A DNA stretch of 64,000 bases from a virus, in IMG/VR virus record IMGVR_UViG_3300034280_001042, positions 27,972-91,971 of that record. One strand, 5' to 3'. The notes under the pieces are model-generated. The model was not told the origin of the DNA, did no database searches, and worked only from the letters and a program-made list of their open reading frames with translations. The position numbers were made by a program, and so were the translations under genes. Positions 1 through 64,000 of the stretch are shown here, in pieces (positions within the stretch are counted from its first letter, which is position 1; each line of letters begins with the position of its first letter).

Positions 1-447
1 GTCCAGAAAGATCGTGAATTTTATGAGGAATTGGTTGATTTCATCAAGAATTCTTCGCACGATATGATGTGCTTGGAATATGAAGGAAATCCCGAGCAAC
101 ACAAGGTTCTGGAGAGTAGAAACAACTTCAATGTATTTAACACCACCAACCACGATCTGGTGAAGTCCGATCCTAAGATATGGCATTTTGATGACGCCGC
201 GTTCGTTGCAAATGTCAAATTCTTAGACACGATCTATAGCAAGGAATTCTTCGCAGCAGACGACCGAAAGCCGTGGGTACAAGACGGAGGACACGCAGAG
301 TGCATACTGAGAAGCCAGATGCAACAAAAGGTCATACCTAGATATGTGCTTGACAAAAAGAGTTTAGTCAGGTGCAACCTAGTTGGTCCCTCAAGCAATA
401 AGACGACCGAAAAGTGGTTAATAAAGAGATTTAAGGAGGAGGATTGA
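1..447 (+). CDS. Unknown protein, 5' end cut by the window
   Basis: The frame is open from base 1, so the gene begins upstream; an internal TTG at 31 is not a convincing start. The visible 148 residues carry no motif I can name. A phrase near the middle, WHFDDAAFVANVKFLD, looks like part of an enzyme fold, and the genes after it are glycosyltransferase-like, so a role in the same sugar cluster is possible but unproven. Base use is odd: G+C over 61-420 is about 45 percent by hand count, against about one third in the following genes. That suggests a different recent origin. The stop at 445-447 lies just before the next start. Confidence 0.6.
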   Translation, partial: VQKDREFYEELVDFIKNSSHDMMCLEYEGNPEQHKVLESRNNFNVFNTTNHDLVKSDPKIWHFDDAAFVANVKFLDTIYSKEFFAADDRKPWVQDGGHAECILRSQMQQKVIPRYVLDKKSLVRCNLVGPSSNKTTEKWLIKRFKEED

Positions 448-448
448 A

Positions 449-1030
449 ATGATAAAAAACGAAACCAATTGGTTCAATTATGCTAATTTTTACGAGTTTA
501 TAGCAGAGCAAAATTTTAAAACTTTTGTTGAAGTTGGCGTATTTTTTGGCTTGTCAATTAGTTTTTTAGCCCAAAAAGTCAAAAGCAAAGATGGCGTAAA
601 AATATACGGAGTTGATTTATTTGAAACTTGGGCGGGAAAAGAACAAATTGAATATTTGTATGACATAAAAGGCTTGTCTGACAAAGATAGATTGGAAAAA
701 CTTGGTGAATACAAGTATAATTTCGTTGTCAATAGATTAAATGAAGTTGGATGTAATCATTTTGTTGAACTTATAAAAAGCGATAGTTCTGCTGCCGCCT
801 CGTTGTTTGAAAATGAATCATTAGATTTTGTTTTTATAGACGGAAACCACTGGTACGATTATGTAAAAAAAGATATAGAAGCATGGTTGCCCAAAATTAA
901 AAAAGGTGGTATTATTTCTGGACATGACTATCAAGCGGCGGGAGTTTCAACTGCGGTAGGAGAGACCTTTGGCGATTCGGCTAAAGTTTTTAAAGAATCT
1001 CGATCCTGCTGGTATGTGGATATCAAATAA
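449..1030 (+). CDS. Class I SAM-dependent methyltransferase
   Basis: This 193-residue protein has the layout of small Methyltransf_24-type enzymes. It shows a glycine motif I (FVEVGVFFGLSISF, about residues 26-39), an acidic end of the next strand (YGVDLFETW), and the late FVFIDGNHWYDYVKKDIEAW segment followed by KKGGIISGHDY. These enzymes move a methyl group from S-adenosylmethionine; in glycan clusters the acceptor is often a sugar. The start is set by a strong ribosome binding site AAGGAGG at 433-439, nine bases before the ATG. The substrate cannot be read from sequence. Confidence 0.85.
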   Translation: MIKNETNWFNYANFYEFIAEQNFKTFVEVGVFFGLSISFLAQKVKSKDGVKIYGVDLFETWAGKEQIEYLYDIKGLSDKDRLEKLGEYKYNFVVNRLNEVGCNHFVELIKSDSSAAASLFENESLDFVFIDGNHWYDYVKKDIEAWLPKIKKGGIISGHDYQAAGVSTAVGETFGDSAKVFKESRSCWYVDIK

Positions 1031-1791
1031 TGAATATGCAAGTTATCATGTCCGACAATAGAGATGTTGAGTTTGATTTGGAAAAATGCGAATACAACAC
1101 ATTATCTGCAATAATAAATTACGAGTATTCTTGTCTGCACAAATATGACTTCAAGTACTTTAGGCCTTTGATAAAAGGCAAAGTTGAGTTGGCTAATTGT
1201 CTATCTCCAACTAAAAAACCCAGACATGCGGCATGGTCTAAAATTCTTTCTTGCATTAAGGCCATAGAAGAAGGTTACAAATACGATTTTGTTGTATATC
1301 TGGACTCGGATTGTGTTTTCAGTCATCACGAAACTTCTTTAACTGATTACATTGACCGAAGCAAGAATGTATTGAATAAAAATTTGAACATGAAGTTTGA
1401 TGTGTTTTTCATGAACAACCAACCATGGCATCGCTTCTTGCCATGCTCCGGTTTTTTTCTGTTTAGGCCCAATTCCAAAGCTCTTGATTTTTTCAAAACT
1501 TGGTATCAACAAAATCAAGACGACAAGTATAATCTTAATCATCCATGGGAACAGCACTGCCTACAGAGTTACTTAATCAAAAGTTCTAAATTTGAAGTAA
1601 TAAACGACTGGATGTTTAATGATCGGAAACAAAATCAATACTTGAGACACATAGGTCGTGGAAATCCGTTAAGAAAAACCTTTTTTAATCAAATTATTAA
1701 TACATACAATCAGGAAAAAATAGAGTCTAGTCTTGAAGCGCTTAAAGAGCTTGTTGTAGCTTACGATACTACTACTATTAAGTACGATTAA
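1030..1791 (+). CDS. Putative glycosyltransferase with DxD motif
   Basis: The ATG shares a base with the stop of the methyltransferase (TAATG), so translation is probably coupled. The 253-residue protein has FVVYLDSDCVFSHHE (about residues 88-102), a hydrophobic strand ending in a DxD metal and nucleotide-sugar site. Further on, CSGFFLFRPNSKALDFFKTW and HPWEQHCLQSYL resemble acceptor-side and histidine motifs of GT-A enzymes of the galactosyl/mannosyltransferase (GT34-like) kind. No signal peptide or membrane segment is visible, so it probably acts in the cytoplasm. Family placement rests on motif reading only. Confidence 0.65.
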   Translation: MNMQVIMSDNRDVEFDLEKCEYNTLSAIINYEYSCLHKYDFKYFRPLIKGKVELANCLSPTKKPRHAAWSKILSCIKAIEEGYKYDFVVYLDSDCVFSHHETSLTDYIDRSKNVLNKNLNMKFDVFFMNNQPWHRFLPCSGFFLFRPNSKALDFFKTWYQQNQDDKYNLNHPWEQHCLQSYLIKSSKFEVINDWMFNDRKQNQYLRHIGRGNPLRKTFFNQIINTYNQEKIESSLEALKELVVAYDTTTIKYD

Positions 1792-1804
1792 TTAGGAACA
1801 AAAA

Positions 1805-3136
1805 ATGATTTCTAAAGACGACTACGTCTGCCCAAGCTGTCATAATGATGATAAGCAAAGAATAATCTTCTTAGGTTCAGATTTTTCTTATCAATGCAAA
1901 CATTGTTTGGCTATTCATGTGTTTGTAGAAAATCTATATTCAAAATTTCAAGATAATTTTAAACATCATGGTTGCGGCTCTTATAGGTGGAAAATTAATC
2001 GATATATAGGAACATATTCTCAACAAAATCAGTGGATTGATAATATTAATACTACGGCTAAGGATACTCATGAAATTAATCAATACGCTAACGCTAGGAA
2101 AGGTTTTGAAAAAATTATTTTAGGCATAGGTTCTGATTATAATAAAATAAATATTACTAAAGAAAAAATATCTAATAAAAATATTGATGCTAATACTTCT
2201 ATTTTTATTGCTAATGCCATCAACACTAAACACTTTCAGGATTCTTTCAGGGCGATTGTGAGAATGAAAGAAAGATTACTAGAAGAAAAAGAATCATATA
2301 AAATATTAATTATGCAACCTAATATGCATATTTGTAAGAACCCAGTATCAAAACTAGAGGGCATTGATGAAATATGGGTTGTTAATGATTGGAATGATAA
2401 AATGGATTGGTATTATATGTTGGGGGAAAACGATAATAATTTGAATGATATAAAAAACCTATCCTATAGTCTAACTCAAGCACTAGACAGTTATAGAGAT
2501 AATGAAACAGAGGCTGTCTCAAAAAGACCAGGACCGATGAAACAAGGAACCAAACCAATTAAAGACTTATTATACGTCCCAAAAAGAGAGCTAAGAGATA
2601 ACAAGAATAGATTAATTGATGGCAAGTATTTAGCAATTTTAATTAGAAATGATTATCCGAGCAGAGCTGGACTAGAAACAACATCTCAAATACAAGAAAT
2701 ATGTGAAGCTATTAAGAATCAAGGTTTTAAACCAGTCATCATAGCTTGTGATAATAGAGAAGAAGATATTTGTAAATTATTAACATTAGATGATCCTATA
2801 ATAATAGCAAAAAACTTAGAAGAACAAGTAATTTTTTATAATGAACATTGCTACGGTCTTATAGGAACGAACTGTTCAGGATGTAATTTACCAGTATTAT
2901 ATAGTATACCAATGTTTATTTTAGCTAAAACAAGATTTTTCCCAGACGACTTTTATTGTATGGGGCGCATATTATCCCCTCATGACTGCAATAAACTATT
3001 TAATGGCGACCTTACCAAACCAGATAATGTAAAAGAGATAAGAACAATCACGGACCAGCATACCAGTATTAAGAACCACTTAGTAGAATTTGAGGAGTGG
3101 TTGTATTCTTTAGGTAAACAAATTATTAACACATAA
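1805..3136 (+). CDS. Zinc-ribbon protein with possible GT-B-like C-terminus
   Basis: The 443-residue protein opens with a probable zinc ribbon (CPSC near residue 9 and CKHC near residue 31). A low-complexity Asn/Ile-rich middle follows. The C-terminal half has alternating strands and helices (YLAILIRNDYPSRAGLETT, then GFKPVIIACDNREED, then GLIGTNCSGCNLPVLYSIP) that read like the nucleotide-binding half of a GT-B glycosyltransferase. The last segment resembles the part where such enzymes decide whether a party in a queue is 'known' and then bind the donor. An AGGAA ribosome site precedes the ATG. Neighbours support sugar chemistry; function remains inferred. Confidence 0.5.
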   Translation: MISKDDYVCPSCHNDDKQRIIFLGSDFSYQCKHCLAIHVFVENLYSKFQDNFKHHGCGSYRWKINRYIGTYSQQNQWIDNINTTAKDTHEINQYANARKGFEKIILGIGSDYNKINITKEKISNKNIDANTSIFIANAINTKHFQDSFRAIVRMKERLLEEKESYKILIMQPNMHICKNPVSKLEGIDEIWVVNDWNDKMDWYYMLGENDNNLNDIKNLSYSLTQALDSYRDNETEAVSKRPGPMKQGTKPIKDLLYVPKRELRDNKNRLIDGKYLAILIRNDYPSRAGLETTSQIQEICEAIKNQGFKPVIIACDNREEDICKLLTLDDPIIIAKNLEEQVIFYNEHCYGLIGTNCSGCNLPVLYSIPMFILAKTRFFPDDFYCMGRILSPHDCNKLFNGDLTKPDNVKEIRTITDQHTSIKNHLVEFEEWLYSLGKQIINT

Positions 3137-3900
3137 TGAACAAAAAATTAGCATTCATATATACTTATGGTAGGATAGGATCTACAAGTTTATTTCGTAG
3201 CATATCTAATAAAACAGATGCTCATCATTTTCATAATTTCAAACCATATTTTGACAACCATCTGAATACAACAAATAATTATACTAATATAGAACAACTA
3301 TTATCTTCTCAGGAATCTATCTATATAGTCACGGGGGTACGCGACCCTATAGCCAGAACAATATCTGCTCTTTTTACATGGATCACCAAAGAAGGCAGAC
3401 TCAATAATTTAACTCAGTATTCTGGAGGAGGTAAGTACTTTTTAGGCCATAATAAAGAAGAAATCAAAAAGCTTGATATTAATTTGATAATACAGAAACT
3501 TTTAAACTGTTTGTCTAACGATAATATGTTTGATCAAAAAGACTGTTGGTTCAATAATAATATTCGTAATTTTTTTGATATAGATATATATAATTATTCA
3601 TTCAATACCAACCAAGGATATATTCTGATTAATCAAGATAAATATAAAACTCTAGTATATAGGCAGGAAAACTTAAGAGATAATCATGAAATGGTTAATT
3701 CTTGGTTGAACACAAGCGATATTTTGCTGGTGTCAGAAAATGAATCCAAAACCAAGTGGTACTATGACTTATACAAACAGCTATTAGAAAATATAAAATT
3801 TTCTCAAGAAATCTTGGATAAAGTATATGATAATAAAAAAATTCGTCATTTTTATAGCGATACAGAAATATCTAACTTTTATAAGTATTATCTTTCATGA
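3136..3900 (+). CDS. Sulfotransferase-like protein
   Basis: The 254-residue protein starts with FIYTYGRIGSTSLFRSI (residues 7-23), which fits the 5'-phosphosulfate loop of PAPS-dependent sulfotransferases. A later strand followed by GVRDPIARTISALF (about residues 67-80) fits the 3'-phosphate binding motif with its Arg and Ser. The acceptor would be a sugar or small molecule. The start overlaps the previous stop region (TAATG). Related folds occur in capsule-synthesis proteins of unclear activity, so sulfate transfer is inferred from the motif pair and not proven. Confidence 0.6.
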   Translation: MNKKLAFIYTYGRIGSTSLFRSISNKTDAHHFHNFKPYFDNHLNTTNNYTNIEQLLSSQESIYIVTGVRDPIARTISALFTWITKEGRLNNLTQYSGGGKYFLGHNKEEIKKLDINLIIQKLLNCLSNDNMFDQKDCWFNNNIRNFFDIDIYNYSFNTNQGYILINQDKYKTLVYRQENLRDNHEMVNSWLNTSDILLVSENESKTKWYYDLYKQLLENIKFSQEILDKVYDNKKIRHFYSDTEISNFYKYYLS

Positions 3901-4595
3901 AAGAACCTAAAGAACCCACTAACGAATGGCGGCTGTCTTCTGATTATGATGAAGCAATTCATCTTAACGGTGGATATACTCTAGCTCTTGGATATTGCTA
4001 TCTTAATAGACTAGAATATCTTTTTAAACAGAATAATAGAAGGCTATTCCAGTTCAGAACCAAGTGGGGCTGGTGTGGTGTGAATTTTTTATTCTCTGCT
4101 ATGCGGCCCGATAATATACTGATTATTAACTCTTGGGCTAATTCTGCTATGGTTGCTAAGTCTCATACTACGCTATTTTATGTTTGGTCAGCTATTTTAA
4201 GAAACATATTAGAGGTCAGAGGACCAGATAATAAGCCGATACCAACTATGATCATTGATATGCCAGCAGCTATCCATAGACATCTAAACTTAGAGGACAG
4301 CACAATAGATAAAACCAAATTCCTACAAAATAGAGAAAAATATAAAGCTAAAATTATTGATCCAATTATATCTGATAATCCTAGTCATATTAGATATATT
4401 GATCTTCTCGACTATTTTTCGGCAGAGTGGGAGATGATAATAGAAAATCAAAAAAATGAGCATAATAGATCTCCTTGGCATATATCTGATCAGGTATTAG
4501 ACACCATCTTTAGTCACTTTTTACAATTTACCAATAATGCCGAACACTATTCTCACATGAATCTGATCAAAGACTTAAAACAACTAAAATTATGA
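3897..4595 (+). CDS. Conserved-looking protein of unknown function in glycan island
   Basis: I do not recognise this 232-residue protein. It is rich in Trp, Tyr and His. A central part alternates strands and helices (NILIINSWANSAMV, then PTMIIDMPAAIHRHL), which could be a Rossmann-like or SGNH-like core, but no catalytic motif is clear. Four-base ATGA overlaps on both sides tie it to the sulfotransferase-like and GT-D-like genes, so the three are probably made together and act on the same glycan. Confidence 0.55.
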   Translation: MKEPKEPTNEWRLSSDYDEAIHLNGGYTLALGYCYLNRLEYLFKQNNRRLFQFRTKWGWCGVNFLFSAMRPDNILIINSWANSAMVAKSHTTLFYVWSAILRNILEVRGPDNKPIPTMIIDMPAAIHRHLNLEDSTIDKTKFLQNREKYKAKIIDPIISDNPSHIRYIDLLDYFSAEWEMIIENQKNEHNRSPWHISDQVLDTIFSHFLQFTNNAEHYSHMNLIKDLKQLKL

Positions 4596-5446
4596 AAACC
4601 AAAATAGCAGATCAAAACTATAGCAAGCCTATACCCACAGCTGTAGATGGTAATAATCTATTAATAGATAAATTAAAATCTGATAAAATATTTTTCGCTG
4701 GTAGATCTGGTGGAACAGAGTGTGAGATCGTTCAAAAAATTTATAGATATAAAGAAAAAGTTCCACACCACGTTAGAGAGAGAGCATTTAAAGTAGCAGG
4801 AATATATCCTTTAACAGATGATAATTACCAAAAATTTGTAGATACATATATAAGAGGAATTAGAACTCTTGACGTTGTTGGAGTTTGGGGTGTTATTGGT
4901 TACGATTGGTTAGTAGATACCTTTTGTCCAGAAGCAGATTATATTAGATTAACTAGTCTAGAGCCTTATTATTTCCCAGATAATCCATGGAGTGCTTTTT
5001 TACAGGACAAGAAAATTCTAGTTATTCATCCATTTGTTAATAGCATACAAAATAATTTTCTTAAAAGAGAACATCTTTTTAGAGAGACAAAAATTTTACC
5101 AAATTTCTATCTTACAACCTTAAAAGCCGACCAAAATTATGGTAAACAAGCTGATTGGTTTGAGAGCTTAGATAAAATGAAGAATGAAATACTAAATATA
5201 GATTTTGATATAGCGATTATTGGGTGTGGCGCTTTTGGGTTGCCTTTAGGATCTTTTATTAAGGAAGTAGTTAAAAAAACAGCGATTCATTTAGGAGGTC
5301 CAGTTCAGATATTATTTGGTGTTATGGGCAGGAGATGGGAAACCAACAGCGGTATTATGAGGTTCCACAACGAATACTGGACACGACCTTTGCCCGAAGA
5401 AACTCCGGAATCTTATATGTCTGTAGAAAAAGGATGTTACTGGTAA
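4592..5446 (+). CDS. GT-D-type glycosyltransferase-like protein
   Basis: The 284-residue protein resembles the GT-D fold (DUF1792-like) enzymes of bacterial surface-sugar clusters. The signs are an N-terminal FFAGRSGGTECEIV, a segment KILVIHPFVNSIQNNF (about residues 147-162), then FDIAIIGCGAFGLPLGSFIK (about residues 206-225), AIHLGGPVQILFGVMGRRW, and a C-terminal WTRPLPEETP. In that family the Gly/Ala-rich IIGCGAxGxPL strand and the LGG-Q-LFG element are typical. It starts within the previous stop (ATGA). Confidence 0.7.
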   Translation: MKTKIADQNYSKPIPTAVDGNNLLIDKLKSDKIFFAGRSGGTECEIVQKIYRYKEKVPHHVRERAFKVAGIYPLTDDNYQKFVDTYIRGIRTLDVVGVWGVIGYDWLVDTFCPEADYIRLTSLEPYYFPDNPWSAFLQDKKILVIHPFVNSIQNNFLKREHLFRETKILPNFYLTTLKADQNYGKQADWFESLDKMKNEILNIDFDIAIIGCGAFGLPLGSFIKEVVKKTAIHLGGPVQILFGVMGRRWETNSGIMRFHNEYWTRPLPEETPESYMSVEKGCYW

Positions 5447-6303
5447 TGTCTAGTATAGACTATTTTATAGTTTGTCATAGTCAAGAATCTATTATTGAAT
5501 TTTTGGATACAAAAAAATTTAATACGCTACCTAATTATCGTTTTCTATTTGTTGGTAACAGAGAAACTAATCAACTTAAACCACTATCTAACGTAATTGT
5601 CTGTAATAAATTACCAAAAAATATAGAAGAATGTGCCAATCTATGTAGCTTTACAGCATGGTACGCTATTTCTAAAAATAAACTATACAATTCTAATCAT
5701 TTATGTTTATTAGAATATGATATCGAGTATTCTCAAGAACTACATAATAAAAATACATTTGCTATTTCCAATGAAACCAAACCATCTATTTATGGATATT
5801 CTATAGCTCCTGTTAACCATCGTGTGTTCTATAGAAGCACACCAATACTAGAACTAGCAATTCATAAAACATATAATATTGATCTATTAAATTTTATAAA
5901 TAATTATGGATCTCAAGAAAAATACTGGCTCACCACCACAAACATGATGATGCATCAAAATACTCTGCGCTCATTTGTAGACTGGTATATGCCGATGATA
6001 GAACAATTTAAATATGAACCTATGAGCGCGTATGTTCATGAAAGAGCTATACATATATTTTTTTTACTTAAGAATATTCAGCTTAACTATATAAAAAATG
6101 CTATTAAACATCACCAAAAATGTTCACACAGCATAGAAGATGTTTATGGATATTTTTTGAAAAACAAACAAGAAAAATACCTGATCTCCTCGGATATGCC
6201 AGAATACGATCTATTGTACACAAACATACTATGCGAGCTTGACAAAAAGTACAACTCCAGTATGATAGACCATGTAAACTCAAAGGAAACAGGATCAAAA
6301 TGA
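5446..6303 (+). CDS. Putative glycosyltransferase-like protein
   Basis: I place the start at the ATG that overlaps the previous stop (TAATG at 5444-5448). The open frame runs further upstream, but that part lies inside the preceding gene. The 285-residue protein begins with a strand (SIDYFIVCHSQESIIEFL) and has NHLCLLEYDIEYSQEL, where the acidic EYDIE could stand in for a DxD donor site. A later WYMPMIEQFKYEPMSAYVHERA resembles the acceptor end of GT-A enzymes. It closes the first glycan island. Function is inferred mainly from context. Confidence 0.5.
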   Translation: MSSIDYFIVCHSQESIIEFLDTKKFNTLPNYRFLFVGNRETNQLKPLSNVIVCNKLPKNIEECANLCSFTAWYAISKNKLYNSNHLCLLEYDIEYSQELHNKNTFAISNETKPSIYGYSIAPVNHRVFYRSTPILELAIHKTYNIDLLNFINNYGSQEKYWLTTTNMMMHQNTLRSFVDWYMPMIEQFKYEPMSAYVHERAIHIFFLLKNIQLNYIKNAIKHHQKCSHSIEDVYGYFLKNKQEKYLISSDMPEYDLLYTNILCELDKKYNSSMIDHVNSKETGSK

Positions 6304-6767
6304 GACCATCTTGGACGGATTATTTTTTGGGATTGTCTAAAGTTGTTTCTCAACGAAGTCATGATATACATACTCAACATGGGTGCGTAATAACAGACAA
6401 TCATAATAGAATTTTGGGAGTAGGATACAATGGATTTGCCAGAGGGCTAGATGACTCATTATTACCTAAAACCAGACCAGAAAAATATCATTGGATGATC
6501 CATGCTGAACGTAATGCTTTATCAAATTGTGTTGTTCGTCCAGATAATGGAATCGCTTATGTCTCAGGCCAATGCTGTAATGACTGTATAATGGCCTTAT
6601 GGCAAGAAGGAATTACCAAAGTAATTATGTCAAATGATCATGGTACAAAGTTGTTTGATGCTGAAGCTTCAGAAAAATTTGACTTATTTGTTAAAATGAG
6701 TGGAATTTCTGTGGAAAAAATTTCTCCAGATCTTTCTTGGCTGAAACAGCTTTGTGGTGTATCTTGA
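6300..6767 (+). CDS. Deoxycytidylate (dCMP) deaminase
   Basis: The 155-residue protein has the zinc-dependent cytidine deaminase signature: HAERNAL (His ligand and catalytic Glu, about residues 72-78) and CCNDCIMALWQEGI (two Cys ligands, about residues 97-110). The N-terminus has WTDYFLGLSKVVSQRSHD and HGCVITDNHNRILGVGYNGF, typical of dCMP deaminases of the ComEB/T4 gp cd type. It turns dCMP into dUMP, the precursor of dTMP. The ATG overlaps the preceding stop. It sits just before the ribonucleotide reductase gene, in keeping with a nucleotide-supply role. Confidence 0.9.
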   Translation: MRPSWTDYFLGLSKVVSQRSHDIHTQHGCVITDNHNRILGVGYNGFARGLDDSLLPKTRPEKYHWMIHAERNALSNCVVRPDNGIAYVSGQCCNDCIMALWQEGITKVIMSNDHGTKLFDAEASEKFDLFVKMSGISVEKISPDLSWLKQLCGVS

Positions 6768-6902
6768 TTACAAGAACATGTTTTTACATATTATATATAC
6801 TGTATTTTTATCATTCTTTTACTGGTGACACAAATATGATCAATCATCATTTTGAAGTTGCCACTCTCACTGGACTACTAGTACTAATTAATAGGAGATA
6901 AT
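6768..6902 (+). promoter_or_regulatory. 135-base intergenic leader before the reductase gene
   Basis: This is the longest + strand gap in the window. It is very AT-rich, with a run at 6785-6808 (TACATATTATATATACTG) that offers several -10-like sequences, and TTGATT at 6764-6769 as a weak -35-like element. No choice has good spacing with certainty. A clear ribosome binding site AGGAG lies at 6893-6897 ahead of the ATG at 6903. A cobalamin riboswitch might be expected before a B12 enzyme, but the gap is too short for a full one and I see no B12-box. Confidence 0.4.
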
Positions 6903-9095
6903 ATGTCGGCTCTTCAAGAATTGCAGAATTATACATTTGTTAGCAAATATGCTCGTTGGTTAGAAAATCAAAATCGTCGTGAAACATGGAAAGAAGCAGT
7001 TGAACGTGTTAAAAATATGATGCATACAAAGTATGCTGATAAAGATATTGCCGACGAAATTAATTGGGCATATGATGCGATGTATAAGAAGAAGGTTCTT
7101 GGGAGTCAAAGAGCACTTCAATTTGGAGGAGATCCAATACTAAAGAGACATGCCAAAATATATAATTGTACTAGCTCTTATTGTGATAGATTAAGATTTT
7201 TCCAAGAGTGTTTTTGGCTATTGCTATGCGGTAGTGGAACAGGATTTAGCGTACAAAAGCATCATGTTGCAAAACTACCGTCTCTCGAACACAATGTGGA
7301 AGAAGGTATTTGTACAAAATATGTTATAGACGATTCTATAGAGGGTTGGTCAGATGCGCTCGGGGTTTTACTAAGTTCATATTTCAGTAAGCCAGTAGAA
7401 GAATTTAAACAATACAAAAATTGTCATATAGCATTTGATTATTCTAATATTCGCCCAAAGGGTTCTTCATTAGCTTCTGGAGTAGGCAAAGCTCCTGGAT
7501 ACGAACCACTAGCAAATGGTCTAGAAAAAATCAGAGCTTTATTAGATCGTTGTGTGGCTGGTGGTCAAAAGAAATTACGTCCAATCGATGCTTATGATAT
7601 TGTTATGCATAGTAGTGATGCTGTGCTGTCTGGTGGTGTTCGTAGAAGTGCTTCTTTAGCATTGTTTAGTCATGATGATGAAGAAATGGCCAAGGCTAAA
7701 ACAGGCAATTGGTATCTTGATAATCCACAGAGAGCACGAAGTAATAACTCGGCATTGCTACTAAAGCAAGAAACAACTTTTAATGAATTTAATACCCTTA
7801 TGCAATCTGTGAAGGAATTTGGTGAGCCTGGATTTATTTGGAGCGAATCAACAGAAATGATCTTCAATCCATGTGTAGAGATTGGTATGTGGCCTGTTGA
7901 TGAAGAAACACAAAAGAGCGGATGGCAGGGATGTAATCTGTCAACAATTAATTGTTCGAGTGTGATGGACGAAGAAGATTTTTATGAAAGATGTAGAGCA
8001 GCAGCAATAATAGGTACTCTACAGGCTGGCTTTACAACACTAGCATATCTAGGAGACATTAGTCAACGTATTTTTGAGAGAGAGGCTTTATTAGGAGTTT
8101 CTCTTACCGGAACCATGGAAAAACATGACCTAGTATTATCTGAAAAGGTATTGACAAAGGGAGCAAAAATTGCTGTTGAGACAAATAAGAAAATTGCTCA
8201 GAAAATCAATATTAACCAAGCAGCAAGAGTCACCTGTTTAAAGCCAGAAGGAACGTCTTCAAGTATGCTAGGAACATCGTCAGGTATACATCCTCATCAC
8301 GCTAAACGATACATACGCCATGTACAGGCCAATGTTTTAGAAGCCCCATACCAACACTTTAAGAAACTAAACCCACAGGCTTGTGAGAAATCTTCGTGGT
8401 CAGCAAACAATACTGATGAAGTTGTTAAGTTTCCAATTGAAGTTCCAGATGGTGCCAAGCTTAAGAATCAGTTACCAGCAGTAGAAATGTTGTCTATTGT
8501 AAAGGATACCCAGAAGAATTGGGTTCATTCTGGTAAAAATAGAGCATTATGCACACAGGAATATTTAAGTCATAACGTTAGCAACACAGTAACTGTTAAG
8601 CCTGATGAATGGGATGACGTTACCAAATATATTTATGATAATCGTAAGTATTTTGCTGGTATTAGTCTTATTCCTCAAAGTGGAGATAAAGACTATCCAC
8701 AAGCTCCATTTACAACAGTTTATACTAGTCGTGAAATTGTTAAAGAATATGGAGACGCAGCACTATGGTGCTCTGGATTGATTGAATTAGGACTAAATAG
8801 CTTTAATAATAACTTATGGGCAGCATGTGATTATATATCCATGAACCAATACAAAGACGGTGATTCAGAAGATAAACTATTATTTGCCACAAAAATGAAA
8901 AACTTTGCTGGTAAATATTTTAATGCAGATGTTAGACGGTTAACATACTGTATGAAAGATGTTTATAATTGGAAAATCTATTGCGATCTTTTCGAAAGCT
9001 TTAAGAAGGTTGATTATACGCAACTGGCTGAGACTGAAGACAATACCGTAGGAATAGAGGAAATTAGTTGCGCTGGCGGCGCCTGTCTAATTTAA
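6903..9095 (+). CDS. nrdJ: Adenosylcobalamin-dependent (class II) ribonucleoside-triphosphate reductase
   Basis: At 730 residues this matches the monomeric Lactobacillus leichmannii-type RTPR (about 740). Visible motifs are Cys89 in YNCTSSY and FWLLLCGSGTGFSVQ (about residues 104-118), PKGSSLASGVGKAPGYEPL, and SGGVRRSA. NPCVEI places the thiyl-radical Cys at 324 and its partner Glu at 326; a third Cys is at 344 in WQGCNLSTIN. RVTCLKPEGTSSSMLGTSSGIHP is also present. The C-terminal redox pair Cys723/Cys728 lies in CAGGAC. It reduces NTPs to dNTPs in the cytoplasm using coenzyme B12, so the host must supply cobalamin. No intein interrupts it. Confidence 0.95.
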   Translation: MSALQELQNYTFVSKYARWLENQNRRETWKEAVERVKNMMHTKYADKDIADEINWAYDAMYKKKVLGSQRALQFGGDPILKRHAKIYNCTSSYCDRLRFFQECFWLLLCGSGTGFSVQKHHVAKLPSLEHNVEEGICTKYVIDDSIEGWSDALGVLLSSYFSKPVEEFKQYKNCHIAFDYSNIRPKGSSLASGVGKAPGYEPLANGLEKIRALLDRCVAGGQKKLRPIDAYDIVMHSSDAVLSGGVRRSASLALFSHDDEEMAKAKTGNWYLDNPQRARSNNSALLLKQETTFNEFNTLMQSVKEFGEPGFIWSESTEMIFNPCVEIGMWPVDEETQKSGWQGCNLSTINCSSVMDEEDFYERCRAAAIIGTLQAGFTTLAYLGDISQRIFEREALLGVSLTGTMEKHDLVLSEKVLTKGAKIAVETNKKIAQKININQAARVTCLKPEGTSSSMLGTSSGIHPHHAKRYIRHVQANVLEAPYQHFKKLNPQACEKSSWSANNTDEVVKFPIEVPDGAKLKNQLPAVEMLSIVKDTQKNWVHSGKNRALCTQEYLSHNVSNTVTVKPDEWDDVTKYIYDNRKYFAGISLIPQSGDKDYPQAPFTTVYTSREIVKEYGDAALWCSGLIELGLNSFNNNLWAACDYISMNQYKDGDSEDKLLFATKMKNFAGKYFNADVRRLTYCMKDVYNWKIYCDLFESFKKVDYTQLAETEDNTVGIEEISCAGGACLI

Positions 9096-9118
9096 CTACT
9101 ATTCGTAAAGGGTAACAC

Positions 9119-9844
9119 TTGAGAAAAAATAATAAAAACGTAAAGAAAAAAGCAAAGCTTATAGACGCTACTCATGATTTGGTTGTACCTCAGCTTTATA
9201 GAAACAGACTAAGACCTCGCAGTGAAAATCAAAAACAGTATATTAGAAATATAGCAGAAAACACTATTTCATTTTGCCAAGGTGCTGCCGGAAGTGGTAA
9301 GACGCATATAGCTGTTGGAATGGCATTAGAATATTTGTTAGAAGAGAAAGTTAAGAAAATAATTATCACCAGACCCGTGGTAGAATCTGGTGAAAAAATA
9401 GGATATCTACCAGGAACAGCAGAAGAAAAATTACATCCATATTTATTACCACTACTAGATGAAGTGCACCACTTTATCTCTGGTGGTCAATATGCTGGTT
9501 TAAAGACAAACAATAAAATCGAAATTGTTCCATTGGGACTCATGAGAGGTAGGAATTTTCACGATTGTTTTATTGTTGCCGATGAGTGTCAGAATGCTTC
9601 TTATGATCAGCTTAAAATGTTATTGACAAGAATAGGAAATAATAGTAAAATGGTCTTGACAGGAGATATTAGCCAGTCAGACCTACTAAGACATATGCGT
9701 GGGGGATTTTTTGAAATGATGACCAGTCTTGAAGGCATAGAGGGTATATCAATAAGTCGTTTAGACTTTTCAGATATAGTTAGAAATCCTATTATATCCA
9801 AGATTCTTCAAAGATTAGATAGTTATGAGTCAGACAAAACATAA
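9119..9844 (+). CDS. phoH: PhoH-like ATPase
   Basis: The 241-residue protein carries GAAGSGKT (Walker A, residues 55-62), IIITRPVVESGEKIGYLPG (the conserved PhoH block), FIVADECQNAS with Walker B Asp155, and KMVLTGDISQSDL. These define the PhoH/PhoL ATPase core. The family is common in phages; its role there is unsettled and may involve RNA or nucleotide metabolism. The start is TTG at 9119, since no ATG precedes the core, with AAAGG at 9107-9111 as ribosome site. The last 20 bases overlap the HNH gene. Confidence 0.9.
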   Translation: MRKNNKNVKKKAKLIDATHDLVVPQLYRNRLRPRSENQKQYIRNIAENTISFCQGAAGSGKTHIAVGMALEYLLEEKVKKIIITRPVVESGEKIGYLPGTAEEKLHPYLLPLLDEVHHFISGGQYAGLKTNNKIEIVPLGLMRGRNFHDCFIVADECQNASYDQLKMLLTRIGNNSKMVLTGDISQSDLLRHMRGGFFEMMTSLEGIEGISISRLDFSDIVRNPIISKILQRLDSYESDKT

Positions 9845-10409
9845 ATGCTTATTATTAAACTCTGATTATACTCCTATGACTATAGTTGATTGGCAAAAAG
9901 CTATTATATGGTCTTTGAGGTCATATAATGATCAGAAAAAATATGGGATTGAAATTTTAGATTTTCATAAAGAACAATACGTTATTGGCACAGGAGGAAG
10001 AAAATACAAAATTCCTTCTGTTGCCAGAACTATAAGATTTTTTAATCATTACAATAAGCGAATTCATTTTTCTAGACGTAATTTATTTTTAAGAGATGAT
10101 CATACTTGCCAATATTGTAAAAATCATTTTCATCCTAATCAGTTAACATATGATCATGTTATTCCTAAGTCTCGTTATAAAACCTCTTTACAAAAAAAAT
10201 GTACTAATTGGACCAATATTGTAACATCTTGTATTACGTGTAACTTTAAAAAGGGCAATAGAACCCCGGAAGAAGCTGGTATGACATTAGCAACAATGCC
10301 ATGTGAACCAAAATATTCGGATAAATACTTGCCTTGGCACAACGAAGCTCTTAAGATATACCAGACACAAGAACTAGAGACTTGGAAACCGTTCATTAAT
10401 TTTAAATAG
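9825..10409 (+). CDS. HNH endonuclease
   Basis: The 194-residue protein has a C-terminal HNH nuclease: CQYC (about residues 95-98), TYDHVIPKS with Asp110-His111, TNWTNIVTSCITC and NFKKGNRTPEEAGM. The two CxxC pairs bind zinc and the DH...N...K residues form the beta-beta-alpha metal site. The N-terminal half (LLNSDYTPMTIVDWQKAI) is typical of the McrA-like HNH family that is widespread in phages and bacteria. It begins inside the phoH gene. It could be a homing or a phage-packaging/recombination nuclease; the location gives no decision. Confidence 0.88.
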   Translation: MSQTKHKCLLLNSDYTPMTIVDWQKAIIWSLRSYNDQKKYGIEILDFHKEQYVIGTGGRKYKIPSVARTIRFFNHYNKRIHFSRRNLFLRDDHTCQYCKNHFHPNQLTYDHVIPKSRYKTSLQKKCTNWTNIVTSCITCNFKKGNRTPEEAGMTLATMPCEPKYSDKYLPWHNEALKIYQTQELETWKPFINFK

Positions 10410-10419
10410 GATAGGATAA

Positions 10420-10827
10420 ATGGCTGAACATATATTTAGAACACAAAATCCAGATACTCAAAGTATGTTTTATTGTCTTTCTGGTCAAGAAGATTTTATC
10501 GATAATGAAAATAATCCCAGAGTCAAAGAAGAACAAGACAATAGAGTAACGGCTAAAGCTGTGCAAAATAAAAAACCTAAACACTTTAAAGACTCATCTA
10601 ATCAATATAGATATTACATTAAAATAAATCCAAATCTAGAAATATATAATCCAATTAATCTACATTCTTCTATTAAAGACAAGAAAAAATTTTCTCATAT
10701 TAATACTGTATGTAAAAATGACTGGATTTTTAAAGAAGTAGACAAATCAATATTCGATAAATATGTAGCATTCCTGAAACACCAAAATGCTCAAAGTCTT
10801 AAGGATCTTGAAAGACAAATCAAATAA
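10420..10827 (+). CDS. Small unknown protein, paralogue of the product at 11531-11914
   Basis: The 135-residue protein has an acidic N-terminus (QEDFIDNENNPR) and a basic C-terminal half: YRYYIKINPNLEIYNPINL, then INTVCKNDWIFKEV and FLKHQNAQSLKDLERQIK. The same plan occurs in the product at 11531-11914, including an N-terminal QEDF/VD, IKI...N..L.NP, TVC and a final LxxxER. They are probably duplicates. A GGATAGGATAA ribosome site precedes the ATG. No known family comes to mind. Confidence 0.6.
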   Translation: MAEHIFRTQNPDTQSMFYCLSGQEDFIDNENNPRVKEEQDNRVTAKAVQNKKPKHFKDSSNQYRYYIKINPNLEIYNPINLHSSIKDKKKFSHINTVCKNDWIFKEVDKSIFDKYVAFLKHQNAQSLKDLERQIK

Positions 10828-10829
10828 TT

Positions 10830-11177
10830 ATGCCAACATACACATATAAGTGCGAACAATGTGAAGTAAAATTTGAATTATTTTTTACGATGAACAAATA
10901 CGATGAACACCCCCTATGTACGTCTTGTAAGTCTAAAAAAACAAACAGATCTTATGAAGACGATATGTCTACAATATCTAGCTCTGTAAAAAAATCAGAC
11001 AGTGAACTAAAAACGATTGGAGACTTAGCTAATCGTAATAGAGACAAAATGAGCAATGATCATAAGCAATATTTACAAGAAAAGCATAACGAATATAAAG
11101 ATACGGAATTAGAAAAACAACTTCCCAAGGGTATGAACAGAATAAAAAAGCCCAAAAAGAAAATTAAATGGACATAA
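10830..11177 (+). CDS. FmdB-type zinc-ribbon protein
   Basis: The first 45 residues form a zinc ribbon: MPTYTYKCEQCEVKFELFF, then PLCTSCKSKKTNRSYED. The MPxYxYxCxxC opening is diagnostic of the FmdB/CxxC_CXXC_SSSS family of putative regulatory proteins. The rest (residues 50-115) is charged and probably helical, ending in a very basic tail. It could bind nucleic acid or act as a small regulator. It lies between the two paralogous small genes. Confidence 0.75.
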   Translation: MPTYTYKCEQCEVKFELFFTMNKYDEHPLCTSCKSKKTNRSYEDDMSTISSSVKKSDSELKTIGDLANRNRDKMSNDHKQYLQEKHNEYKDTELEKQLPKGMNRIKKPKKKIKWT

Positions 11178-11178
11178 T

Positions 11179-11538
11179 ATGGTAGAAAAAATAAAGTTAC
11201 AACCGGAAACACTTGAACAGCTAAAAGATCTAACAGACGCTATTGAACATACAGTAGCAAAAGAATCCTACACAGCATTTCAAGAACTGATAGACTATAA
11301 TAGTACTACTAAACTTACTAATTCTCCTCATGAAATAGTATTTGATATTACTGCTTCTGTATTTGAAGAAAACACAAAAGGAGAGCTTGTTGGAACAAAA
11401 GAAATTTGTACAAAGAAATTTCATATACCAGTTCCTATTGATAAAGAATATGAACTGTTCATGAAAACTTTTTTCACACATCTTGAAAAATGTATATTAG
11501 CATCTACCCAAGCAGCATACGAGGATAATAATGGATAG
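11179..11538 (+). CDS. Small unknown protein
   Basis: The 119-residue product has a helical N-terminus (ETLEQLKDLTDAIEHTVAKESY), a strand-rich centre (HEIVFDITASVFEENTKGEL), a hydrophilic turn and a helical C-terminus. I see no motif. It begins one base after the zinc-ribbon gene and overlaps the next gene by eight bases, so it belongs to the same transcription unit. It resembles accessory proteins of phage early regions only in size and placement. Confidence 0.6.
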   Translation: MVEKIKLQPETLEQLKDLTDAIEHTVAKESYTAFQELIDYNSTTKLTNSPHEIVFDITASVFEENTKGELVGTKEICTKKFHIPVPIDKEYELFMKTFFTHLEKCILASTQAAYEDNNG

Positions 11539-11914
11539 TTTTATATTTCAACAAAAACCAAACAAACAAGAGACAATCGAAACAGAATACTATACTGATC
11601 CAGATCAAGAAGACTTTGTAGACATGAGCGGGCTACCAAGAACGAACAATCCAAATAATAAGCATATAGTGGCTAAAAAAATTACTAAATTAGACGCTCA
11701 GCCTAAATATTCTATTAAGATAGGAATTAACAATAAATTATTAAATCCTCTGTCTATTTATGGAAAAGATAAAGACTCTTCGTTTTTGGATACTGTATGT
11801 AGAGCTAATGATAGATTTATCGATGTAAATCTAAAAGCGTTTGAATTATATCTGAATTTTCTTAGAACAAAAAATTCTTCATGGCTATATAATGCCGAAA
11901 GGGAACTAACATAA
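11531..11914 (+). CDS. Small unknown protein, paralogue of the product at 10420-10827
   Basis: The 127-residue product keeps the plan of the 10420-10827 product: an acidic DQEDFVDMSGLPR stretch, a YSIKIGINNKLLNPLSIYGKD core, SFLDTVCRANDRF, and FLRTKNSSWLYNAERELT at the end. Identity is low outside these anchors, so the duplication is old or the sequences drift fast. It overlaps the gene before by eight bases and the gene after by one. Confidence 0.6.
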   Translation: MDSFIFQQKPNKQETIETEYYTDPDQEDFVDMSGLPRTNNPNNKHIVAKKITKLDAQPKYSIKIGINNKLLNPLSIYGKDKDSSFLDTVCRANDRFIDVNLKAFELYLNFLRTKNSSWLYNAERELT

Positions 11915-12237
11915 TGTCTCGTATTAATAAAACAACAATTTATGCAATCAAATGGTTAAGTAGTCAGGGACATGATATAGAATCTATAGCTAACGAACTG
12001 TCTGTTTCTAAAAAGCAGGTAGAGGCCCACACAGACCTGCCTCAACCAGTTCAGACTAGTCCAGAAGAACCACCCAAAATTACACCTAAAAATCTTATGA
12101 TAACACAAACAAGTGTTAAGAAAACAAACAACGTTGCTATTATGACTGGTGAAGCATCTATGCTCAGTGACCATATCAAGAAAAATCAAAAAGCAACACC
12201 AAAACATCAAACAGGAATTTTCCGACCAAAACAATAA
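11914..12237 (+). CDS. Small protein with possible helix-turn-helix
   Basis: Residues 6-36 (TIYAIKWLSSQGHDIESIANELSVSKKQVEAH, read in parts) look like a helix-turn-helix of the kind found in transposase and sigma-like DNA binders. The rest is a Pro/Lys/Thr-rich tail without clear fold, ending in GIFRPKQ. At 107 residues it could be a small transcription regulator or a helicase accessory protein. TAATG overlaps on both sides place it in the same operon as the recombinase gene. Confidence 0.55.
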   Translation: MSRINKTTIYAIKWLSSQGHDIESIANELSVSKKQVEAHTDLPQPVQTSPEEPPKITPKNLMITQTSVKKTNNVAIMTGEASMLSDHIKKNQKATPKHQTGIFRPKQ

Positions 12238-12659
12238 TGAGTAATATTTATCCATCTAGGTATTCTAATGGTAAGAAGGTTTCGGCTGCTCAGTATATTA
12301 CTGAATTAATATGTGAAAATAAAGCAAAGCAAGATAAATTAGATTTACATCATAGATTTTGGTTGAACCCAGAGTGGTCCAAATACTATAGAAATCAAAT
12401 AGGGACTGCTAATCAACTATTAAAGAAATACAGTCCTAAAGCGATTATCAAAGCTTTACAAGACAACAAAGCACAAAAAATCTATTCTTTGCGAGCACCT
12501 CACCTTGTGGCTATTATAGACCAATACCAGTCCATAGTAGACTCTGAAAATACAGAATTTACCAAAGATATAGAACGTAAAGAAGTTAAAACTTACAGAA
12601 AAGAACAACCCAAAACTAGTCTACTATCAAAACTAAAGGAACTAGACGATGAGTCTTAA
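12237..12659 (+). CDS. Small unknown protein before the recombinase
   Basis: The 140-residue product has a basic, aromatic middle (HHRFWLNPEWSKYYRNQIG, about residues 39-57) and two helices (NQLLKKYSPKAIIKALQDN and APHLVAIIDQYQSIV). It ends with a charged tail. No catalytic motif is visible. The last 11 bases overlap the recA-like gene. Being locked to that gene suggests a recombination or replication accessory role, but that is inference from position. Confidence 0.6.
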   Translation: MSNIYPSRYSNGKKVSAAQYITELICENKAKQDKLDLHHRFWLNPEWSKYYRNQIGTANQLLKKYSPKAIIKALQDNKAQKIYSLRAPHLVAIIDQYQSIVDSENTEFTKDIERKEVKTYRKEQPKTSLLSKLKELDDES

Positions 12660-13674
12660 AGAAGATGTTGCTAAAAATTTTGGAAATGAAATTATCTTAT
12701 CAGGTAATGCTATAGTAGATAGAAAGTCTATTATCATACCCGTAAGCCCATCGTTGGATATGGTTTTAAATGGAGGTATCCCAGAAGGAAGTTTTGTGGT
12801 ATTCACAGGACAACCCAAATGTGGAAAAACCACGACCTCTCTTTCTTTCGCCGCTACTGCACAAAGGCCCGAGTACAAGGGAGACTTAGCGAAAGATCGT
12901 CATGTGTATTACCTAAATATTGAGGGTAGATTAAAAAAGAGAGATCTTGAAGGTATTCCAGGATTAGATCTTAATAGGATTGATGTTATAGGATCTCAAC
13001 AAGGTAAAATTCTTCATGCAGAAGAATATCTGCAAATTGGAGAAAGAATCATTAATGAAATTCCTGGTTCTATATTAATTATCGACTCATATTCTGCACT
13101 ATGTACAGAAGCAGAAATTACTAGTGATATGGATAAAATGCAACGCGCAGACGGCGCTAAATTATTAGCAAAGTTTTGTCGTAAGGTAGCAAATGTAATA
13201 CCTGTTAATAAAAATATTGTAATTGGTATCACTCATCTTATGGGTAATCCAACGGGATATGGGGCAGAATTTAAGGAGAAGTCTGGGCAGGCTATTGCTT
13301 ATCAGACGGATGTTAAGATAAAGGCTAAGACTTTTAAGCCATGGATTATCGGAACAGATGCTACTCAAATAGGCCAAGAAGTAGAATGGCAAGTTCTATG
13401 TTCCGCTCTCGGTCCTCCGGGAGCTTCTATCACTAGTTATATTAGGTATGGTCAAGGTATTGATCAATATACTGAATCGATCATGTTGGCTTGTGATATT
13501 GGTCTAATCAATAAGGCCGGAGCTTGGTATACTTTAGACTTTGTTGATGAAGGAACAGAGAAAAAACCAAAGATGCAAGGCACCGAAAAAATCAGGCAGT
13601 TTTTGCTTGACAATCCGGAAACATATAGTAAACTCAACGCATCAATCAAGAGTACCATGGGAATCAAATGCTAG
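12649..13674 (+). CDS. RecA/UvsX-like recombinase
   Basis: The 341-residue protein has the RecA ATPase core: GQPKCGKTT (Walker A, residues 54-62), YYLNIEGRLKKRDLEGI where RecA has its catalytic Glu region, SILIIDSYSAL (Walker B Asp146), and NKNIVIGITHLMGNPTGYG, in the place of the sensor and L2 loop. LNGGIPEGSFVVFTG before Walker A is the usual entry. It would coat single-stranded DNA and drive strand exchange. It is closer in layout to phage recombinases than to cellular RecA, with a short C-terminus. Overlaps on both sides link it to a nuclease gene. Confidence 0.88.
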   Translation: MSLKEDVAKNFGNEIILSGNAIVDRKSIIIPVSPSLDMVLNGGIPEGSFVVFTGQPKCGKTTTSLSFAATAQRPEYKGDLAKDRHVYYLNIEGRLKKRDLEGIPGLDLNRIDVIGSQQGKILHAEEYLQIGERIINEIPGSILIIDSYSALCTEAEITSDMDKMQRADGAKLLAKFCRKVANVIPVNKNIVIGITHLMGNPTGYGAEFKEKSGQAIAYQTDVKIKAKTFKPWIIGTDATQIGQEVEWQVLCSALGPPGASITSYIRYGQGIDQYTESIMLACDIGLINKAGAWYTLDFVDEGTEKKPKMQGTEKIRQFLLDNPETYSKLNASIKSTMGIKC

Positions 13675-14075
13675 TAAAGGACTTGGATGGCATTGCTCAC
13701 ACTTGGAACTTGACAGGAAATATGGCTCATGGAAAGACTACTAATAAGTCCTCTTTGCATATAAGAGCCAGAGCCTTGTTATCTACTCAGTTTCCAACAC
13801 TACAATTGCTGGAAGAAATTCCAATTATATTGCGTAAGTCTGAGACTTTGTACTTAGATTTTTATATGCCTCTTAATAGAACTTGTGTGGAAGTTCATGG
13901 AGAACAACACTATAAATTCGTTGGTCATTATCATAATAATGCTCTAGGCTTCATGAAGCACAAAAAGAGAGATAAAGAAAAACTGGAATGGTGTGAATTA
14001 AACGGTATTAAATATATAGAACTACCCTTTAATGAGTCTGATTCAGAATGGCTAAATAGGATTACAGGGAAATGA
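13668..14075 (+). CDS. Small PD-(D/E)XK-type endonuclease
   Basis: The 135-residue product has a compact nuclease core: LYLDFYMPLNRTCVEVHGEQHY, with Asp64 and Glu75 spaced as in PD-(D/E)XK sites. KRDKEKLEWCELNGIKYIELP follows, resembling the last strand of Vsr/DUF559-like folds. HIRARALL in the N-terminal part could contact DNA. It sits seven bases inside the recA-like gene. A resolvase or recombination nuclease working with that recombinase is the simplest reading. A longer cousin with the same core lies at 30655-31452. Confidence 0.72.
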   Translation: MLVKDLDGIAHTWNLTGNMAHGKTTNKSSLHIRARALLSTQFPTLQLLEEIPIILRKSETLYLDFYMPLNRTCVEVHGEQHYKFVGHYHNNALGFMKHKKRDKEKLEWCELNGIKYIELPFNESDSEWLNRITGK

Positions 14076-14557
14076 ATACTAAAGAACAAGTTGAAGAATG
14101 GGATCGTATATTAGACGAATATGAAAAATCTATTGGTCTAGGAACATATTCTGATATTCATAATTTTACAGAAGAAGAATTAAATTCCTACTTCTCTATG
14201 TCACGGGATGTGATAGAAAAATTAACCCCAGAAGATTGTGCACAGATCTCCTTGAGATTAGCCCAATATGCTTTGTTCTTACAAAGAACTATTAATAGAG
14301 AAATAGCTAGACATAACTGGGCCGAAGAATCAATTAAGGAATCTATCGCTGACGAAATTAATAACTATAAGGGATATGGGTATATAGAAAAATCTCTTCA
14401 GGCTATTAAGCATAACGATAAGGCTAGTGGATTAAATCGTATAAAAAAATATGCAAAACAAAGAATGGACAGATTATCCTATTTAGCGAACAATATTAAA
14501 AACTTATCCGATATTATATTAGCAGTACAGAAAACAAAGGTGAAACATGGATCTTAA
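14072..14557 (+). CDS. Unknown helical protein in the recombination block
   Basis: The 161-residue product is almost wholly helical and highly charged. Segments include EEWDRILDEYEKSIG, LRLAQYALFLQRTINREIARHNWAEE (about residues 67-92) and a basic C-terminal helix pair with MDRLSYLANNIKNLSDII. No enzyme motif is seen. The ATGA overlap with the nuclease gene and the ten-base overlap with the next gene make it part of the recombination operon; a structural or loader role would fit. Confidence 0.6.
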   Translation: MNTKEQVEEWDRILDEYEKSIGLGTYSDIHNFTEEELNSYFSMSRDVIEKLTPEDCAQISLRLAQYALFLQRTINREIARHNWAEESIKESIADEINNYKGYGYIEKSLQAIKHNDKASGLNRIKKYAKQRMDRLSYLANNIKNLSDIILAVQKTKVKHGS

Positions 14558-14975
14558 TGACCTAATAAAAAATCCAGATCAAATTAAAAGTCTCATAGAG
14601 GTTCTGCAAGCTCTTTTACCAAAAGAGCAAGAAAATACAGAGTCTGTTGTAGCAACAAGTAAAATTAAGAGTAAAAACTCAACTAGATCAACATCCACAA
14701 TCAAGACACGCGGAGGACAAAAGCGCCGTAAGTCTAACAGTGGTGATGGTCTTAATAAGTTTGAAAGTATGTCTGAATTTGGTATGCATAAAGAGGATTC
14801 TGCAATAGATAAAGTTTTGTCTAAAATTCCACCGGTTGCTAGAACAAGAGACGAAGCCGAGCCGGTGAATGTGGTTTGTAGAATATGTGGAAAAAAAGAG
14901 AGTGTCAGTCCCTCGTTAATTTTTGATTCAATCTCTCGTTATAAATGTAATACTTGCGCTACACAATCAGGTTAA
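14547..14975 (+). CDS. Small protein with C-terminal zinc ribbon
   Basis: Residues 50-70 are a Ser/Thr/Lys/Arg-rich linker (KSKNSTRSTSTIKTRGGQK). The last 40 residues form a treble-clef or ribbon-like zinc site: VCRICGKKESVSPSL and YKCNTCATQSG, two CxxC pairs. The N-terminal helix (DLNDLIKNPDQIKSLIEVLQ) could be a protein contact. It directly precedes the helicase gene. DNA or RNA binding is inferred from the zinc motif and basic linker. Confidence 0.65.
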   Translation: MDLNDLIKNPDQIKSLIEVLQALLPKEQENTESVVATSKIKSKNSTRSTSTIKTRGGQKRRKSNSGDGLNKFESMSEFGMHKEDSAIDKVLSKIPPVARTRDEAEPVNVVCRICGKKESVSPSLIFDSISRYKCNTCATQSG

Positions 14976-14993
14976 TTTTAAGGTTTATTAAAT

Positions 14994-16454
14994 ATGATTT
15001 TATGCGATCCTTCGGCAGAAAGAGCCGTATTAAGTGGCATTCTTCAATATGGTGAAGATGCTTTTTTAGACGTTAGTGATCTTATACAAGAGTCTACATT
15101 TACAGTAGATAGTAATCAGCTTATTTTTCGGTGTTTAAAAACAATATGTGAAAAGCACCAAAAACCCAACATAGACTTGGCACTAATCTACTCTACTGCA
15201 CAAGAACTAGAAATTGGACATATTCTCACAAAGAAAGAAGAAGCTTTACATTTAAAGGCTATTAGTGATTTTCCTGTTAATCTAGAAAACATTCGCAAAT
15301 TTGCTGCAAAAATCAGAAAACTTGAAATTGCTAGACTTCTACATAAGCAACTCAAAACCGCTCAAGATAAAATCTTAGACGTTAATGGTAGCGAAAGTAT
15401 TTCCTCTATCATAGGTATTGCTGAAGATAGTGTTTTTAATTTTGCTTCTTCTATTAATAATGATAACGATAATGCTCCGTCCTTAATGGGAGAAGGCTTA
15501 GAAGAATACATAGAATATCTACAAACCAATACTATTGATCAGGTTGGTATTCCTACTGGCTTTCCGGTTTATGATCAAGCTATCGGAGGAGGATTGAGAA
15601 AGGGTACTGTTAATGTTATTGGAGCTAGACCAAAAACTGGTAAAACACTATTGTCTGACAATATGGGTAGAAATATAGCTAAACTAGGTATACCTGTTTT
15701 AAACATGGATACCGAAATGAGCAAAAAAGACCATATACATAGACTACTAGCTATGTCATCAGAAATAGAAATAGCTAAAATTGAAACTGGAAAATTCACA
15801 GAGTCTCCAGTACATAAAGCAAAAATACTAGAAGCTGTGACAGAACTAAAAAATATGCCTATACATCATAAGGTAATAGCAGGAAAACCTTTTGAAGAAC
15901 AGCTATCCATTATGAGAAGATGGATAGTTAAAGAAGTAGGATTAAATGACGACGGTACAGCTAAAGATTGTGTTATCTTTTATGACTATCTTAAGCTTAT
16001 GGATACGGCAGGAATGGATAAAGATCTCAAAGAGTATCAGCTACTAGGCTTTATGATGACAGCACTTCATAACTTTGCTGTAAAGTATCAAGTTCCAATC
16101 ATGGCTTTTATTCAATTGAATCGAGATGGTATTACTAAAGAAAGTACAGATTCTGCTAGTGGTTCTGATCGTATTATATGGTTGTGTAGCAATTTCAGCA
16201 TCTTCAAACGAAAGTCTGATGAAGAAATAGCAGAAGACGGGGTTGAGGGAGGTAATAGAAAACTTATTACTTTGATCGCTCGTCACGGAGGAGGTTTGGA
16301 TGACAATGACTATATCAACTGTAATATGAAGGGCTGGTGCGCTAAAATTACAGAGGGTAAGACTAGACTAGAACTATTGAGTAATAATAAACAACACCAA
16401 GATGGATTTATCGTTGATGACGAAAATAATAAAGAAGACATTCCCTTCGTATAA
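14994..16454 (+). CDS. dnaB: Replicative DNA helicase, DnaB type
   Basis: The 486-residue protein has the DnaB layout. The N-terminal helical domain starts with CDPSAERAVLSGILQYGEDAF and the RecA-like motor follows. GIPTGFPVYDQAIGGGLRKG leads into GARPKTGKT (Walker A, residues 210-218), NMDTEMSKKDHIHRLLA (H1a region), Walker B in VIFYDYLKLMD (about residues 327-337), then IMAFIQLNRDG and a C-terminal Arg-finger region. It would open the fork 5' to 3' ahead of the split polymerase. The primase gene starts 53 bases inside its 3' end. Confidence 0.92.
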   Translation: MILCDPSAERAVLSGILQYGEDAFLDVSDLIQESTFTVDSNQLIFRCLKTICEKHQKPNIDLALIYSTAQELEIGHILTKKEEALHLKAISDFPVNLENIRKFAAKIRKLEIARLLHKQLKTAQDKILDVNGSESISSIIGIAEDSVFNFASSINNDNDNAPSLMGEGLEEYIEYLQTNTIDQVGIPTGFPVYDQAIGGGLRKGTVNVIGARPKTGKTLLSDNMGRNIAKLGIPVLNMDTEMSKKDHIHRLLAMSSEIEIAKIETGKFTESPVHKAKILEAVTELKNMPIHHKVIAGKPFEEQLSIMRRWIVKEVGLNDDGTAKDCVIFYDYLKLMDTAGMDKDLKEYQLLGFMMTALHNFAVKYQVPIMAFIQLNRDGITKESTDSASGSDRIIWLCSNFSIFKRKSDEEIAEDGVEGGNRKLITLIARHGGGLDDNDYINCNMKGWCAKITEGKTRLELLSNNKQHQDGFIVDDENNKEDIPFV

Positions 16455-17520
16455 TCAGTATCAGTTAAAAGAATTGTCTGATGCTGTTTGTGATGACATA
16501 GAAAATTTGTTAATTACTTTGGGTATTGAAGACTATAAGATTCTTGATAAAATGGTTATTATGCCATGCCCCATTCACAGTGGGGATAATGCTTCTGCTT
16601 TTAATCTTTATTACCAAGGAGATTCTTATAGAGGAAACTGGAAATGTAGAACACATCAATGTGAGGGTGTTTTTAAATCTTCTATTATTGGTTTTATACG
16701 TGGATGTTTATCCAGAATCAAAAAAAACTGGACAAAACCAGGCGATGATATGATATCTTTTAATGAAGCCGTAGAGTATGCTGTACAATTTAGTAATCAC
16801 AACGTTCGTGCAATATCTACACCTAAAAAAGATCAAGAAAAACATACATTTGTTAATACCGTTAACTATATCACCAAGAATAATACCAAAGCTACCAATC
16901 AAATAGCTCGTTCAACAGTGGTGAAGTCTTTACAAATCCCATCGTCTTATTTTCAAACTAGGAACTTTAGCAAGAAGATTCTAACAAAATACGATGTTGG
17001 AGAATGTACAACTAGCGGCAGAGAGATGTACAACAGAGCTGTGGTTCCGATCTATGATCAAGACCATAAGCATATGATAGGATGTACTGGGCGAACAATT
17101 AATAATGAAAACCCAAAATGGAGACACAGCAAAGGATTTTCTGCTAATGAATCTTTGTATAATTTCTGGTATGCTAAAGAACACATTAAAGCACTCGGTG
17201 GAGTAGTTTTGGTGGAAAGCCCTGGTAATGTATGGAGACTTGAAGAAGCAGGAATACACAACTCTGTTGCTATATTTGGTTCTTCGTTGGGAGATAAACA
17301 AAAAATGCTTCTTGATATTTCTGGCGCTATGACTATTGTAACCTTAATGGATAACGACGAAGCTGGTAAAAAAGCAGCAGATCAGATTCTACAAAAATGT
17401 CAAAGAACGTATAATGTTAAACATATTCAACTCACCGACTATCCAGATGTTGCAGAAATGCCTTTGGAAAAAGTAATAAAAGATATTAAACCATTAATTG
17501 AAAGCCATATCAAATGCTAA
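16402..17520 (+). CDS. dnaG: DNA primase, DnaG-like
   Basis: The 372-residue protein has a zinc-binding N-terminus with Cys56 and His59 in CPIH, then Cys82, His85 and Cys87 in WKCRTHQCEG. A TOPRIM core holds VVLVESPGNVWRLEEAGI (Glu272) and TIVTLMDNDEAGKKAA (Asp317, Asp319). RAVVPIYDQDHKHMIGCTGR is the usual DnaG-like strand pair before it. It is much shorter than cellular DnaG (about 580), lacking the C-terminal helicase-binding domain. The start at 16402 overlaps dnaB by 53 bases; ATG 16417 is an alternative and would give a 38-base overlap. Confidence 0.88.
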   Translation: MDLSLMTKIIKKTFPSYNQYQLKELSDAVCDDIENLLITLGIEDYKILDKMVIMPCPIHSGDNASAFNLYYQGDSYRGNWKCRTHQCEGVFKSSIIGFIRGCLSRIKKNWTKPGDDMISFNEAVEYAVQFSNHNVRAISTPKKDQEKHTFVNTVNYITKNNTKATNQIARSTVVKSLQIPSSYFQTRNFSKKILTKYDVGECTTSGREMYNRAVVPIYDQDHKHMIGCTGRTINNENPKWRHSKGFSANESLYNFWYAKEHIKALGGVVLVESPGNVWRLEEAGIHNSVAIFGSSLGDKQKMLLDISGAMTIVTLMDNDEAGKKAADQILQKCQRTYNVKHIQLTDYPDVAEMPLEKVIKDIKPLIESHIKC

Positions 17521-18242
17521 TATTAGGAATATCTGGAAGAAAACAGTCCGGTAAAAGTACTACTGGAAATTTTATATACTCTATCTATATGTCTAATCTT
17601 GGCATATCCAATAAAGTATATATCAACGAGTATGGACAAATTATAGTATCTGATTTATTGGGGGATACTAATTATGCTGGAGTATTTGATCCTACCAATC
17701 ATTATGGTAATAACGACTATATTATTTCCCAAGTGTTTGAAAAATTAGCTCCATATATTAAGATATATAATTTTGCAGATGTCTTGAAGAGGGATATTTG
17801 TATGAATATTCTTGGATTAACCTATGATCAATGTTATGGTTCTGATGAAGAAAAAAATGCGCCAACGAACCTTCAATTAGACGGTAAGTGTCTATCAGCC
17901 AGAGATATTTTACAATATATAGGAACCGACGTATTTCGTAAAATTAAACCAGACGTTTGGGTGGAAGCTACGATTACTAAAATAAAGAAAGATAAACCAG
18001 AGTTAGCTATTATTACAGACTGCAGATTTCCAAATGAAGTAGACATAGTTAAAAATAATAATGGTAAAATTCTGAGACTTTCAAGAGATTTGCATCATTC
18101 TGACCACATTAGCGAAACCATCTTAGATCCAGAAAATTATAATTGGACAAATTTTGATTTTGTATTAAATAATGATAATATGTCCATATTAGAACAACTA
18201 ACAGAAACCAAAAATATTTTAGAGGAGATACTAAAATTATAA
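17514..18242 (+). CDS. Deoxynucleoside monophosphate kinase-like protein
   Basis: The 242-residue protein opens with LILGISGRKQSGKSTT, a P-loop at residues 5-17. It also has YNFADVLKRDICMNILGL (about residues 83-100), ARDILQYIGTDVFRKIKPDVWVEA, and ELAIITDCRFPNEVDIVKNNNG. These blocks match phage dNMP kinases of the T4 gp1-like group, which phosphorylate dTMP, dGMP and modified dCMP. It starts seven bases inside the primase gene and ends inside the start region of the next nuclease. It works with the reductase and deaminase in dNTP supply. Confidence 0.82.
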   Translation: MLILGISGRKQSGKSTTGNFIYSIYMSNLGISNKVYINEYGQIIVSDLLGDTNYAGVFDPTNHYGNNDYIISQVFEKLAPYIKIYNFADVLKRDICMNILGLTYDQCYGSDEEKNAPTNLQLDGKCLSARDILQYIGTDVFRKIKPDVWVEATITKIKKDKPELAIITDCRFPNEVDIVKNNNGKILRLSRDLHHSDHISETILDPENYNWTNFDFVLNNDNMSILEQLTETKNILEEILKL

Positions 18243-19276
18243 TCACATACTTTCGAAGTAGTTCATATAATACCCACAGTCTTTGTGAGCAACAATATTT
18301 TATTGAATATGTTCTTGGATGGAGAGGTCCGTCTGGTCAAAAGGCCGATAAAGGAACTATTGTCCATAAGGTTTTAGAAATTTTAGCTGTCATTAAAAAA
18401 GGACAGCAAGACGGTATGACCGAAATAGACGATGATGTAGTTGGCCATATTGATGTGAATAATTATAATCTGGATACTATCACACAAAAAGTATACAAGC
18501 ACTACACAGAGAGATCTCCGCATCACAAGTGGGCACCTAAAGACTATAAGGATTGTCATTCCTGGGTTTATAAGGCAATCGAATTAAATAATGGCATGTT
18601 TGATCCTAGAAATCGTAATATTTTAATGCCAGAACAACATTTTGATTTTGAAATAAAAAAACCATGGTCTAAATACTCTTATAATCTTACAGACGGTTCT
18701 GTATTAGAGGGTAATTTGGCCATGAAAGGTACTATTGATTTAATAACTCTTGTTAATAAAGATACTATCGAGGTAATTGACTGGAAAACAGGTAAAAGAT
18801 TAGACTGGGCAACGGGACAAGAAAAAACCCAAGAAAAGCTTGAGAACGATCCACAACTAAGAATTTACCACTATGCCATTAAACACTTATATCCTGATAT
18901 TAAAAACATTATATTCTCTATCTATTTTATTAATGATGGTGGACCTTTTTCTATTTGTTTTCATGATAGCGATATTGCTGAAACAGAAAATATACTTCGT
19001 AGAAAATTTGATATAATAAAACAAACTACTAAACCTAAACTTAATAAGTCTTGGATGTGTAGTAAACTGTGTCATTTTGGTAAGACTACTTTTGCTAATA
19101 CTAGTATCGAACCTGTTATCGAGTATAGAAATGGTCAGTTGTGCTCAAAGGACACGACCATGACAAAGTGCGAACAAATAAAACACGATCTAGACTTATA
19201 TGGAATCGACGCTACTATAGGGCTATACAAGCACCCGAATCACTCCTTTGGATCATACAAAGCTCCCGGAACATGA
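18236..19276 (+). CDS. PD-(D/E)XK exonuclease, Cas4/AddB/RecB-like, probable ATT start
   Basis: The first ATG (18416) would cut off conserved sequence. Upstream, the frame encodes TYFRSSSYNTHSLCEQQYF and GTIVHKVLE, the classic N-terminus of RecB/Cas4-type nucleases. The only start that fits is ATT at 18236, eight bases after an AGGAG ribosome site (18223-18227); ATA at 18239 is second choice. This gives 346 residues. Catalytic residues are His44, Asp168, Asp182 and Lys184 (EVIDWKTG) and a QLRIYHYAI helix. Cys17 plus Cys275, Cys279 and Cys303 or Cys312 could hold an iron-sulfur cluster as in AddB and Cas4. It ends at the polymerase start (ATGA). Confidence 0.82.
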   Translation: MIITYFRSSSYNTHSLCEQQYFIEYVLGWRGPSGQKADKGTIVHKVLEILAVIKKGQQDGMTEIDDDVVGHIDVNNYNLDTITQKVYKHYTERSPHHKWAPKDYKDCHSWVYKAIELNNGMFDPRNRNILMPEQHFDFEIKKPWSKYSYNLTDGSVLEGNLAMKGTIDLITLVNKDTIEVIDWKTGKRLDWATGQEKTQEKLENDPQLRIYHYAIKHLYPDIKNIIFSIYFINDGGPFSICFHDSDIAETENILRRKFDIIKQTTKPKLNKSWMCSKLCHFGKTTFANTSIEPVIEYRNGQLCSKDTTMTKCEQIKHDLDLYGIDATIGLYKHPNHSFGSYKAPGT

Positions 19277-21138
19277 AACAATACATCCCTTTGCATGTAC
19301 ATTCTCATTATAGTCTTATGGATGGTCTTAGTAAGCCAGCTCAAATAGCAACTAGATGTGCTAAAATTGGAGTTCAATCTTGTGCTATTACTGATCATGG
19401 ATCTATTTCTGGAACAGTACAGTTTTATCAAGCACTTAAGAAACAAAAGATAAAACCAATACTAGGTTGTGAGCTATATATTTCTAAAGACAATAGTTCA
19501 TTAAAAGTCAAAGAAAATAGCAAACTAAGTCACTTTTTAGTTTTGGCTAAAAACTATGCTGGGTGGAAAACCTTGATTAATATTGTTTCAGAATCTAACT
19601 CAGAATCTAACTTTTATCATAAGCCAAGACTAGACTTTAAAACACTATCCAAGCTATTAGATGGTAATATTATAGGATTTTGTGGTCATTTGGGATCCAG
19701 TCTAGCTAATCTAATTCAAGAATCCACAGATTCCATAGAAAAGTCTGGCACAGAATTCATTGCTCAAATGAAAGATATTTTTGGTCAAGACAATTTCTTT
19801 CTAGAAGCACAACTAATGGATAGAGAGTATTCTAAAGAACAAATAGAAATGACAGAGCATATTAGAAGGCTTGGTCAAATAACTAATACTAAAGTAATCT
19901 GTACTCCAGATGCCCATTATTGTGAAAAAGAAGACGCTATTGATCAACGCATATTACTATGTAATAATCTTAAAACAACACTAATTGATGTCAATAAAAA
20001 AATTCTTAACGATGAATCTGTAGCTATGGATTGTTTTTTTAAGTCAGATAATTTCCATATTCTAAGTCCAGAAGAAATGGCAAGTCTACATACAGACGAA
20101 GAAATAGAAAATACTAACTATGTAAATTCATTATGTGAAGAATACGATATTCTACACAAACCTCTTCTTCCAGAATTTAAATGTCCGCCAAACTTTAATC
20201 CCGACGAATATCTAAGAGAACTATGTCGTAAAGGATGGAGAGAAAAAATAGATAAGCAAATAGCTAAAGAAGACCATCAACAGTATGTAGATAGAATCAA
20301 ATTTGAACTAGAAATCTTACAAGGTGCCGGATTATCTAGTTACTTTTTAATTGTGCAAGATATTGTTAATCTCGTTAGATCTAAGGGTTGGTTGCCGGGT
20401 CCGGGTAGAGGTTCTGCTGCTGGATGTTTAGTATCATATCTAATCGGAATCACGTCTATCAATCCTATAAAGTATGATTTGATCTTTGAAAGATTTTATA
20501 ATGCTGGTAGAAACACATCAGACCATATCTCTATGCCAGATATTGATGTTGACGTACCCATTAATAAAAGAGAACAGATTATCTCATATATTAAAAACAA
20601 GTATGGTCACGATAAAGTATCTCAAATGATTACATTTAATACTATGAAGGGTCGAGGAGCCCTAAAAGAAGTATTAAGAGTCTATGGTAATATTAGTTTC
20701 GACGAAATGAACCGTATAACTAAATACATTCCGGATGAAGCTAAAATTGCAGACGAACTACAAGAGATGAAAGAAGATACTGGAGAAGCATCAATTATTC
20801 GATGGGCCTTAGAAAATAATGTTGACAAACTCAAAGAATGGTGCTATATATCTGAAGACAATACACTAGCAGGCCCTCTTGCTAAAAGATTTGAACAAGC
20901 TATACGTTTAGAAGGAACAAAATCTAACCAATCGAAACATGCTGCTGGTGTAGTTATTAGTAGCGAAAATCTAAAACTTGTTTGTCCTATGATATATGAT
21001 TCTAAGAACAAGCAGTCGATTGCTGGTATGGAGATGCAAGATTTAGAAAGCCTTGGCGTGATTAAATTTGATATTCTTGGTATAGCTATGTTGGATAAAA
21101 TTATGACTATAACAGATATCCTTAAAAATGGAGAATAA
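19273..21138 (+). CDS. dnaE: DNA polymerase III alpha subunit, N-terminal part (PHP and palm)
   Basis: The start is the ATG sharing four bases with the previous stop; the frame open upstream is not coding. The 621 residues hold a PHP domain (PLHVHSHYSLMDG, with His8 and His10; AITDHGSISG), then the thumb and palm. GPGRGSAAGCLVSYL is the polymerase glycine motif. MPDIDVD gives Asp423 and Asp425, and IKFDILG gives Asp600, equivalents of the E. coli D401, D403 and D555 catalytic triad. The protein stops 21 residues after Asp600, before the fingers. The rest of the enzyme is encoded at 22010-23635. Neither half should work alone. Confidence 0.93.
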   Translation: MKQYIPLHVHSHYSLMDGLSKPAQIATRCAKIGVQSCAITDHGSISGTVQFYQALKKQKIKPILGCELYISKDNSSLKVKENSKLSHFLVLAKNYAGWKTLINIVSESNSESNFYHKPRLDFKTLSKLLDGNIIGFCGHLGSSLANLIQESTDSIEKSGTEFIAQMKDIFGQDNFFLEAQLMDREYSKEQIEMTEHIRRLGQITNTKVICTPDAHYCEKEDAIDQRILLCNNLKTTLIDVNKKILNDESVAMDCFFKSDNFHILSPEEMASLHTDEEIENTNYVNSLCEEYDILHKPLLPEFKCPPNFNPDEYLRELCRKGWREKIDKQIAKEDHQQYVDRIKFELEILQGAGLSSYFLIVQDIVNLVRSKGWLPGPGRGSAAGCLVSYLIGITSINPIKYDLIFERFYNAGRNTSDHISMPDIDVDVPINKREQIISYIKNKYGHDKVSQMITFNTMKGRGALKEVLRVYGNISFDEMNRITKYIPDEAKIADELQEMKEDTGEASIIRWALENNVDKLKEWCYISEDNTLAGPLAKRFEQAIRLEGTKSNQSKHAAGVVISSENLKLVCPMIYDSKNKQSIAGMEMQDLESLGVIKFDILGIAMLDKIMTITDILKNGE

Positions 21139-21140
21139 TT

Positions 21141-21326
21141 ATGGAGAAACAGTTCAGTCAATTAGCAGTAGGTGATAAGTTTATGGTAAATGGCGTACAA
21201 TATGTTAAAGCAGTAGAAGTTAAAGTTAGTTGTTGCAAGTCGATCAACGCAACTGCTTCGGCTAACAGTAACGAGAAGACTTTTTTCCCAGGAAATACCC
21301 TAGTAACAGTGGAAACCAATGGCTAA
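21141..21326 (+). CDS. Small protein inside the split polymerase locus
   Basis: The 61-residue product (FSQLAVGDKFMVNGVQYVKA, then VSCCKSINATA, then FFPGNTLVTVE) looks like a small all-beta protein. Similar 'VGDKF..NG..Y.K' microproteins are scattered through phage genomes without a known job. It starts three bases after the polymerase N-part and overlaps the exonuclease start by eight bases. It lacks intein splicing motifs, so it is not a splicing element. Association with the polymerase is inferred only from position. Confidence 0.7.
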   Translation: MEKQFSQLAVGDKFMVNGVQYVKAVEVKVSCCKSINATASANSNEKTFFPGNTLVTVETNG

Positions 21327-22017
21327 TTTTCAAAAATTTTGTGTGTTCGATTTAGAGACAGATGGTTCTAATCCAGATGTCTGTAGTCCAGTACAAATTG
21401 CTGCTGTGATTATAGATCCTTTTAGATTAGAAATAGTGAAAGATTCAGAGTTTAATATCACACTAAAACCAGCAGCTTTGGAAGAAAAAGAAGAATACGC
21501 CTATGAAGATAGCGATGTTCTTGATTTTCATGCCAAAGTAAGGGGGTGCGCTAAAGACAAGATTCTATCAGATTGGCATTCTTATCAGAAACAAGAGCAT
21601 GGATGGAAGATGTTTGTATCTTACCTAGATATGTATCATACAAGGTCCGATAGAAAATCTTGCTTTAGTGCCCCTATTGCTGCTGGATATAATATTAACA
21701 GATTCGACTTAAAAATCATAGATAGATTAAGTCAGAAATATAAGAACATCAATAAGGAAGGAAAATCCAGTCTTTTTTATCCAAGAGACGTTGTGGATTT
21801 AATGAATGTTGTATTTTATTGGTTCGAAGGTAATAACGAACTCAAAAATTACACACTAGACCATGTAAGAGATTACTTTGGTTTAAGCAAAGAAGGTTCA
21901 CATGATGCTCTTAAAGATGTTAAAGACACAGCAGAGCTTTTGATTAGGTTTATGAGACTATTTAGGAACACATCATCTAAGGTAAAATTTAAAGGATCGT
22001 GTACAGCAAATGGCTGA
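21319..22017 (+). CDS. dnaQ: DnaQ-like 3'-5' proofreading exonuclease
   Basis: The 232-residue protein has all DEDDh residues: Asp11 and Glu13 in CVFDLETDG (ExoI), Asp130 in YNINRFDLKIID (ExoII), and His195 with Asp200 in SHDALKDVKDTAEL (ExoIII). The family removes mispaired 3' ends for DNA polymerase III. It starts eight bases before the end of the small gene and stops eight bases into the C-terminal polymerase gene. In this position it is co-translated with both polymerase parts and is a likely subunit of the same complex. Confidence 0.9.
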   Translation: MANFQKFCVFDLETDGSNPDVCSPVQIAAVIIDPFRLEIVKDSEFNITLKPAALEEKEEYAYEDSDVLDFHAKVRGCAKDKILSDWHSYQKQEHGWKMFVSYLDMYHTRSDRKSCFSAPIAAGYNINRFDLKIIDRLSQKYKNINKEGKSSLFYPRDVVDLMNVVFYWFEGNNELKNYTLDHVRDYFGLSKEGSHDALKDVKDTAELLIRFMRLFRNTSSKVKFKGSCTANG

Positions 22018-23635
22018 GTATTATACTTTTGATTGCGGTTGTAAATTTCCTGTTATTTCTCAGTCTGGTGAATTCCCTAAAATTGATTTTACTCCAAATG
22101 TAGAGAATCTAAATTTAGATTGCCAAAGAACATGGGAACTGATATCAGAAGGAAATACAAAAGGTTGTTTTCAGCTAGAGTCTAGGTTAGGCCAAACGAT
22201 GGCCCGTAAGCTTAAACCAGAAAATATGGAACAGCTATCTGGTCTGATCAGTATTCTTAGACCAGGATGTTTGGAAGCCTATAGAGATGGCAAAAGCGTA
22301 TCTAATCACTATATAGATAAAAAGAATGGATCTGAGTCAATTGACTTTTTCCATCCTGCTCTTGAAGAATCTTTAAAGAGTACCTACTCAGAAATGGTCT
22401 ACCAAGAACAGGCTATGCAAATCTCACAAAAAATTGCGGGATTTGATCTTCAAGAAGCCGATATGTTAAGAAAAGCTATTGGGAAAAAGAAACCAGAAGA
22501 AATGGCTAAGGTTAAAAAGAAATTCATTGAGGGAGCAAAAAAGGTTAAAATTGTTGACGAATCTGAAGCAGAAGAGATTTTCGGTTGGATAGAAAAATCT
22601 CAGAGATATAGTTTTAATAAGTCCCACGCGATTTCATATGCTATTAATGCTTATATGTCAGCATATGCGAAAGCACACTTCCCAAGAATCTTTTTTGCAT
22701 CATATCTAAGATTTGCTAAAGACAAAATAGATCCTCAACAGGAAATAAAAGAGCTGGTTAGAAATGCAACCGAAATGGATATTATTGTTTCTATTCCAGA
22801 TATACGATATCTAAACGAATTCTTTATTCTCAAGAATAAGATTATTTATTTTGGATTAACAGATATCAAAGGGGTTGGTCAATCTGTCTTTAAGAAGATA
22901 TTAAGCTTAACAAAAGAAATAGACCTCAAAACCGCAACATGGCTACAAATCCTAACTCAACTACTGCTCAATATTAATTCAACAGCAAGTAAAGCATTGA
23001 TCTCTGCTGGGGCTTTGGACTATTTAAAAAAGAATAGAACAGAGATGCTATTTGAATATGATATATGCTCTTCTTTAACTAAAAAAGAATTACAGCTTTT
23101 AATGGAAATAATATCAGAAAGCAATCCCAAGAACCTCAAAGAAGCATTAGGTTCTATGTTGTTAATCAAAAAAGTGACTAAAAATAGGCAACCTAATATT
23201 CAAGCTTTAATTCAGTCTATAGATAAACCTCCATATTCTTTGCTAGATAAAATTGAGTGGTTATCTGACTCTGAGAATTCTTTACTTGGCACAGCAATAA
23301 CCTGTTCCAAGCTGGATACTTATGATACTAGTATGTCAAACTGTAACTGTAAAACATTTAAAACTACTTTTACCAAAGAAAATATTGTTTTAGCTGCCGA
23401 AATTAGTAATATCAATATTACCAAAACCAAAAACGGTAAAAATCCAGGACAAGAAATGGCCTTTCTCACAATTGAAGATCAGTACGGAGTATTGGATTCT
23501 GTTGTCTTTTTTCCAGAACAATTAGCTAAATATAAACATCATTTATTTGTTGAGAATATTCTCGTTTTTGTAGGAAATAAAAGCAAGACCAAAGACGGTC
23601 TTATAGTAGAAAAATGTTTCATCCCAGTCACTTGA
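22010..23635 (+). CDS. dnaE: DNA polymerase III alpha subunit, C-terminal part (fingers, OB)
   Basis: The 541 residues continue the polymerase. NTKGCFQLESRLGQ, ILRPGCLEAYRDG, MVYQEQAMQISQKIAGF, DMLRKAIGKKKPEEMAK and YSFNKSHAISYAINAYM (about residue 200) are the finger motifs of bacterial DnaE. A helix-hairpin-helix-like region follows (FGLTDIKGVGQSVFKKI), then a C-terminal OB fold (about residues 455-541, MAFLTIEDQYGVLDSVVFFPE). Added to the N-part this makes 1162 residues, close to the 1160 of E. coli DnaE. The first 38 residues, with YTFDCGCKFPV, are an extra N-terminal segment. The stop overlaps the -35 of the ssb promoter. Confidence 0.93.
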   Translation: MAEYYTFDCGCKFPVISQSGEFPKIDFTPNVENLNLDCQRTWELISEGNTKGCFQLESRLGQTMARKLKPENMEQLSGLISILRPGCLEAYRDGKSVSNHYIDKKNGSESIDFFHPALEESLKSTYSEMVYQEQAMQISQKIAGFDLQEADMLRKAIGKKKPEEMAKVKKKFIEGAKKVKIVDESEAEEIFGWIEKSQRYSFNKSHAISYAINAYMSAYAKAHFPRIFFASYLRFAKDKIDPQQEIKELVRNATEMDIIVSIPDIRYLNEFFILKNKIIYFGLTDIKGVGQSVFKKILSLTKEIDLKTATWLQILTQLLLNINSTASKALISAGALDYLKKNRTEMLFEYDICSSLTKKELQLLMEIISESNPKNLKEALGSMLLIKKVTKNRQPNIQALIQSIDKPPYSLLDKIEWLSDSENSLLGTAITCSKLDTYDTSMSNCNCKTFKTTFTKENIVLAAEISNINITKTKNGKNPGQEMAFLTIEDQYGVLDSVVFFPEQLAKYKHHLFVENILVFVGNKSKTKDGLIVEKCFIPVT

Positions 23636-23659
23636 CACCAACCCGACTCCAAATATAAT
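23632..23659 (+). promoter_or_regulatory. Consensus sigma-70 promoter for ssb
   Basis: TTGACA at 23632-23637 and TATAAT at 23654-23659 are both perfect hexamers, with 16 bases between. The -35 overlaps the stop of the polymerase gene. A start near 23666 would give a leader of about 45 bases, ending in AGGAG at 23697-23701, nine bases before the ssb ATG. It is the best promoter in the window and would use the host housekeeping polymerase. Confidence 0.85.
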
Positions 23660-23669
23660 ACTCATGGCG

Positions 23670-23691
23670 TTTGAGTTTTTTTGAGTTTAAA
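23670..23691 (+). repeat. Direct repeat TTTGAGTTT in the ssb leader
   Basis: TTTGAGTTT occurs at 23670-23678 and again at 23680-23688, ten bases apart, one helical turn. It runs into the palindrome GTTTAAAC (23684-23691). The pair lies just past the expected transcription start. It could be an operator or an mRNA site for autoregulation by SSB, but two short T-rich copies may be chance. Confidence 0.35.
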
Positions 23692-23710
23692 CTTTTAGGA
23701 GAATATTCAT

Positions 23711-24085
23711 ATGAATATTACTTTGCTTCGAGGGAATTTAGCTAGAGATCCAGAATTGCGTATTGTTAACACTTCAGGTAAGCAAACATCTGTGGTCAAC
23801 TTTACTGTTGCAGTATCTAGAGAGTATGTGAAGGCTAGCGGAGATAAGGATAAGATTACTTCCTTTATTAACTGTGAAGCCTGGGATACCGGGGCTGAGA
23901 TGATTGCAGAATCCTTTAAGAAGGGTGATCTAGTAATGATTGAGGGATCTTTACGAAATGACTCGTGGGAAAAAGACGGTGTGAAACACAGCAGCTTGAA
24001 GGTTAGAGTAAATAACTTTTCAAAGATCGCTAAGCTATCACGACCAAGTAGTAAAACAGAAAATGCTGAGTCTGTAGCTTTCTGA
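23711..24085 (+). CDS. ssb: Single-stranded DNA-binding protein
   Basis: The 124-residue protein has the bacterial SSB OB fold: MNITLLRGNLARDPELRIV, FTVAVSREYVK, TSFINCEAWDTGAEMIAESFKKGDLVMIEGSLRNDSW, and a closing strand. Behind the OB fold only about 20 residues remain, ending in ENAESVAF; the long Gly-rich linker of cellular SSB and its DDDIPF tip are absent, though the final acidic-aromatic character is partly kept. It coats single-stranded DNA for replication and RecA-type recombination. It is its own transcription unit, with promoter and terminator on either side. Confidence 0.93.
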   Translation: MNITLLRGNLARDPELRIVNTSGKQTSVVNFTVAVSREYVKASGDKDKITSFINCEAWDTGAEMIAESFKKGDLVMIEGSLRNDSWEKDGVKHSSLKVRVNNFSKIAKLSRPSSKTENAESVAF

Positions 24086-24115
24086 ACATAATTCATCCAG
24101 GAAAAAGCAGAATAC

Positions 24116-24139
24116 GGGGGCGAAAGCCCCCTTATTTTG
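24116..24139 (+). terminator. Intrinsic terminator after ssb
   Basis: A perfect GGGGGC/GCCCCC stem (24116-24121 and 24126-24131) with a GAAA tetraloop is followed by TTATTTTG. The GC-rich stem stands out sharply from the AT-rich surroundings. It lies 30 bases after the ssb stop and 11 bases before the next ATG, so the following glycosyltransferase genes need read-through or their own promoter. Confidence 0.92.
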
Positions 24140-24149
24140 TATCTATAAT

Positions 24150-25814
24150 ATGTCAAACAAACTTAAAATCTTAATGTGTTCCGAAGCTAGTTTTTTAAAT
24201 TCTGGATTTGGAACGTATACCAAAGAACTACTCTCTCGTCTTCATAAAACCAACAAATATGTTATTGCAGAATTTGCTTCTTATGGTTTTGTCAATGACC
24301 CAAGAGACAAAGACATTGAGTGGACCTACTACGCAAACGCTGTAAAAGACACGGACCCTAGACATAAAGAATATACGTCTAGAGGAGATAACCAATTTGG
24401 TCGATGGAGATTTGAGAAAGTTCTATTAGATTTTAAGCCAGATGTAGTTATTGATATTAGAGACTATTGGATGACAGCATACCAAGAAACGTCGCCTTTG
24501 CGTAAGTATTTTCATTGGATTCTGATGCCAACAGTGGATTCTGAACCACAACAAGAGGACTGGATAGATACCTTCTTATCGGCAGATGCTATTTTTACAT
24601 ATTCTGATTGGGGTGCAGAAGTTCTTAAAAAACAAAGCTCCAACAAGATTAAATATATTGATACTGTTTCTCCAGGAGTTGATTTAAATACATTTAAGAT
24701 CAAAGACAGAACAGCTATAAAAAAAGCAGCAGGATTCAAAGATAATGACATTATCATTGGTTCTGTCATGAGAAATCAAAAAAGGAAACTCTTTCCAGAA
24801 CTGCTAACATCTTTTCGCTCTGTCTTAGATAATCTTGAAAATACTAATCCAGAACTTGGCTCAAGACTATTTTTATATCTACATACCAGCTATCCAGATA
24901 TGGGATGGGATATTCCCGAACTCTTAAAGGATACTAGATTAGCTAACAAGGTTTTCTTTTCGTATGTATGCAAAAGTTGCAAAAATACTAGCTGTAATGT
25001 TTATAGTGGTGTTCAAACAGTTTGTCAAAAATGTTTGCACAAAACATGCGGTATGCCATCTGTTACAGATGGATTTAGCTCATCAAATTTAGCAGACGTA
25101 TATAATCTGTTCGATCTTTACGTTCAATATTCCATATGTGAGGGATTTGGGATGCCTCAAGTGGAGGCCGGGGCCTGTGGAGTACCCGTTGCAACGGTTG
25201 ATTATAGTGCTATGTGCGACGTTATTAAAAAGCTCGATGCCTTCCCAATCAGGGTTAAAACCAAGTTCAAGGAACTCGAAACCAAAGCATTAAGAGTATA
25301 TCCAGATAATGATCACTTGGCCAGTATTATCTTAGATTATATACAGTTACCAGAAGATATTAGAAACAATAAAAGACAAACAATTAGAAAATTGACAGAA
25401 AAATATTATGATTGGGATCAAGTAGCCGAAACATGGGAAAAGTATCTGGATAGCTTAGACCAATCAGGGTTCAGATCAAATTGGGACTCTAAAGCCCAGA
25501 CGATTGGCCCAATACAAAAATCTCAAAATATTAATCGTCACGATCATTTCGAAACACTATTATCAACCTGTAGCTATCCTTTCAACAAACCGGACATGAT
25601 AGCATCTGCAAAAATTCTAGGTATGCTACGAGATGCTGATTATGGATTTGCTCAAGGCGGACCAACTCAAATTATTCCTTTTGGATATAACAACATAGAA
25701 GACTATTTACAAATCTTGGTTAATAATCAAAACCATGCTGAGAAGGTCAAAGAAGACAAAGTTTCTTTTGACGAAGATTTTATCCTATACGCAAAGCTGA
25801 AGAATCAAAAATGA
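24150..25814 (+). CDS. GT-B glycosyltransferase (GT4-like) with a zinc-binding insert
   Basis: The 554-residue protein begins with LKILMCSEASFLNSGFGTYTKELLSRL, the donor-side glycine loop of GT4 enzymes. It carries the E-x7-E motif as EGFGMPQVE (Glu331, Glu339) in the C-terminal domain, followed by AGACGVPVATVDYSAM. Between the domains lies an insert rich in CxxC-type pairs (about residues 274-300: CKSC, CQKC and a last Cys), probably a zinc site, which is unusual in this family. The last 110 residues are an extra region. It is the first and best-preserved gene of the second glycan island. Confidence 0.85.
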   Translation: MSNKLKILMCSEASFLNSGFGTYTKELLSRLHKTNKYVIAEFASYGFVNDPRDKDIEWTYYANAVKDTDPRHKEYTSRGDNQFGRWRFEKVLLDFKPDVVIDIRDYWMTAYQETSPLRKYFHWILMPTVDSEPQQEDWIDTFLSADAIFTYSDWGAEVLKKQSSNKIKYIDTVSPGVDLNTFKIKDRTAIKKAAGFKDNDIIIGSVMRNQKRKLFPELLTSFRSVLDNLENTNPELGSRLFLYLHTSYPDMGWDIPELLKDTRLANKVFFSYVCKSCKNTSCNVYSGVQTVCQKCLHKTCGMPSVTDGFSSSNLADVYNLFDLYVQYSICEGFGMPQVEAGACGVPVATVDYSAMCDVIKKLDAFPIRVKTKFKELETKALRVYPDNDHLASIILDYIQLPEDIRNNKRQTIRKLTEKYYDWDQVAETWEKYLDSLDQSGFRSNWDSKAQTIGPIQKSQNINRHDHFETLLSTCSYPFNKPDMIASAKILGMLRDADYGFAQGGPTQIIPFGYNNIEDYLQILVNNQNHAEKVKEDKVSFDEDFILYAKLKNQK

Positions 25815-26806
25815 ATACAATATATCTAGGACCATATAGAGATAATACAATTAATGGGGTGTGGTCGTATAATATTTTATCCAGCCTATTAGAACATCCA
25901 AACCATCAAGTAACTTGCAGACCAATATACTTAGAATCATCAAATGTAAGTACTCGCAATCCTAGAAATAACGATTCTGCTATATCGGCAGCAGAACATA
26001 CCATTCAGTCAACATATGACTGCTTGATTCAACATATACGTCCAGAAAATATTGTTTCTAATAAATCTCTTAAAAATATTTGTATACCAATTATAGATAG
26101 TGAATTTTTATCTCATAAAGCTATTACCAATCTTAAGAATTGTGATTTAATTCTAGTTGATAATGCATTAAATTTCCAAAAGTTATCTACCATACTTGAA
26201 CAAACCTCAAACATAGAGCTATTTCAATATGGGGTTGATACTAATTATGGCAATGATACATATGATTTTGGTCCATATTCGTATATGAAAAAAATGTATA
26301 CGATAGCGAATTATGCTGCAAATTCTGATCTTTATAGCGATCTTTTGATAGACTTTATTATTTTGACACAAAAATATGAAAACTTATGTTTGGTTTTATT
26401 TGTTGTAGATTCCGGAGGGTCTATACAAGAAATACAAAAGATAATAGATAAAACATATGAGAGCCTCAATATAATAGCTTCGCTCAAAAAGATTTGTATT
26501 ATACCAATCTTACCAACTATAGAAAATCTGGTTTCTTGTCATAAAATATGTGATATGTATTTGAATATTAACGATGACATTCGTAGCACAGCAAACTCTG
26601 CATATGCGTATGCCTTAGATAAGCCAACAATTGAACACCATAATCTATCGTTTCAAATGACCCCTATAAGAAATAGTAAAATTAGTAAACATTGGTACGA
26701 TGTCCCATCTAATCAGAGTATAATGACAGCTATGCAAAATATTTTATCTAATCCAACTAAGGGTCAGTTTTTACCAAATTCAAAATCTCTGGAATTGTTT
26801 TTATGA
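25811..26806 (+). CDS. Probable GT-B-like glycosyltransferase, divergent
   Basis: The 331-residue protein opens with MNTIYLGPYRDNTINGVWSYNILSSLL, where NG-W resembles the donor-side loop of GT-B enzymes. It then shows KNCDLILVDNALNFQKLS and ENLCLVLFVVDSGG strand-helix units. NSAYAYALDKPTIEHHN stands where the E-x7-E motif should be, with no clear pair of Glu. It may be a divergent or inactive transferase. ATGA overlap with the gene before. Confidence 0.55.
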   Translation: MNTIYLGPYRDNTINGVWSYNILSSLLEHPNHQVTCRPIYLESSNVSTRNPRNNDSAISAAEHTIQSTYDCLIQHIRPENIVSNKSLKNICIPIIDSEFLSHKAITNLKNCDLILVDNALNFQKLSTILEQTSNIELFQYGVDTNYGNDTYDFGPYSYMKKMYTIANYAANSDLYSDLLIDFIILTQKYENLCLVLFVVDSGGSIQEIQKIIDKTYESLNIIASLKKICIIPILPTIENLVSCHKICDMYLNINDDIRSTANSAYAYALDKPTIEHHNLSFQMTPIRNSKISKHWYDVPSNQSIMTAMQNILSNPTKGQFLPNSKSLELFL

Positions 26807-27672
26807 GTTCTAACTTTGTCTATAATACGCTTAATAAATTATTAGATAGTAATATTAATATATTATATGAACCAAATCAAAGCTTATTTGATGTTGTATT
26901 TCCTGAAATAGACGCAACAATATTACGAACAGAATCAGCTTCTTCTAAGTATTTTTACTATGATGCTTATGTAACCAGTAATTTTTTCTCTCATGTAAAT
27001 TATAGAAATAAATTCTTACACAATCATCAAACTCAAGACGTTGTAATCTTTCATCAAAAAACCCCAAATGTATTTAAAAAAGAAGATAAAACGATATTAA
27101 GAAACAATTTGTCTTCTGCCTATAAAATATTTCCAACCAGCGTTATTGCAGACGAGTGGGGAATACAAGATAAAAAATCAATAACTATTAATTATGGAAT
27201 ACCAAGTATAAAACATGAATTAATACCATTTAAAAACAGAAATACTGTTTTATTTATGAATTTTAATGATGATACAAATGTAAATAATTTATTTGCTAGT
27301 ATTAAAACATTTTTCCCTGATGCTATTTTAATAAACAAATTAGTAAATAACAGTTTAGAAGAAACACTTAAATTAATATCCAACTATAAAATAGTTATAG
27401 ATTTAGCACATCCATTCAACGCCCTATGTGCAACAGCTTGTGGGTGCTTCACTGTAACTAATCAGATTAGTGATGATTCAATTAAGTCTTGCTTGGTTAC
27501 ACAGAATTTTAGAGACGCAAAAGAATTACTATCGGATATTATTAATAACGCTAATACCGATTTAATTGAAAAAGATAAAGAGTACATTATAATGAATTAT
27601 TCAATGAACATCTTTATAGATAATATGACAAAACTATTTAATAGAATCAAAATGGAGCCATTCATAATATGA
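26803..27672 (+). CDS. Glycosyltransferase-like protein, divergent
   Basis: The 289-residue product has a GT-B-like C-terminal half: FKNRNTVLFMNFNDDTN, NYKIVIDLAHPFNALCATACGCFTVTN (about residues 196-222), then FRDAKELLSDII. The ACGCFTVTN strand recalls the EA-ACGxPVV element of GT4 enzymes, but the usual glutamates are missing. The N-terminal half is short. It shares four bases with the genes on each side. Confidence 0.5.
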   Translation: MSSNFVYNTLNKLLDSNINILYEPNQSLFDVVFPEIDATILRTESASSKYFYYDAYVTSNFFSHVNYRNKFLHNHQTQDVVIFHQKTPNVFKKEDKTILRNNLSSAYKIFPTSVIADEWGIQDKKSITINYGIPSIKHELIPFKNRNTVLFMNFNDDTNVNNLFASIKTFFPDAILINKLVNNSLEETLKLISNYKIVIDLAHPFNALCATACGCFTVTNQISDDSIKSCLVTQNFRDAKELLSDIINNANTDLIEKDKEYIIMNYSMNIFIDNMTKLFNRIKMEPFII

Positions 27673-28082
27673 AACGTAATATTCATTTGTGTAATATTCA
27701 CAGTAAACAAGTATCAGATGCTGAACCAGTAGACATATCTACTATTTCTAGTGTTGTTAATTTGTCTGTCGATACTATTTTTTGCGATTCTTTAGAGTCT
27801 ATAGCAGCAGAAGATTTGTCTAAAAAATTTGTAGAAATATTAAACAAAATCCGACCTAATGGATATCTGATATTAAATATCTTAGACATAAAAAAACTTT
27901 GCTCAGAGTACTTACAAAATACTATTTCAAACCAAGTTTTCTTATCACTAATCAAAGACAAAAATAATTTTATTAGTATAGATAATATATATTCTTTAAT
28001 AGACACTAAACATTTTCAAATTATGAAAATCGATACTGATCAAAATACTATTTCTGTAGTTATTCAAAGGACAAAAATATGA
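27669..28082 (+). CDS. Small unknown protein, methyltransferase-remnant-like
   Basis: The 137-residue product has ILNKIRPNGYLILNILDIKKLC (about residues 56-77), which resembles the motif after the acidic loop in class I methyltransferases (L-PGG-L-L). It lacks a glycine-rich motif I, so it may be a shrunken or non-catalytic relative. ATGA overlaps join it to both neighbours in the glycan chain. Confidence 0.5.
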   Translation: MKRNIHLCNIHSKQVSDAEPVDISTISSVVNLSVDTIFCDSLESIAAEDLSKKFVEILNKIRPNGYLILNILDIKKLCSEYLQNTISNQVFLSLIKDKNNFISIDNIYSLIDTKHFQIMKIDTDQNTISVVIQRTKI

Positions 28083-28831
28083 CAGCAACATCTTGTAAGG
28101 ACTGTGTTTTTGCTCATTCAATTAATTCTATTAAGTCATGTGATTTTAATCTTATTGATAGTATAAAAAATACTAGAGATATAGAAACTAAAGACAATTA
28201 TAACTATATTCCAAACTATCACTGTAAGTATGGCCTATCTAAAAAAACATATTACGCCAATAAGGATAAGTTTGAAGAAATTGATTTGATGAACTATATT
28301 CGACATAGAAATCTAATAAAATATTATCTTGTCATAGATTTAGAAGACGAGACTAATATTGAAGCATTATGCTTACATATCAATTCTTTATCGATTAAAC
28401 CTGATTTTGTTTCTATATTAGCCTATGCATCTGATATGGCTGATCTTATAGAAGTTATCAAAACTAACATTGGTTCGGATATAAGGTGGAAACTGCACAA
28501 TTTAATAAATAAAGACATGGATCATAGTCTTGCTTTAAAGGTTGCTTTAGATACGAGTCCTATTCTTGATAAAACACAGTTTATCTGGATTAATAGATCA
28601 TCTGATATGCAATATATAGCTGAGTCTGATATTGTATCTAAAATTAACTATATCGTAAATATAGAGCAGCCTGTTTGTAATTTTGTTGGCTCTCAAATCT
28701 TATCAAGCGATAATTTCCATAATTTATTGATGTCTGTTGCCACATACAAACACATTATTAAACATATTTCCTCTTCCTTAGCAGATGGCATAAAGCAATT
28801 AGGAACAACAGTAACAGCTTATTATGATTAA
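28079..28831 (+). CDS. Cys-rich N-terminus, otherwise unknown, glycan island
   Basis: The first 55 residues hold CKDC, then Cys and a later HCKYG, a possible zinc or metal site. The remaining 195 residues show strand-helix units (KYYLVIDLEDETNIEAL, DFVSILAYASDMADLIEVI and FIWINRSSDMQYI) that could be a GT-A-like fold. I cannot name a donor motif. It is coupled by ATGA to the gene before and overlaps the next by eight bases. Confidence 0.5.
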   Translation: MTATSCKDCVFAHSINSIKSCDFNLIDSIKNTRDIETKDNYNYIPNYHCKYGLSKKTYYANKDKFEEIDLMNYIRHRNLIKYYLVIDLEDETNIEALCLHINSLSIKPDFVSILAYASDMADLIEVIKTNIGSDIRWKLHNLINKDMDHSLALKVALDTSPILDKTQFIWINRSSDMQYIAESDIVSKINYIVNIEQPVCNFVGSQILSSDNFHNLLMSVATYKHIIKHISSSLADGIKQLGTTVTAYYD

Positions 28832-29498
28832 TGTTTTAGTTTTAATACCAGAAATAACAAAGGGAATGAAATCCATTGGATCAAAATCTTTGTTAAAAAT
28901 TAAAAACTCTAAATCTATCATAGAACACCAAATCGAACTATTGCTTTCTATGAAGAATAAAGTCTCTATTAATATTGCAACAGGATTTGATAATGACAAA
29001 ATAAATAAAACTATAGATAAATACAAAAATATTAATATCATATATAATGATCAATATGAAAATACTAATTATGGTAAATGTATAAAATTATTCATACAAC
29101 AAAATCCGAATATTGATAATTTATTTGTGATCGGGAGCGGTATTCTTTTTAAAGAGAATATTTTTTCGCAAAGTTCTTTTGGTAATATATCTAGAATTTT
29201 TATATTAGACAAACCAGCCAATAATTTTAACATAGGATGTAATCCCAATAAAAATATTGAATATTTGTTTTATGATTTACCAGAGCCTTGGGCAGAGTGT
29301 GTGTATTTCGATCTTTCCGGAATCGGAGGATTGAAAACTTTAATAGAACAGAAAAATATAGATCAGATGTATATTTTTGAAATAATCAACGATTTATTAT
29401 TATTGAATATAGATTTTCAGAAAGAGTATTTTTCTAGAAGCAAGTTTTTTAAAATATCTAGTACAAAAGACATAAATAGGGCTAAATTATTTATATGA
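28824..29498 (+). CDS. Nucleotidyltransferase-like (GT-A fold) protein
   Basis: The 224-residue product begins with INVLVLIPEITKGMKSIGSKSLLKI and then KSIIEHQIELLL, the order seen in sugar-nucleotide pyrophosphorylases and MobA-like enzymes (glycine loop, conserved Lys, then an I-H-I helix). IATGFDNDKINKTIDKY, IIYNDQYENTNYGKCIKLF and LFVIGSGILF follow the same fold; the usual DxD is replaced by GSG. It may activate a sugar, or have lost activity. The fold is fairly clear and the reaction is not. Confidence 0.6.
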   Translation: MINVLVLIPEITKGMKSIGSKSLLKIKNSKSIIEHQIELLLSMKNKVSINIATGFDNDKINKTIDKYKNINIIYNDQYENTNYGKCIKLFIQQNPNIDNLFVIGSGILFKENIFSQSSFGNISRIFILDKPANNFNIGCNPNKNIEYLFYDLPEPWAECVYFDLSGIGGLKTLIEQKNIDQMYIFEIINDLLLLNIDFQKEYFSRSKFFKISSTKDINRAKLFI

Positions 29499-30223
29499 GT
29501 ATATTATTTATTCAGGATTCGGATAATAAGTTCGTTAATAATATAAAATTAACACAGATTCCAAACCACCAGATAATGTTTGGTCCTATAAATCAAAATT
29601 TATATGGTTTATACTATAATTATCGTTTTAGTCATTTGATACTCATGGCTTCTATGCTGGACCAAGAAACTCTACAGTTTGTGTCAGAATATCATGCAGA
29701 AATTAAATGCTATGTATATAGCGATATTTATATAAGTCCTAATATAGTAGAGCTATATAAGAATAAGGTTACTTTTATCTTAAGAAACAAACAGAATCAT
29801 ATCTCTAAAGATAATTCTATTATACTACCTAAACTAGTGAACGAAGAACTCTTTAATAGTCTCAATCAATCGCCAAACAGACATAATTCTATTATTTGTT
29901 TTATAGATCATTTAGATAAAATTCCTGACTCATTAAATCAATATTTATATCCAATGACAAAGCTACCAATTAAATTATTTAATAATAGTAACATAAAACA
30001 TCATCAAAACCTAGGAACTCTATCAGAGATAGACAAAGCATCTATGCTGCAACAGGTTCGATATTATCTTACTATTGACGAGCACTATCTTGCTGAAGCT
30101 TGGGCTGGAGGATGCGATGTTTTGACTATAGAGGAATTAGACCTAATACAACCCAAAAAATATAAACATAAAAAACAATGTCAAACATATAAAAGCTTTA
30201 TGGAGAATTTTTTAAATGCTTAA
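29495..30223 (+). CDS. Glycosyltransferase-like protein, divergent
   Basis: The 242-residue product has a short GT-B-like C-terminus: KASMLQQVRYYLTIDEHYLAEAWAGGCDVLTIEELDL (read in parts, about residues 186-222), in which DEHYLAEAWAGG resembles the E-x7-E site. The N-terminal part has SHLILMASMLDQETL and KVTFILRNKQNH. It is smaller than normal GT4 enzymes (over 350), so it may be a single-domain remnant or partner. ATGA overlap before and eight-base overlap after. Confidence 0.5.
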   Translation: MSILFIQDSDNKFVNNIKLTQIPNHQIMFGPINQNLYGLYYNYRFSHLILMASMLDQETLQFVSEYHAEIKCYVYSDIYISPNIVELYKNKVTFILRNKQNHISKDNSIILPKLVNEELFNSLNQSPNRHNSIICFIDHLDKIPDSLNQYLYPMTKLPIKLFNNSNIKHHQNLGTLSEIDKASMLQQVRYYLTIDEHYLAEAWAGGCDVLTIEELDLIQPKKYKHKKQCQTYKSFMENFLNA

Positions 30224-30683
30224 ATCGTCAGATATCGGTTTTGTATCGCTAAAGCTTACTAATACTAGTTTTTATGAAAATCTACTACAAACAGCAAGAC
30301 AATTTATAGATAATCAACCATACAATCAAATTGTGGTATTTAATAGTTTTTGTGATAAAATAGATACTCATTCTGTGCCAATATTACACCTTAACCATGC
30401 TAAGTTTTTTAATGGGAATCTTATATTGTTTGATTTGGCTAGTGTTCTTTTAACACAAAGCTTCACTAATATTAAAAAACGATTTCTTTATACTAAAGAC
30501 ACTCCATGGGCTACTTCGCCAACTACTAAGTATACCGAATGGTTAAAGTTATATGGGTCTAGTAATCTTGATATTATTGTTCCAAACCACCAACTATATG
30601 ATATATACAGCATATGTTGGAAACAACCAGTAGGAATATCGGAGAATTTTCATTATGAAGAAATCAAAAATTTTATACTCTAA
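30216..30683 (+). CDS. Unknown protein at the end of the second glycan island
   Basis: The 155-residue product has SDIGFVSLKLTNTSFYENLL, YNQIVVFNSFCDKID, and RFLYTKDTPWATSPTTKYTEW. The end (NLDIIVPNHQLYDIYSICW) reads like the tail of a glycosyltransferase-like protein. I do not know a family. Its 3' end overlaps the nuclease gene by 29 bases. Confidence 0.5.
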   Translation: MLKSSDIGFVSLKLTNTSFYENLLQTARQFIDNQPYNQIVVFNSFCDKIDTHSVPILHLNHAKFFNGNLILFDLASVLLTQSFTNIKKRFLYTKDTPWATSPTTKYTEWLKLYGSSNLDIIVPNHQLYDIYSICWKQPVGISENFHYEEIKNFIL

Positions 30684-31452
30684 TTTGTCAGACGAAGAAA
30701 AGTATACCATATTAGATCAACTATATTCTCAACAACAACAAAGTTTTGCAGATATAGCTGATGCGTATGAGACATATCCTAATAAGGTTCGCAGAGACGC
30801 TAAGAGACTTCAAATTCAAATTAGAAATAAATCTGAGGCTCAAAAAAATGCCTTATCTTCTGGCAAACATAAACATCCAACAAAGGGTAAGCCAAGGTCT
30901 GCCGACATAAAAAAGAAAATAGGTTCTGGAGTTCTTAGTTCATGGGAAGAATTGACAGATCAAGAACTTCAGTTAAGAAAAGATAAAGCAAAAGAAAACT
31001 GGCAAAAGTTGAGTGAAGAAGAAAAACAGAACATGCAAAGAGCAGCAACTAATGCTGTAAGATTAAGTAGCAAGGTAGGATCTAAGTTAGAGAAATTTAT
31101 TTTGACACAATTACTTGCAGATGGTTATTATGTTGAATTCCACAAAGAACAAACTCTTGTAAATACCAAGTTGCAAATCGACCTGTTTCTTCCTAAGATA
31201 AACACAGCGATTGAGATTGATGGACCTTCTCATTTTTTGCCGGTTTGGGGAGAAAATGCATTACAAAAAAATATCTCCTATGATCAAAAAAAGGAAGGAT
31301 TGATTCTAGGAAAAGGCTGGCATCTGATTAGGATCAAACAGCTACGAGATTTTTCTACTACCAGATCACAAATTCTATACGATAAATTAATTCAAGTAAT
31401 AAGCCAAATAGATTCTAATACTACCCCACAAAGAATTATAGTTGAGGACTAA
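30655..31452 (+). CDS. Homing-endonuclease-like protein (HTH, NUMOD3-like, PD-(D/E)XK/EDxHD)
   Basis: The 265-residue protein has three parts. First is a helix-turn-helix (SFADIADAYETYPNKVRRDAKRL, about residues 30-52, read in parts). Next is a GKPRSADIKKKIGSG stretch (about residues 76-90) like the NUMOD3 DNA-binding repeat. Last is a nuclease core with LQIDLFLP (Asp176) and AIEIDGPSHF (Glu187, Asp189, His193), then GKGWHLIRIKQLRDF. This core resembles the Vsr-like EDxHD enzymes such as I-Bth0305I and the DUF559 group. No intron or intein is visible beside it, so it would be a free-standing homing gene. Confidence 0.72.
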   Translation: MKKSKILYSNLSDEEKYTILDQLYSQQQQSFADIADAYETYPNKVRRDAKRLQIQIRNKSEAQKNALSSGKHKHPTKGKPRSADIKKKIGSGVLSSWEELTDQELQLRKDKAKENWQKLSEEEKQNMQRAATNAVRLSSKVGSKLEKFILTQLLADGYYVEFHKEQTLVNTKLQIDLFLPKINTAIEIDGPSHFLPVWGENALQKNISYDQKKEGLILGKGWHLIRIKQLRDFSTTRSQILYDKLIQVISQIDSNTTPQRIIVED

Positions 31453-31453
31453 A

Positions 31454-32182
31454 ATGATCAAAAAAGATAAAGTTGAAAACAAGTTAGAAACTGAACATGA
31501 ACAGGAAGCTGTCCGTATTCCAATTATTACGGATATAGAATGGACAGACTATGTATTAGGTCTATTATCTGATGATGAAAAAATAGCCGGAAATCCAACA
31601 ACAGATGGATTAAGAAGAGTTTTTGAAATTGCTCTAAATTGTCTGGTAATTAATGCGTCTACTAATGTGGTCCAATCTCCGGCCCCTGACAACGAAAAAA
31701 GAGCTACTGTTGTTCACACCATTGACTATGTATTAAAAGATGTTCCGTCAGAGGAGTCTGAGTTTAAATACAGGTCTGTAAGTGGCTCTGCTGACGTTTA
31801 TTGGGGGAATTGTGACAAGATCTATCGTAATCATCCCGTTGCTGTTGCAGAAACTCGGGCTGAAGGTAGAGCACTAAGACGAGCACTAAGGCTTAGAAAA
31901 GTTGTGGCAGCAGAAGAAATTGCCAAGGACATGGAGGATCATCCTGATCAAAATTCTGTATCCAAGATTAGCCATAATCAAATAAATTTTGTTGACGTAA
32001 TGGCACAAAGACTTAATATAAGTGTAATTAAGCTGTTGGAAAGCAATCAATTGGTAACAGATAATATCTACAATTTATTGCATGAAGATGCTGTTAAAGT
32101 AATTAGGCAGTTATCTAAATTCCAACAGAATATATCGGAAATTCCCGAAAACATTTTAGGTTACTCTAGCGACTGGAAATAA
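31454..32182 (+). CDS. Possible recombination mediator or annealing protein
   Basis: The start is the ATG at 31454, with GAGG at 31444-31447; the TTG twelve bases earlier is less likely. The 242-residue product has SDDEKIAGNPTTDGLRRVFEIAL (about residues 38-60, read in parts), then VAVAETRAEGRALRRALRL (about residues 125-143). The second is reminiscent of the Rad52-type core where a basic helix binds single-stranded DNA. A C-terminal helical region with SHNQINFVDVMAQRL follows. I cannot place the family firmly. It is followed directly by a zinc-ribbon protein and lies near the recombination genes. Confidence 0.5.
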   Translation: MIKKDKVENKLETEHEQEAVRIPIITDIEWTDYVLGLLSDDEKIAGNPTTDGLRRVFEIALNCLVINASTNVVQSPAPDNEKRATVVHTIDYVLKDVPSEESEFKYRSVSGSADVYWGNCDKIYRNHPVAVAETRAEGRALRRALRLRKVVAAEEIAKDMEDHPDQNSVSKISHNQINFVDVMAQRLNISVIKLLESNQLVTDNIYNLLHEDAVKVIRQLSKFQQNISEIPENILGYSSDWK

Positions 32183-32184
32183 AC

Positions 32185-32520
32185 ATGAAAGTTACTTATA
32201 AGGCTAATGATAAGCTACAGTTTGAACTTGAAGGATCTGGACAAAAGGAAGTATTCAAAGAACTCTCCTTAATACAAGAAATCTTCAGCGAAGACAAATG
32301 CGGAGCTTGTGGTAAAAATAACTTTAAGTTCGTAGTTAGAAATGTTGATAGTAATGACTATTATGAACTAAGATGTAATGAATGTAGTGCTGTCTTATCA
32401 TTTGGTCAACACAAAAAGGGTGGTACTTTATTTCCAAAGCGCAAAGATGACGAAGGAACATATCTACCCAACAAGGGATGGCACAAGTGGGTACCGGACG
32501 GAAAAGAAGCTAAGAAGTAA
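32185..32520 (+). CDS. Zinc-ribbon protein, common phage recombination accessory type
   Basis: The 111-residue product is a strand-rich protein with KCGACGKNNFKFVVRNV and LRCNECSAVLSFGQHKKGGTL (read in parts). The pair of CxxC motifs forms a zinc ribbon. It ends with GWHKWVPDGKE. Proteins of this type often lie next to SSB or annealing proteins in phages. It is the last + strand gene. Its TAA is followed by one base and then the TTA of the convergent gene. Confidence 0.68.
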   Translation: MKVTYKANDKLQFELEGSGQKEVFKELSLIQEIFSEDKCGACGKNNFKFVVRNVDSNDYYELRCNECSAVLSFGQHKKGGTLFPKRKDDEGTYLPNKGWHKWVPDGKEAKK

Positions 32521-32521
32521 T

Positions 32522-32926
32522 TTAGATCTCTTTTTTCCACTTTCCAACTGGACACTCTTGATCCGCCCAAGCCAATTTACTAGCAAACATTTTGTTACGA
32601 AATAAGGGACACCCACATTTTGTACATGTGTCTTCTTTAAAGAATTCACAAGTCATACAGATGTCATGTCTTTTAATAATCTGTTCTTCTGTACAGGTAG
32701 GCATTCCTGTTTTTAAATGATTAATTGCAGCACCAGCAAAGTTCTTAATCTTTTGGGAAAAAGAAATTTTATCCTCTAATGATCTTTGCAAAGATTTTTT
32801 ACACGGAAACATCGGTGGAGAATCGATAGGATCCTGAACAGTTATTTTTATTCCACAGTTTTTGCATTCGTAGTGAATATTATCAAGTGTTATAAACTCA
32901 CAAAAGATATTATATGTCGTATTCAT
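32522..32926 (-). CDS. Small Cys-rich protein at the end of the tail operon
   Basis: The 134-residue product has YECKNCGIKITV near the N-terminus and CMTCEFFKEDTCTKCGCPL plus QECPVGKW at the C-terminus. That is a treble-clef-like zinc site seen in many small phage proteins of unknown function. The middle is basic and helical (KSLQRSLEDKISFSQKIKNF). It starts inside the 3' end of the 2542-residue gene (17-base overlap), so it is the last gene of the - strand operon. Confidence 0.72.
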   Translation of the reverse strand: MNTTYNIFCEFITLDNIHYECKNCGIKITVQDPIDSPPMFPCKKSLQRSLEDKISFSQKIKNFAGAAINHLKTGMPTCTEEQIIKRHDICMTCEFFKEDTCTKCGCPLFRNKMFASKLAWADQECPVGKWKKEI

Positions 32927-35900
32927 ATGGAATAAGTTCCCATGGAGACAAACTCTTTAACTCATCTGTTTTATTCTCTATGCCATCAACGCTACCAAAA
33001 AAGGCTCTATACAACATTTCATTTTGTAACTTTAAAAAATCTGGAGTTGTGCTATATTGTAGTTGATTATTTTGGTCTTTCTGCAAACACTGCCATACAT
33101 AAAAATAATTATTTAAACTTTGACCAATATTTAGTTCCGGTGGAGACTCAAAACTGGAGTTAGGTCTAAACTCAGTTCCAGCGCTACCATATTTGTATAC
33201 TGTAGTATAATAATCTATGGATCTAACTTGTCTAGGAACTTTTCGGAATCTAACCTTAAGTGTATTTTGATCGTCTAAATTAAAAATATTGTAAACTCTA
33301 GTTAGGGTATTCTGTCTAGAACCAAATGGACCAGCTAATCCCTTACTGACATCCGCAGACCCATCGTTTTTATAGCAACTAGTCGGAATTGGATTGTTGT
33401 CAGTTTTAATATGACAAGGAACGGCTAAAAGATAGGTTTCTGTTGCTCTTACAACAAGGTCTTGAGTACCGGCGGCGAAATCGTCATTAACAAAAAAAGT
33501 TCGTTCAACAATATGATTAGTTTTCCATTTGATATTAGGATATTTAGTTTCATATTCTTGTTTTTGTTTGTCAATAGTAACTTGTGGAATTTCATATGTA
33601 ATCCTCATATCACTTCCAAACAAACCTCCAGGAATAGATCCCGCTCCGAGACTAACAGCCCCACCAGATACAGGTATTTGACCACCAGCTAACATATTGC
33701 CAGGACAAATATTGTTGTCTAGTGGTCCACTAGCAGCATTAGCGTATCCACATACATATTGAGTTTTGATTAAAATTTTAGGACAGTCTTCTTCAGCAAT
33801 ACTACAAGATTGTTTTGGGTCGATATTTATCCAATAATAATTATCAGATATGTCTTCATATGTAATAGATAAAGAACCTTCTCCTACAGTATTATTACTG
33901 TTTTGATTAGCTGGTGTTACCGATACTCTAGTATATGGTAAAATACTCGAATTGGATGTTTTGGCTGTATAAGTAACATTTCCGTCTGCATCTGTTGTTC
34001 TAGTCGTTTGATTTTGTAATAGTCTTATGAGATCATTTCTTTCTTTATATCTATTAAGTATTGCTTGTTTAGTTAATCTTTTATAACAAGAAGATCTATT
34101 ACTAGAATTTGATTTTTGATAGCACGATAGTGGGTCTTCTTCTAAAGAATTATAGTGATTTTCTAAGTCAGAAATACTACCCACATTGATAATATTTGAA
34201 GTTCGAGCAGGTTTACCTATCTCGCTGGTTATATCTATATTATTAGACTCTAAGGAATTAAGCCTAGTCACCACAGTAGTAATAGTCTCTTGATCTAAAT
34301 GGTTGGTTGGTGCTGCTTGTATGTAGTCTTCATCAAAAATTATTTCTCCATATCTAACGCTAGATAGTTCTTCGGATGCTAAATGAGGACATTTAATAAA
34401 AATAATTTGCATAGCAGTGTCAGGAATATCTGCTACAGTATTCGTTAACGCTTCAAGCAGAGTTTCGTATTGTGCATCTGTCATATTAGGATGACGAATA
34501 AATTTGAATCCCCCATTCAAGAAAATATTCTTAATATCTTTGAGAGAGCAGGCATAACCTAAAGCTCCATTATTATTTTCTATAGGAGTAACTGTGGTTG
34601 TAGTCTGTCCATCTTCAGTTAATGATTCTGTAAATATTGTCATATTATTAAATTTAAATCTATCATTAATATGATTATTAAATAGTTCATATATTGTTTT
34701 AAGTTGATTCTTTTGTAGTTTATAGGTTAAAATTTCTTTGTTTTTGAATGGAGAACCATTACCATATGCTCCTAGTCCAGTAGTAGAAAATTGAGTGTCT
34801 GGTACTGTCTGATGTATTTGTTCTTTTTCCAAACCCCAAACATTGATTGGTTGTTCTGTAATCTTGGTTGTTTGTGGTTTAAATACTACAATTGTGTCAC
34901 TATTACTAACGTGACTAATAAGATTATTGGTATTAATAGAAGCTGACAACTCTAATACCGTGTAGTATCTATTGTCTTTGATAATGAGTCCCTTTTGATT
35001 AATAATAACAGAGACTGGGTCGGTACTATCTCTTGTAGATTCATTATATATATTAACCGTATCTGAAACACCAAATACGTAAAATGGTATTTTACCCTCT
35101 AAGAGAACAAGATTATTCAGAGGGGAGTTGAAGATATTTGTTTTATAGCTTAATATATTATTGTGTGATAAAATTTTATTAGAACTAACTAAGCGCCCAG
35201 GCTCTAACGGTAAATCGCTGTCACGAGAACCTGATTTGGTAATTCTATAAATAGTATCGTTATCTTTAATATAAAACCCACCAAGGTAGTCCTGTGCCAA
35301 AGGAACTGTACAGGTTAATTGAAACAATGTCCCATCTGCTAGACTGCTTATTTTATCTATGTCTTTGATTTTGCTCGCAAGATAAGATACATTTGACTCT
35401 GTACCTTCTTGAGCATTAATTAAATCTAGTTCTCCTAAAGATATGTTAATAAACATATTATTATCTAATAATTGACCAACGTCTGTAACGGATTCCATAG
35501 CAAATTCTGATAGTCCCGGCATAGTTCCTCTGCCTAACTTAACAAATTTGTATTTATTGTGTTCAAGAACTGGAGTATTTTTATACTTAAAGACAGAAGC
35601 TTCTAATTTATACCAAATACCACCATCTTTACTAACGTTTAATAGTATCTTTTCTGGAGAACCAAAAGGGAAATTACTATATCTTGGAGCATAGGCGAAT
35701 CTTGCTTTTTCTGTGATATTATTATATAATCTGTTGCTAGCAAAATACTCCATAATCTGATTAAAACCGCTGGAGTAACTGGCTCCAAAACCCATAGTTG
35801 CTCCAATCAGACCTCCTCCTCCTGATGCAAAACCGGATGTTGTGCCTACCATAATGTTAAGTATAGCATCTGTCGGGAAAGTAGGAGGCCTAATCATAGA

Positions 35901-38900
35901 TGCTTTGGGTCTGTTGTCGGGGTCGGCAAAATCACAGAGAGAAGAGTCGTTAATATACACATATGGAGCATTTAGATTAACATTCGGTAATAGATGTTTT
36001 TTATTGCTCATATCCGCAATAAAACCATAGCCTGGATATCTTGGTTCTTTACCGTATTCAATAAGAGCTAAAGGATCAGTATTTCCATAAGCGTCTAAAT
36101 CCCCACCCTTAGAAGCAACATATTTACGAGTTTTATCGGTATGTAATATAATTTCCCAAGAACAAAGAGAATTAAAAATTTCTGCTGATCTTTGTTTAAC
36201 ATCTGGAGTGTCGTATCCTGTTAATAAGCTATTATTATTAACCATATCATACAATTTCATTTCATCATAGTCGTCTAAAACCATAATGTTTAATGTAAAA
36301 ACAGTTGATGAATCATAAGTTGGATGTATAGGACAGGATTTATCGTCTTCAGCCGGAGGATTAATAAATAATGATCTATTTTTGAATTTAGCAAAGTGAT
36401 TGTTTACCACATTCAGTTGGTTATTTCTGATAATATTTTGATACAAAACAGAGGAAATGTCTGAATATCCTGTAGACGCTATCGTTGGTTGAATTTCATA
36501 ATTATCATTAATAATATTTTGTTGTAATCCAATACCTTCGGAAGTCAGAGAATTTTGGTCAAAAGGCACATTGTATTTTGAAGCATGGTCTGAGAATTTT
36601 ATAGACATATTAAACTTATTATTTTGTATGTGTTCTTTATTGAGCAAATACAGTCTTAAGGGCTCAACCCATGTGTAAGTAGAATTCATATCTATTAGAT
36701 CAGATAAATACTCTGCTACTCCAGTATTTGGTATAGTTGTTTTAACAGATTCTCCGCAGTGGCTATAAAAATTAGGCTTACCATATAATCCATTAGGAAA
36801 TTTTTTATCTATAAAACCATCTGCTCTAGTAATAGGACATTGTGCTTTTCCAGATTTTGATTGAGCTAACTGTTTCCTAGATTCTGCTGAAGGAGATACA
36901 TCTAACCAGATGACTAAGTTTTTAGTGTTAACATAGTTTAAGAAGTTTAATTTAACTTCTAAATCCTGAATATTTAATGTATTTATTCTGGGGTTTCTTA
37001 AACCTTTATCGCTACCAATCGGATTTGACGGACCAGTTACAGCAAAACTATATGTATATGTAGCTGAATTGATGTTTGTTAAGGACTCTCCTGGTTGACA
37101 AGATGCTTTATTTGCTTCAAATCCAAATTCATCAACAACTTCAGAATTAGTAGAAATACCAAGCTCTGCTGTTTTGGGTAATCCTCCATTTAAATATCTA
37201 TATCCATGATGAAGGTATGTGGATCCTCCAGAATATTGGTCTGCTAACTCTTTATTGATTTGATTGTTTTTTTCATGTTCTTTGAGATCTTCTGGATCTA
37301 CAGGTACGCAATTACTTTTGAAAGGATCCCAATGTATAGGAGAAGCAATATTAAGCTTAATAGAGCTCTTGTAAACATTTGGTATATTCTCAAAATTGCT
37401 ATTATAAGTTGATTTAAGATTAATTAATCCAGGACCAGTAAAGCTAAAAGATTCTCTGGCTCCAGGATTAAATTTCAACACACTGCTTAAGTTAGCATGT
37501 GTATTAAATTCTTCAGAAGGAGCCTGAATCCAACCACTAGACGGATGAAAAACTCCTTTATGAAATTCAATATAGCTATCTGTTTGAGTAGTAGCTTGTT
37601 GATAACATAATTTAATACTATTATTAATAGGCTGTCCTGGAATACTATCTGCTTTATAGTCTAATTTATACCCTGTTACAACAGGCAATATGTTGGGTAC
37701 TGCAGCAACTCCTGCTGGAAAAAATTCTGCAGCATTTAATGGAGGTCTGACATGGTCAGGAATTACTACTCCGATGTCATTAATTATTCCTCGACTATAT
37801 CCTCCGTAAGTCTTAATCGGAGGAGCATTTAGCGTTGATATTGGAGGATATCCAAAATTTACGAACTCGGTTGTATTTGAAATCTGATTAGTTTGACTAT
37901 TCCAGGTTATTTTTTTGAGAGTAATACCATCTGGAATTTTTTCTCCGCGTAAAACAACAGCTCTTCTTTCTAGCGGTCTAGTACCAGGAATAATAGCAGA
38001 AGTAGAATAGGAGTTCGGATAAAAAAAACTTAAACACTGTCCACAGTCTGTATTGTTTCTAGTATTTTTGAGTACTACTTTGAATAATTTAATAGTAGTA
38101 TTGTTCGTATTGTATGCTATGTTTAATTGGCTATTTTTGTTTCCAACTCCCGTGTCTGGTACACTAGATCCAAAAGAAAATTTGGCAGTACCTTCTAAGG
38201 TAAATTCTCCATTAATAGTAGTATACTTATACAAAGTCTTCATAGGCCAAAACAAGCCGGATTTATGTACTGCTATCTCAGATAAAGACGAACAAATAAT
38301 TTTTAAATGATCACTAGTTATTAGAATGGGTTGGGCTTCTATTGTATTAATTGGTCCTGGGCTTAATCCTTCTACAGGAATATTGGGGTTTTCAGGATAA
38401 CAAAACTGGCCGATACCTGCATTATATATTGTTCCTTCTGGGGCATATTTTCCGTAACTGGGTATAGTACTTAATTTCCTGTCAGGATCTTTTTGTGTAC
38501 CGTTTACTACATAAAAGGTTTTCTTTTTGACAAAAGTACCATTAGGAGTAGATACTGTACATTGAATTTTATATTCTCCAGTATCTCGGAGATAAACAAA
38601 TGGATCCAGTTGTGTAGAAGAATCATATCTGGCTTGTTCGAAAAGCAGGTTTGGTTTTCCGCTTAACGTTTCAGCAGTTTTATTGGAATCGCTAAATTTT
38701 AAACAGGGTCCACCTATTTGTTCCCAATATGCAGATACTTTAGATTCTAAAAAAGAAGAGATATTGATCGCAGCAAACTTTATTCTGGTATCGTTAATTG
38801 ATCCGTCGTTGTTAGTTATTGCTATTTTTTCAGTTTCAAAAATGTAATTATTTGCAACATATCTGTTTATAGTAACTCCATCTTGATTGTCTTGTCTATA

Positions 38901-40538
38901 CTTTTTCTTAACATTTGTTGTTTCTGCCATTACGATATTAATTGTAAAATCTTGAAAAACTTCTTTACCAATATCCGATAATGGCAATACTTTAATTTCG
39001 TTAGATTTATTTAAAGATATTTGGCTCTCTGTGTCGCTAATAATGCTTTTAATTTTAATGTCACTTAGTTCTATAGTAGTATTATTAAATACAGTGGTTG
39101 GTCTAGGTTTAGGAGACATAGCAGGATATATAGCGGTTCCAACCAAAGACTTGTCACAAAAATGTTTAGCTATCTGAGAAATATAAACACTATCTCCATT
39201 TGGTAATAGGTTTTTATATCTTAGAAAAGTATCTCCAGAAAGTTTTAACGTAGCACCATATTTGTTTATTAGTTTTTTCAATAGCTGACTTTTCGTATAT
39301 ATTATATTGTCTGTAGTAGTTTTGTATGAAATAGGATTTCCTAAATTGACAGCTTTGCCCGTATTGTCTGTATATGTTTGTAAAAATTTATGGATATTAA
39401 CAACTACATTCTTTAAGTCTAAAATTTCGTTAGTAATAGTATTTGCTCCATTACCATTAATATAATTATCTATATATGTTCTGATCTCTGGCATATTTAA
39501 CGAATTAATACCAAAATCAGTCATAAGAGGACTGGTACTTAATATGAAAGATATTTTTTTTACTAATCTTGCTTTTTTAAGATTCATTCCTCTGTCTAGT
39601 CTACGTATTTCATTTGCTGTGACAATATTATATATCTGAGTATATGTGCTATATAAAGCAGGAGAAAGATAAGATTTAGAAATTATATTTTTTGATAATT
39701 GTTCTTGCTGTCTGTCTTGTTCATTTTCGAAATATGAAAAAAAATCACCATTACTAACCCACAACAATGTTTTGTCTGGACCTCCGAATATAGAATTAGA
39801 AGACGAACTAATGTCTGTAGAAGATAAATAGAAAACAGGGTTTGATCCCAAATCAGATACTTTAACTAATGATACTGAATCGAAGGAAATATCTAACAAA
39901 TCTGTGATGGTGGTGGAAGATTTGATAAGCTCATTATCTTTATCTACTCGATATAAAGTATTATTATCTAATTTAATTAACGGAATATTATTTAATGCTC
40001 CGCTATTTGTTTGCAGTCTTGCTCCAATAGGAAACTTGTCAATCGAACCAGCGTTTCCTAAAAAATCAACAGAAGTATTAGGTATAGTTTTGACCCAACC
40101 AAGTAGTCCATACTGTAAAGAATAAGGAAAATAAACCTGATTGAGTATCCAGTCAACAGTCATCAAAGAGGAGTCTGTAGTAAGCCAATTTTGAAATTGG
40201 GGTTTGAATGTTATGAAGTCTTCGATACCTAGTCTAGCACTGGTAAGTGCTGGATTTGCATTCTTTATAGCTCCATCAGCCGACAGCTGTTTAGTAGAAA
40301 TGAAAGTATCATCTGTAATAAATATGGGATACCAGACATTGGCAATAGAGGATTGGCCCAAGCTAGTATTCTTAAGAGAAACTAAATCAGCATCTCTCAT
40401 TGCAACTCTAGCAATTTGTCCATCGACATATTTAATATACGGTCCAGAACTATCCTCTTCAATAGAATGTCCTATTAAATCGTCTATCAAAAACTTATCA
40501 AAGATTTCACAATTGTCTACAGTATTAATTAATGTCAT
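32910..40538 (-). CDS. Giant virion structural protein, probable tail tip or baseplate part (2542 residues)
   Basis: At 2542 residues this is the largest gene in the window. It has no enzyme motif I can see. The sequence is rich in Asn, Ser, Thr, Ile and Tyr and in short beta strands, as in fibrous or baseplate proteins. About residue 600 there is a PKD-like domain (AYWEQIGGPCLKFSD, then DTGEYKIQCTVSTPNGTF). Gly-rich patches occur near residue 1570 (GFASGGGGLIGATMGFG) and toward the C-terminus. It starts within the stop of the 1991-residue gene (ATGA) and is probably assembled with it. Confidence 0.72.
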   Translation of the reverse strand: MTLINTVDNCEIFDKFLIDDLIGHSIEEDSSGPYIKYVDGQIARVAMRDADLVSLKNTSLGQSSIANVWYPIFITDDTFISTKQLSADGAIKNANPALTSARLGIEDFITFKPQFQNWLTTDSSLMTVDWILNQVYFPYSLQYGLLGWVKTIPNTSVDFLGNAGSIDKFPIGARLQTNSGALNNIPLIKLDNNTLYRVDKDNELIKSSTTITDLLDISFDSVSLVKVSDLGSNPVFYLSSTDISSSSNSIFGGPDKTLLWVSNGDFFSYFENEQDRQQEQLSKNIISKSYLSPALYSTYTQIYNIVTANEIRRLDRGMNLKKARLVKKISFILSTSPLMTDFGINSLNMPEIRTYIDNYINGNGANTITNEILDLKNVVVNIHKFLQTYTDNTGKAVNLGNPISYKTTTDNIIYTKSQLLKKLINKYGATLKLSGDTFLRYKNLLPNGDSVYISQIAKHFCDKSLVGTAIYPAMSPKPRPTTVFNNTTIELSDIKIKSIISDTESQISLNKSNEIKVLPLSDIGKEVFQDFTINIVMAETTNVKKKYRQDNQDGVTINRYVANNYIFETEKIAITNNDGSINDTRIKFAAINISSFLESKVSAYWEQIGGPCLKFSDSNKTAETLSGKPNLLFEQARYDSSTQLDPFVYLRDTGEYKIQCTVSTPNGTFVKKKTFYVVNGTQKDPDRKLSTIPSYGKYAPEGTIYNAGIGQFCYPENPNIPVEGLSPGPINTIEAQPILITSDHLKIICSSLSEIAVHKSGLFWPMKTLYKYTTINGEFTLEGTAKFSFGSSVPDTGVGNKNSQLNIAYNTNNTTIKLFKVVLKNTRNNTDCGQCLSFFYPNSYSTSAIIPGTRPLERRAVVLRGEKIPDGITLKKITWNSQTNQISNTTEFVNFGYPPISTLNAPPIKTYGGYSRGIINDIGVVIPDHVRPPLNAAEFFPAGVAAVPNILPVVTGYKLDYKADSIPGQPINNSIKLCYQQATTQTDSYIEFHKGVFHPSSGWIQAPSEEFNTHANLSSVLKFNPGARESFSFTGPGLINLKSTYNSNFENIPNVYKSSIKLNIASPIHWDPFKSNCVPVDPEDLKEHEKNNQINKELADQYSGGSTYLHHGYRYLNGGLPKTAELGISTNSEVVDEFGFEANKASCQPGESLTNINSATYTYSFAVTGPSNPIGSDKGLRNPRINTLNIQDLEVKLNFLNYVNTKNLVIWLDVSPSAESRKQLAQSKSGKAQCPITRADGFIDKKFPNGLYGKPNFYSHCGESVKTTIPNTGVAEYLSDLIDMNSTYTWVEPLRLYLLNKEHIQNNKFNMSIKFSDHASKYNVPFDQNSLTSEGIGLQQNIINDNYEIQPTIASTGYSDISSVLYQNIIRNNQLNVVNNHFAKFKNRSLFINPPAEDDKSCPIHPTYDSSTVFTLNIMVLDDYDEMKLYDMVNNNSLLTGYDTPDVKQRSAEIFNSLCSWEIILHTDKTRKYVASKGGDLDAYGNTDPLALIEYGKEPRYPGYGFIADMSNKKHLLPNVNLNAPYVYINDSSLCDFADPDNRPKASMIRPPTFPTDAILNIMVGTTSGFASGGGGLIGATMGFGASYSSGFNQIMEYFASNRLYNNITEKARFAYAPRYSNFPFGSPEKILLNVSKDGGIWYKLEASVFKYKNTPVLEHNKYKFVKLGRGTMPGLSEFAMESVTDVGQLLDNNMFINISLGELDLINAQEGTESNVSYLASKIKDIDKISSLADGTLFQLTCTVPLAQDYLGGFYIKDNDTIYRITKSGSRDSDLPLEPGRLVSSNKILSHNNILSYKTNIFNSPLNNLVLLEGKIPFYVFGVSDTVNIYNESTRDSTDPVSVIINQKGLIIKDNRYYTVLELSASINTNNLISHVSNSDTIVVFKPQTTKITEQPINVWGLEKEQIHQTVPDTQFSTTGLGAYGNGSPFKNKEILTYKLQKNQLKTIYELFNNHINDRFKFNNMTIFTESLTEDGQTTTTVTPIENNNGALGYACSLKDIKNIFLNGGFKFIRHPNMTDAQYETLLEALTNTVADIPDTAMQIIFIKCPHLASEELSSVRYGEIIFDEDYIQAAPTNHLDQETITTVVTRLNSLESNNIDITSEIGKPARTSNIINVGSISDLENHYNSLEEDPLSCYQKSNSSNRSSCYKRLTKQAILNRYKERNDLIRLLQNQTTRTTDADGNVTYTAKTSNSSILPYTRVSVTPANQNSNNTVGEGSLSITYEDISDNYYWINIDPKQSCSIAEEDCPKILIKTQYVCGYANAASGPLDNNICPGNMLAGGQIPVSGGAVSLGAGSIPGGLFGSDMRITYEIPQVTIDKQKQEYETKYPNIKWKTNHIVERTFFVNDDFAAGTQDLVVRATETYLLAVPCHIKTDNNPIPTSCYKNDGSADVSKGLAGPFGSRQNTLTRVYNIFNLDDQNTLKVRFRKVPRQVRSIDYYTTVYKYGSAGTEFRPNSSFESPPELNIGQSLNNYFYVWQCLQKDQNNQLQYSTTPDFLKLQNEMLYRAFFGSVDGIENKTDELKSLSPWELIPYEYDI

Positions 40539-43500
40539 TGTTTAACCGTTGTTAATGTCCATTGTCCACGCAAAAACGTAAACATTCCCTTTTGTCCTTG
40601 AGTATAAGAAAATTCTAATGGGTTTACAAAAGATGCTAAAAATGTTGGAGCTGATCCAGCCCTATTACCTTGCGCATAATCCATATTAATTTGTGCCTTA
40701 TCTCCCACATCAATAGTTCCTTGTGCTATTACTGCTGGTTTGCTAACAGGTTCATAAAAACCTCCATCAGTATCATATCTACATAATAATTTTATACCTC
40801 TGGGTGCAGTGTATCCTGTTTTATCTTTTACATAAACTAATCTTCTATATCCTTTAGGTAAAGGTTCTTTGCTGTATTCTATATCGTCTAAAAATCCTCT
40901 TGCAGGGTATGTTTCATCAAAATCATTCTCTTTTGTTAAATCTTCTTCTAATGTAATATAAACCATCTTATATGGACTACTACCAGAATTAATAGTCCAA
41001 ACTTTTCTAGATTCATCCCATCTCAAGTCGATTGGTCCCACGGGCCATAAATCTGGACGTTCTGCCCAGTTCAAATAAAATTGCTTAGATCTCTCTTTTT
41101 TGACCCATTTACTACCATTGTGTTCATATTGTTTAGTTATAATATCTCCCAAATTTTTATAGGCATCCACACCAGGGGTGGCTGGTGTAGAATCTAAATC
41201 GTTCTGAATTTTAATTTTAGTTACAGCCAAATCATCTGCTGGAAAAATCCAGTTATTATTAGCATCTAATATTTGTATACTTGGTCTTTTGGTAAAATAA
41301 ACCAGATCTTTATTCTCAGCTGGTCGTGTTAAAACAAAGGTGTCTCCATTTTTAAGTTTATTATATTGTACTGTAGACGTTTCATATTCTATCCTAATAT
41401 TGAATCTTGCAGCTCTGCCGTATTCGTCTTGTATTCTTGGTTCGTCACTAGCGTTTGGAGTAGGATATCCTTGAGTATCATATCCCCACCCGTGTAAAAC
41501 CATTGGTCCACGAATACCAAAAAATCTTTGATTCATTACGTAGTTAAAATTATCCTTATTTACTCTATCATGATTAGCTAATATATCATAGGGATAATAA
41601 TCAATATTTACTCCGCTATTATTAACAGAATTAGCAATTAAGTCGCCGGTGGTGGGATCATAATAAGTTTTAAGATTATTGTTGAGATTCACCCCCTGAG
41701 TACCTAGAGGCGGAACATTGCCTCTACCAACAACCTCAATACAATGTCTACATCTATCCACATTCGTTCCACTATTTTGCACATTAAAGTTTCTAAAGTC
41801 TCCTTGTGGAACCACAATAGGTTGTAGTGAGATCAAATTAATAGGAATATCTAATCCTGCTTTTTTAGATGTGTCTACGTTACTAGAAGAACTAGAAGAA
41901 CTAATCGTACTAGAAGATTTATTAAATTCTAAGATAGTATTAAAATCATTACTATTTGTAATAATATATGGAGGTAATGATTCAGATGTGCTTACACTTA
42001 CTGTTGAAGCTGAGCCTATAGCGTCTTTCTTAATAGAGCAGTGTGGGCAAGAATATTCTTTAGTTTCTTTAGTTCTTGTTGAATAGTTATATACAGGAAT
42101 ATTTAAAACTCCAGTACCTTTGCACTCTGGACATTGTTTTCTAAAATATTTTAGTAAACTATAAGTTGATAAAAATTTAGATGGATAAAAAGATATGGGG
42201 GAAAAAATACCATCTAAACTCATCATAGATTTTAGATTATATTGATTTTTTATTTCTGGCAAAGCTTCTTTGTCTGTAAATGCACCAACATAAGTTCTCC
42301 ATCTAGCGTCTTTCATTAGACCAGCAATAGGCTGTGATTCAAAACTCGTTCTTATATTCGTCTCTCCAAGATCTTGTCCCAATTTGAGTTGAGTGGCCAG
42401 TTGATTTGTTGTAGAACTGCCACCGGCCATATTATTTACTACGGATTTGTAGTTTAATGCAGGATATGCAAATGGCCCGGCTGTTCCTATTAGAAGATTT
42501 CCTGGGCTAGTACCAAAAAATCCACTCTGAAATTTTTCAGCATTAAAATTTTGACTAAATTTTTCAGTTGAATTTTTAAGTAGCTCTTGATTAGTTTTCA
42601 AAATAAATGAGTTTCTAATACTTGCAAACTCTTTATTTGTTTTAATAGCATTTAGACCATTAGCCTTTAGTCTATCTGTATTCTCTTTATTGAAAAAACC
42701 TAGTCTTTGCACATAGGTTCTAAAACTATATGTAGTGCCAACATTCTGTGGAGAGATATTGCACTGTATGCTACTAATTATAGGAGCAACAGTATTGTCA
42801 TTAGTTCTCTTTAATGTAATAATGTTATATGTTAAATCTGTTGAACCAAGTGTTGGCTCATCTACAGCGGGGTTATAAACAGGAATACCAACACGAGGTA
42901 ATCCTTCTGTTAGAGGTGGAGTAAGAGATAAATCTTTATATTTTAAGACTACCTGTTCTACAGTATAAAATTGACCATTATAGGATATTGAGTTTTCGGG
43001 TCTGGTGTCCGCATTGTATTCGAAGGATGAACCAAGTCCAAAAATTGGCAGACCAGGGATACTTAAAGTAGCAGTTTCTATAATTTGTTGATATTGTATT
43101 TCAGAATACATTTGATTTAGTACTGCTTGGTCCAAAAAAGCCATACCTCCATAAGACCATGGAGCAAAATTTTCTTCCATTTCAACTTTAATTCCACCTA
43201 TTAAATTCTCTACAGCATTAGCAGAATGCGAATCTGATACAGCATCTGGGAAAATTATATTTTTATCTAAATCTAGATAGTTTACCCAAGGACCATAACA
43301 TGCTTGATTTAGTTTGACAGGAACTGCGGCAAAATATGGGTGCGCCACCTTTTCTGCCATAGTATGAAATTGACTACTATTATTGCTACTTTTAAAAGAT
43401 AATAACTCTGAATTGCCTCTTATTTTAGAAATTCTGTATAACATAGTAGTAGCTAATTCATCGTCTAACGTATGAAGAGCGTCTTGCTTTAAATAAGTTG

Positions 43501-46500
43501 TTAAATCTTCCATAGCGGCTGTCGCTACAACAGTTAAATTAGGATCGTTTTCATATAGTTTACTAGCTGTTCTAAGTTTGATTTCTTTTCCTATGGTCAT
43601 AATTGCCATAGGATCTCGTAAATTTACAGGATCAAGAAAAGCTAATCTTGGTTCTACTGTGGCAGTATGGTATATTCGACGAGAACTATTTGGATTGGAT
43701 CTCAGATTACCAAAAGCATCTGGATGAGTAACGGGACTATTTTTGATAACATAGTCTTCTGTACCCAAACTTGATATATCTATAGAAGGATACATAAAAT
43801 TATAGGGATCTGAACACTGTCCTGATTTGGCTATTTCAATAGTATTTAAATAATCGTATTGATCATAACCTAATGATGTTAAGGTTGCGGAATCTAGGTT
43901 GCACAAGGCATGATTTAAAGCATCAAAAGAATCCGAAGCATTAAAACCTAAAATAGGTTTAATTTTTCCTTCATCATCAGTTAATAAATACCAATCAGGA
44001 CTACCAACAACAATATTGTCATCAATAATATTACCGAATTCTTCCCAAGCGCCATCTGTTGCTGGTTCGTAGCTATAAAATATTTTACCAGTACCATGGT
44101 AAGCATACATATTGGTTTGGTCAGGAACAGCGATATTTGAATATTGTTGATCTTTATAAGAGGCTACAGACGGCATTCTAACTAAATATTTTTTTCCGTA
44201 ATGATTTTGTGCAATGGACTGAACTAGTTTGAATAGTTGATAAAAATCTTTCAAAAAATCAGGATTCAAAAACAAATTCATGTTTATGTTTAATGTAAAC
44301 GGGGCTGGGGTTGGTGGAGCTGATTGTCCTGCTTCGCCAGCGGCGTTGCCTGGAGGCCCATGCATGTCGAATAAGACTTCGTCACCAACAACAAATCTAG
44401 CAGAGTTAGCATAAGCTTTAAATAGCATTGTATATAAATTTGGTTTATATATTTTGCCAACACAATACGTTAAATAACTATCAAAACTACTCAAACAAGC
44501 TCTCATTTCTGATTCTGTGATAGTAAATAAAGAAGATGGACTAGAAATAGTACTAAATGGTGATGTCAAACTAACAGATAGTGTTTTTGGCAACTCAGAT
44601 AACTCCATTAATACAACAATTTGTCCTGTCCAAGAATCCATCCATACTGGTCGAATCTTTTTAAAAACATTATTAGTAGTATTATCGGTGTTAATCGTGA
44701 CATTCTCTTCCATCTTGTATCCAAAAAACGGACTAATAATATCTTTATATAGAGGAAAGAATCTTCCTGGCATTACCTGTTCTACAACTGTTTTTGTAAA
44801 TGCTTGGGTTTTTTTATAATTTCCTGAAAATTTTATATTATCAGCCAGATTAGTATCTGACCAGAGTGAGTCTGGAGTATTAAAATCTGAATTACTATTA
44901 ATGGTTTTATGAATATCTTGATCTATATTAAACAAACTAGCATATTTACTATTTATCTTAGAAGTAAAAGCAAAATTTCTGGTAGAGAGAGCACTAGGGA
45001 CACGAATTTTACCCAATTGACCGGCATTAGCCTGCCCTGCAACATTACCATAATATTCTACAAAGGTTTTTGATATGGAATCATAAACATAATTAGATTG
45101 AGAAAAAGCTAGTCTGTAAGATTTAGCTTGATATAAACGCTGTTGTTTTGGCCCAATATACATTGTTCTAGATACATTTGTATTTTTTTCTTTACCTATT
45201 CTGGAAGAAGAGATATTATAACTGTTCTCTTCAAAAGTCTTTATTGTTTTCTCTATTTGTTTTGGGTCTGGTTGAGAGCTTCTAAAAATAGTTCTAATTT
45301 TTAGAACATTATACGCAACACCACTAATTGTTGCCGGAATGACGTCAAAATAAAAATCTACACCAGAAGCAGTTGTGATGCTCTGAATCAATTGCATTAT
45401 GCTAATTGTGGGTTCTGAAATTCTAAAATCTAATGGAACCTTAGGTAACTCAGATAGATCTAGAGCAAAATGACATCTTTCTACACTTAAACCATCATAT
45501 GTAACTGGTAGGAATCCCATACCATAGGTGTTTGTAAAAGTTGGTTGAACTCTAGTATATGTTTCATTTTCTTGGGGGACTTTTAATAGTATTCTGCCAA
45601 ATGGAGAAAATGCTCTTTTGTTCATACTATCCAAAGCCGAAGCCGGATCAGCTGTTGATGATACTGACGATGTTAATACGCTTAAAGCATCAACTATTAA
45701 TGAAGCACTAATGCCATTGTCGTTTCTTTGAGATCCTCCGAAATCTCTTAATCCCATAGATTCTAAAAATCCATAAACATTGAATACATTTGGGATATTT
45801 CCTTGTATTATTTTACCCTTATACGCTACGCTTCCTCCATCTATATGACTAGTTGGACCGCCGTAGGTATTAGATGCTAATTTACCGTATACTGCACCAG
45901 CGTACTTGTCAAGAATAATATAACACTGATCTAATATCCCGTCTACACTCTCAATAGTAACATCATAAGTTAAACCGCCATTGTCATAACTTCTTTCCCA
46001 AGATTGCACTAATCCAGTAAAAGAAAATTGACCTATTCTAAACATAACAGGAGTATTGATAATGTCAAAGCCTTTAGACGTACTATAATTAGATCTAGAA
46101 TAAACACCATCTGTAGTAAAACAGGTTTTGTTACCAAAAAATCCAGGATCTGGATCGTACCAATACTTAGAAACAAATCCACTCCCGTTCCAAGAATAAT
46201 AAACTTTTCCTGGTACTATTTTTTCTTTGGACTTTGAAAGATCATAGGCTTTACCAGTTTCGTCTATAAAACAATCCTCATTACTAGAGCAATCATGAAA
46301 GTGATTATCAGGATATGATGCTGCTTTAAATGGCGCTTTTTCGACACTATTATCAGATTTAATACAGTTGGTGTCCTCTACTAACTTAACGCTTAACTGA
46401 GAAGGTCTTCCTCCCCAAGCCATATTAACATTAAAGTCAGAAATACTAGCGCCTAAAAATAATGTTTGTGCCGCGATACTAGATTTTCCAGTCGAACATG

Positions 46501-46510
46501 TATTCGTCAT
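40535..46510 (-). CDS. Giant virion protein with hub-like N-terminus and zinc-finger insert (1991 residues)
   Basis: The N-terminus (SISDFNVNMAWGGRPSQLSVKLVED, read in parts, and FSFTGLVQSWERSYDNGGLTYDV followed by SVDGILDQCYIILDKYAG, about residues 150-200) resembles baseplate hub or tail proteins of the gpD/gp27-like kind. About residue 1460 it has CPECKGTGVL and YSCPHC, a DnaJ-type zinc pattern, and later a third pair in DRCRHCIEVVGRG. Between them is a Ser tract (SSSTISSSSSSSNVD). Zinc binding in such a protein is unusual. It lies three bases after the upstream stop and overlaps the 2542-residue gene by four bases. Confidence 0.7.
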   Translation of the reverse strand: MTNTCSTGKSSIAAQTLFLGASISDFNVNMAWGGRPSQLSVKLVEDTNCIKSDNSVEKAPFKAASYPDNHFHDCSSNEDCFIDETGKAYDLSKSKEKIVPGKVYYSWNGSGFVSKYWYDPDPGFFGNKTCFTTDGVYSRSNYSTSKGFDIINTPVMFRIGQFSFTGLVQSWERSYDNGGLTYDVTIESVDGILDQCYIILDKYAGAVYGKLASNTYGGPTSHIDGGSVAYKGKIIQGNIPNVFNVYGFLESMGLRDFGGSQRNDNGISASLIVDALSVLTSSVSSTADPASALDSMNKRAFSPFGRILLKVPQENETYTRVQPTFTNTYGMGFLPVTYDGLSVERCHFALDLSELPKVPLDFRISEPTISIMQLIQSITTASGVDFYFDVIPATISGVAYNVLKIRTIFRSSQPDPKQIEKTIKTFEENSYNISSSRIGKEKNTNVSRTMYIGPKQQRLYQAKSYRLAFSQSNYVYDSISKTFVEYYGNVAGQANAGQLGKIRVPSALSTRNFAFTSKINSKYASLFNIDQDIHKTINSNSDFNTPDSLWSDTNLADNIKFSGNYKKTQAFTKTVVEQVMPGRFFPLYKDIISPFFGYKMEENVTINTDNTTNNVFKKIRPVWMDSWTGQIVVLMELSELPKTLSVSLTSPFSTISSPSSLFTITESEMRACLSSFDSYLTYCVGKIYKPNLYTMLFKAYANSARFVVGDEVLFDMHGPPGNAAGEAGQSAPPTPAPFTLNINMNLFLNPDFLKDFYQLFKLVQSIAQNHYGKKYLVRMPSVASYKDQQYSNIAVPDQTNMYAYHGTGKIFYSYEPATDGAWEEFGNIIDDNIVVGSPDWYLLTDDEGKIKPILGFNASDSFDALNHALCNLDSATLTSLGYDQYDYLNTIEIAKSGQCSDPYNFMYPSIDISSLGTEDYVIKNSPVTHPDAFGNLRSNPNSSRRIYHTATVEPRLAFLDPVNLRDPMAIMTIGKEIKLRTASKLYENDPNLTVVATAAMEDLTTYLKQDALHTLDDELATTMLYRISKIRGNSELLSFKSSNNSSQFHTMAEKVAHPYFAAVPVKLNQACYGPWVNYLDLDKNIIFPDAVSDSHSANAVENLIGGIKVEMEENFAPWSYGGMAFLDQAVLNQMYSEIQYQQIIETATLSIPGLPIFGLGSSFEYNADTRPENSISYNGQFYTVEQVVLKYKDLSLTPPLTEGLPRVGIPVYNPAVDEPTLGSTDLTYNIITLKRTNDNTVAPIISSIQCNISPQNVGTTYSFRTYVQRLGFFNKENTDRLKANGLNAIKTNKEFASIRNSFILKTNQELLKNSTEKFSQNFNAEKFQSGFFGTSPGNLLIGTAGPFAYPALNYKSVVNNMAGGSSTTNQLATQLKLGQDLGETNIRTSFESQPIAGLMKDARWRTYVGAFTDKEALPEIKNQYNLKSMMSLDGIFSPISFYPSKFLSTYSLLKYFRKQCPECKGTGVLNIPVYNYSTRTKETKEYSCPHCSIKKDAIGSASTVSVSTSESLPPYIITNSNDFNTILEFNKSSSTISSSSSSSNVDTSKKAGLDIPINLISLQPIVVPQGDFRNFNVQNSGTNVDRCRHCIEVVGRGNVPPLGTQGVNLNNNLKTYYDPTTGDLIANSVNNSGVNIDYYPYDILANHDRVNKDNFNYVMNQRFFGIRGPMVLHGWGYDTQGYPTPNASDEPRIQDEYGRAARFNIRIEYETSTVQYNKLKNGDTFVLTRPAENKDLVYFTKRPSIQILDANNNWIFPADDLAVTKIKIQNDLDSTPATPGVDAYKNLGDIITKQYEHNGSKWVKKERSKQFYLNWAERPDLWPVGPIDLRWDESRKVWTINSGSSPYKMVYITLEEDLTKENDFDETYPARGFLDDIEYSKEPLPKGYRRLVYVKDKTGYTAPRGIKLLCRYDTDGGFYEPVSKPAVIAQGTIDVGDKAQINMDYAQGNRAGSAPTFLASFVNPLEFSYTQGQKGMFTFLRGQWTLTTVKQ

Positions 46511-46513
46511 AAA

Positions 46514-48454
46514 TTAATGGTCCAGATAGTTCGTTGAATTATCACATTGCTGGTAAACCCAAGAAACATTTCTACTATATCTTCCATCGCTAGGGTTCCA
46601 GCTTTGGTTGTCTTGACTAACAAAAACTTGTCCAGCTGCGCTGGTTCTCACAGTACCAAAATAATCTGCAGTGCGAGCGCCAAATGGTCTAAGAGCTTCT
46701 ATTAGATTATTAATCGATGTATAAATTGTTCCACCCGTATACATCGGACATCCACTTGAAGTCATAACCAAATTAGCTGCAGAAGAAGGAGGAACAACAG
46801 TAATATCAATAGATACGTCTTTACGAGCAGAGGTTTTAGCATTTAAAGACTGTAATATAGGTCCAAGTCTACGACCAATAATAAAAGATTCTCCGAATAC
46901 GTCGGCAGGACCAGTATCGTTTATGCCAATATTTTCAGATAAAACCCCACTAATCAAATTAAGTTTATTTGTATATTCTACACTATAACTGATCGTACCT
47001 TTTCTAGGATCATGACCTTCTGTTGTACTGGTTGGATTAGGGTTTAATAAATTTTCTTCGCAATAAAAAGGATTGTTGGGAGGGGTTCTTGTATTAGCGG
47101 GGTTTGTGTATATGTTTCCTGCTCTATCAGGAGATCTCATTGCCAAAGAAGCTCTTCTATAAGCATATGGTTTAATATCATATATCCATCCGCTTAAAGC
47201 ATTCTCATATTTATTTGGGTACATACTTGTAACGGTACTGTTAGATGATAAAAGATCTAAGACAGGATGTGTTGGCATAGAAGACGTGGTCAATAATTGA
47301 TTTCCACCAGACAAATTGATTTTACCACTAGAATCAGGAATAGTATATGAAGAGCTACCACTCATAACAGAAAAAGGAGTAATATTTAATCCTCTAATTT
47401 GTCCTTGTACTCTTACTGTTTTCATAAATTTTTCATCTGTTGAAGCGTCTATGCTGTAATCTTCAACATATGGTATACCAGACGGCATAGCTAACCAAGT
47501 GTCATTAATTTCATAACTACCCTCAGACACGCTAAAGTTAGTACTACGCAAATGATTGTATAAAAACATATTAGCTGTGCCCAAATCGGTGAGACTAGGA
47601 TTGCTATTATTTAAAAAAGAAGCCAACCCCGATGATGGACTAGATTGATAAAAAGCTGTAGAAAGTCTAAATTCTACCCACTTTTTAGCTTCTAAATAAG
47701 CCATATTAGATATTCCAACACCAGTACCACTAGGAATACCTACCGCGCTTACTCTATGAGAAATTCTATACTGAGGAATATTTACAATATTTAATGTATT
47801 AGTTGCAACAGGTCCTCCTCCATTATATCCTCCTGGAACAGGACTATTGTTAGATGGAGCAGCTGGTAGTAGTTTGGGATTATTGGTCTCGCCTTTTTGA
47901 GAGACGGTTTTACTAAAATTCACATATGTTGCTTCCTCTAAAGGTTCTATACTCCAACTATCATTAGTAGATTGAACATAGTAACCAGCAGAAAGTCCAC
48001 TAGGTTGATAATACTCTAAATTAATAGAATAGTCTGCTGTAAAGAGCCAATTATCATCGCTCTTATTAAAAGACATATCTAATACTTTGACACCACTAGC
48101 ATCAAAAAGAGTATTAGTTACACCACATTTGATCTGTAAATGTCCAAAATTGCTTTTAGAAAACAAATCTCTTAAGCCTATAATTCCACTCATTACTGGA
48201 CCAATACCAGAACCAGCAGGAATAACATGTGGGTCTACTCCATTTCTAACAATCTTGCCAGTAATATCGATTCTAGTTACATGTCCTTCTACGGCGCCAG
48301 CACCATTACGAAGAACACTATGTGAAATATCAACAAAAGGAACTGGTCCAGCTATTGTGTGTAAACCGCTATTGTTATAGATTACTTCTACTGGTCGGCT
48401 TCGAGATATTGCTAAGGTATCAAAAGTTTGATTTTGTGGTTGAAAATATACCAT
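46514..48454 (-). CDS. Virion structural protein, 646 residues, unknown
   Basis: The product begins MVYFQPQNQTFDTLAISRSRPVEV and has many short strands with Gly, Asn and Ser turns. It contains DITGKIVRNGVDPHVIPAG and a repeated YSVEYTNK/YSINLEYYQPSG pattern, as in tail or baseplate shell proteins. No enzyme motif is seen. Its place directly before the giant hub-like gene suggests a tail or baseplate component. A possible promoter is described at 48481-48493. Confidence 0.65.
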   Translation of the reverse strand: MVYFQPQNQTFDTLAISRSRPVEVIYNNSGLHTIAGPVPFVDISHSVLRNGAGAVEGHVTRIDITGKIVRNGVDPHVIPAGSGIGPVMSGIIGLRDLFSKSNFGHLQIKCGVTNTLFDASGVKVLDMSFNKSDDNWLFTADYSINLEYYQPSGLSAGYYVQSTNDSWSIEPLEEATYVNFSKTVSQKGETNNPKLLPAAPSNNSPVPGGYNGGGPVATNTLNIVNIPQYRISHRVSAVGIPSGTGVGISNMAYLEAKKWVEFRLSTAFYQSSPSSGLASFLNNSNPSLTDLGTANMFLYNHLRSTNFSVSEGSYEINDTWLAMPSGIPYVEDYSIDASTDEKFMKTVRVQGQIRGLNITPFSVMSGSSSYTIPDSSGKINLSGGNQLLTTSSMPTHPVLDLLSSNSTVTSMYPNKYENALSGWIYDIKPYAYRRASLAMRSPDRAGNIYTNPANTRTPPNNPFYCEENLLNPNPTSTTEGHDPRKGTISYSVEYTNKLNLISGVLSENIGINDTGPADVFGESFIIGRRLGPILQSLNAKTSARKDVSIDITVVPPSSAANLVMTSSGCPMYTGGTIYTSINNLIEALRPFGARTADYFGTVRTSAAGQVFVSQDNQSWNPSDGRYSRNVSWVYQQCDNSTNYLDH

Positions 48455-48480
48455 TAACTGAGTCCTATGTTGATTGTTCT

Positions 48481-48493
48481 TTTATATAGTAAA
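48481..48493 (-). promoter_or_regulatory. Possible late promoter element TTTACTATATAAA
   Basis: On the - strand the element TTTACTATATAAA lies 27 bases before the ATG of the 646-residue gene, in a 71-base gap. A closely related TATACTATATTA occurs before the large tail gene at 60501. The shared core TACTATATWA could be a phage late or extended -10 site. Two examples in AT-rich DNA are weak proof. Confidence 0.3.
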
Positions 48494-48525
48494 TAGCAGA
48501 ATAGCTAATTGCATTATAATAATTC

Positions 48526-48657
48526 CTAATTTTTAGTTGGAGTGGGAGTCGGCGTAATGGTAAGAGTAGGAGTTACTGTTGGAGTCACACTAGGGGTTGG
48601 TGTTGGAGTAACATCAAAATAACAACAATTAGAATTTATACTATTAGGTAATGCCAT
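48526..48657 (-). CDS. 43-residue Thr-Pro microprotein
   Basis: This short gene starts at 48657 with AAAGGA about nine bases before the ATG and stops at TAG 48528-48526. The product has a Cys-Cys pair near residue 11, then a tract of 25 residues in which Thr and Pro alternate with few exceptions (VTPTPTPSVTPTVTPT and so on), ending TKN. Such tracts act as stiff, extended linkers. The ribosome site, clean ends and spacing between two tail genes support a real gene over a remnant. It could be a linker peptide or a small decoration protein. Confidence 0.55.
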   Translation of the reverse strand: MALPNSINSNCCYFDVTPTPTPSVTPTVTPTLTITPTPTPTKN

Positions 48658-48696
48658 TATTGTTTATCCTTTAATGTCCTATCTTAGAATTAATAG

Positions 48697-49026
48697 TTAT
48701 GAATTTATACTTAAAGGTAAGTAACTAGCATCACAACCAGTAAAGTCTGGACACTGTATTATCATGCTGGATGATCCGATTTTATTGTCTGTTAAGTTTG
48801 TTGTTGTTACTTCAAGAGTAACAATTGGTAAATCTGCATCTTTAGTTAAAAGTACGAATATATTTTGTTTGGTAGAAGCAGCGCTAAACGTAACCAGATA
48901 TTTATCTAAATAGGCTACAAGAGAATTATTACTAGGATTATTTATCTTAAATTCTACTTTGTATTCATGTGCTGGCACCAAATTTTGCATTTGAAGCTGT
49001 ATGCTATCTGTAGTTGTTAATGACAT
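48697..49026 (-). CDS. Small beta-rich protein, degenerate member of the Cys repeat family
   Basis: The 109-residue product has LQMQNLVPAHEYKVEFKINNP, matching the 'sGL.P...Y.Y.F' start of the NWP repeats in the next three genes. It ends IIQCPDFTGCDASYLPLS, a worn form of their C..CLP end. The central NWP and FC-C elements are missing. It is best read as a shortened, diverged single repeat. Confidence 0.6.
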   Translation of the reverse strand: MSLTTTDSIQLQMQNLVPAHEYKVEFKINNPSNNSLVAYLDKYLVTFSAASTKQNIFVLLTKDADLPIVTLEVTTTNLTDNKIGSSSMIIQCPDFTGCDASYLPLSINS

Positions 49027-49049
49027 TTAAGTGGTTTCCTTAATTAAAA

Positions 49050-50552
49050 TTATGATACACAAATTCCGTCGCATTTAACAGCTAAAAAGTCAATTGTTTC
49101 AATGTCTGTATCGTCATGCTGTAAAACACAATTGATAATGACCTGTTGGGATTCTATGAGGTCAACACCCAATACCGTATTAATAGCCCCTCTACCATTG
49201 GCTCCAAAATATATAACACCGGTAATAGGACTAAAACTCACATTAGCTGATGCAGAATCGAATCTGTAATTGTATTTATCTCCTGGGACGGCTCCGCTAA
49301 CGTCTACCGTAATAGCTCTAACACCTGAACAGCATCCAGAATCTAATGTAATTTCTGGAGTATCTGAAAAATTAATGGTTGCGTAGGAAAAAGAAGGTAA
49401 ACAACCTGAGCAGCTAAGTGTAAACGGTATGCTTGTTTTTTCTGGGATATCACAAGTTTCTGGATTAACTTTTAATTTAATCGTTGTGCTTAACACGTTC
49501 TCTTTTAAAATTTTACTAGCACTATCATCAAAAGAATATGGTAATAGTCCCTCTGTTCCTGAGGGACAAATACTTTTTGGTGAACAAAACATCATTTTAG
49601 AAGATAGAGTATGAGTTCTTCCAGTAGAAGTAAATGATCCGGTGCGCGGGATCATAACAGTGGGCCAATTAGATGAGTCAGGGATATACTCATAAGTATA
49701 AGTTTCATTGGGCCTTAAACCAGAAAGCCAAGCGGTAACATCATACCTATTGGTATTTGCTGTTCTTAATACGGTATTATTTGGTAGAGTAACTGTTATG
49801 TTTGGTAAACAATTAGCGCAAGTAACAGTTAAATTATCGGTAAAAATAGTACCCACATTACATGTTAGTGGAGTTAGTTCAAATTTTACTTTTGAATACT
49901 GAGACGTTGATCCAAAAACACAACTATTATCTAAGCTATAGTTTCCTATTGTTTTATTAGCGCCACTACATATGCCAGATGTTGGACAAAAAGTTAAGTC
50001 TGTTAATAATGTTTCAGTATTATCTTTAGCAATAAATCGTCCTGACGTTTGGGATAAAGTAGAGGGCCAATTTGCTTCTATTCCAATAAATCTATAGCTA
50101 TAGGTTTGTTTTGGCACCAAACCATTAACAGAAGCAGCTATGGTGTAGGTATTATTACTTGTTATAGCGGCAGATGTGGGCATTGTGATATTAATTTTGG
50201 GTAAACAATCTTGACAAACTACTTCTACAATATCATCAAATACTATATTATTGGTATCATATTCTTTTAAGGAAAATGCCATATTACTATATAAGTTTAT
50301 AGGATCAGACTGGCATTCAATAATAGAATAGTCAAATACCCCATTCTCACCCAGCGGACATATTCCTGTGCTAGCACAAAAATGAACTTTTGTTTTAATA
50401 ACTTTTGACGTTAAGTTATTTGTTGAAATAACCCCTGTAGCTGGTGTTACTGTAGTAGGCCAATTGGCCCCAGCTCCGCTGAACTCATAAATATATTTAG
50501 AGTATGGCATTAAGCCACTAACGGTAATAAAAACGTTTTTAGTATTCAACAT
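49050..50552 (-). CDS. Tail protein of four Cys-rich NWP repeats
   Basis: The 500 residues consist of three full repeats of about 130 residues and one worn one. Each full repeat has SGLxP...YxYxF, then NWPxxxxPxxG, then a strand ending FCxxxxIC with a following GxxxYS, and closes with C..CLP. The last repeat (VSGAVPGDKYNYRFDSASANV) has lost NWP and the FC-C pair. The pattern suggests an Ig-like beta sandwich with one or two disulfides or a metal site. It lies between two genes of the same build. Confidence 0.7.
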   Translation of the reverse strand: MLNTKNVFITVSGLMPYSKYIYEFSGAGANWPTTVTPATGVISTNNLTSKVIKTKVHFCASTGICPLGENGVFDYSIIECQSDPINLYSNMAFSLKEYDTNNIVFDDIVEVVCQDCLPKINITMPTSAAITSNNTYTIAASVNGLVPKQTYSYRFIGIEANWPSTLSQTSGRFIAKDNTETLLTDLTFCPTSGICSGANKTIGNYSLDNSCVFGSTSQYSKVKFELTPLTCNVGTIFTDNLTVTCANCLPNITVTLPNNTVLRTANTNRYDVTAWLSGLRPNETYTYEYIPDSSNWPTVMIPRTGSFTSTGRTHTLSSKMMFCSPKSICPSGTEGLLPYSFDDSASKILKENVLSTTIKLKVNPETCDIPEKTSIPFTLSCSGCLPSFSYATINFSDTPEITLDSGCCSGVRAITVDVSGAVPGDKYNYRFDSASANVSFSPITGVIYFGANGRGAINTVLGVDLIESQQVIINCVLQHDDTDIETIDFLAVKCDGICVS

Positions 50553-50572
50553 TATATTTCAATACCTTATAT

Positions 50573-51763
50573 TTAAGTAATTCTACTAGTTACTATTCTT
50601 GGATCAGATTTCGATAAACAATCATTACAATAAAGTATTAGTGTATCACTAGCATAGATTGTACCACAAGATAGTGATGTTAATTCTAATTGTAGATTTA
50701 CAAAAGGATCGTTATTAATCTTATTTGATGATACAGCGTCCAGTCTATAGTCTAATACACCCCTGGTACCAGATGCGCATACTCCAGTGCTTGAGCAAAA
50801 GAACATCTGAGAGCTTAGACTGGATGAAGAAGTTGACGACTGAAGTATTCCTGAGATAGGACTAATAAATACCGGCCAATTAGAACTTATACCCTTAAAT
50901 ATATAAGAATATTTTTTATTAGGCTCTATTCCACTAATAGTGGGCTCTAGTAATAATCCAGCAGCATTTTCTGATAAAGAAACAATCTTTTTTGTTGTTG
51001 GTAATATTTTTATATTAACAGAAGGTAAGCAGTCTTTGCAATAAATTGGAATAGGATTACTAACAACAGTTTCGGCTTCGCAGGATGCAGGGGGAACTAC
51101 CGATAATTGTATAATTGAATATAGGTTTTTTTCTAATAAACAACTACTAGTTGTTGAATAATCTAAGATATCATTACCGTTATTACATAAACCAGTACTG
51201 TTACAGAACATGACATTAGAAACAAGCGTCGTTCTATCTCTTGATGTTTTAATTGATCCAGATACTGGATTTATTTTTACTGGCCAATTAGCATCAATAC
51301 TCTCAAAATTATATGTGTAGGTTTCATTTGGTTGTAAACCAGCAATAACAGACGTTAAAGTATATTCATTACCTTGAATTTGATTCAATGTAACGCTTGT
51401 TGGAGTTGTGATACTAGGCTGAGGAAAACAATTAGCACAAGAAGCTACTAAAGTATTAGTATATAAGGTATGTGGAAAATTTTCAGGCTTTAAAGATAAT
51501 CTGAGAGTAGTAAATAAATCAGAAGTTGGTTCACAAAGATGATTGCTGTACGGAAGAATACCGCTAGAACCTGAGCAAGCAGTTTTAGCAGAACAGAAAT
51601 GAACTTTTCCTTCAAATATCATTGTACTACCATAAGGTCGTATTGAGCCGCTATACGGAGTAACAGTGCATGGCCAATTACCTCCCATACCTTCGAATTT
51701 ATAGTCGTATTTTTCAAAAGGTAATAATCCAGAAAGTTCTGTTTTAATATCTACATATGACAT
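50573..51763 (-). CDS. Tail protein of three Cys-rich NWP repeats
   Basis: The 396-residue protein is three units in a row, with no other domain: the first begins LSGLLPFEKYDYKFEG and GNWPCTVTPYSG, the second IAGLQPNETYTYNFES and ANWPVKINPVSG, the third ISGIEPNKKYSYIFKG and SNWPVFISPISG. Each has a later FC....C and a closing C..C(L/F). It has no signal peptide. It follows the gene before by 20 bases and probably forms part of a fibre or of a tail decoration. Confidence 0.7.
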   Translation of the reverse strand: MSYVDIKTELSGLLPFEKYDYKFEGMGGNWPCTVTPYSGSIRPYGSTMIFEGKVHFCSAKTACSGSSGILPYSNHLCEPTSDLFTTLRLSLKPENFPHTLYTNTLVASCANCFPQPSITTPTSVTLNQIQGNEYTLTSVIAGLQPNETYTYNFESIDANWPVKINPVSGSIKTSRDRTTLVSNVMFCNSTGLCNNGNDILDYSTTSSCLLEKNLYSIIQLSVVPPASCEAETVVSNPIPIYCKDCLPSVNIKILPTTKKIVSLSENAAGLLLEPTISGIEPNKKYSYIFKGISSNWPVFISPISGILQSSTSSSSLSSQMFFCSSTGVCASGTRGVLDYRLDAVSSNKINNDPFVNLQLELTSLSCGTIYASDTLILYCNDCLSKSDPRIVTSRIT

Positions 51764-51783
51764 ATTTGATACTCTTTCGAAAA

Positions 51784-53040
51784 TTAGGCTTGGTTAGCAG
51801 ATATAGTTAATGATGGAACCATTGTGTCACCCAAGCAATCTTGACAATAGACTGTGAGTCTATCGCTAATGCCTTGTTGAGTAGTTTCGTCTTCTGTATT
51901 TACTGAAAGTTCTAATGTTACAAATTTACCACAAGTATTATCAAATAAATATTGATAAGAATTTAAATCATAGTCTAATAAGCCCGGAGTTCCGCCGGTG
52001 CAAAGAATAGTTGACGGACAAAAAGCCAAACGACTTCTAATCTCTGCTGTTTTTTTGGAAGCCCTAAAAGTTCCTGTTGGCGGGGTTATAACTGCTGGCC
52101 AATTACCGATTACAGAACTAAATTCATAGTTATAAGTATGATTGGGAATCAATCCAGAAACTGTAGCTATAATATCTTGACAATAATTATTTTTCCCTGC
52201 TAAGGTTATTGGGTCCGTAGGTATATTCACCATAAGTTCTGGTAAGCAATCCTCGCATAATGCTGTAAACTGTTTTCCAAGTATTTCTGGACCATCGTAA
52301 GAAATTGGTTCAACAGATAACTGTATCGTGGTATGTAAATTATACATAGACTTGTTATATGCTGATCCTGTTTGGCTATTATCTAAAGTGTAGTCTATTA
52401 AGCCTTCTGAACCCGATACACAAACTCCTGTACTAACACAAAAGGTTAGAGTTGCATCTATAGAGGTTTGTGGTTCTGATGGTTTAATTATACCAGATAT
52501 TGAGTTAATAACCGTGGGCCAGTTAGAAGATACTGCTTTAAATTCATACTTATAGGTTTCTTGTGGTTCCAACTTATCTATAGACACAGAAAAAGTATGA
52601 ACATTACCCTGGTTTGGTCCTAATATAATAGAAGAAGGATTCACTATAACAGGAAGATTATATCTCTGTGTTCCATCATAGTCTACAAATCCCGGAACGG
52701 TTCCTCCGATTGTTGGAATTTTTAAGGGAAGATATGAAGTATCTCTAATTATAAAATAATAAGGTTCAGCAGATTGTAGTGTTCTTAAACTAGATTCTGC
52801 ACTAGGAGCATAAACATATTTAATGTGTCCTGCCGAATCAGTAGAAGAATTTCTTGTTGTCCAAAATGTAGGAATATTTCCAGTAGAATTTTGATTCCCA
52901 TAGATGGTACTAACAGCCTCTATAAATCTGTTATAGTCAGCTACTTCTGCCACACCAGTAATACTAGCCGGTTTGACCATTAAATTTAATGGTTCTTGTC
53001 CAGTATAGTTTGTAATACAGAATTGACTATTAATATTCAT
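51784..53040 (-). CDS. Tail protein with unique N-terminus and two NWP repeats
   Basis: The 418-residue protein starts with about 135 residues that are not repeats (MNINSQFCITNYTGQEPLNL, then AEVADYNRFIEAVSTIYGN and a DGTQRYNLPVIV link). Two units follow: IDKLEPQETYKYEFKA with SNWPTVINSISG, and VSGLIPNHTYNYEFSS with GNWPAVITPPTG. The closing C..CL occurs in both. As the gene first transcribed of the three, its N-terminus may be the attachment end. Confidence 0.68.
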   Translation of the reverse strand: MNINSQFCITNYTGQEPLNLMVKPASITGVAEVADYNRFIEAVSTIYGNQNSTGNIPTFWTTRNSSTDSAGHIKYVYAPSAESSLRTLQSAEPYYFIIRDTSYLPLKIPTIGGTVPGFVDYDGTQRYNLPVIVNPSSIILGPNQGNVHTFSVSIDKLEPQETYKYEFKAVSSNWPTVINSISGIIKPSEPQTSIDATLTFCVSTGVCVSGSEGLIDYTLDNSQTGSAYNKSMYNLHTTIQLSVEPISYDGPEILGKQFTALCEDCLPELMVNIPTDPITLAGKNNYCQDIIATVSGLIPNHTYNYEFSSVIGNWPAVITPPTGTFRASKKTAEIRSRLAFCPSTILCTGGTPGLLDYDLNSYQYLFDNTCGKFVTLELSVNTEDETTQQGISDRLTVYCQDCLGDTMVPSLTISANQA

Positions 53041-53096
53041 ATAAAGCTCACGAAATTAAGATACTAAAAATTGAATACACCAATATAGACAACCGC

Positions 53097-53990
53097 TTAA
53101 TTAATACAATATTGATCATTATTAACCCGACCATTAGTATAAACCATAGCCAATGTTGGAATGTCTGTTTTCTGAGAATCCGTTGGTAGAACAGCCTGGT
53201 TTTTAGCCGGAACAACTACTGATATTGAATTATCATTCATATTTTCTCTAATAAATTGAATAATAACTTTATCGCTAGATTTATATGTCCAATTATTTGT
53301 TGAGTCTAATATAACATATTGTTGCTGAGTTTCTCTTCTCCTGAGAATATCTGGATCAATACAACTTGTTGTTCTAGTAAAGGTATAATTACCAGGAATC
53401 GGGTTTATACTTAAAGTATCTATTTTTTGAGACAGTTCTATGTCGTCATTGGAAATCTCTACAATATATGGATTAGTAGTAAGAACACCACCCGTAACAA
53501 CCATTCCTATATCTAAATCAAAAGTAGAGGATTCTTCTCCTTCTAATCTCATTATTGTCATTAATGATCCACCATTAAAACCTATATTATTTTGACCGGT
53601 CTTAAAGAAACCTTTTTTAGTTACAGACGTTTGTGGAGAACAAATAAGTTTAACGTAATCAACAAATAAAGTTTGATCAAATCTGTCTTTAATAGACATC
53701 TTAATCAAAGACTGTGTTTCTCCTCTGTGAATAGATACTACTTTAGATATGACTTTGGGAATAAAACTATTCGTACCACTCAAAACATAAGAAGATGGAG
53801 TTAACGAAACAGAACTAGGAGGTTCTGATGGCAATGAAGATTCGACAGTAAAATATATTAAATATTCTTCTTTTCTTTGTAAATTACCACTAGGATTCGG
53901 AAAATCCAGAGTAACTCCACATTCACATTCTTTCAAACTAAAATTAGAGATATTTAACACAATCAACCCCCTGTTGTTGACGAAGAACAA
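53097..53990 (-). CDS. Beta-rich tail protein, unknown
   Basis: The 297-residue product is mostly strands. YLIYFTVESSLPSEPPSSVSLTPSSYVLSG (read in parts) and LFVDYVKLICSPQ resemble worn NWP-type units (a Y-x-F strand, a P-x-G turn and a closing Cys), but lack NWP. A second half has TSCIDPDILRRRETQQQYVILD and strand-rich turns. It overlaps the previous gene by 28 bases. A fibre or connector role is likely from context. Confidence 0.58.
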   Translation of the reverse strand: MFFVNNRGLIVLNISNFSLKECECGVTLDFPNPSGNLQRKEEYLIYFTVESSLPSEPPSSVSLTPSSYVLSGTNSFIPKVISKVVSIHRGETQSLIKMSIKDRFDQTLFVDYVKLICSPQTSVTKKGFFKTGQNNIGFNGGSLMTIMRLEGEESSTFDLDIGMVVTGGVLTTNPYIVEISNDDIELSQKIDTLSINPIPGNYTFTRTTSCIDPDILRRRETQQQYVILDSTNNWTYKSSDKVIIQFIRENMNDNSISVVVPAKNQAVLPTDSQKTDIPTLAMVYTNGRVNNDQYCIN

Positions 53991-54520
53991 GATTGTTCAT
54001 AACACTTAATAGTTAAGAGTTTTTCAATTAATTTTCTACCTTCTGATAGTACTGTAAATTTAAATATACTAATATTATTTGTTTGACCGATAGTAAGATT
54101 AACAGGAATTAAAGCTTTTCTAAGAGTTATTGTTGGTTCTTTTGTAGATGCATATAGAGTATACTGAGGAGGAGATAAGATAATACTTCCAGCTGATGTA
54201 TTTTCTGTAAGTTCAGTAAATTCAAAGGAATATTCTTTGGGCGGAACTTTTAATTCAGACACATCAACAGTAAACATGTCTCCAGCACAGCAAAAATTAT
54301 TAAGACTATCAATAGCAAGAGTGCTACCGTAAAAAAAGTTAATAGTAGGAGCCGTATCAAAACAGACTTTCTGAGAATACCATTCCACCAGAGATCCGTC
54401 TACAAGTTTAGAATACAGTTTACCTGTTACAGAATTGATCACTAATTCTCCAACGTCCACCTGATTTGGGTGTGGATGAGACTCACTTTGATCGTCTCTT
54501 TTTAATAATAGTTTACTCAT
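53963..54520 (-). CDS. Tail fibre adaptor-like protein
   Basis: The start is ATG 54520, which overlaps the previous TGA (ATGA) behind CAGGAG; a TTG nine bases earlier is less likely. The N-terminus LLLKRDDQSESHPHPNQVDVGELVINSVTGKLY (read in parts) and DGSLVEWYS match the common 'GEL.iN..tGkly.k..dGs...' opening of phage tail fibre and Mtd-like proteins. The rest is a single beta-rich domain with worn repeat features and a closing C....C. At 185 residues it may attach fibre units. Confidence 0.65.
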   Translation of the reverse strand: MSKLLLKRDDQSESHPHPNQVDVGELVINSVTGKLYSKLVDGSLVEWYSQKVCFDTAPTINFFYGSTLAIDSLNNFCCAGDMFTVDVSELKVPPKEYSFEFTELTENTSAGSIILSPPQYTLYASTKEPTITLRKALIPVNLTIGQTNNISIFKFTVLSEGRKLIEKLLTIKCYEQSCSSSTTGG

Positions 54521-56970
54521 GTGGAACAAACTCCTGTGAATAGTATGGACCCGAAATCCCAGTTGCTTAATACATCTTCTGATTTTTTCTTTTCTTCTTC
54601 TTCTAAGATACTATCTACAATAACATTACCAGTACTATAGACAAAGTTAAATGTTCCTTGACCAGAATCGTTTATTGCACTAATACGATATAAATAATTT
54701 ATTTCATTAGTCAAACCATAAATCATTTCGGAAGTATTGACGATTGGCGAGGACGGACTGTTGTAATAGACCCAACTCATGCCATTATTGTCGGATTCCT
54801 CTATGATATAACCAGAAATTTGAGAAAGACCTTCTGAATCTGGTTCTCTCCAAGAAAGTTCAATTTCTGAGCTATTTTCGCCAAAAAATCTAGTATACAC
54901 AAAGTCTTTTGGACTTTGGGGAACAGAATTATTGGATTGAACAGGCGATGATGGTAATGACCCTGAACTAACTCCAACAGAATTTTGGCTTTTAACTCTA
55001 AATAAATACTGAATAGATGTTTCGAGACCGATAATTGTGCAAGATTTCTGATCATTTGATCCTCTTAAAATTTGACCAGAAGGAACCTCTGTCCAGGTGT
55101 TACCATTATTTACAGAAAATTCTATTATATAGTTCACAACGGTACTACCACCGTCTTCTCCTGCAACCCACTTAATTGAAAATTCATTATTGCCTAATAT
55201 TAATATTTCAATGTTTATAGGCTTATCAGGAACTGTTGGATTTGTACGAGGTTGTCTTGAAACAATTTGTCCTGCAGCATTTAGTGTTAATAGAGCATTA
55301 GCGATATATTTACCAGAATTATCTGTACTCGGTCTGGGCGTTAAATAGATTTCTTCTGTTAAGATACTATTAGAGAATGTAACTCCACTAACGGTTAATG
55401 AAGAATAATTAGATAAGAAACCTAATCCACTAACAATACTAGAAATAGTATACGGCTTATTGGTATTAATACAAACTTTTGGAGTTTCATCAACAAGATA
55501 ACCACTAGGAATGGTTTTAGCTCTATCTAAATATTTTTGGAAAATAACACCAGAACCAATAGTTCCGCTTACAGCATTACTAATATTGGCATCGACCATA
55601 AAAGCGGGTGTAAGCCCTGATGGTATATTATTTGCGTTTAGACCAAAAATATTAGCTTCATAATTATCGTATTGTGAAAAATATTGTCCATAAATTAAAA
55701 AGTCAATATTTTCTGCCAACATATTAAAAGCTGTATGAATATTAGGTCTAATGCTAATAGTATTAGCGGTGCTAGGTTTAAATCTATATCCTGAATTTTC
55801 TGGAAAATCAGCACAAGCCCAAGGACCAGTAGCATCTGGTCCGAGTTGCATCGTAAGATATGCTCCTTTTTTAACAGAGAATGCGTATCCATTCTTATAA
55901 GCAATACTATTTGGATCGCTTTCCTCTACTAAAGAAGCACCAGGACAGATAGACATTGCATAGCCTTCATAAGATTCAGGAGGAGAACCTACATCTGTTA
56001 TTATTTGGCTTTCAAAAACTGGAGAAAATGATGTGTCAGGATCTGAATCGACATAAGGATAGGTTATGGTTAGAGCTGGTTTAATATACTCTGTTACAAG
56101 AGTTTCTGCGTCAATTAAGGCTATTGTATCGTTATTTCCAAATTCTTTTTCTAAAACAGCTAAATCAAAATCTTCATAATCATCATTATTAGATAATATA
56201 GCCCATTTGGGTTTTCTATTATAAAATATGATCCTATTATTTTCTATTCTGACAGCTCGTTTAGGATATCTGTTCCATAATGCTCCGTCTGCTTGAAGGT
56301 AGTCTGCTTTGATCCACTCTGCTGGAGCATCGGCTCCTTGATGTGTTAAAATAGTATTTTTATACTCATTACCACCAGTACCAATAATAATATTAGAAGT
56401 AAAAAAGTTTGCCCCACTTATGTTTACTTCGGCTGGCGTAGTAATAGAAGTGCCGCCTTCTCCAGGAATAGTAATTTGCGGAATAAGTTCTAGAGGTATA
56501 AATTGAGCTATTTCTCTAGTGGGACTATTTGGATTGCTCCCTGGACTTACATAAAAGGGATGTCCCACAATTCCACTAGGACTAGTTAATTTGTTGATTC
56601 CAGTATTATAAACGAAGTCTGGTATAGTATTAACCACATCATTTGTTTGCTTATATAATAACCCTCCGTTAGATCCATTATACAATGGAATAATCTGACC
56701 TTCGCTATCAATTCTGTTGTAAGTTTGAGCTAAAATAGAATTAACTCTTAGTCCACTAGCATCTACATAACCAGGAGTATTTAGAAATATACCACTACCA
56801 GCAGCTAAAGAAATCCAACCAGAAGAAGCGAAAGAAGTAGTATAAGAACCCCATTGGTTAGGAAAATTAGGAGTTATTAACTCTCCATCCTCATTACGAA
56901 AGCTATCCTTTTCGTAAGATTGAGAAACAACAACAGGCACTGGGCTATATCTTAGGTATATACTCGACAT
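54517..56970 (-). CDS. Tail protein with two fibronectin type III domains
   Basis: The 817-residue protein has, at its C-terminus, two FN3 domains (about residues 578-675 and 683-790). The first opens PDKPINIEILILGNNEFSIKW and ends TSIQYLFRVKSQNSVG; the second opens PQSPKDFVYTRFF and ends EINYLYRISAINDSGQG. The N-terminal 570 residues are strand-rich. Its middle shares a module with the next protein upstream (DYLQADGALWNRY...IIF, then NTISIRP...F). FN3 domains in tail proteins are thought to help weak surface binding. Confidence 0.8.
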   Translation of the reverse strand: MSSIYLRYSPVPVVVSQSYEKDSFRNEDGELITPNFPNQWGSYTTSFASSGWISLAAGSGIFLNTPGYVDASGLRVNSILAQTYNRIDSEGQIIPLYNGSNGGLLYKQTNDVVNTIPDFVYNTGINKLTSPSGIVGHPFYVSPGSNPNSPTREIAQFIPLELIPQITIPGEGGTSITTPAEVNISGANFFTSNIIIGTGGNEYKNTILTHQGADAPAEWIKADYLQADGALWNRYPKRAVRIENNRIIFYNRKPKWAILSNNDDYEDFDLAVLEKEFGNNDTIALIDAETLVTEYIKPALTITYPYVDSDPDTSFSPVFESQIITDVGSPPESYEGYAMSICPGASLVEESDPNSIAYKNGYAFSVKKGAYLTMQLGPDATGPWACADFPENSGYRFKPSTANTISIRPNIHTAFNMLAENIDFLIYGQYFSQYDNYEANIFGLNANNIPSGLTPAFMVDANISNAVSGTIGSGVIFQKYLDRAKTIPSGYLVDETPKVCINTNKPYTISSIVSGLGFLSNYSSLTVSGVTFSNSILTEEIYLTPRPSTDNSGKYIANALLTLNAAGQIVSRQPRTNPTVPDKPINIEILILGNNEFSIKWVAGEDGGSTVVNYIIEFSVNNGNTWTEVPSGQILRGSNDQKSCTIIGLETSIQYLFRVKSQNSVGVSSGSLPSSPVQSNNSVPQSPKDFVYTRFFGENSSEIELSWREPDSEGLSQISGYIIEESDNNGMSWVYYNSPSSPIVNTSEMIYGLTNEINYLYRISAINDSGQGTFNFVYSTGNVIVDSILEEEEKKKSEDVLSNWDFGSILFTGVCST

Positions 56971-56994
56971 ATTAATTTAATCTCCACATTATTG

Positions 56995-59900
56995 TTAGCA
57001 TGTTCCTAATATTGTACATGGTAGTTCTCCTCCTCCAATGGCCTCTGTGCTACAATTGCTACACAAATCACATCTTGCCTGAGAAGCATTCCATCCTCCG
57101 GGTAAACAGCAGTCTGCCAAGCAGCATTCATCATTACTCGCAACACAAAGACCGCCAGAGCATACTTCACAAGTTTCACAGTCGGTATTTGAAGAACATA
57201 AAAATCCTGGATTAACTTCTCCTGTTCCTCCTCCCGTAGAAGGAAGCTCTCTACGAGGTATGGTAGACGAAGATCTTATGTTGTCTCCGACTATTAAATG
57301 GTCAACATATAACCAGCCACTTACACTGAGATTAGCTAAGAGCGTTTCCGAAGTAGCTGTACCAGAAACCACAGTATATGGTTCGTTTCGTTTCACAAGA
57401 ACTGTTGACGAGCCTGTTGTGATTACTCCCTCTCTTGGTTCAAAATATGCTGCTTTATGCCATTCGTTTAAGCTAGGAATCCAATATTTTTGATAAATAT
57501 TTTTATTAACTAGATAAGAAGCTTCTCCAATTGGAAAAATATCATAGGCCCCAAAATCTAAGATTGTATCTACATCAACAACATTAATTGTTGGAGCTCC
57601 ATTATGCAACCAATTAGTGAATCTGGTTACACTAAGATAGTCTACAAATACAACCGGCTTATTACCCATATTAGACTTAACAGTATACTCGTATGGATTG
57701 ATGGATCCGTCTCCACTTCTTAAAATGCCTCCAACTGGTTCAGTAGACATTTTTGTCTTATAAAGACCTCTATCATTAGCTGTTGCTACAGCGTTTAAAA
57801 ATATACAGTACTGATCATTTGTTATTTCGTATTTACCTATTCTATAGTTTTTATTTACAGAACCAAGATTTGGTAATTCAAATGCAATATATGAATCATC
57901 TTGTAAGAGATAAAATAATCCATCATCTGATATGTTATTTGGATTTGACACGGAAACGAAATTTATATCTAGATCGTCTGCTATGGTTGTTATATCTGTT
58001 AAGTTATATTGACTTGCCACTCTAAAACCAACGTGTTCATAACCACTTATTCTTGGTAATGACTCTATGTTCTTTAGTCCACTGGCACCAATAGTACCAT
58101 CAATCTCTGTTAACCAAGAACCACCAGCCACAAACTGTGAACCTCCAGTAGAAGTAGCACTAGCATCTTCTACCCATTCTGCTACGTTACCGTTTTGATC
58201 ATATGTACCATAAAAAGACGGTAAACCATTTGTTCCAACAGAGGTGAGCATTCCAGAAAAAATACCAGAGGCAGCTCTATTAAAATTAGCTGAGATATGT
58301 TGGGTACTAAGACCACTTCCTCCACTATTTACAACAATTGGAAAAGGAGCGATACTTGCATTTGGAGGATAATATAATACGCAAGGTTCGCATTGTGGTC
58401 TTTGACTAGCAAAAGGATGAAATAATCCAGATGGTACAGTACTTCTGCCAGAATTTGCTTTAACAGTTAATGCTGGTGTAGGATCCACACCGTATACTGA
58501 AAAATTAATATCTTTTTGCTTGGTATTAAATACGGTATCTGTTAATGGACGAATACTAAGAGTGTTGCTAGTAGCATCAGAAATATTCGGATCGTCTACT
58601 GTTTTAGATATGGATAAATATCCACCCTGACTAACAGATTGTATGGTTGCATTAGCAAATGAATCTGATGTTACGTTCTGATTAAGTAATAATGCTACTA
58701 TATTGTTATTATCTATTTCAATATCAGTAATATTCCGATAATATTTAGTTCCAGAAATATTTATTTCTACTTGGTCTCCGACGATAAATTCTTGGGCCGG
58801 AACTGCACTTGGAAATATAACTTGTCTAACAGCCACAGAACAAGACCTATCGTCATATTGATTCCATAGTACATCTCCATTGGTAAGGAAATAGTCTGTT
58901 GTACTATATATTCCTGTGATAGCTCCACTTGTTGTAGTGGTTAGTATCATGTTCTCTGTGATAGGCAATCGAACAGATCTACCAGCAGAGATATTTCCTG
59001 AACTATTAATACTTAAAATACTATCTTGTGAAATACCGTTGATCTTTATTCTGTTACTTTCAAGATTAGTAGCATATAATGTTGGAACAGTTATATTAGT
59101 CGCTACTCCTGTTCCAAGAACAATATTGCTAGAATTTAAGTTAATTGTTGGCGCTTGTATAGTAATAGCATTACTAGTAGAAATAACTTTACTATTACTA
59201 TAACCCAAGCTAGCTGATCCACCATTGTTTACTGTTAAATTAACCCCACTATATCCAATCATAGTAGTATCTGGATCTGTGGATATAGTTTGGATTCCAG
59301 TACCAGCAGCATCCGTTGTTGCTACAACAATATTAAACTGACCTTTTGAAGTTCCAGCAGTATTATCTATGGCTTTTGATTGTATAGTAGAAAAATCTGT
59401 TTGGTTGCCTAATGAGTTTTTTGCAGATAGGTTGATTTCTGCTACTACGGAGTTAGCTGTTATTGCTGAAACGGGCTTATGGTATAGTGTTATGTTAGCT
59501 GGGTGGCAAGATGTTCTATTTTCTAGTCTAATACCCTCTCTGCAAGTTGTATTAACTATATGGAAAATAGTATCAGGGGTACTTCCAGAGGGAATATTAA
59601 GTCCAAGTCTTCCTCGATAATCAAAAAATAGATTTCTAGTACCGCTTCCTTCTACAATAAAATTACTATTAGCATTATCATTATTAAATACCGTATTAGC
59701 AGAACCAGAGACTGGAATAATATGGTGGGCACTAGTTTCAACATCGTCTCCGAATAGAACCTTATTACCCGAACCGTAATATAATTCTGCTCCTCCAATA
59801 TTATTACTTCCTGTATTATATTGAAAAGATAACGTTGGACTAGCATTAATCCCAGACATCGCACTAAACATCAAATCATCAGACGATAGAGATTTAAGCT

Positions 59901-60501
59901 CTACATTATTTGTCGTATTCAAACCAACCCAGTTGACACCGTCTGATACAATACGGATATATGAATTATCTGTGCTTAGAGTAGCAAATATTTTACCAGC
60001 TGGATTGGAGATATAAACTAAATTATTACCACTAACTAGTTTAAGTTCTATGATTAGATTTTTAGTACTCTCTATGCTGGGTAGTGTGGCATATACTGTC
60101 TTATCCGAAGAGTCTACTAAATAGGTTGCTTGAATTTTATCAATAACGAAATCATTATTCTTTACAATAACATTATTAAAACCAACATTAAAATTACTCT
60201 CATTTGCAAAAACATAAAACTCTGATTTATCATAATTGTCAAAAGAGACAATACTATCCTGATTAGAAGATCGAACTATTTTAGTTCTTTCTACTACAAT
60301 TCCACCAGAATTATTGGTTATATAACCAACACCAACCTCCCAAGAAGAACCACTTCTGACCAAATATGGAATATAACAACCAACATGAGATGACGATAAA
60401 CTATTATAGCCAGATAGGGATTGGCCGATTAAAAAATTACCATTTAGTATAGAAAATTTACATCCTATACTATCGAATATGTATATTGGGGAATTGATCA
60501 T
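56995..60501 (-). CDS. Large tail protein with circularly permuted SUMF1/FGE-like domain and Cys-rich end
   Basis: ATG 60501 is preferred to the ATG at 60513, since GAGGAAAATT lies just before it; the protein has about 1168 residues. The C-terminal third carries formylglycine-generating-enzyme-like motifs in the wrong order: first FYGTYDQNGNVAEWVED, FVAGGSW and HVGFRVAS (about residues 760-830), then NYRIGKYEITNDQY (about residue 885), KPVVFVDYLSVTRFTNWLHNG and YWIPSLNEWHKAAYF (about residue 1010). The last 75 residues hold 14 Cys. FGE/C-lectin folds in phages often serve receptor binding. The N-terminal half is a beta-rich fibre shaft. Confidence 0.8.
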   Translation of the reverse strand: MINSPIYIFDSIGCKFSILNGNFLIGQSLSGYNSLSSSHVGCYIPYLVRSGSSWEVGVGYITNNSGGIVVERTKIVRSSNQDSIVSFDNYDKSEFYVFANESNFNVGFNNVIVKNNDFVIDKIQATYLVDSSDKTVYATLPSIESTKNLIIELKLVSGNNLVYISNPAGKIFATLSTDNSYIRIVSDGVNWVGLNTTNNVELKSLSSDDLMFSAMSGINASPTLSFQYNTGSNNIGGAELYYGSGNKVLFGDDVETSAHHIIPVSGSANTVFNNDNANSNFIVEGSGTRNLFFDYRGRLGLNIPSGSTPDTIFHIVNTTCREGIRLENRTSCHPANITLYHKPVSAITANSVVAEINLSAKNSLGNQTDFSTIQSKAIDNTAGTSKGQFNIVVATTDAAGTGIQTISTDPDTTMIGYSGVNLTVNNGGSASLGYSNSKVISTSNAITIQAPTINLNSSNIVLGTGVATNITVPTLYATNLESNRIKINGISQDSILSINSSGNISAGRSVRLPITENMILTTTTSGAITGIYSTTDYFLTNGDVLWNQYDDRSCSVAVRQVIFPSAVPAQEFIVGDQVEINISGTKYYRNITDIEIDNNNIVALLLNQNVTSDSFANATIQSVSQGGYLSISKTVDDPNISDATSNTLSIRPLTDTVFNTKQKDINFSVYGVDPTPALTVKANSGRSTVPSGLFHPFASQRPQCEPCVLYYPPNASIAPFPIVVNSGGSGLSTQHISANFNRAASGIFSGMLTSVGTNGLPSFYGTYDQNGNVAEWVEDASATSTGGSQFVAGGSWLTEIDGTIGASGLKNIESLPRISGYEHVGFRVASQYNLTDITTIADDLDINFVSVSNPNNISDDGLFYLLQDDSYIAFELPNLGSVNKNYRIGKYEITNDQYCIFLNAVATANDRGLYKTKMSTEPVGGILRSGDGSINPYEYTVKSNMGNKPVVFVDYLSVTRFTNWLHNGAPTINVVDVDTILDFGAYDIFPIGEASYLVNKNIYQKYWIPSLNEWHKAAYFEPREGVITTGSSTVLVKRNEPYTVVSGTATSETLLANLSVSGWLYVDHLIVGDNIRSSSTIPRRELPSTGGGTGEVNPGFLCSSNTDCETCEVCSGGLCVASNDECCLADCCLPGGWNASQARCDLCSNCSTEAIGGGELPCTILGTC

Positions 60502-60518
60502 AATTTTCCTCATGAGAC

Positions 60519-60530
60519 TAATATAGTATA
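60519..60530 (-). promoter_or_regulatory. Possible promoter element TATACTATATTA
   Basis: The - strand sequence TATACTATATTA lies in the 54-base gap before the large tail gene; TATACT could be a -10 with TTAAAA 16 bases upstream as a poor -35. It matches TTTACTATATAAA at 48481-48493 over TACTATAT-A. A late phage promoter is possible but unproven. Confidence 0.3.
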
Positions 60531-60567
60531 CACCTTGCCATTATTGTTTTAATTCAGTATTCTATGT

Positions 60568-63500
60568 TCATTTTCCACTAGTAAAATCTCCTTGTGGAAC
60601 TTCTAGTTTAGCTCCGCTGTTAGCAGACTGTAGTCTTGTCATAGCATTATTAATTGCTCCATTAACTAAATCTCTCATTGGGCCAGTTAAACCTTCTGCT
60701 CCCCTAACATTAACGTCAACACTACCAGTAAATTTGACTTCAGGAGTTATATTTATATTTGCTAGTACTTCACTAACCTTTTGTAATCCTGTTACAAAGC
60801 TATTAATAGCAGTTATAGATTCTGGAGAAATACCAAAACCTTGTAATACTTGTTTGAGAGCATTTGTTCCAACGGTTAGGGCAGACTCTAGTCCACGAGC
60901 AGCAGATGATCCATCTACCTTAATTGATCCTCCACCAACAACGCTATTGGTTGAACTAGCAACTGCTCCATCAGCATGATACTGTGGCAGTATAATACCA
61001 CCGCTTTGTAAATAATTAACAATACCTCCACGATTTAATCCTTGGGTTCCACCACTATTAATAGCATGAAGTAAAGGTAGATTTTTCTGAGTAGCAGACC
61101 TATTGACCACAAATTCCCCAGGAGTTAACATCGCCGGAACAGTATCTGTACCTCTTGGTTGATAGTTAACTAGCGTTCCATTACTAGCATATACTACGCC
61201 ACCTGTTGCCATAGCGGCTACTTGACCAGGATTTTGAGCTTCCTGCTTTGCTTTGTCTTTTTTAGCTTGTTGTTGAGCAGCTCTAAATGCTGCTAGTTCT
61301 TTAATTTTTTGAACATTAGGTAATGCGCCAAATTCCCCGTTAGTTAATGCTAATAAAGCACTATTAGCGCCTTTGTAGTTAACATCCAAATCTTGTTCAT
61401 TAACTGTTGCTCCACTTATCAAAGTATCCATGCCCAATAAATAATTTCTTAATATTGTAACACCAGACTTAAAATAAGGATTTACCTGATCCTTAATTTG
61501 TGACATTAAATAATCTATAAGACTAGCTCTATCGTTTGGATTAGCAAATGAATTATATGGATTAAAAACCTTCTTACCTAAATCTAATAAGGTCTTTGGT
61601 GGAGTAGCTTCTTTGCTTTGGATTTTACCATCTTTAGCAACAGTTGTATCGGATGCTCCCTTAAATATATCTGATATACTTTGTGATTTACCGCCACTCA
61701 AAGAGGTACTAGCAATCTGTTGATCTCCAGTAACTTGTTTTTCTAAAGTCTGCTGGGCTTGACCACTAACACCAGCCAAGAATGTTCCTTGTGTTGCTAA
61801 GAATTGAGCATATTGAGCAACCTGTGATGATATGGCTCCAGTATCTGGAACACCCATAGCTGATTGGCCTAGTCCAATCTTATTGCTTAATCCTAATAAA
61901 TCATCTTTAGCTAAAAACTTAAAAGTTTCTCCAACAGCAGTAATACGACCCCATACATCAGCAAGATTAGGATTCACAGATCCATTTTGACCAACAATTT
62001 TACTTCCAAAAGATTTTGATAAAGATATAAGACCTTCAGCATATTGTCCAATTTGAGCGGGAACGCTTAATGGAGAGAGACCATATCCAAATGCTCTTAT
62101 AACTCCGATCTTCGGACCAATAATTTGATTGATTAATTGTTGTGCTGTTTTGAGTTTATCTCCAATAGATATTGTTGCTCCTGGTATGGTTGTTGCTTGT
62201 CCACCAGAACCAGGGGATGTTAGTAGCTGATTCTTATATGCATCTGCAGATATTTTTGGAAACCATGGATTTGTAATAAGACCATCTTCTGTAGTATAAG
62301 CATTTAATTTTTCCAAATCTGTCATCCATGTCTGTGGTGTTGCTAATGTAGCCAAAGAAAAACTGGTAAAAGCTGCTTGATCTCCCTCAAAATATTTAGT
62401 ATAAGTATCAATTAATTTTTGTTTTATTTCATCAAGACTGTTTGCAAAAATATTTCCTTTACCAGCAGTTATGTCTTCTCCTAGAAAAGGATTCAGTACA
62501 GAAGTGTCTAGAGCGCCACCTGCTGATACTATTATTCCCTTAAGAATCTCTCCGTTTTGAGGAGGAGCATATCCCGTATTTCTTGAGAGTTTAGGTACCT
62601 CAATATTTCTGTATTGAAAACCAAATTCTGCCTTGGTGTCTTTAGAAAACCCAGGACCTAATTTATCTAGTGTAATTTTATCGAGCGTTACTTTTTCTGG
62701 TATGGGTTGTTCATCTACTTTAAAAGCTGAAACAAAACTCTTTTGACTTGCTTCTTGTTCGAGTCTTAAAATATTGTTAGAAAATTCTTCAGCTAGTTTA
62801 ATATCTCCGATCCACGGAAAAGATTTAACCCCGTCTAAGTATTCTTCACCAGCCGCCTCTATGGTTTCTTGACTTTGATTGCCTATTTTTACTAGAGAGG
62901 GCTCTCCATTTAGCTTATATCCTTTAGCTTTTTTATATAGATCTTTATTTGGAGTAGTTAATGCTAGGGCAATTTTTGCTTCCCATATACTTGCTAGATC
63001 GGGTTTAAAGATCGCTAAACCATTAGTTCCTTTAGATTTCCATTCATCGTTTAAATTATCTGTTGGTAGTTTTATATATAATCCTGGCCAATTACTATCA
63101 TATATTCTACGTAATAATCCACTAATATTACTTGCTTTTTGAGTTTGTGTGCTAGTACTATTAAAATTATCTGGATTTTTGATATATGTATCTAATTCAC
63201 TATAAGCGGTATTTACAGCGGTTTCATATTCTGTTGCTTTTGTTTTGAGAACATCTAACATTTGTGTATTGAGTAATTTACTACCAATAGTAGCTTCTGT
63301 AGGAAGTCCAACAGCCATTGAATTTTCAGAAAAACCTACCCCATTACTACCTCCACCACTACCTGCTCCAGCAGCACCAGCTAAAACATTACCTTTAAAG
63401 TTGGATCCTATAACAGTACTTTCTTTTTTATTAGGAGATACAAAAACTCCTCCCATATATTTATCTGGATCTATAGCGTTAGGATCAAATCTAAATCCAC

Positions 63501-64000
63501 CACCAGCACTCATCTGATATAATTTTGCTACATCGGATATCCCTAAGACTGCACTTCCAAGTGATGATGGCTTATCTTGCAATTTATTTTTAATAATATC
63601 TATTGGCTCAAAAACTTTTGCTATTGAACTAGCGGATCTGGCTGCATCTAGAATGTCTAATTGATTACCTACATATCCATAATCTGATGATTCATTAATG
63701 TCTAATAATTTTTTTTCTGAATATTTTGTAATATCTGCTGCTGACTTTCCCTTTCTTAATTTTGCTGATCCTATAATGGTTGAAATTGAGTTAGATATAA
63801 TCTTATTCAAAATTTCTGCATCAAAAGGAATATTGGAAACAAGTGTCTGTGCTTTTATTGATTTTTCTAGTTTACCAGCAGCTGTTGCATTACCTGAGTC
63901 TTTTAACGAACTAATACTGGGAAGCATCCACCGATTACCAAAACCAGATCTTTTAGTTTCTAATTGAAAACTTGGAGCATACCCAAATTCTTCTGTACTA
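60568..64000 (-). CDS. Tail tape measure protein, 5' end cut by the window
   Basis: The frame is open to base 64000, so the ATG at 63927 is internal and the gene begins outside. The visible 1143 residues are Ala/Ser/Lys/Leu-rich and helical with long amphipathic stretches, as in tape measures. GTDTVPAMLTPGEFVVNRSATQ (read in parts, near 61100-61160) is the typical tape measure signature; GGxVxYASNG and repeated HADGAV/GGIIL turns frame it. The C-terminus ends in a VDVNVRG strand and a basic tail. It sets tail length and is first in this part of the operon. Confidence 0.85.
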   Translation of the reverse strand, partial: STEEFGYAPSFQLETKRSGFGNRWMLPSISSLKDSGNATAAGKLEKSIKAQTLVSNIPFDAEILNKIISNSISTIIGSAKLRKGKSAADITKYSEKKLLDINESSDYGYVGNQLDILDAARSASSIAKVFEPIDIIKNKLQDKPSSLGSAVLGISDVAKLYQMSAGGGFRFDPNAIDPDKYMGGVFVSPNKKESTVIGSNFKGNVLAGAAGAGSGGGSNGVGFSENSMAVGLPTEATIGSKLLNTQMLDVLKTKATEYETAVNTAYSELDTYIKNPDNFNSTSTQTQKASNISGLLRRIYDSNWPGLYIKLPTDNLNDEWKSKGTNGLAIFKPDLASIWEAKIALALTTPNKDLYKKAKGYKLNGEPSLVKIGNQSQETIEAAGEEYLDGVKSFPWIGDIKLAEEFSNNILRLEQEASQKSFVSAFKVDEQPIPEKVTLDKITLDKLGPGFSKDTKAEFGFQYRNIEVPKLSRNTGYAPPQNGEILKGIIVSAGGALDTSVLNPFLGEDITAGKGNIFANSLDEIKQKLIDTYTKYFEGDQAAFTSFSLATLATPQTWMTDLEKLNAYTTEDGLITNPWFPKISADAYKNQLLTSPGSGGQATTIPGATISIGDKLKTAQQLINQIIGPKIGVIRAFGYGLSPLSVPAQIGQYAEGLISLSKSFGSKIVGQNGSVNPNLADVWGRITAVGETFKFLAKDDLLGLSNKIGLGQSAMGVPDTGAISSQVAQYAQFLATQGTFLAGVSGQAQQTLEKQVTGDQQIASTSLSGGKSQSISDIFKGASDTTVAKDGKIQSKEATPPKTLLDLGKKVFNPYNSFANPNDRASLIDYLMSQIKDQVNPYFKSGVTILRNYLLGMDTLISGATVNEQDLDVNYKGANSALLALTNGEFGALPNVQKIKELAAFRAAQQQAKKDKAKQEAQNPGQVAAMATGGVVYASNGTLVNYQPRGTDTVPAMLTPGEFVVNRSATQKNLPLLHAINSGGTQGLNRGGIVNYLQSGGIILPQYHADGAVASSTNSVVGGGSIKVDGSSAARGLESALTVGTNALKQVLQGFGISPESITAINSFVTGLQKVSEVLANINITPEVKFTGSVDVNVRGAEGLTGPMRDLVNGAINNAMTRLQSANSGAKLEVPQGDFTSGK

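Follow-up and report, generated by a model that had tools for sequence, protein, structure and literature searches.

A DNA polymerase III alpha encoded as two chains, with an exonuclease gene and a small-protein gene in the gap, is fixed across a viral clade

Essential phage enzymes can be fractured into separate genes in the absence of any splicing element. The T4-like Aeromonas phages 25 and 44RR encode their DNA polymerase as gp43A and gp43B, and phage Aeh1 shows a comparable NrdA/mobE arrangement; gp43A and gp43B of phage 25 co-purify with polymerase activity, and the split NrdA of Aeh1 is fully functional (PMC2988022). Among C-family enzymes, split phage Pol III alpha is likewise already known, from jumbo phages and from the database records of two further phages. 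The group 2.2 jumbo phages carry a minimal split Pol III alpha, with genes located far apart and a B-family polymerase alongside (Iyer et al. 2021, PMC7824862). Bacillus phage vB_BauM_KLEB27-3 encodes a C-family polymerase in two ORFs that break near the palm-finger junction, with no intein seen and an HNH gene in the gap (gp166 / HNH gp165 / gp164), and Rossellomorea phage phiT1 encodes one that is cut at the same loop as the polymerase described here, with a small ORF between the parts (gp20 / 49-aa gp19 / gp18). Cyanobacterial DnaE is also encoded by two genes, and its products are ligated by intein halves; its break falls later in the protein, at the FNKSH motif.

The locus examined here lies in a 64,000-nucleotide stretch of DNA, hereafter the window, which corresponds to positions 27,972-91,971 of a 91,971-base virus record. 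Like the jumbo phage version, its Pol III alpha catalytic core is encoded as separate N and C proteins; however, the jumbo version lacks PHP and the other Pol III domains, whereas the window version is full-domain, is encoded by adjacent genes and is the only polymerase seen. The fractured T4-like and Aeh1 genes differ in concerning a B-family polymerase or RNR in single phages, with a homing endonuclease or spacer, and no proofreader, in the gap. The novel features are a full-domain sole polymerase encoded as two chains throughout a clade, a gap that holds genes for a small protein and a proofreading-type exonuclease, and a Cys element, specific to this clade, at the new chain end; our literature search found no paper on adjacent N, exonuclease and C genes. 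Overall, we regard it as probable (roughly 0.77) that the locus encodes a working two-chain C-family replicase that assembles non-covalently, with the exonuclease as proofreader and the small protein as accessory subunit, and that it derives from one split via a homing endonuclease.

Four ORFs on the plus strand make up the locus, placed as an earlier sequence-only reading had them: the N-half of DNA polymerase III alpha (N; 19273..21138, 621 aa), a 61-residue small beta-barrel protein (S61; 21141..21326), a DEDDh (DnaQ-like) 3'-5' exonuclease (EXO; 21319..22017, 232 aa) and the C-half of the polymerase (C; 22010..23635, 541 aa). That reading also had all neighbours overlapping by a few bases, which is true of S61 and EXO (8 nt, ATGGCTAA, 21319..21326, plus strand) and of EXO and C (8 nt, ATGGCTGA, 22010..22017, plus strand) but not of N and S61, which are separated by a 2-nt gap. 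The same spacing of -8 recurs in 45 of 55 representatives at the S61 stop/EXO start and in 24 of 55 at the EXO stop/C start. The immediate neighbours on the same strand, a PD-(D/E)XK exonuclease gene upstream of N (18416..19276) and an SSB gene downstream of C (23711..24085), probably belong to the same operon, the likely end of which is marked 3' of the SSB gene by a strong GC hairpin and then a T-rich run (24101..24144, plus strand). Overlaps of 8 nt are a usual sign of translational coupling, and the four proteins would thus be co-produced from one operon; operon order and overlaps support such co-production and not a contact site, such as the position beside the palm that the earlier reading suggested the exonuclease could occupy.

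Pfam matches and alignments bear out the domain division first proposed from the letters alone. The N chain contains PHP, thumb and palm (Pfam PHP and DNA_pol3_alpha) with the three catalytic Asp, namely D423 and D425 in PDIDVD and D600 in IKFD, which are conserved among relatives, and the C chain contains fingers, HhH and OB (Pfam finger, HHH_6 and OB). This domain order over the two chains matches a C-family polymerase of the DnaE type. DnaE profiles outscore PolC profiles by far, and a PolC trait is absent in that EXO is a separate ORF and is not inserted inside the PHP domain. A structural model of the C-half (pLDDT 84.7) matches the Pol III alpha of Taq and M. tuberculosis. The PHP metal ligand positions, as judged by alignment to M. 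tuberculosis DnaE1, are all filled in the N chain (H8, H10, D17, H42, E67, H87, H139, D213 and H215), and by inference its PHP domain may be an active nuclease. Together, the N chain would supply PHP, thumb and palm, and the C chain fingers, HhH and OB.

Profile comparisons define both the cut and what is missing. Over the 1146 positions of NCBI profile PRK05673, the N chain covers 5-575 and the C chain 583-1052, which leaves about 8 positions between them at the break; over the phage polymerase family phrog_405, the corresponding spans are 41-615 and 622-1053. Approximately 94 final positions of PRK05673 are absent from the C chain, the final match of which to E. coli DnaE lies at about 1054. 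In E. coli DnaE, those last positions contain the tau-binding domain, so that the C-terminal tau-binding domain is missing from the C chain, given that PRK05673 coverage stops at 1052. The earlier impression that nothing major is missing is therefore contradicted, and the closeness of the summed length (621 + 541 = 1162) to that of E. coli DnaE (1160) is a coincidence: the tau-binding region is missing, and the C chain has about 31 extra residues at its start. The last residue of the N chain does lie 21 residues past D600, as had been noted, but the cut is not inside the palm core. Because C residue 32 aligns with residue 587 of E. coli DnaE and residue 646 of Taq, both of which have solved structures, and because the N chain ends at D600+21, the cut is placed past the palm helix, where the palm connects to the fingers.

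The residues gained at the start of the C chain form a distinct element (residues 1-38; 22010..22123, plus strand). In the model, C9-G-C11 sits on a beta hairpin that opens the chain, and C38 follows; C9-G-C11 and C38 are invariant in all representatives. This 31-residue Cys element is absent from those linkers of unsplit phage and bacterial polymerases that were readable. It is also absent from phiT1, the C chain of which starts straight with finger sequence. We infer that the new N-end of the C chain gained a Cys-rich knuckle, metal-binding or structural, that arose with the split; the three invariant Cys are candidate ligands of a putative metal site, and the knuckle may stabilise the join of the two chains. 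Its likeness to what a homing-endonuclease zinc motif might leave behind is no more than a resemblance.

The arrangement extends far beyond a single record, to an uncultured family of phages. A pattern scan of IMG/VR returned 462 relatives of C and 219 of N, and there were 240 matches to a distant member, in overlapping sets. Among the loci fetched, 228 have complete N, EXO and C; these comprise 111 distinct C stretches. The order N-S61-EXO-C on a single strand is found in 228 of the 228 complete loci, and in none of them are N and C in one open frame. S61 was missed by tblastn in two loci (L081 and L217), where an ORF with the SCC motif is present, and every complete relative thus has S61. 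Because all 228 loci share this gene order, chance or assembly error is ruled out, and the suggestion of a real, fixed gene unit is upheld. This arrangement is common to all 56 C representatives (<85% identity). In a tree that included unsplit phage and bacterial sequences, the split clade is monophyletic (support 100/100), its stem is 2.88 changes per column long, and the placement of distant rows is uncertain owing to long branches. These data point to a single old split in the ancestor of the clade. The split of phiT1, which lies on a separate branch, is apparently independent; its gap holds an unrelated small ORF and no exonuclease. As regards the host, three MAG contigs belong to differing groups (Alphaproteobacteria, Flavobacteriales and Chitinophagia), and no clear host emerges.

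One way to restore a continuous chain would be a split intein that ligates the halves after translation, as in cyanobacterial DnaE. The N gene of some relatives does contain a split intein: in locus L200, the first N piece ends in an intein N-terminal region at the junction of GPGRG and C (TIGR01445 above cut-off), and the next polymerase piece opens with a typical C-intein ending, VHN before S. The profile search that detects this true split intein, and that therefore serves as a positive control, matched none of the window ORFs to an intein family. At the palm-finger break, the N chain has no Hint-like tail after D600+21, the first 37 residues of the C chain hold no intein C-terminal motif, and a variable residue (E, D, S, A, G, Q, N, F, Y, T or L) precedes the invariant C38. 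Moreover, the FNKSH motif at which cyanobacterial DnaE is broken is intact within the C chain here. An intein at the break was accordingly rejected, in agreement with the initial failure to see intein motifs, and ligation of this kind carries a negligible probability.

Joining at the level of RNA or the ribosome, through an intron, a chain of frameshifts or bypass over the gap, is equally hard to credit. An apparent ribosome-bypass element is present elsewhere in the N gene of relatives, yet the gap at issue holds two conserved genes over about 870 nt. An RNA intron at the break was rejected, with no Rfam match in 18000-24500, and frameshift fusion was rejected because junction spacings vary through all frames with no conserved frame relation. 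Since neither intein nor intron was found and no frame relation is conserved, the two chains must come together with no peptide bond between them, and they would associate non-covalently into a complete DnaE-type replicative polymerase. Two ORFs without a splicing element are also the state of genes fractured by homing endonucleases, such as Aeh1 nrdA and phage 25 gene 43. Those systems provide strong precedent, as their halves have been demonstrated to cooperate in the way that the halves in the window would.

The polymerase content of the virus was surveyed in the window's record and 18 larger related records of 118-244 kb (maximum 243,821 bases), any of which may be incomplete. Each of the 19 records has one finger domain and one palm domain, the palm being in two pieces in one record; no intact dnaE was found in any of them, and Pfam revealed neither a family A or B polymerase nor a beta clamp. 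In the entire 91,971-base record, PF07733, PF17657 and PF00929 have one match apiece. The split enzyme is thus the sole polymerase seen in those 19 possibly incomplete records. The findings that the sequence-only reading had named as fatal to its proposal, namely an intein-like splice site, an RNA intron and an intact dnaE elsewhere, failed to appear in the window ORFs, in 18000-24500 and in the 19 records, respectively. These results also bear on the idea of a remnant polymerase, decaying or regulatory, in a phage that uses the host enzyme. The lack of a Pfam match to a phage clamp and the missing tau-binding domain would suit such a remnant. However, the catalytic residues of both halves are invariant across a deep clade, the enzyme is the sole polymerase seen in records of up to 244 kb, and the window itself encodes a DnaB, a primase, an SSB, an RNR-like protein and a dNMP kinase, which makes this explanation very unlikely.

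The two genes in the gap correspond to the 61-residue protein and the full DEDDh exonuclease recognised at the outset. EXO (Pfam RNase_T) retains the conserved set D11, E13, D130, H195 and D200 within FDLETDG at 10, NINRFD at 125 and HDALKD at 195, which gives the expected D-x-E, D and H-x4-D pattern, and it ends in a short conserved motif, KxKFKxSF. For S61, a five-strand small barrel was modelled with a pLDDT of 91.9, and its adjacent Cys pair, C31 and C32, is invariant. S61 has no Pfam match, its fold resembles only uncharacterised small phage proteins, and assignment to a named family was rejected, as the PHROG search returned just a weak match to phrog_2183 (E 0.008). From its type and fixed position, EXO most likely serves the polymerase as its proofreader, and S61 would be a small accessory subunit. 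Because tblastn found no match to EXO in isolated phages, its partnership with the polymerase is argued from neighbourhood. EXO and S61 could instead be mere operon passengers, with the polymerase working alone and any proofreading performed by the intact PHP site. The PHP ligand positions, filled as in M. tuberculosis DnaE1, are compatible with this; against it, no complete locus lacks either gene, the 8-nt coupling overlaps are conserved, EXO keeps its C-terminal KxKFKxSF motif, and the usual proofreaders of DnaE are DnaQ-type exonucleases. We therefore consider the passenger explanation unlikely and favour EXO as the proofreader and S61 as the accessory subunit.

As to origin, the preferred reading is that, in the clade's ancestor, a homing endonuclease gene inserted a single time into the surface loop that links the palm to the fingers, and that the S61 and EXO genes would now occupy the resulting gap. 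An endonuclease gene lies exactly between N and S61 in some relatives (L073/L074, L200 and L205), that of L200 being HNH according to PHROGs; none is present there in the window. These genes may be later invaders of an already split gene. Fission by another route, for example by insertion of the exonuclease gene itself, is a possible but somewhat doubtful alternative. It would account for the gap in most members, which holds EXO and S61 and no endonuclease, whereas the endonuclease insertions at or near the break in these relatives and in KLEB27-3 show the homing route in use. The KLEB27-3 polymerase lies outside the window's clade; its gap contains an HNH gene, unlike the window, and no exonuclease or S61, and its break falls about 30 residues later, such that its C chain starts at about residue 62 of the window's C.

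The N gene itself is further interrupted in many relatives, though not in the window, after 13-15 codons, precisely between HVHS and HYSLLDG (MFSLLDG in some). In 48 distinct sequences, the site is the PHP HxHS motif: the Ser codon, TCT (30) or TCC (18), is directly followed by TAA (27) or TAG (21) and never by TGA. The insert is 8-12 nt long (8 nt in 3, 9 in 9, 10 in 16, 11 in 19 and 12 in 1), all three frames are represented, the codon ahead of resumption is TCT, TCA, TCC, ACT, GCT or GCC, and the remainder of the gene is open where checked. A hairpin, GTCCATTC..GGATGGAC, is located at the insert site with a covarying inner stem (AGTGA/TCACT, GCGA/TCGC, ACGA/TCGT or GAGA/TCTC); 38 distinct hairpins average -18.2 kcal/mol, versus -3.8 for 31 insert-free alleles. 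Within a 26-sequence alignment, 94.8% of cells pair, versus 21-54% when slid, a count that includes no two-sided changes because slid inner stems are misaligned. A second stem joins the start codon region, ATGGACRTG, to CAYGTCCAT, with 99.1% of cells paired, an invariance partly set by the search pattern; 9 cells have changed on both sides, and 0 of 500 shuffles reached as high. The two stems share GTCCAT and are mutually exclusive. The distribution of the insert on the C tree is patchy, with 13 changes needed for 15 carriers against a shuffled mean of 13.3. Of 52 insert alleles, 10 have an HNH gene immediately upstream of N, versus 0 of 78 insert-free alleles (Fisher p = 6e-5). In several carriers that are long records, PF07733 matches just once, and hence these have no spare copy of N.

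Readthrough or a single frameshift was ruled out as a full explanation of this insert because all three frames occur, and for a downstream restart a good in-frame start is missing in many alleles. Bypassing in T4 gene 60 involves a 5' stem-loop formed behind the ribosome (PMC11194080) and has been linked to a homing endonuclease (PMC5009743, PMC2988022). The insert resembles gene 60 in having a take-off codon beside a stop within a hairpin, a 5' stem-loop and a link to homing endonucleases. Judged from these features, programmed ribosome bypassing as in T4 gene 60 appears to fit best.

Other breaks have been observed in the N gene of relatives. The split intein between GPGRG and C occurs in L200 and L226, where a free-standing ORF of nuclease-like type separates the halves. 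N is broken just ahead of PDIDVD in L051-L057 and L010; in L051, the N parts are separated by a LAGLIDADG ORF, and a new head of about 90 residues opens the second. The N gene is thus a repeated target, and the palm-finger break is the sole one fixed in all members. A more comprehensive view, to which we assign slightly less than an even chance, is that of an obligate multi-chain replicase in which N and C are joined through the new Cys knuckle and EXO and S61 count among the core subunits, and of which the N part, broken once more by homing elements in relatives, is mended there by ligation through a split intein (between GPGRG and C) or by programmed ribosome bypassing over the stop-bearing hairpin in the PHP HxHS motif.

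These findings indicate that a replicative polymerase of the cellular type can be split permanently at the palm-finger junction and remain the only replicase seen in a large clade. A natural two-chain Pol III alpha offers a test system for communication between palm and fingers, and possibly represents a small replicase that brings its own proofreader. The clade is additionally a hot spot for gene-breaking elements. If the insert in the N gene does reflect bypassing, it would add a large family of natural variants to a form of recoding so far known mainly from T4 gene 60 and a yeast mitochondrion.

The N gene, which encodes the PHP, thumb and palm half of the two-gene DnaE-type polymerase, was found to carry a stop-bearing insert at codons ~10-20 in 48 distinct alleles from relatives of the window locus (including L059, L078, L173, L175, L191, L212, L226, L276 and L280). 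An in-frame TAA or TAG lies immediately 3' of the Ser of the PHP motif HVHS, and the HYSLLDG sequence is resumed, in any frame, 8-12 nt past this stop. A conserved hairpin surrounds the stop, with compensating changes in its stem, and a second stem at the start codon is mutually exclusive with it. The insert is scattered in its distribution among the relatives, and the window's own N allele does not carry it. An HNH gene lies immediately upstream of N in 10 of 52 insert alleles, compared with 0 of 78 insert-free alleles. On these sequence features, the insert resembles the ribosome-bypass element of T4 gene 60 and seems to be mobile.

Endonuclease genes were also identified exactly at the palm-finger break, the fixed split point of the polymerase, where they separate N from the small barrel protein gene S61 in L073, L074, L200 (4428-5111; HNH by PHROGs) and L205. 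Within the N gene itself, a split intein interrupts the coding sequence at GPGRG|C (L200:1315-4394 and L226:2068-5128), and its halves are separated by a free-standing nuclease-like ORF (phrog_33911/945); L187, L204 and L228 were grouped with these loci on the basis of the same break point. Elsewhere in the operon, the upstream PD-(D/E)XK exonuclease gene of L051 (2141-4129) is interrupted by an insert that resembles an intein and includes a LAGLIDADG domain. In L038, L039 and L048, the frame of EXO, the DEDDh exonuclease, has no ATG, GTG or TTG near the conserved start; translation seems to require either an unconventional initiation codon, for example ATT, or some other device.

No beta clamp was detected by Pfam in the 19 whole records of the split-polymerase clade (G000-G018). 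In the window, two very long minus-strand ORFs of 2542 aa (32910-40538) and 1991 aa (40535-46510) have no PHROG match, nor do several of their neighbours; together they form an unusual and probably structural module. Within an ORF of this AT-rich genome, the 44 nt at 9985-10028 form a strong predicted hairpin with a folding energy of -20.4 kcal/mol.

In L051 (4126-7119), L010, L053-L057 and L238, the N gene has an additional fracture immediately 5' of the catalytic palm motif PDIDVD. The annotated dnaE of Bacillus phage Jayan (L335) is divided at the catalytic PDIDTD into two ORFs, and that of its relative PS1 (L334) is intact. In L051, the fracture gap holds a LAGLIDADG ORF and the downstream N piece begins with an unrelated head of ~90 aa; the polymerase of this locus would thus consist of three chains.
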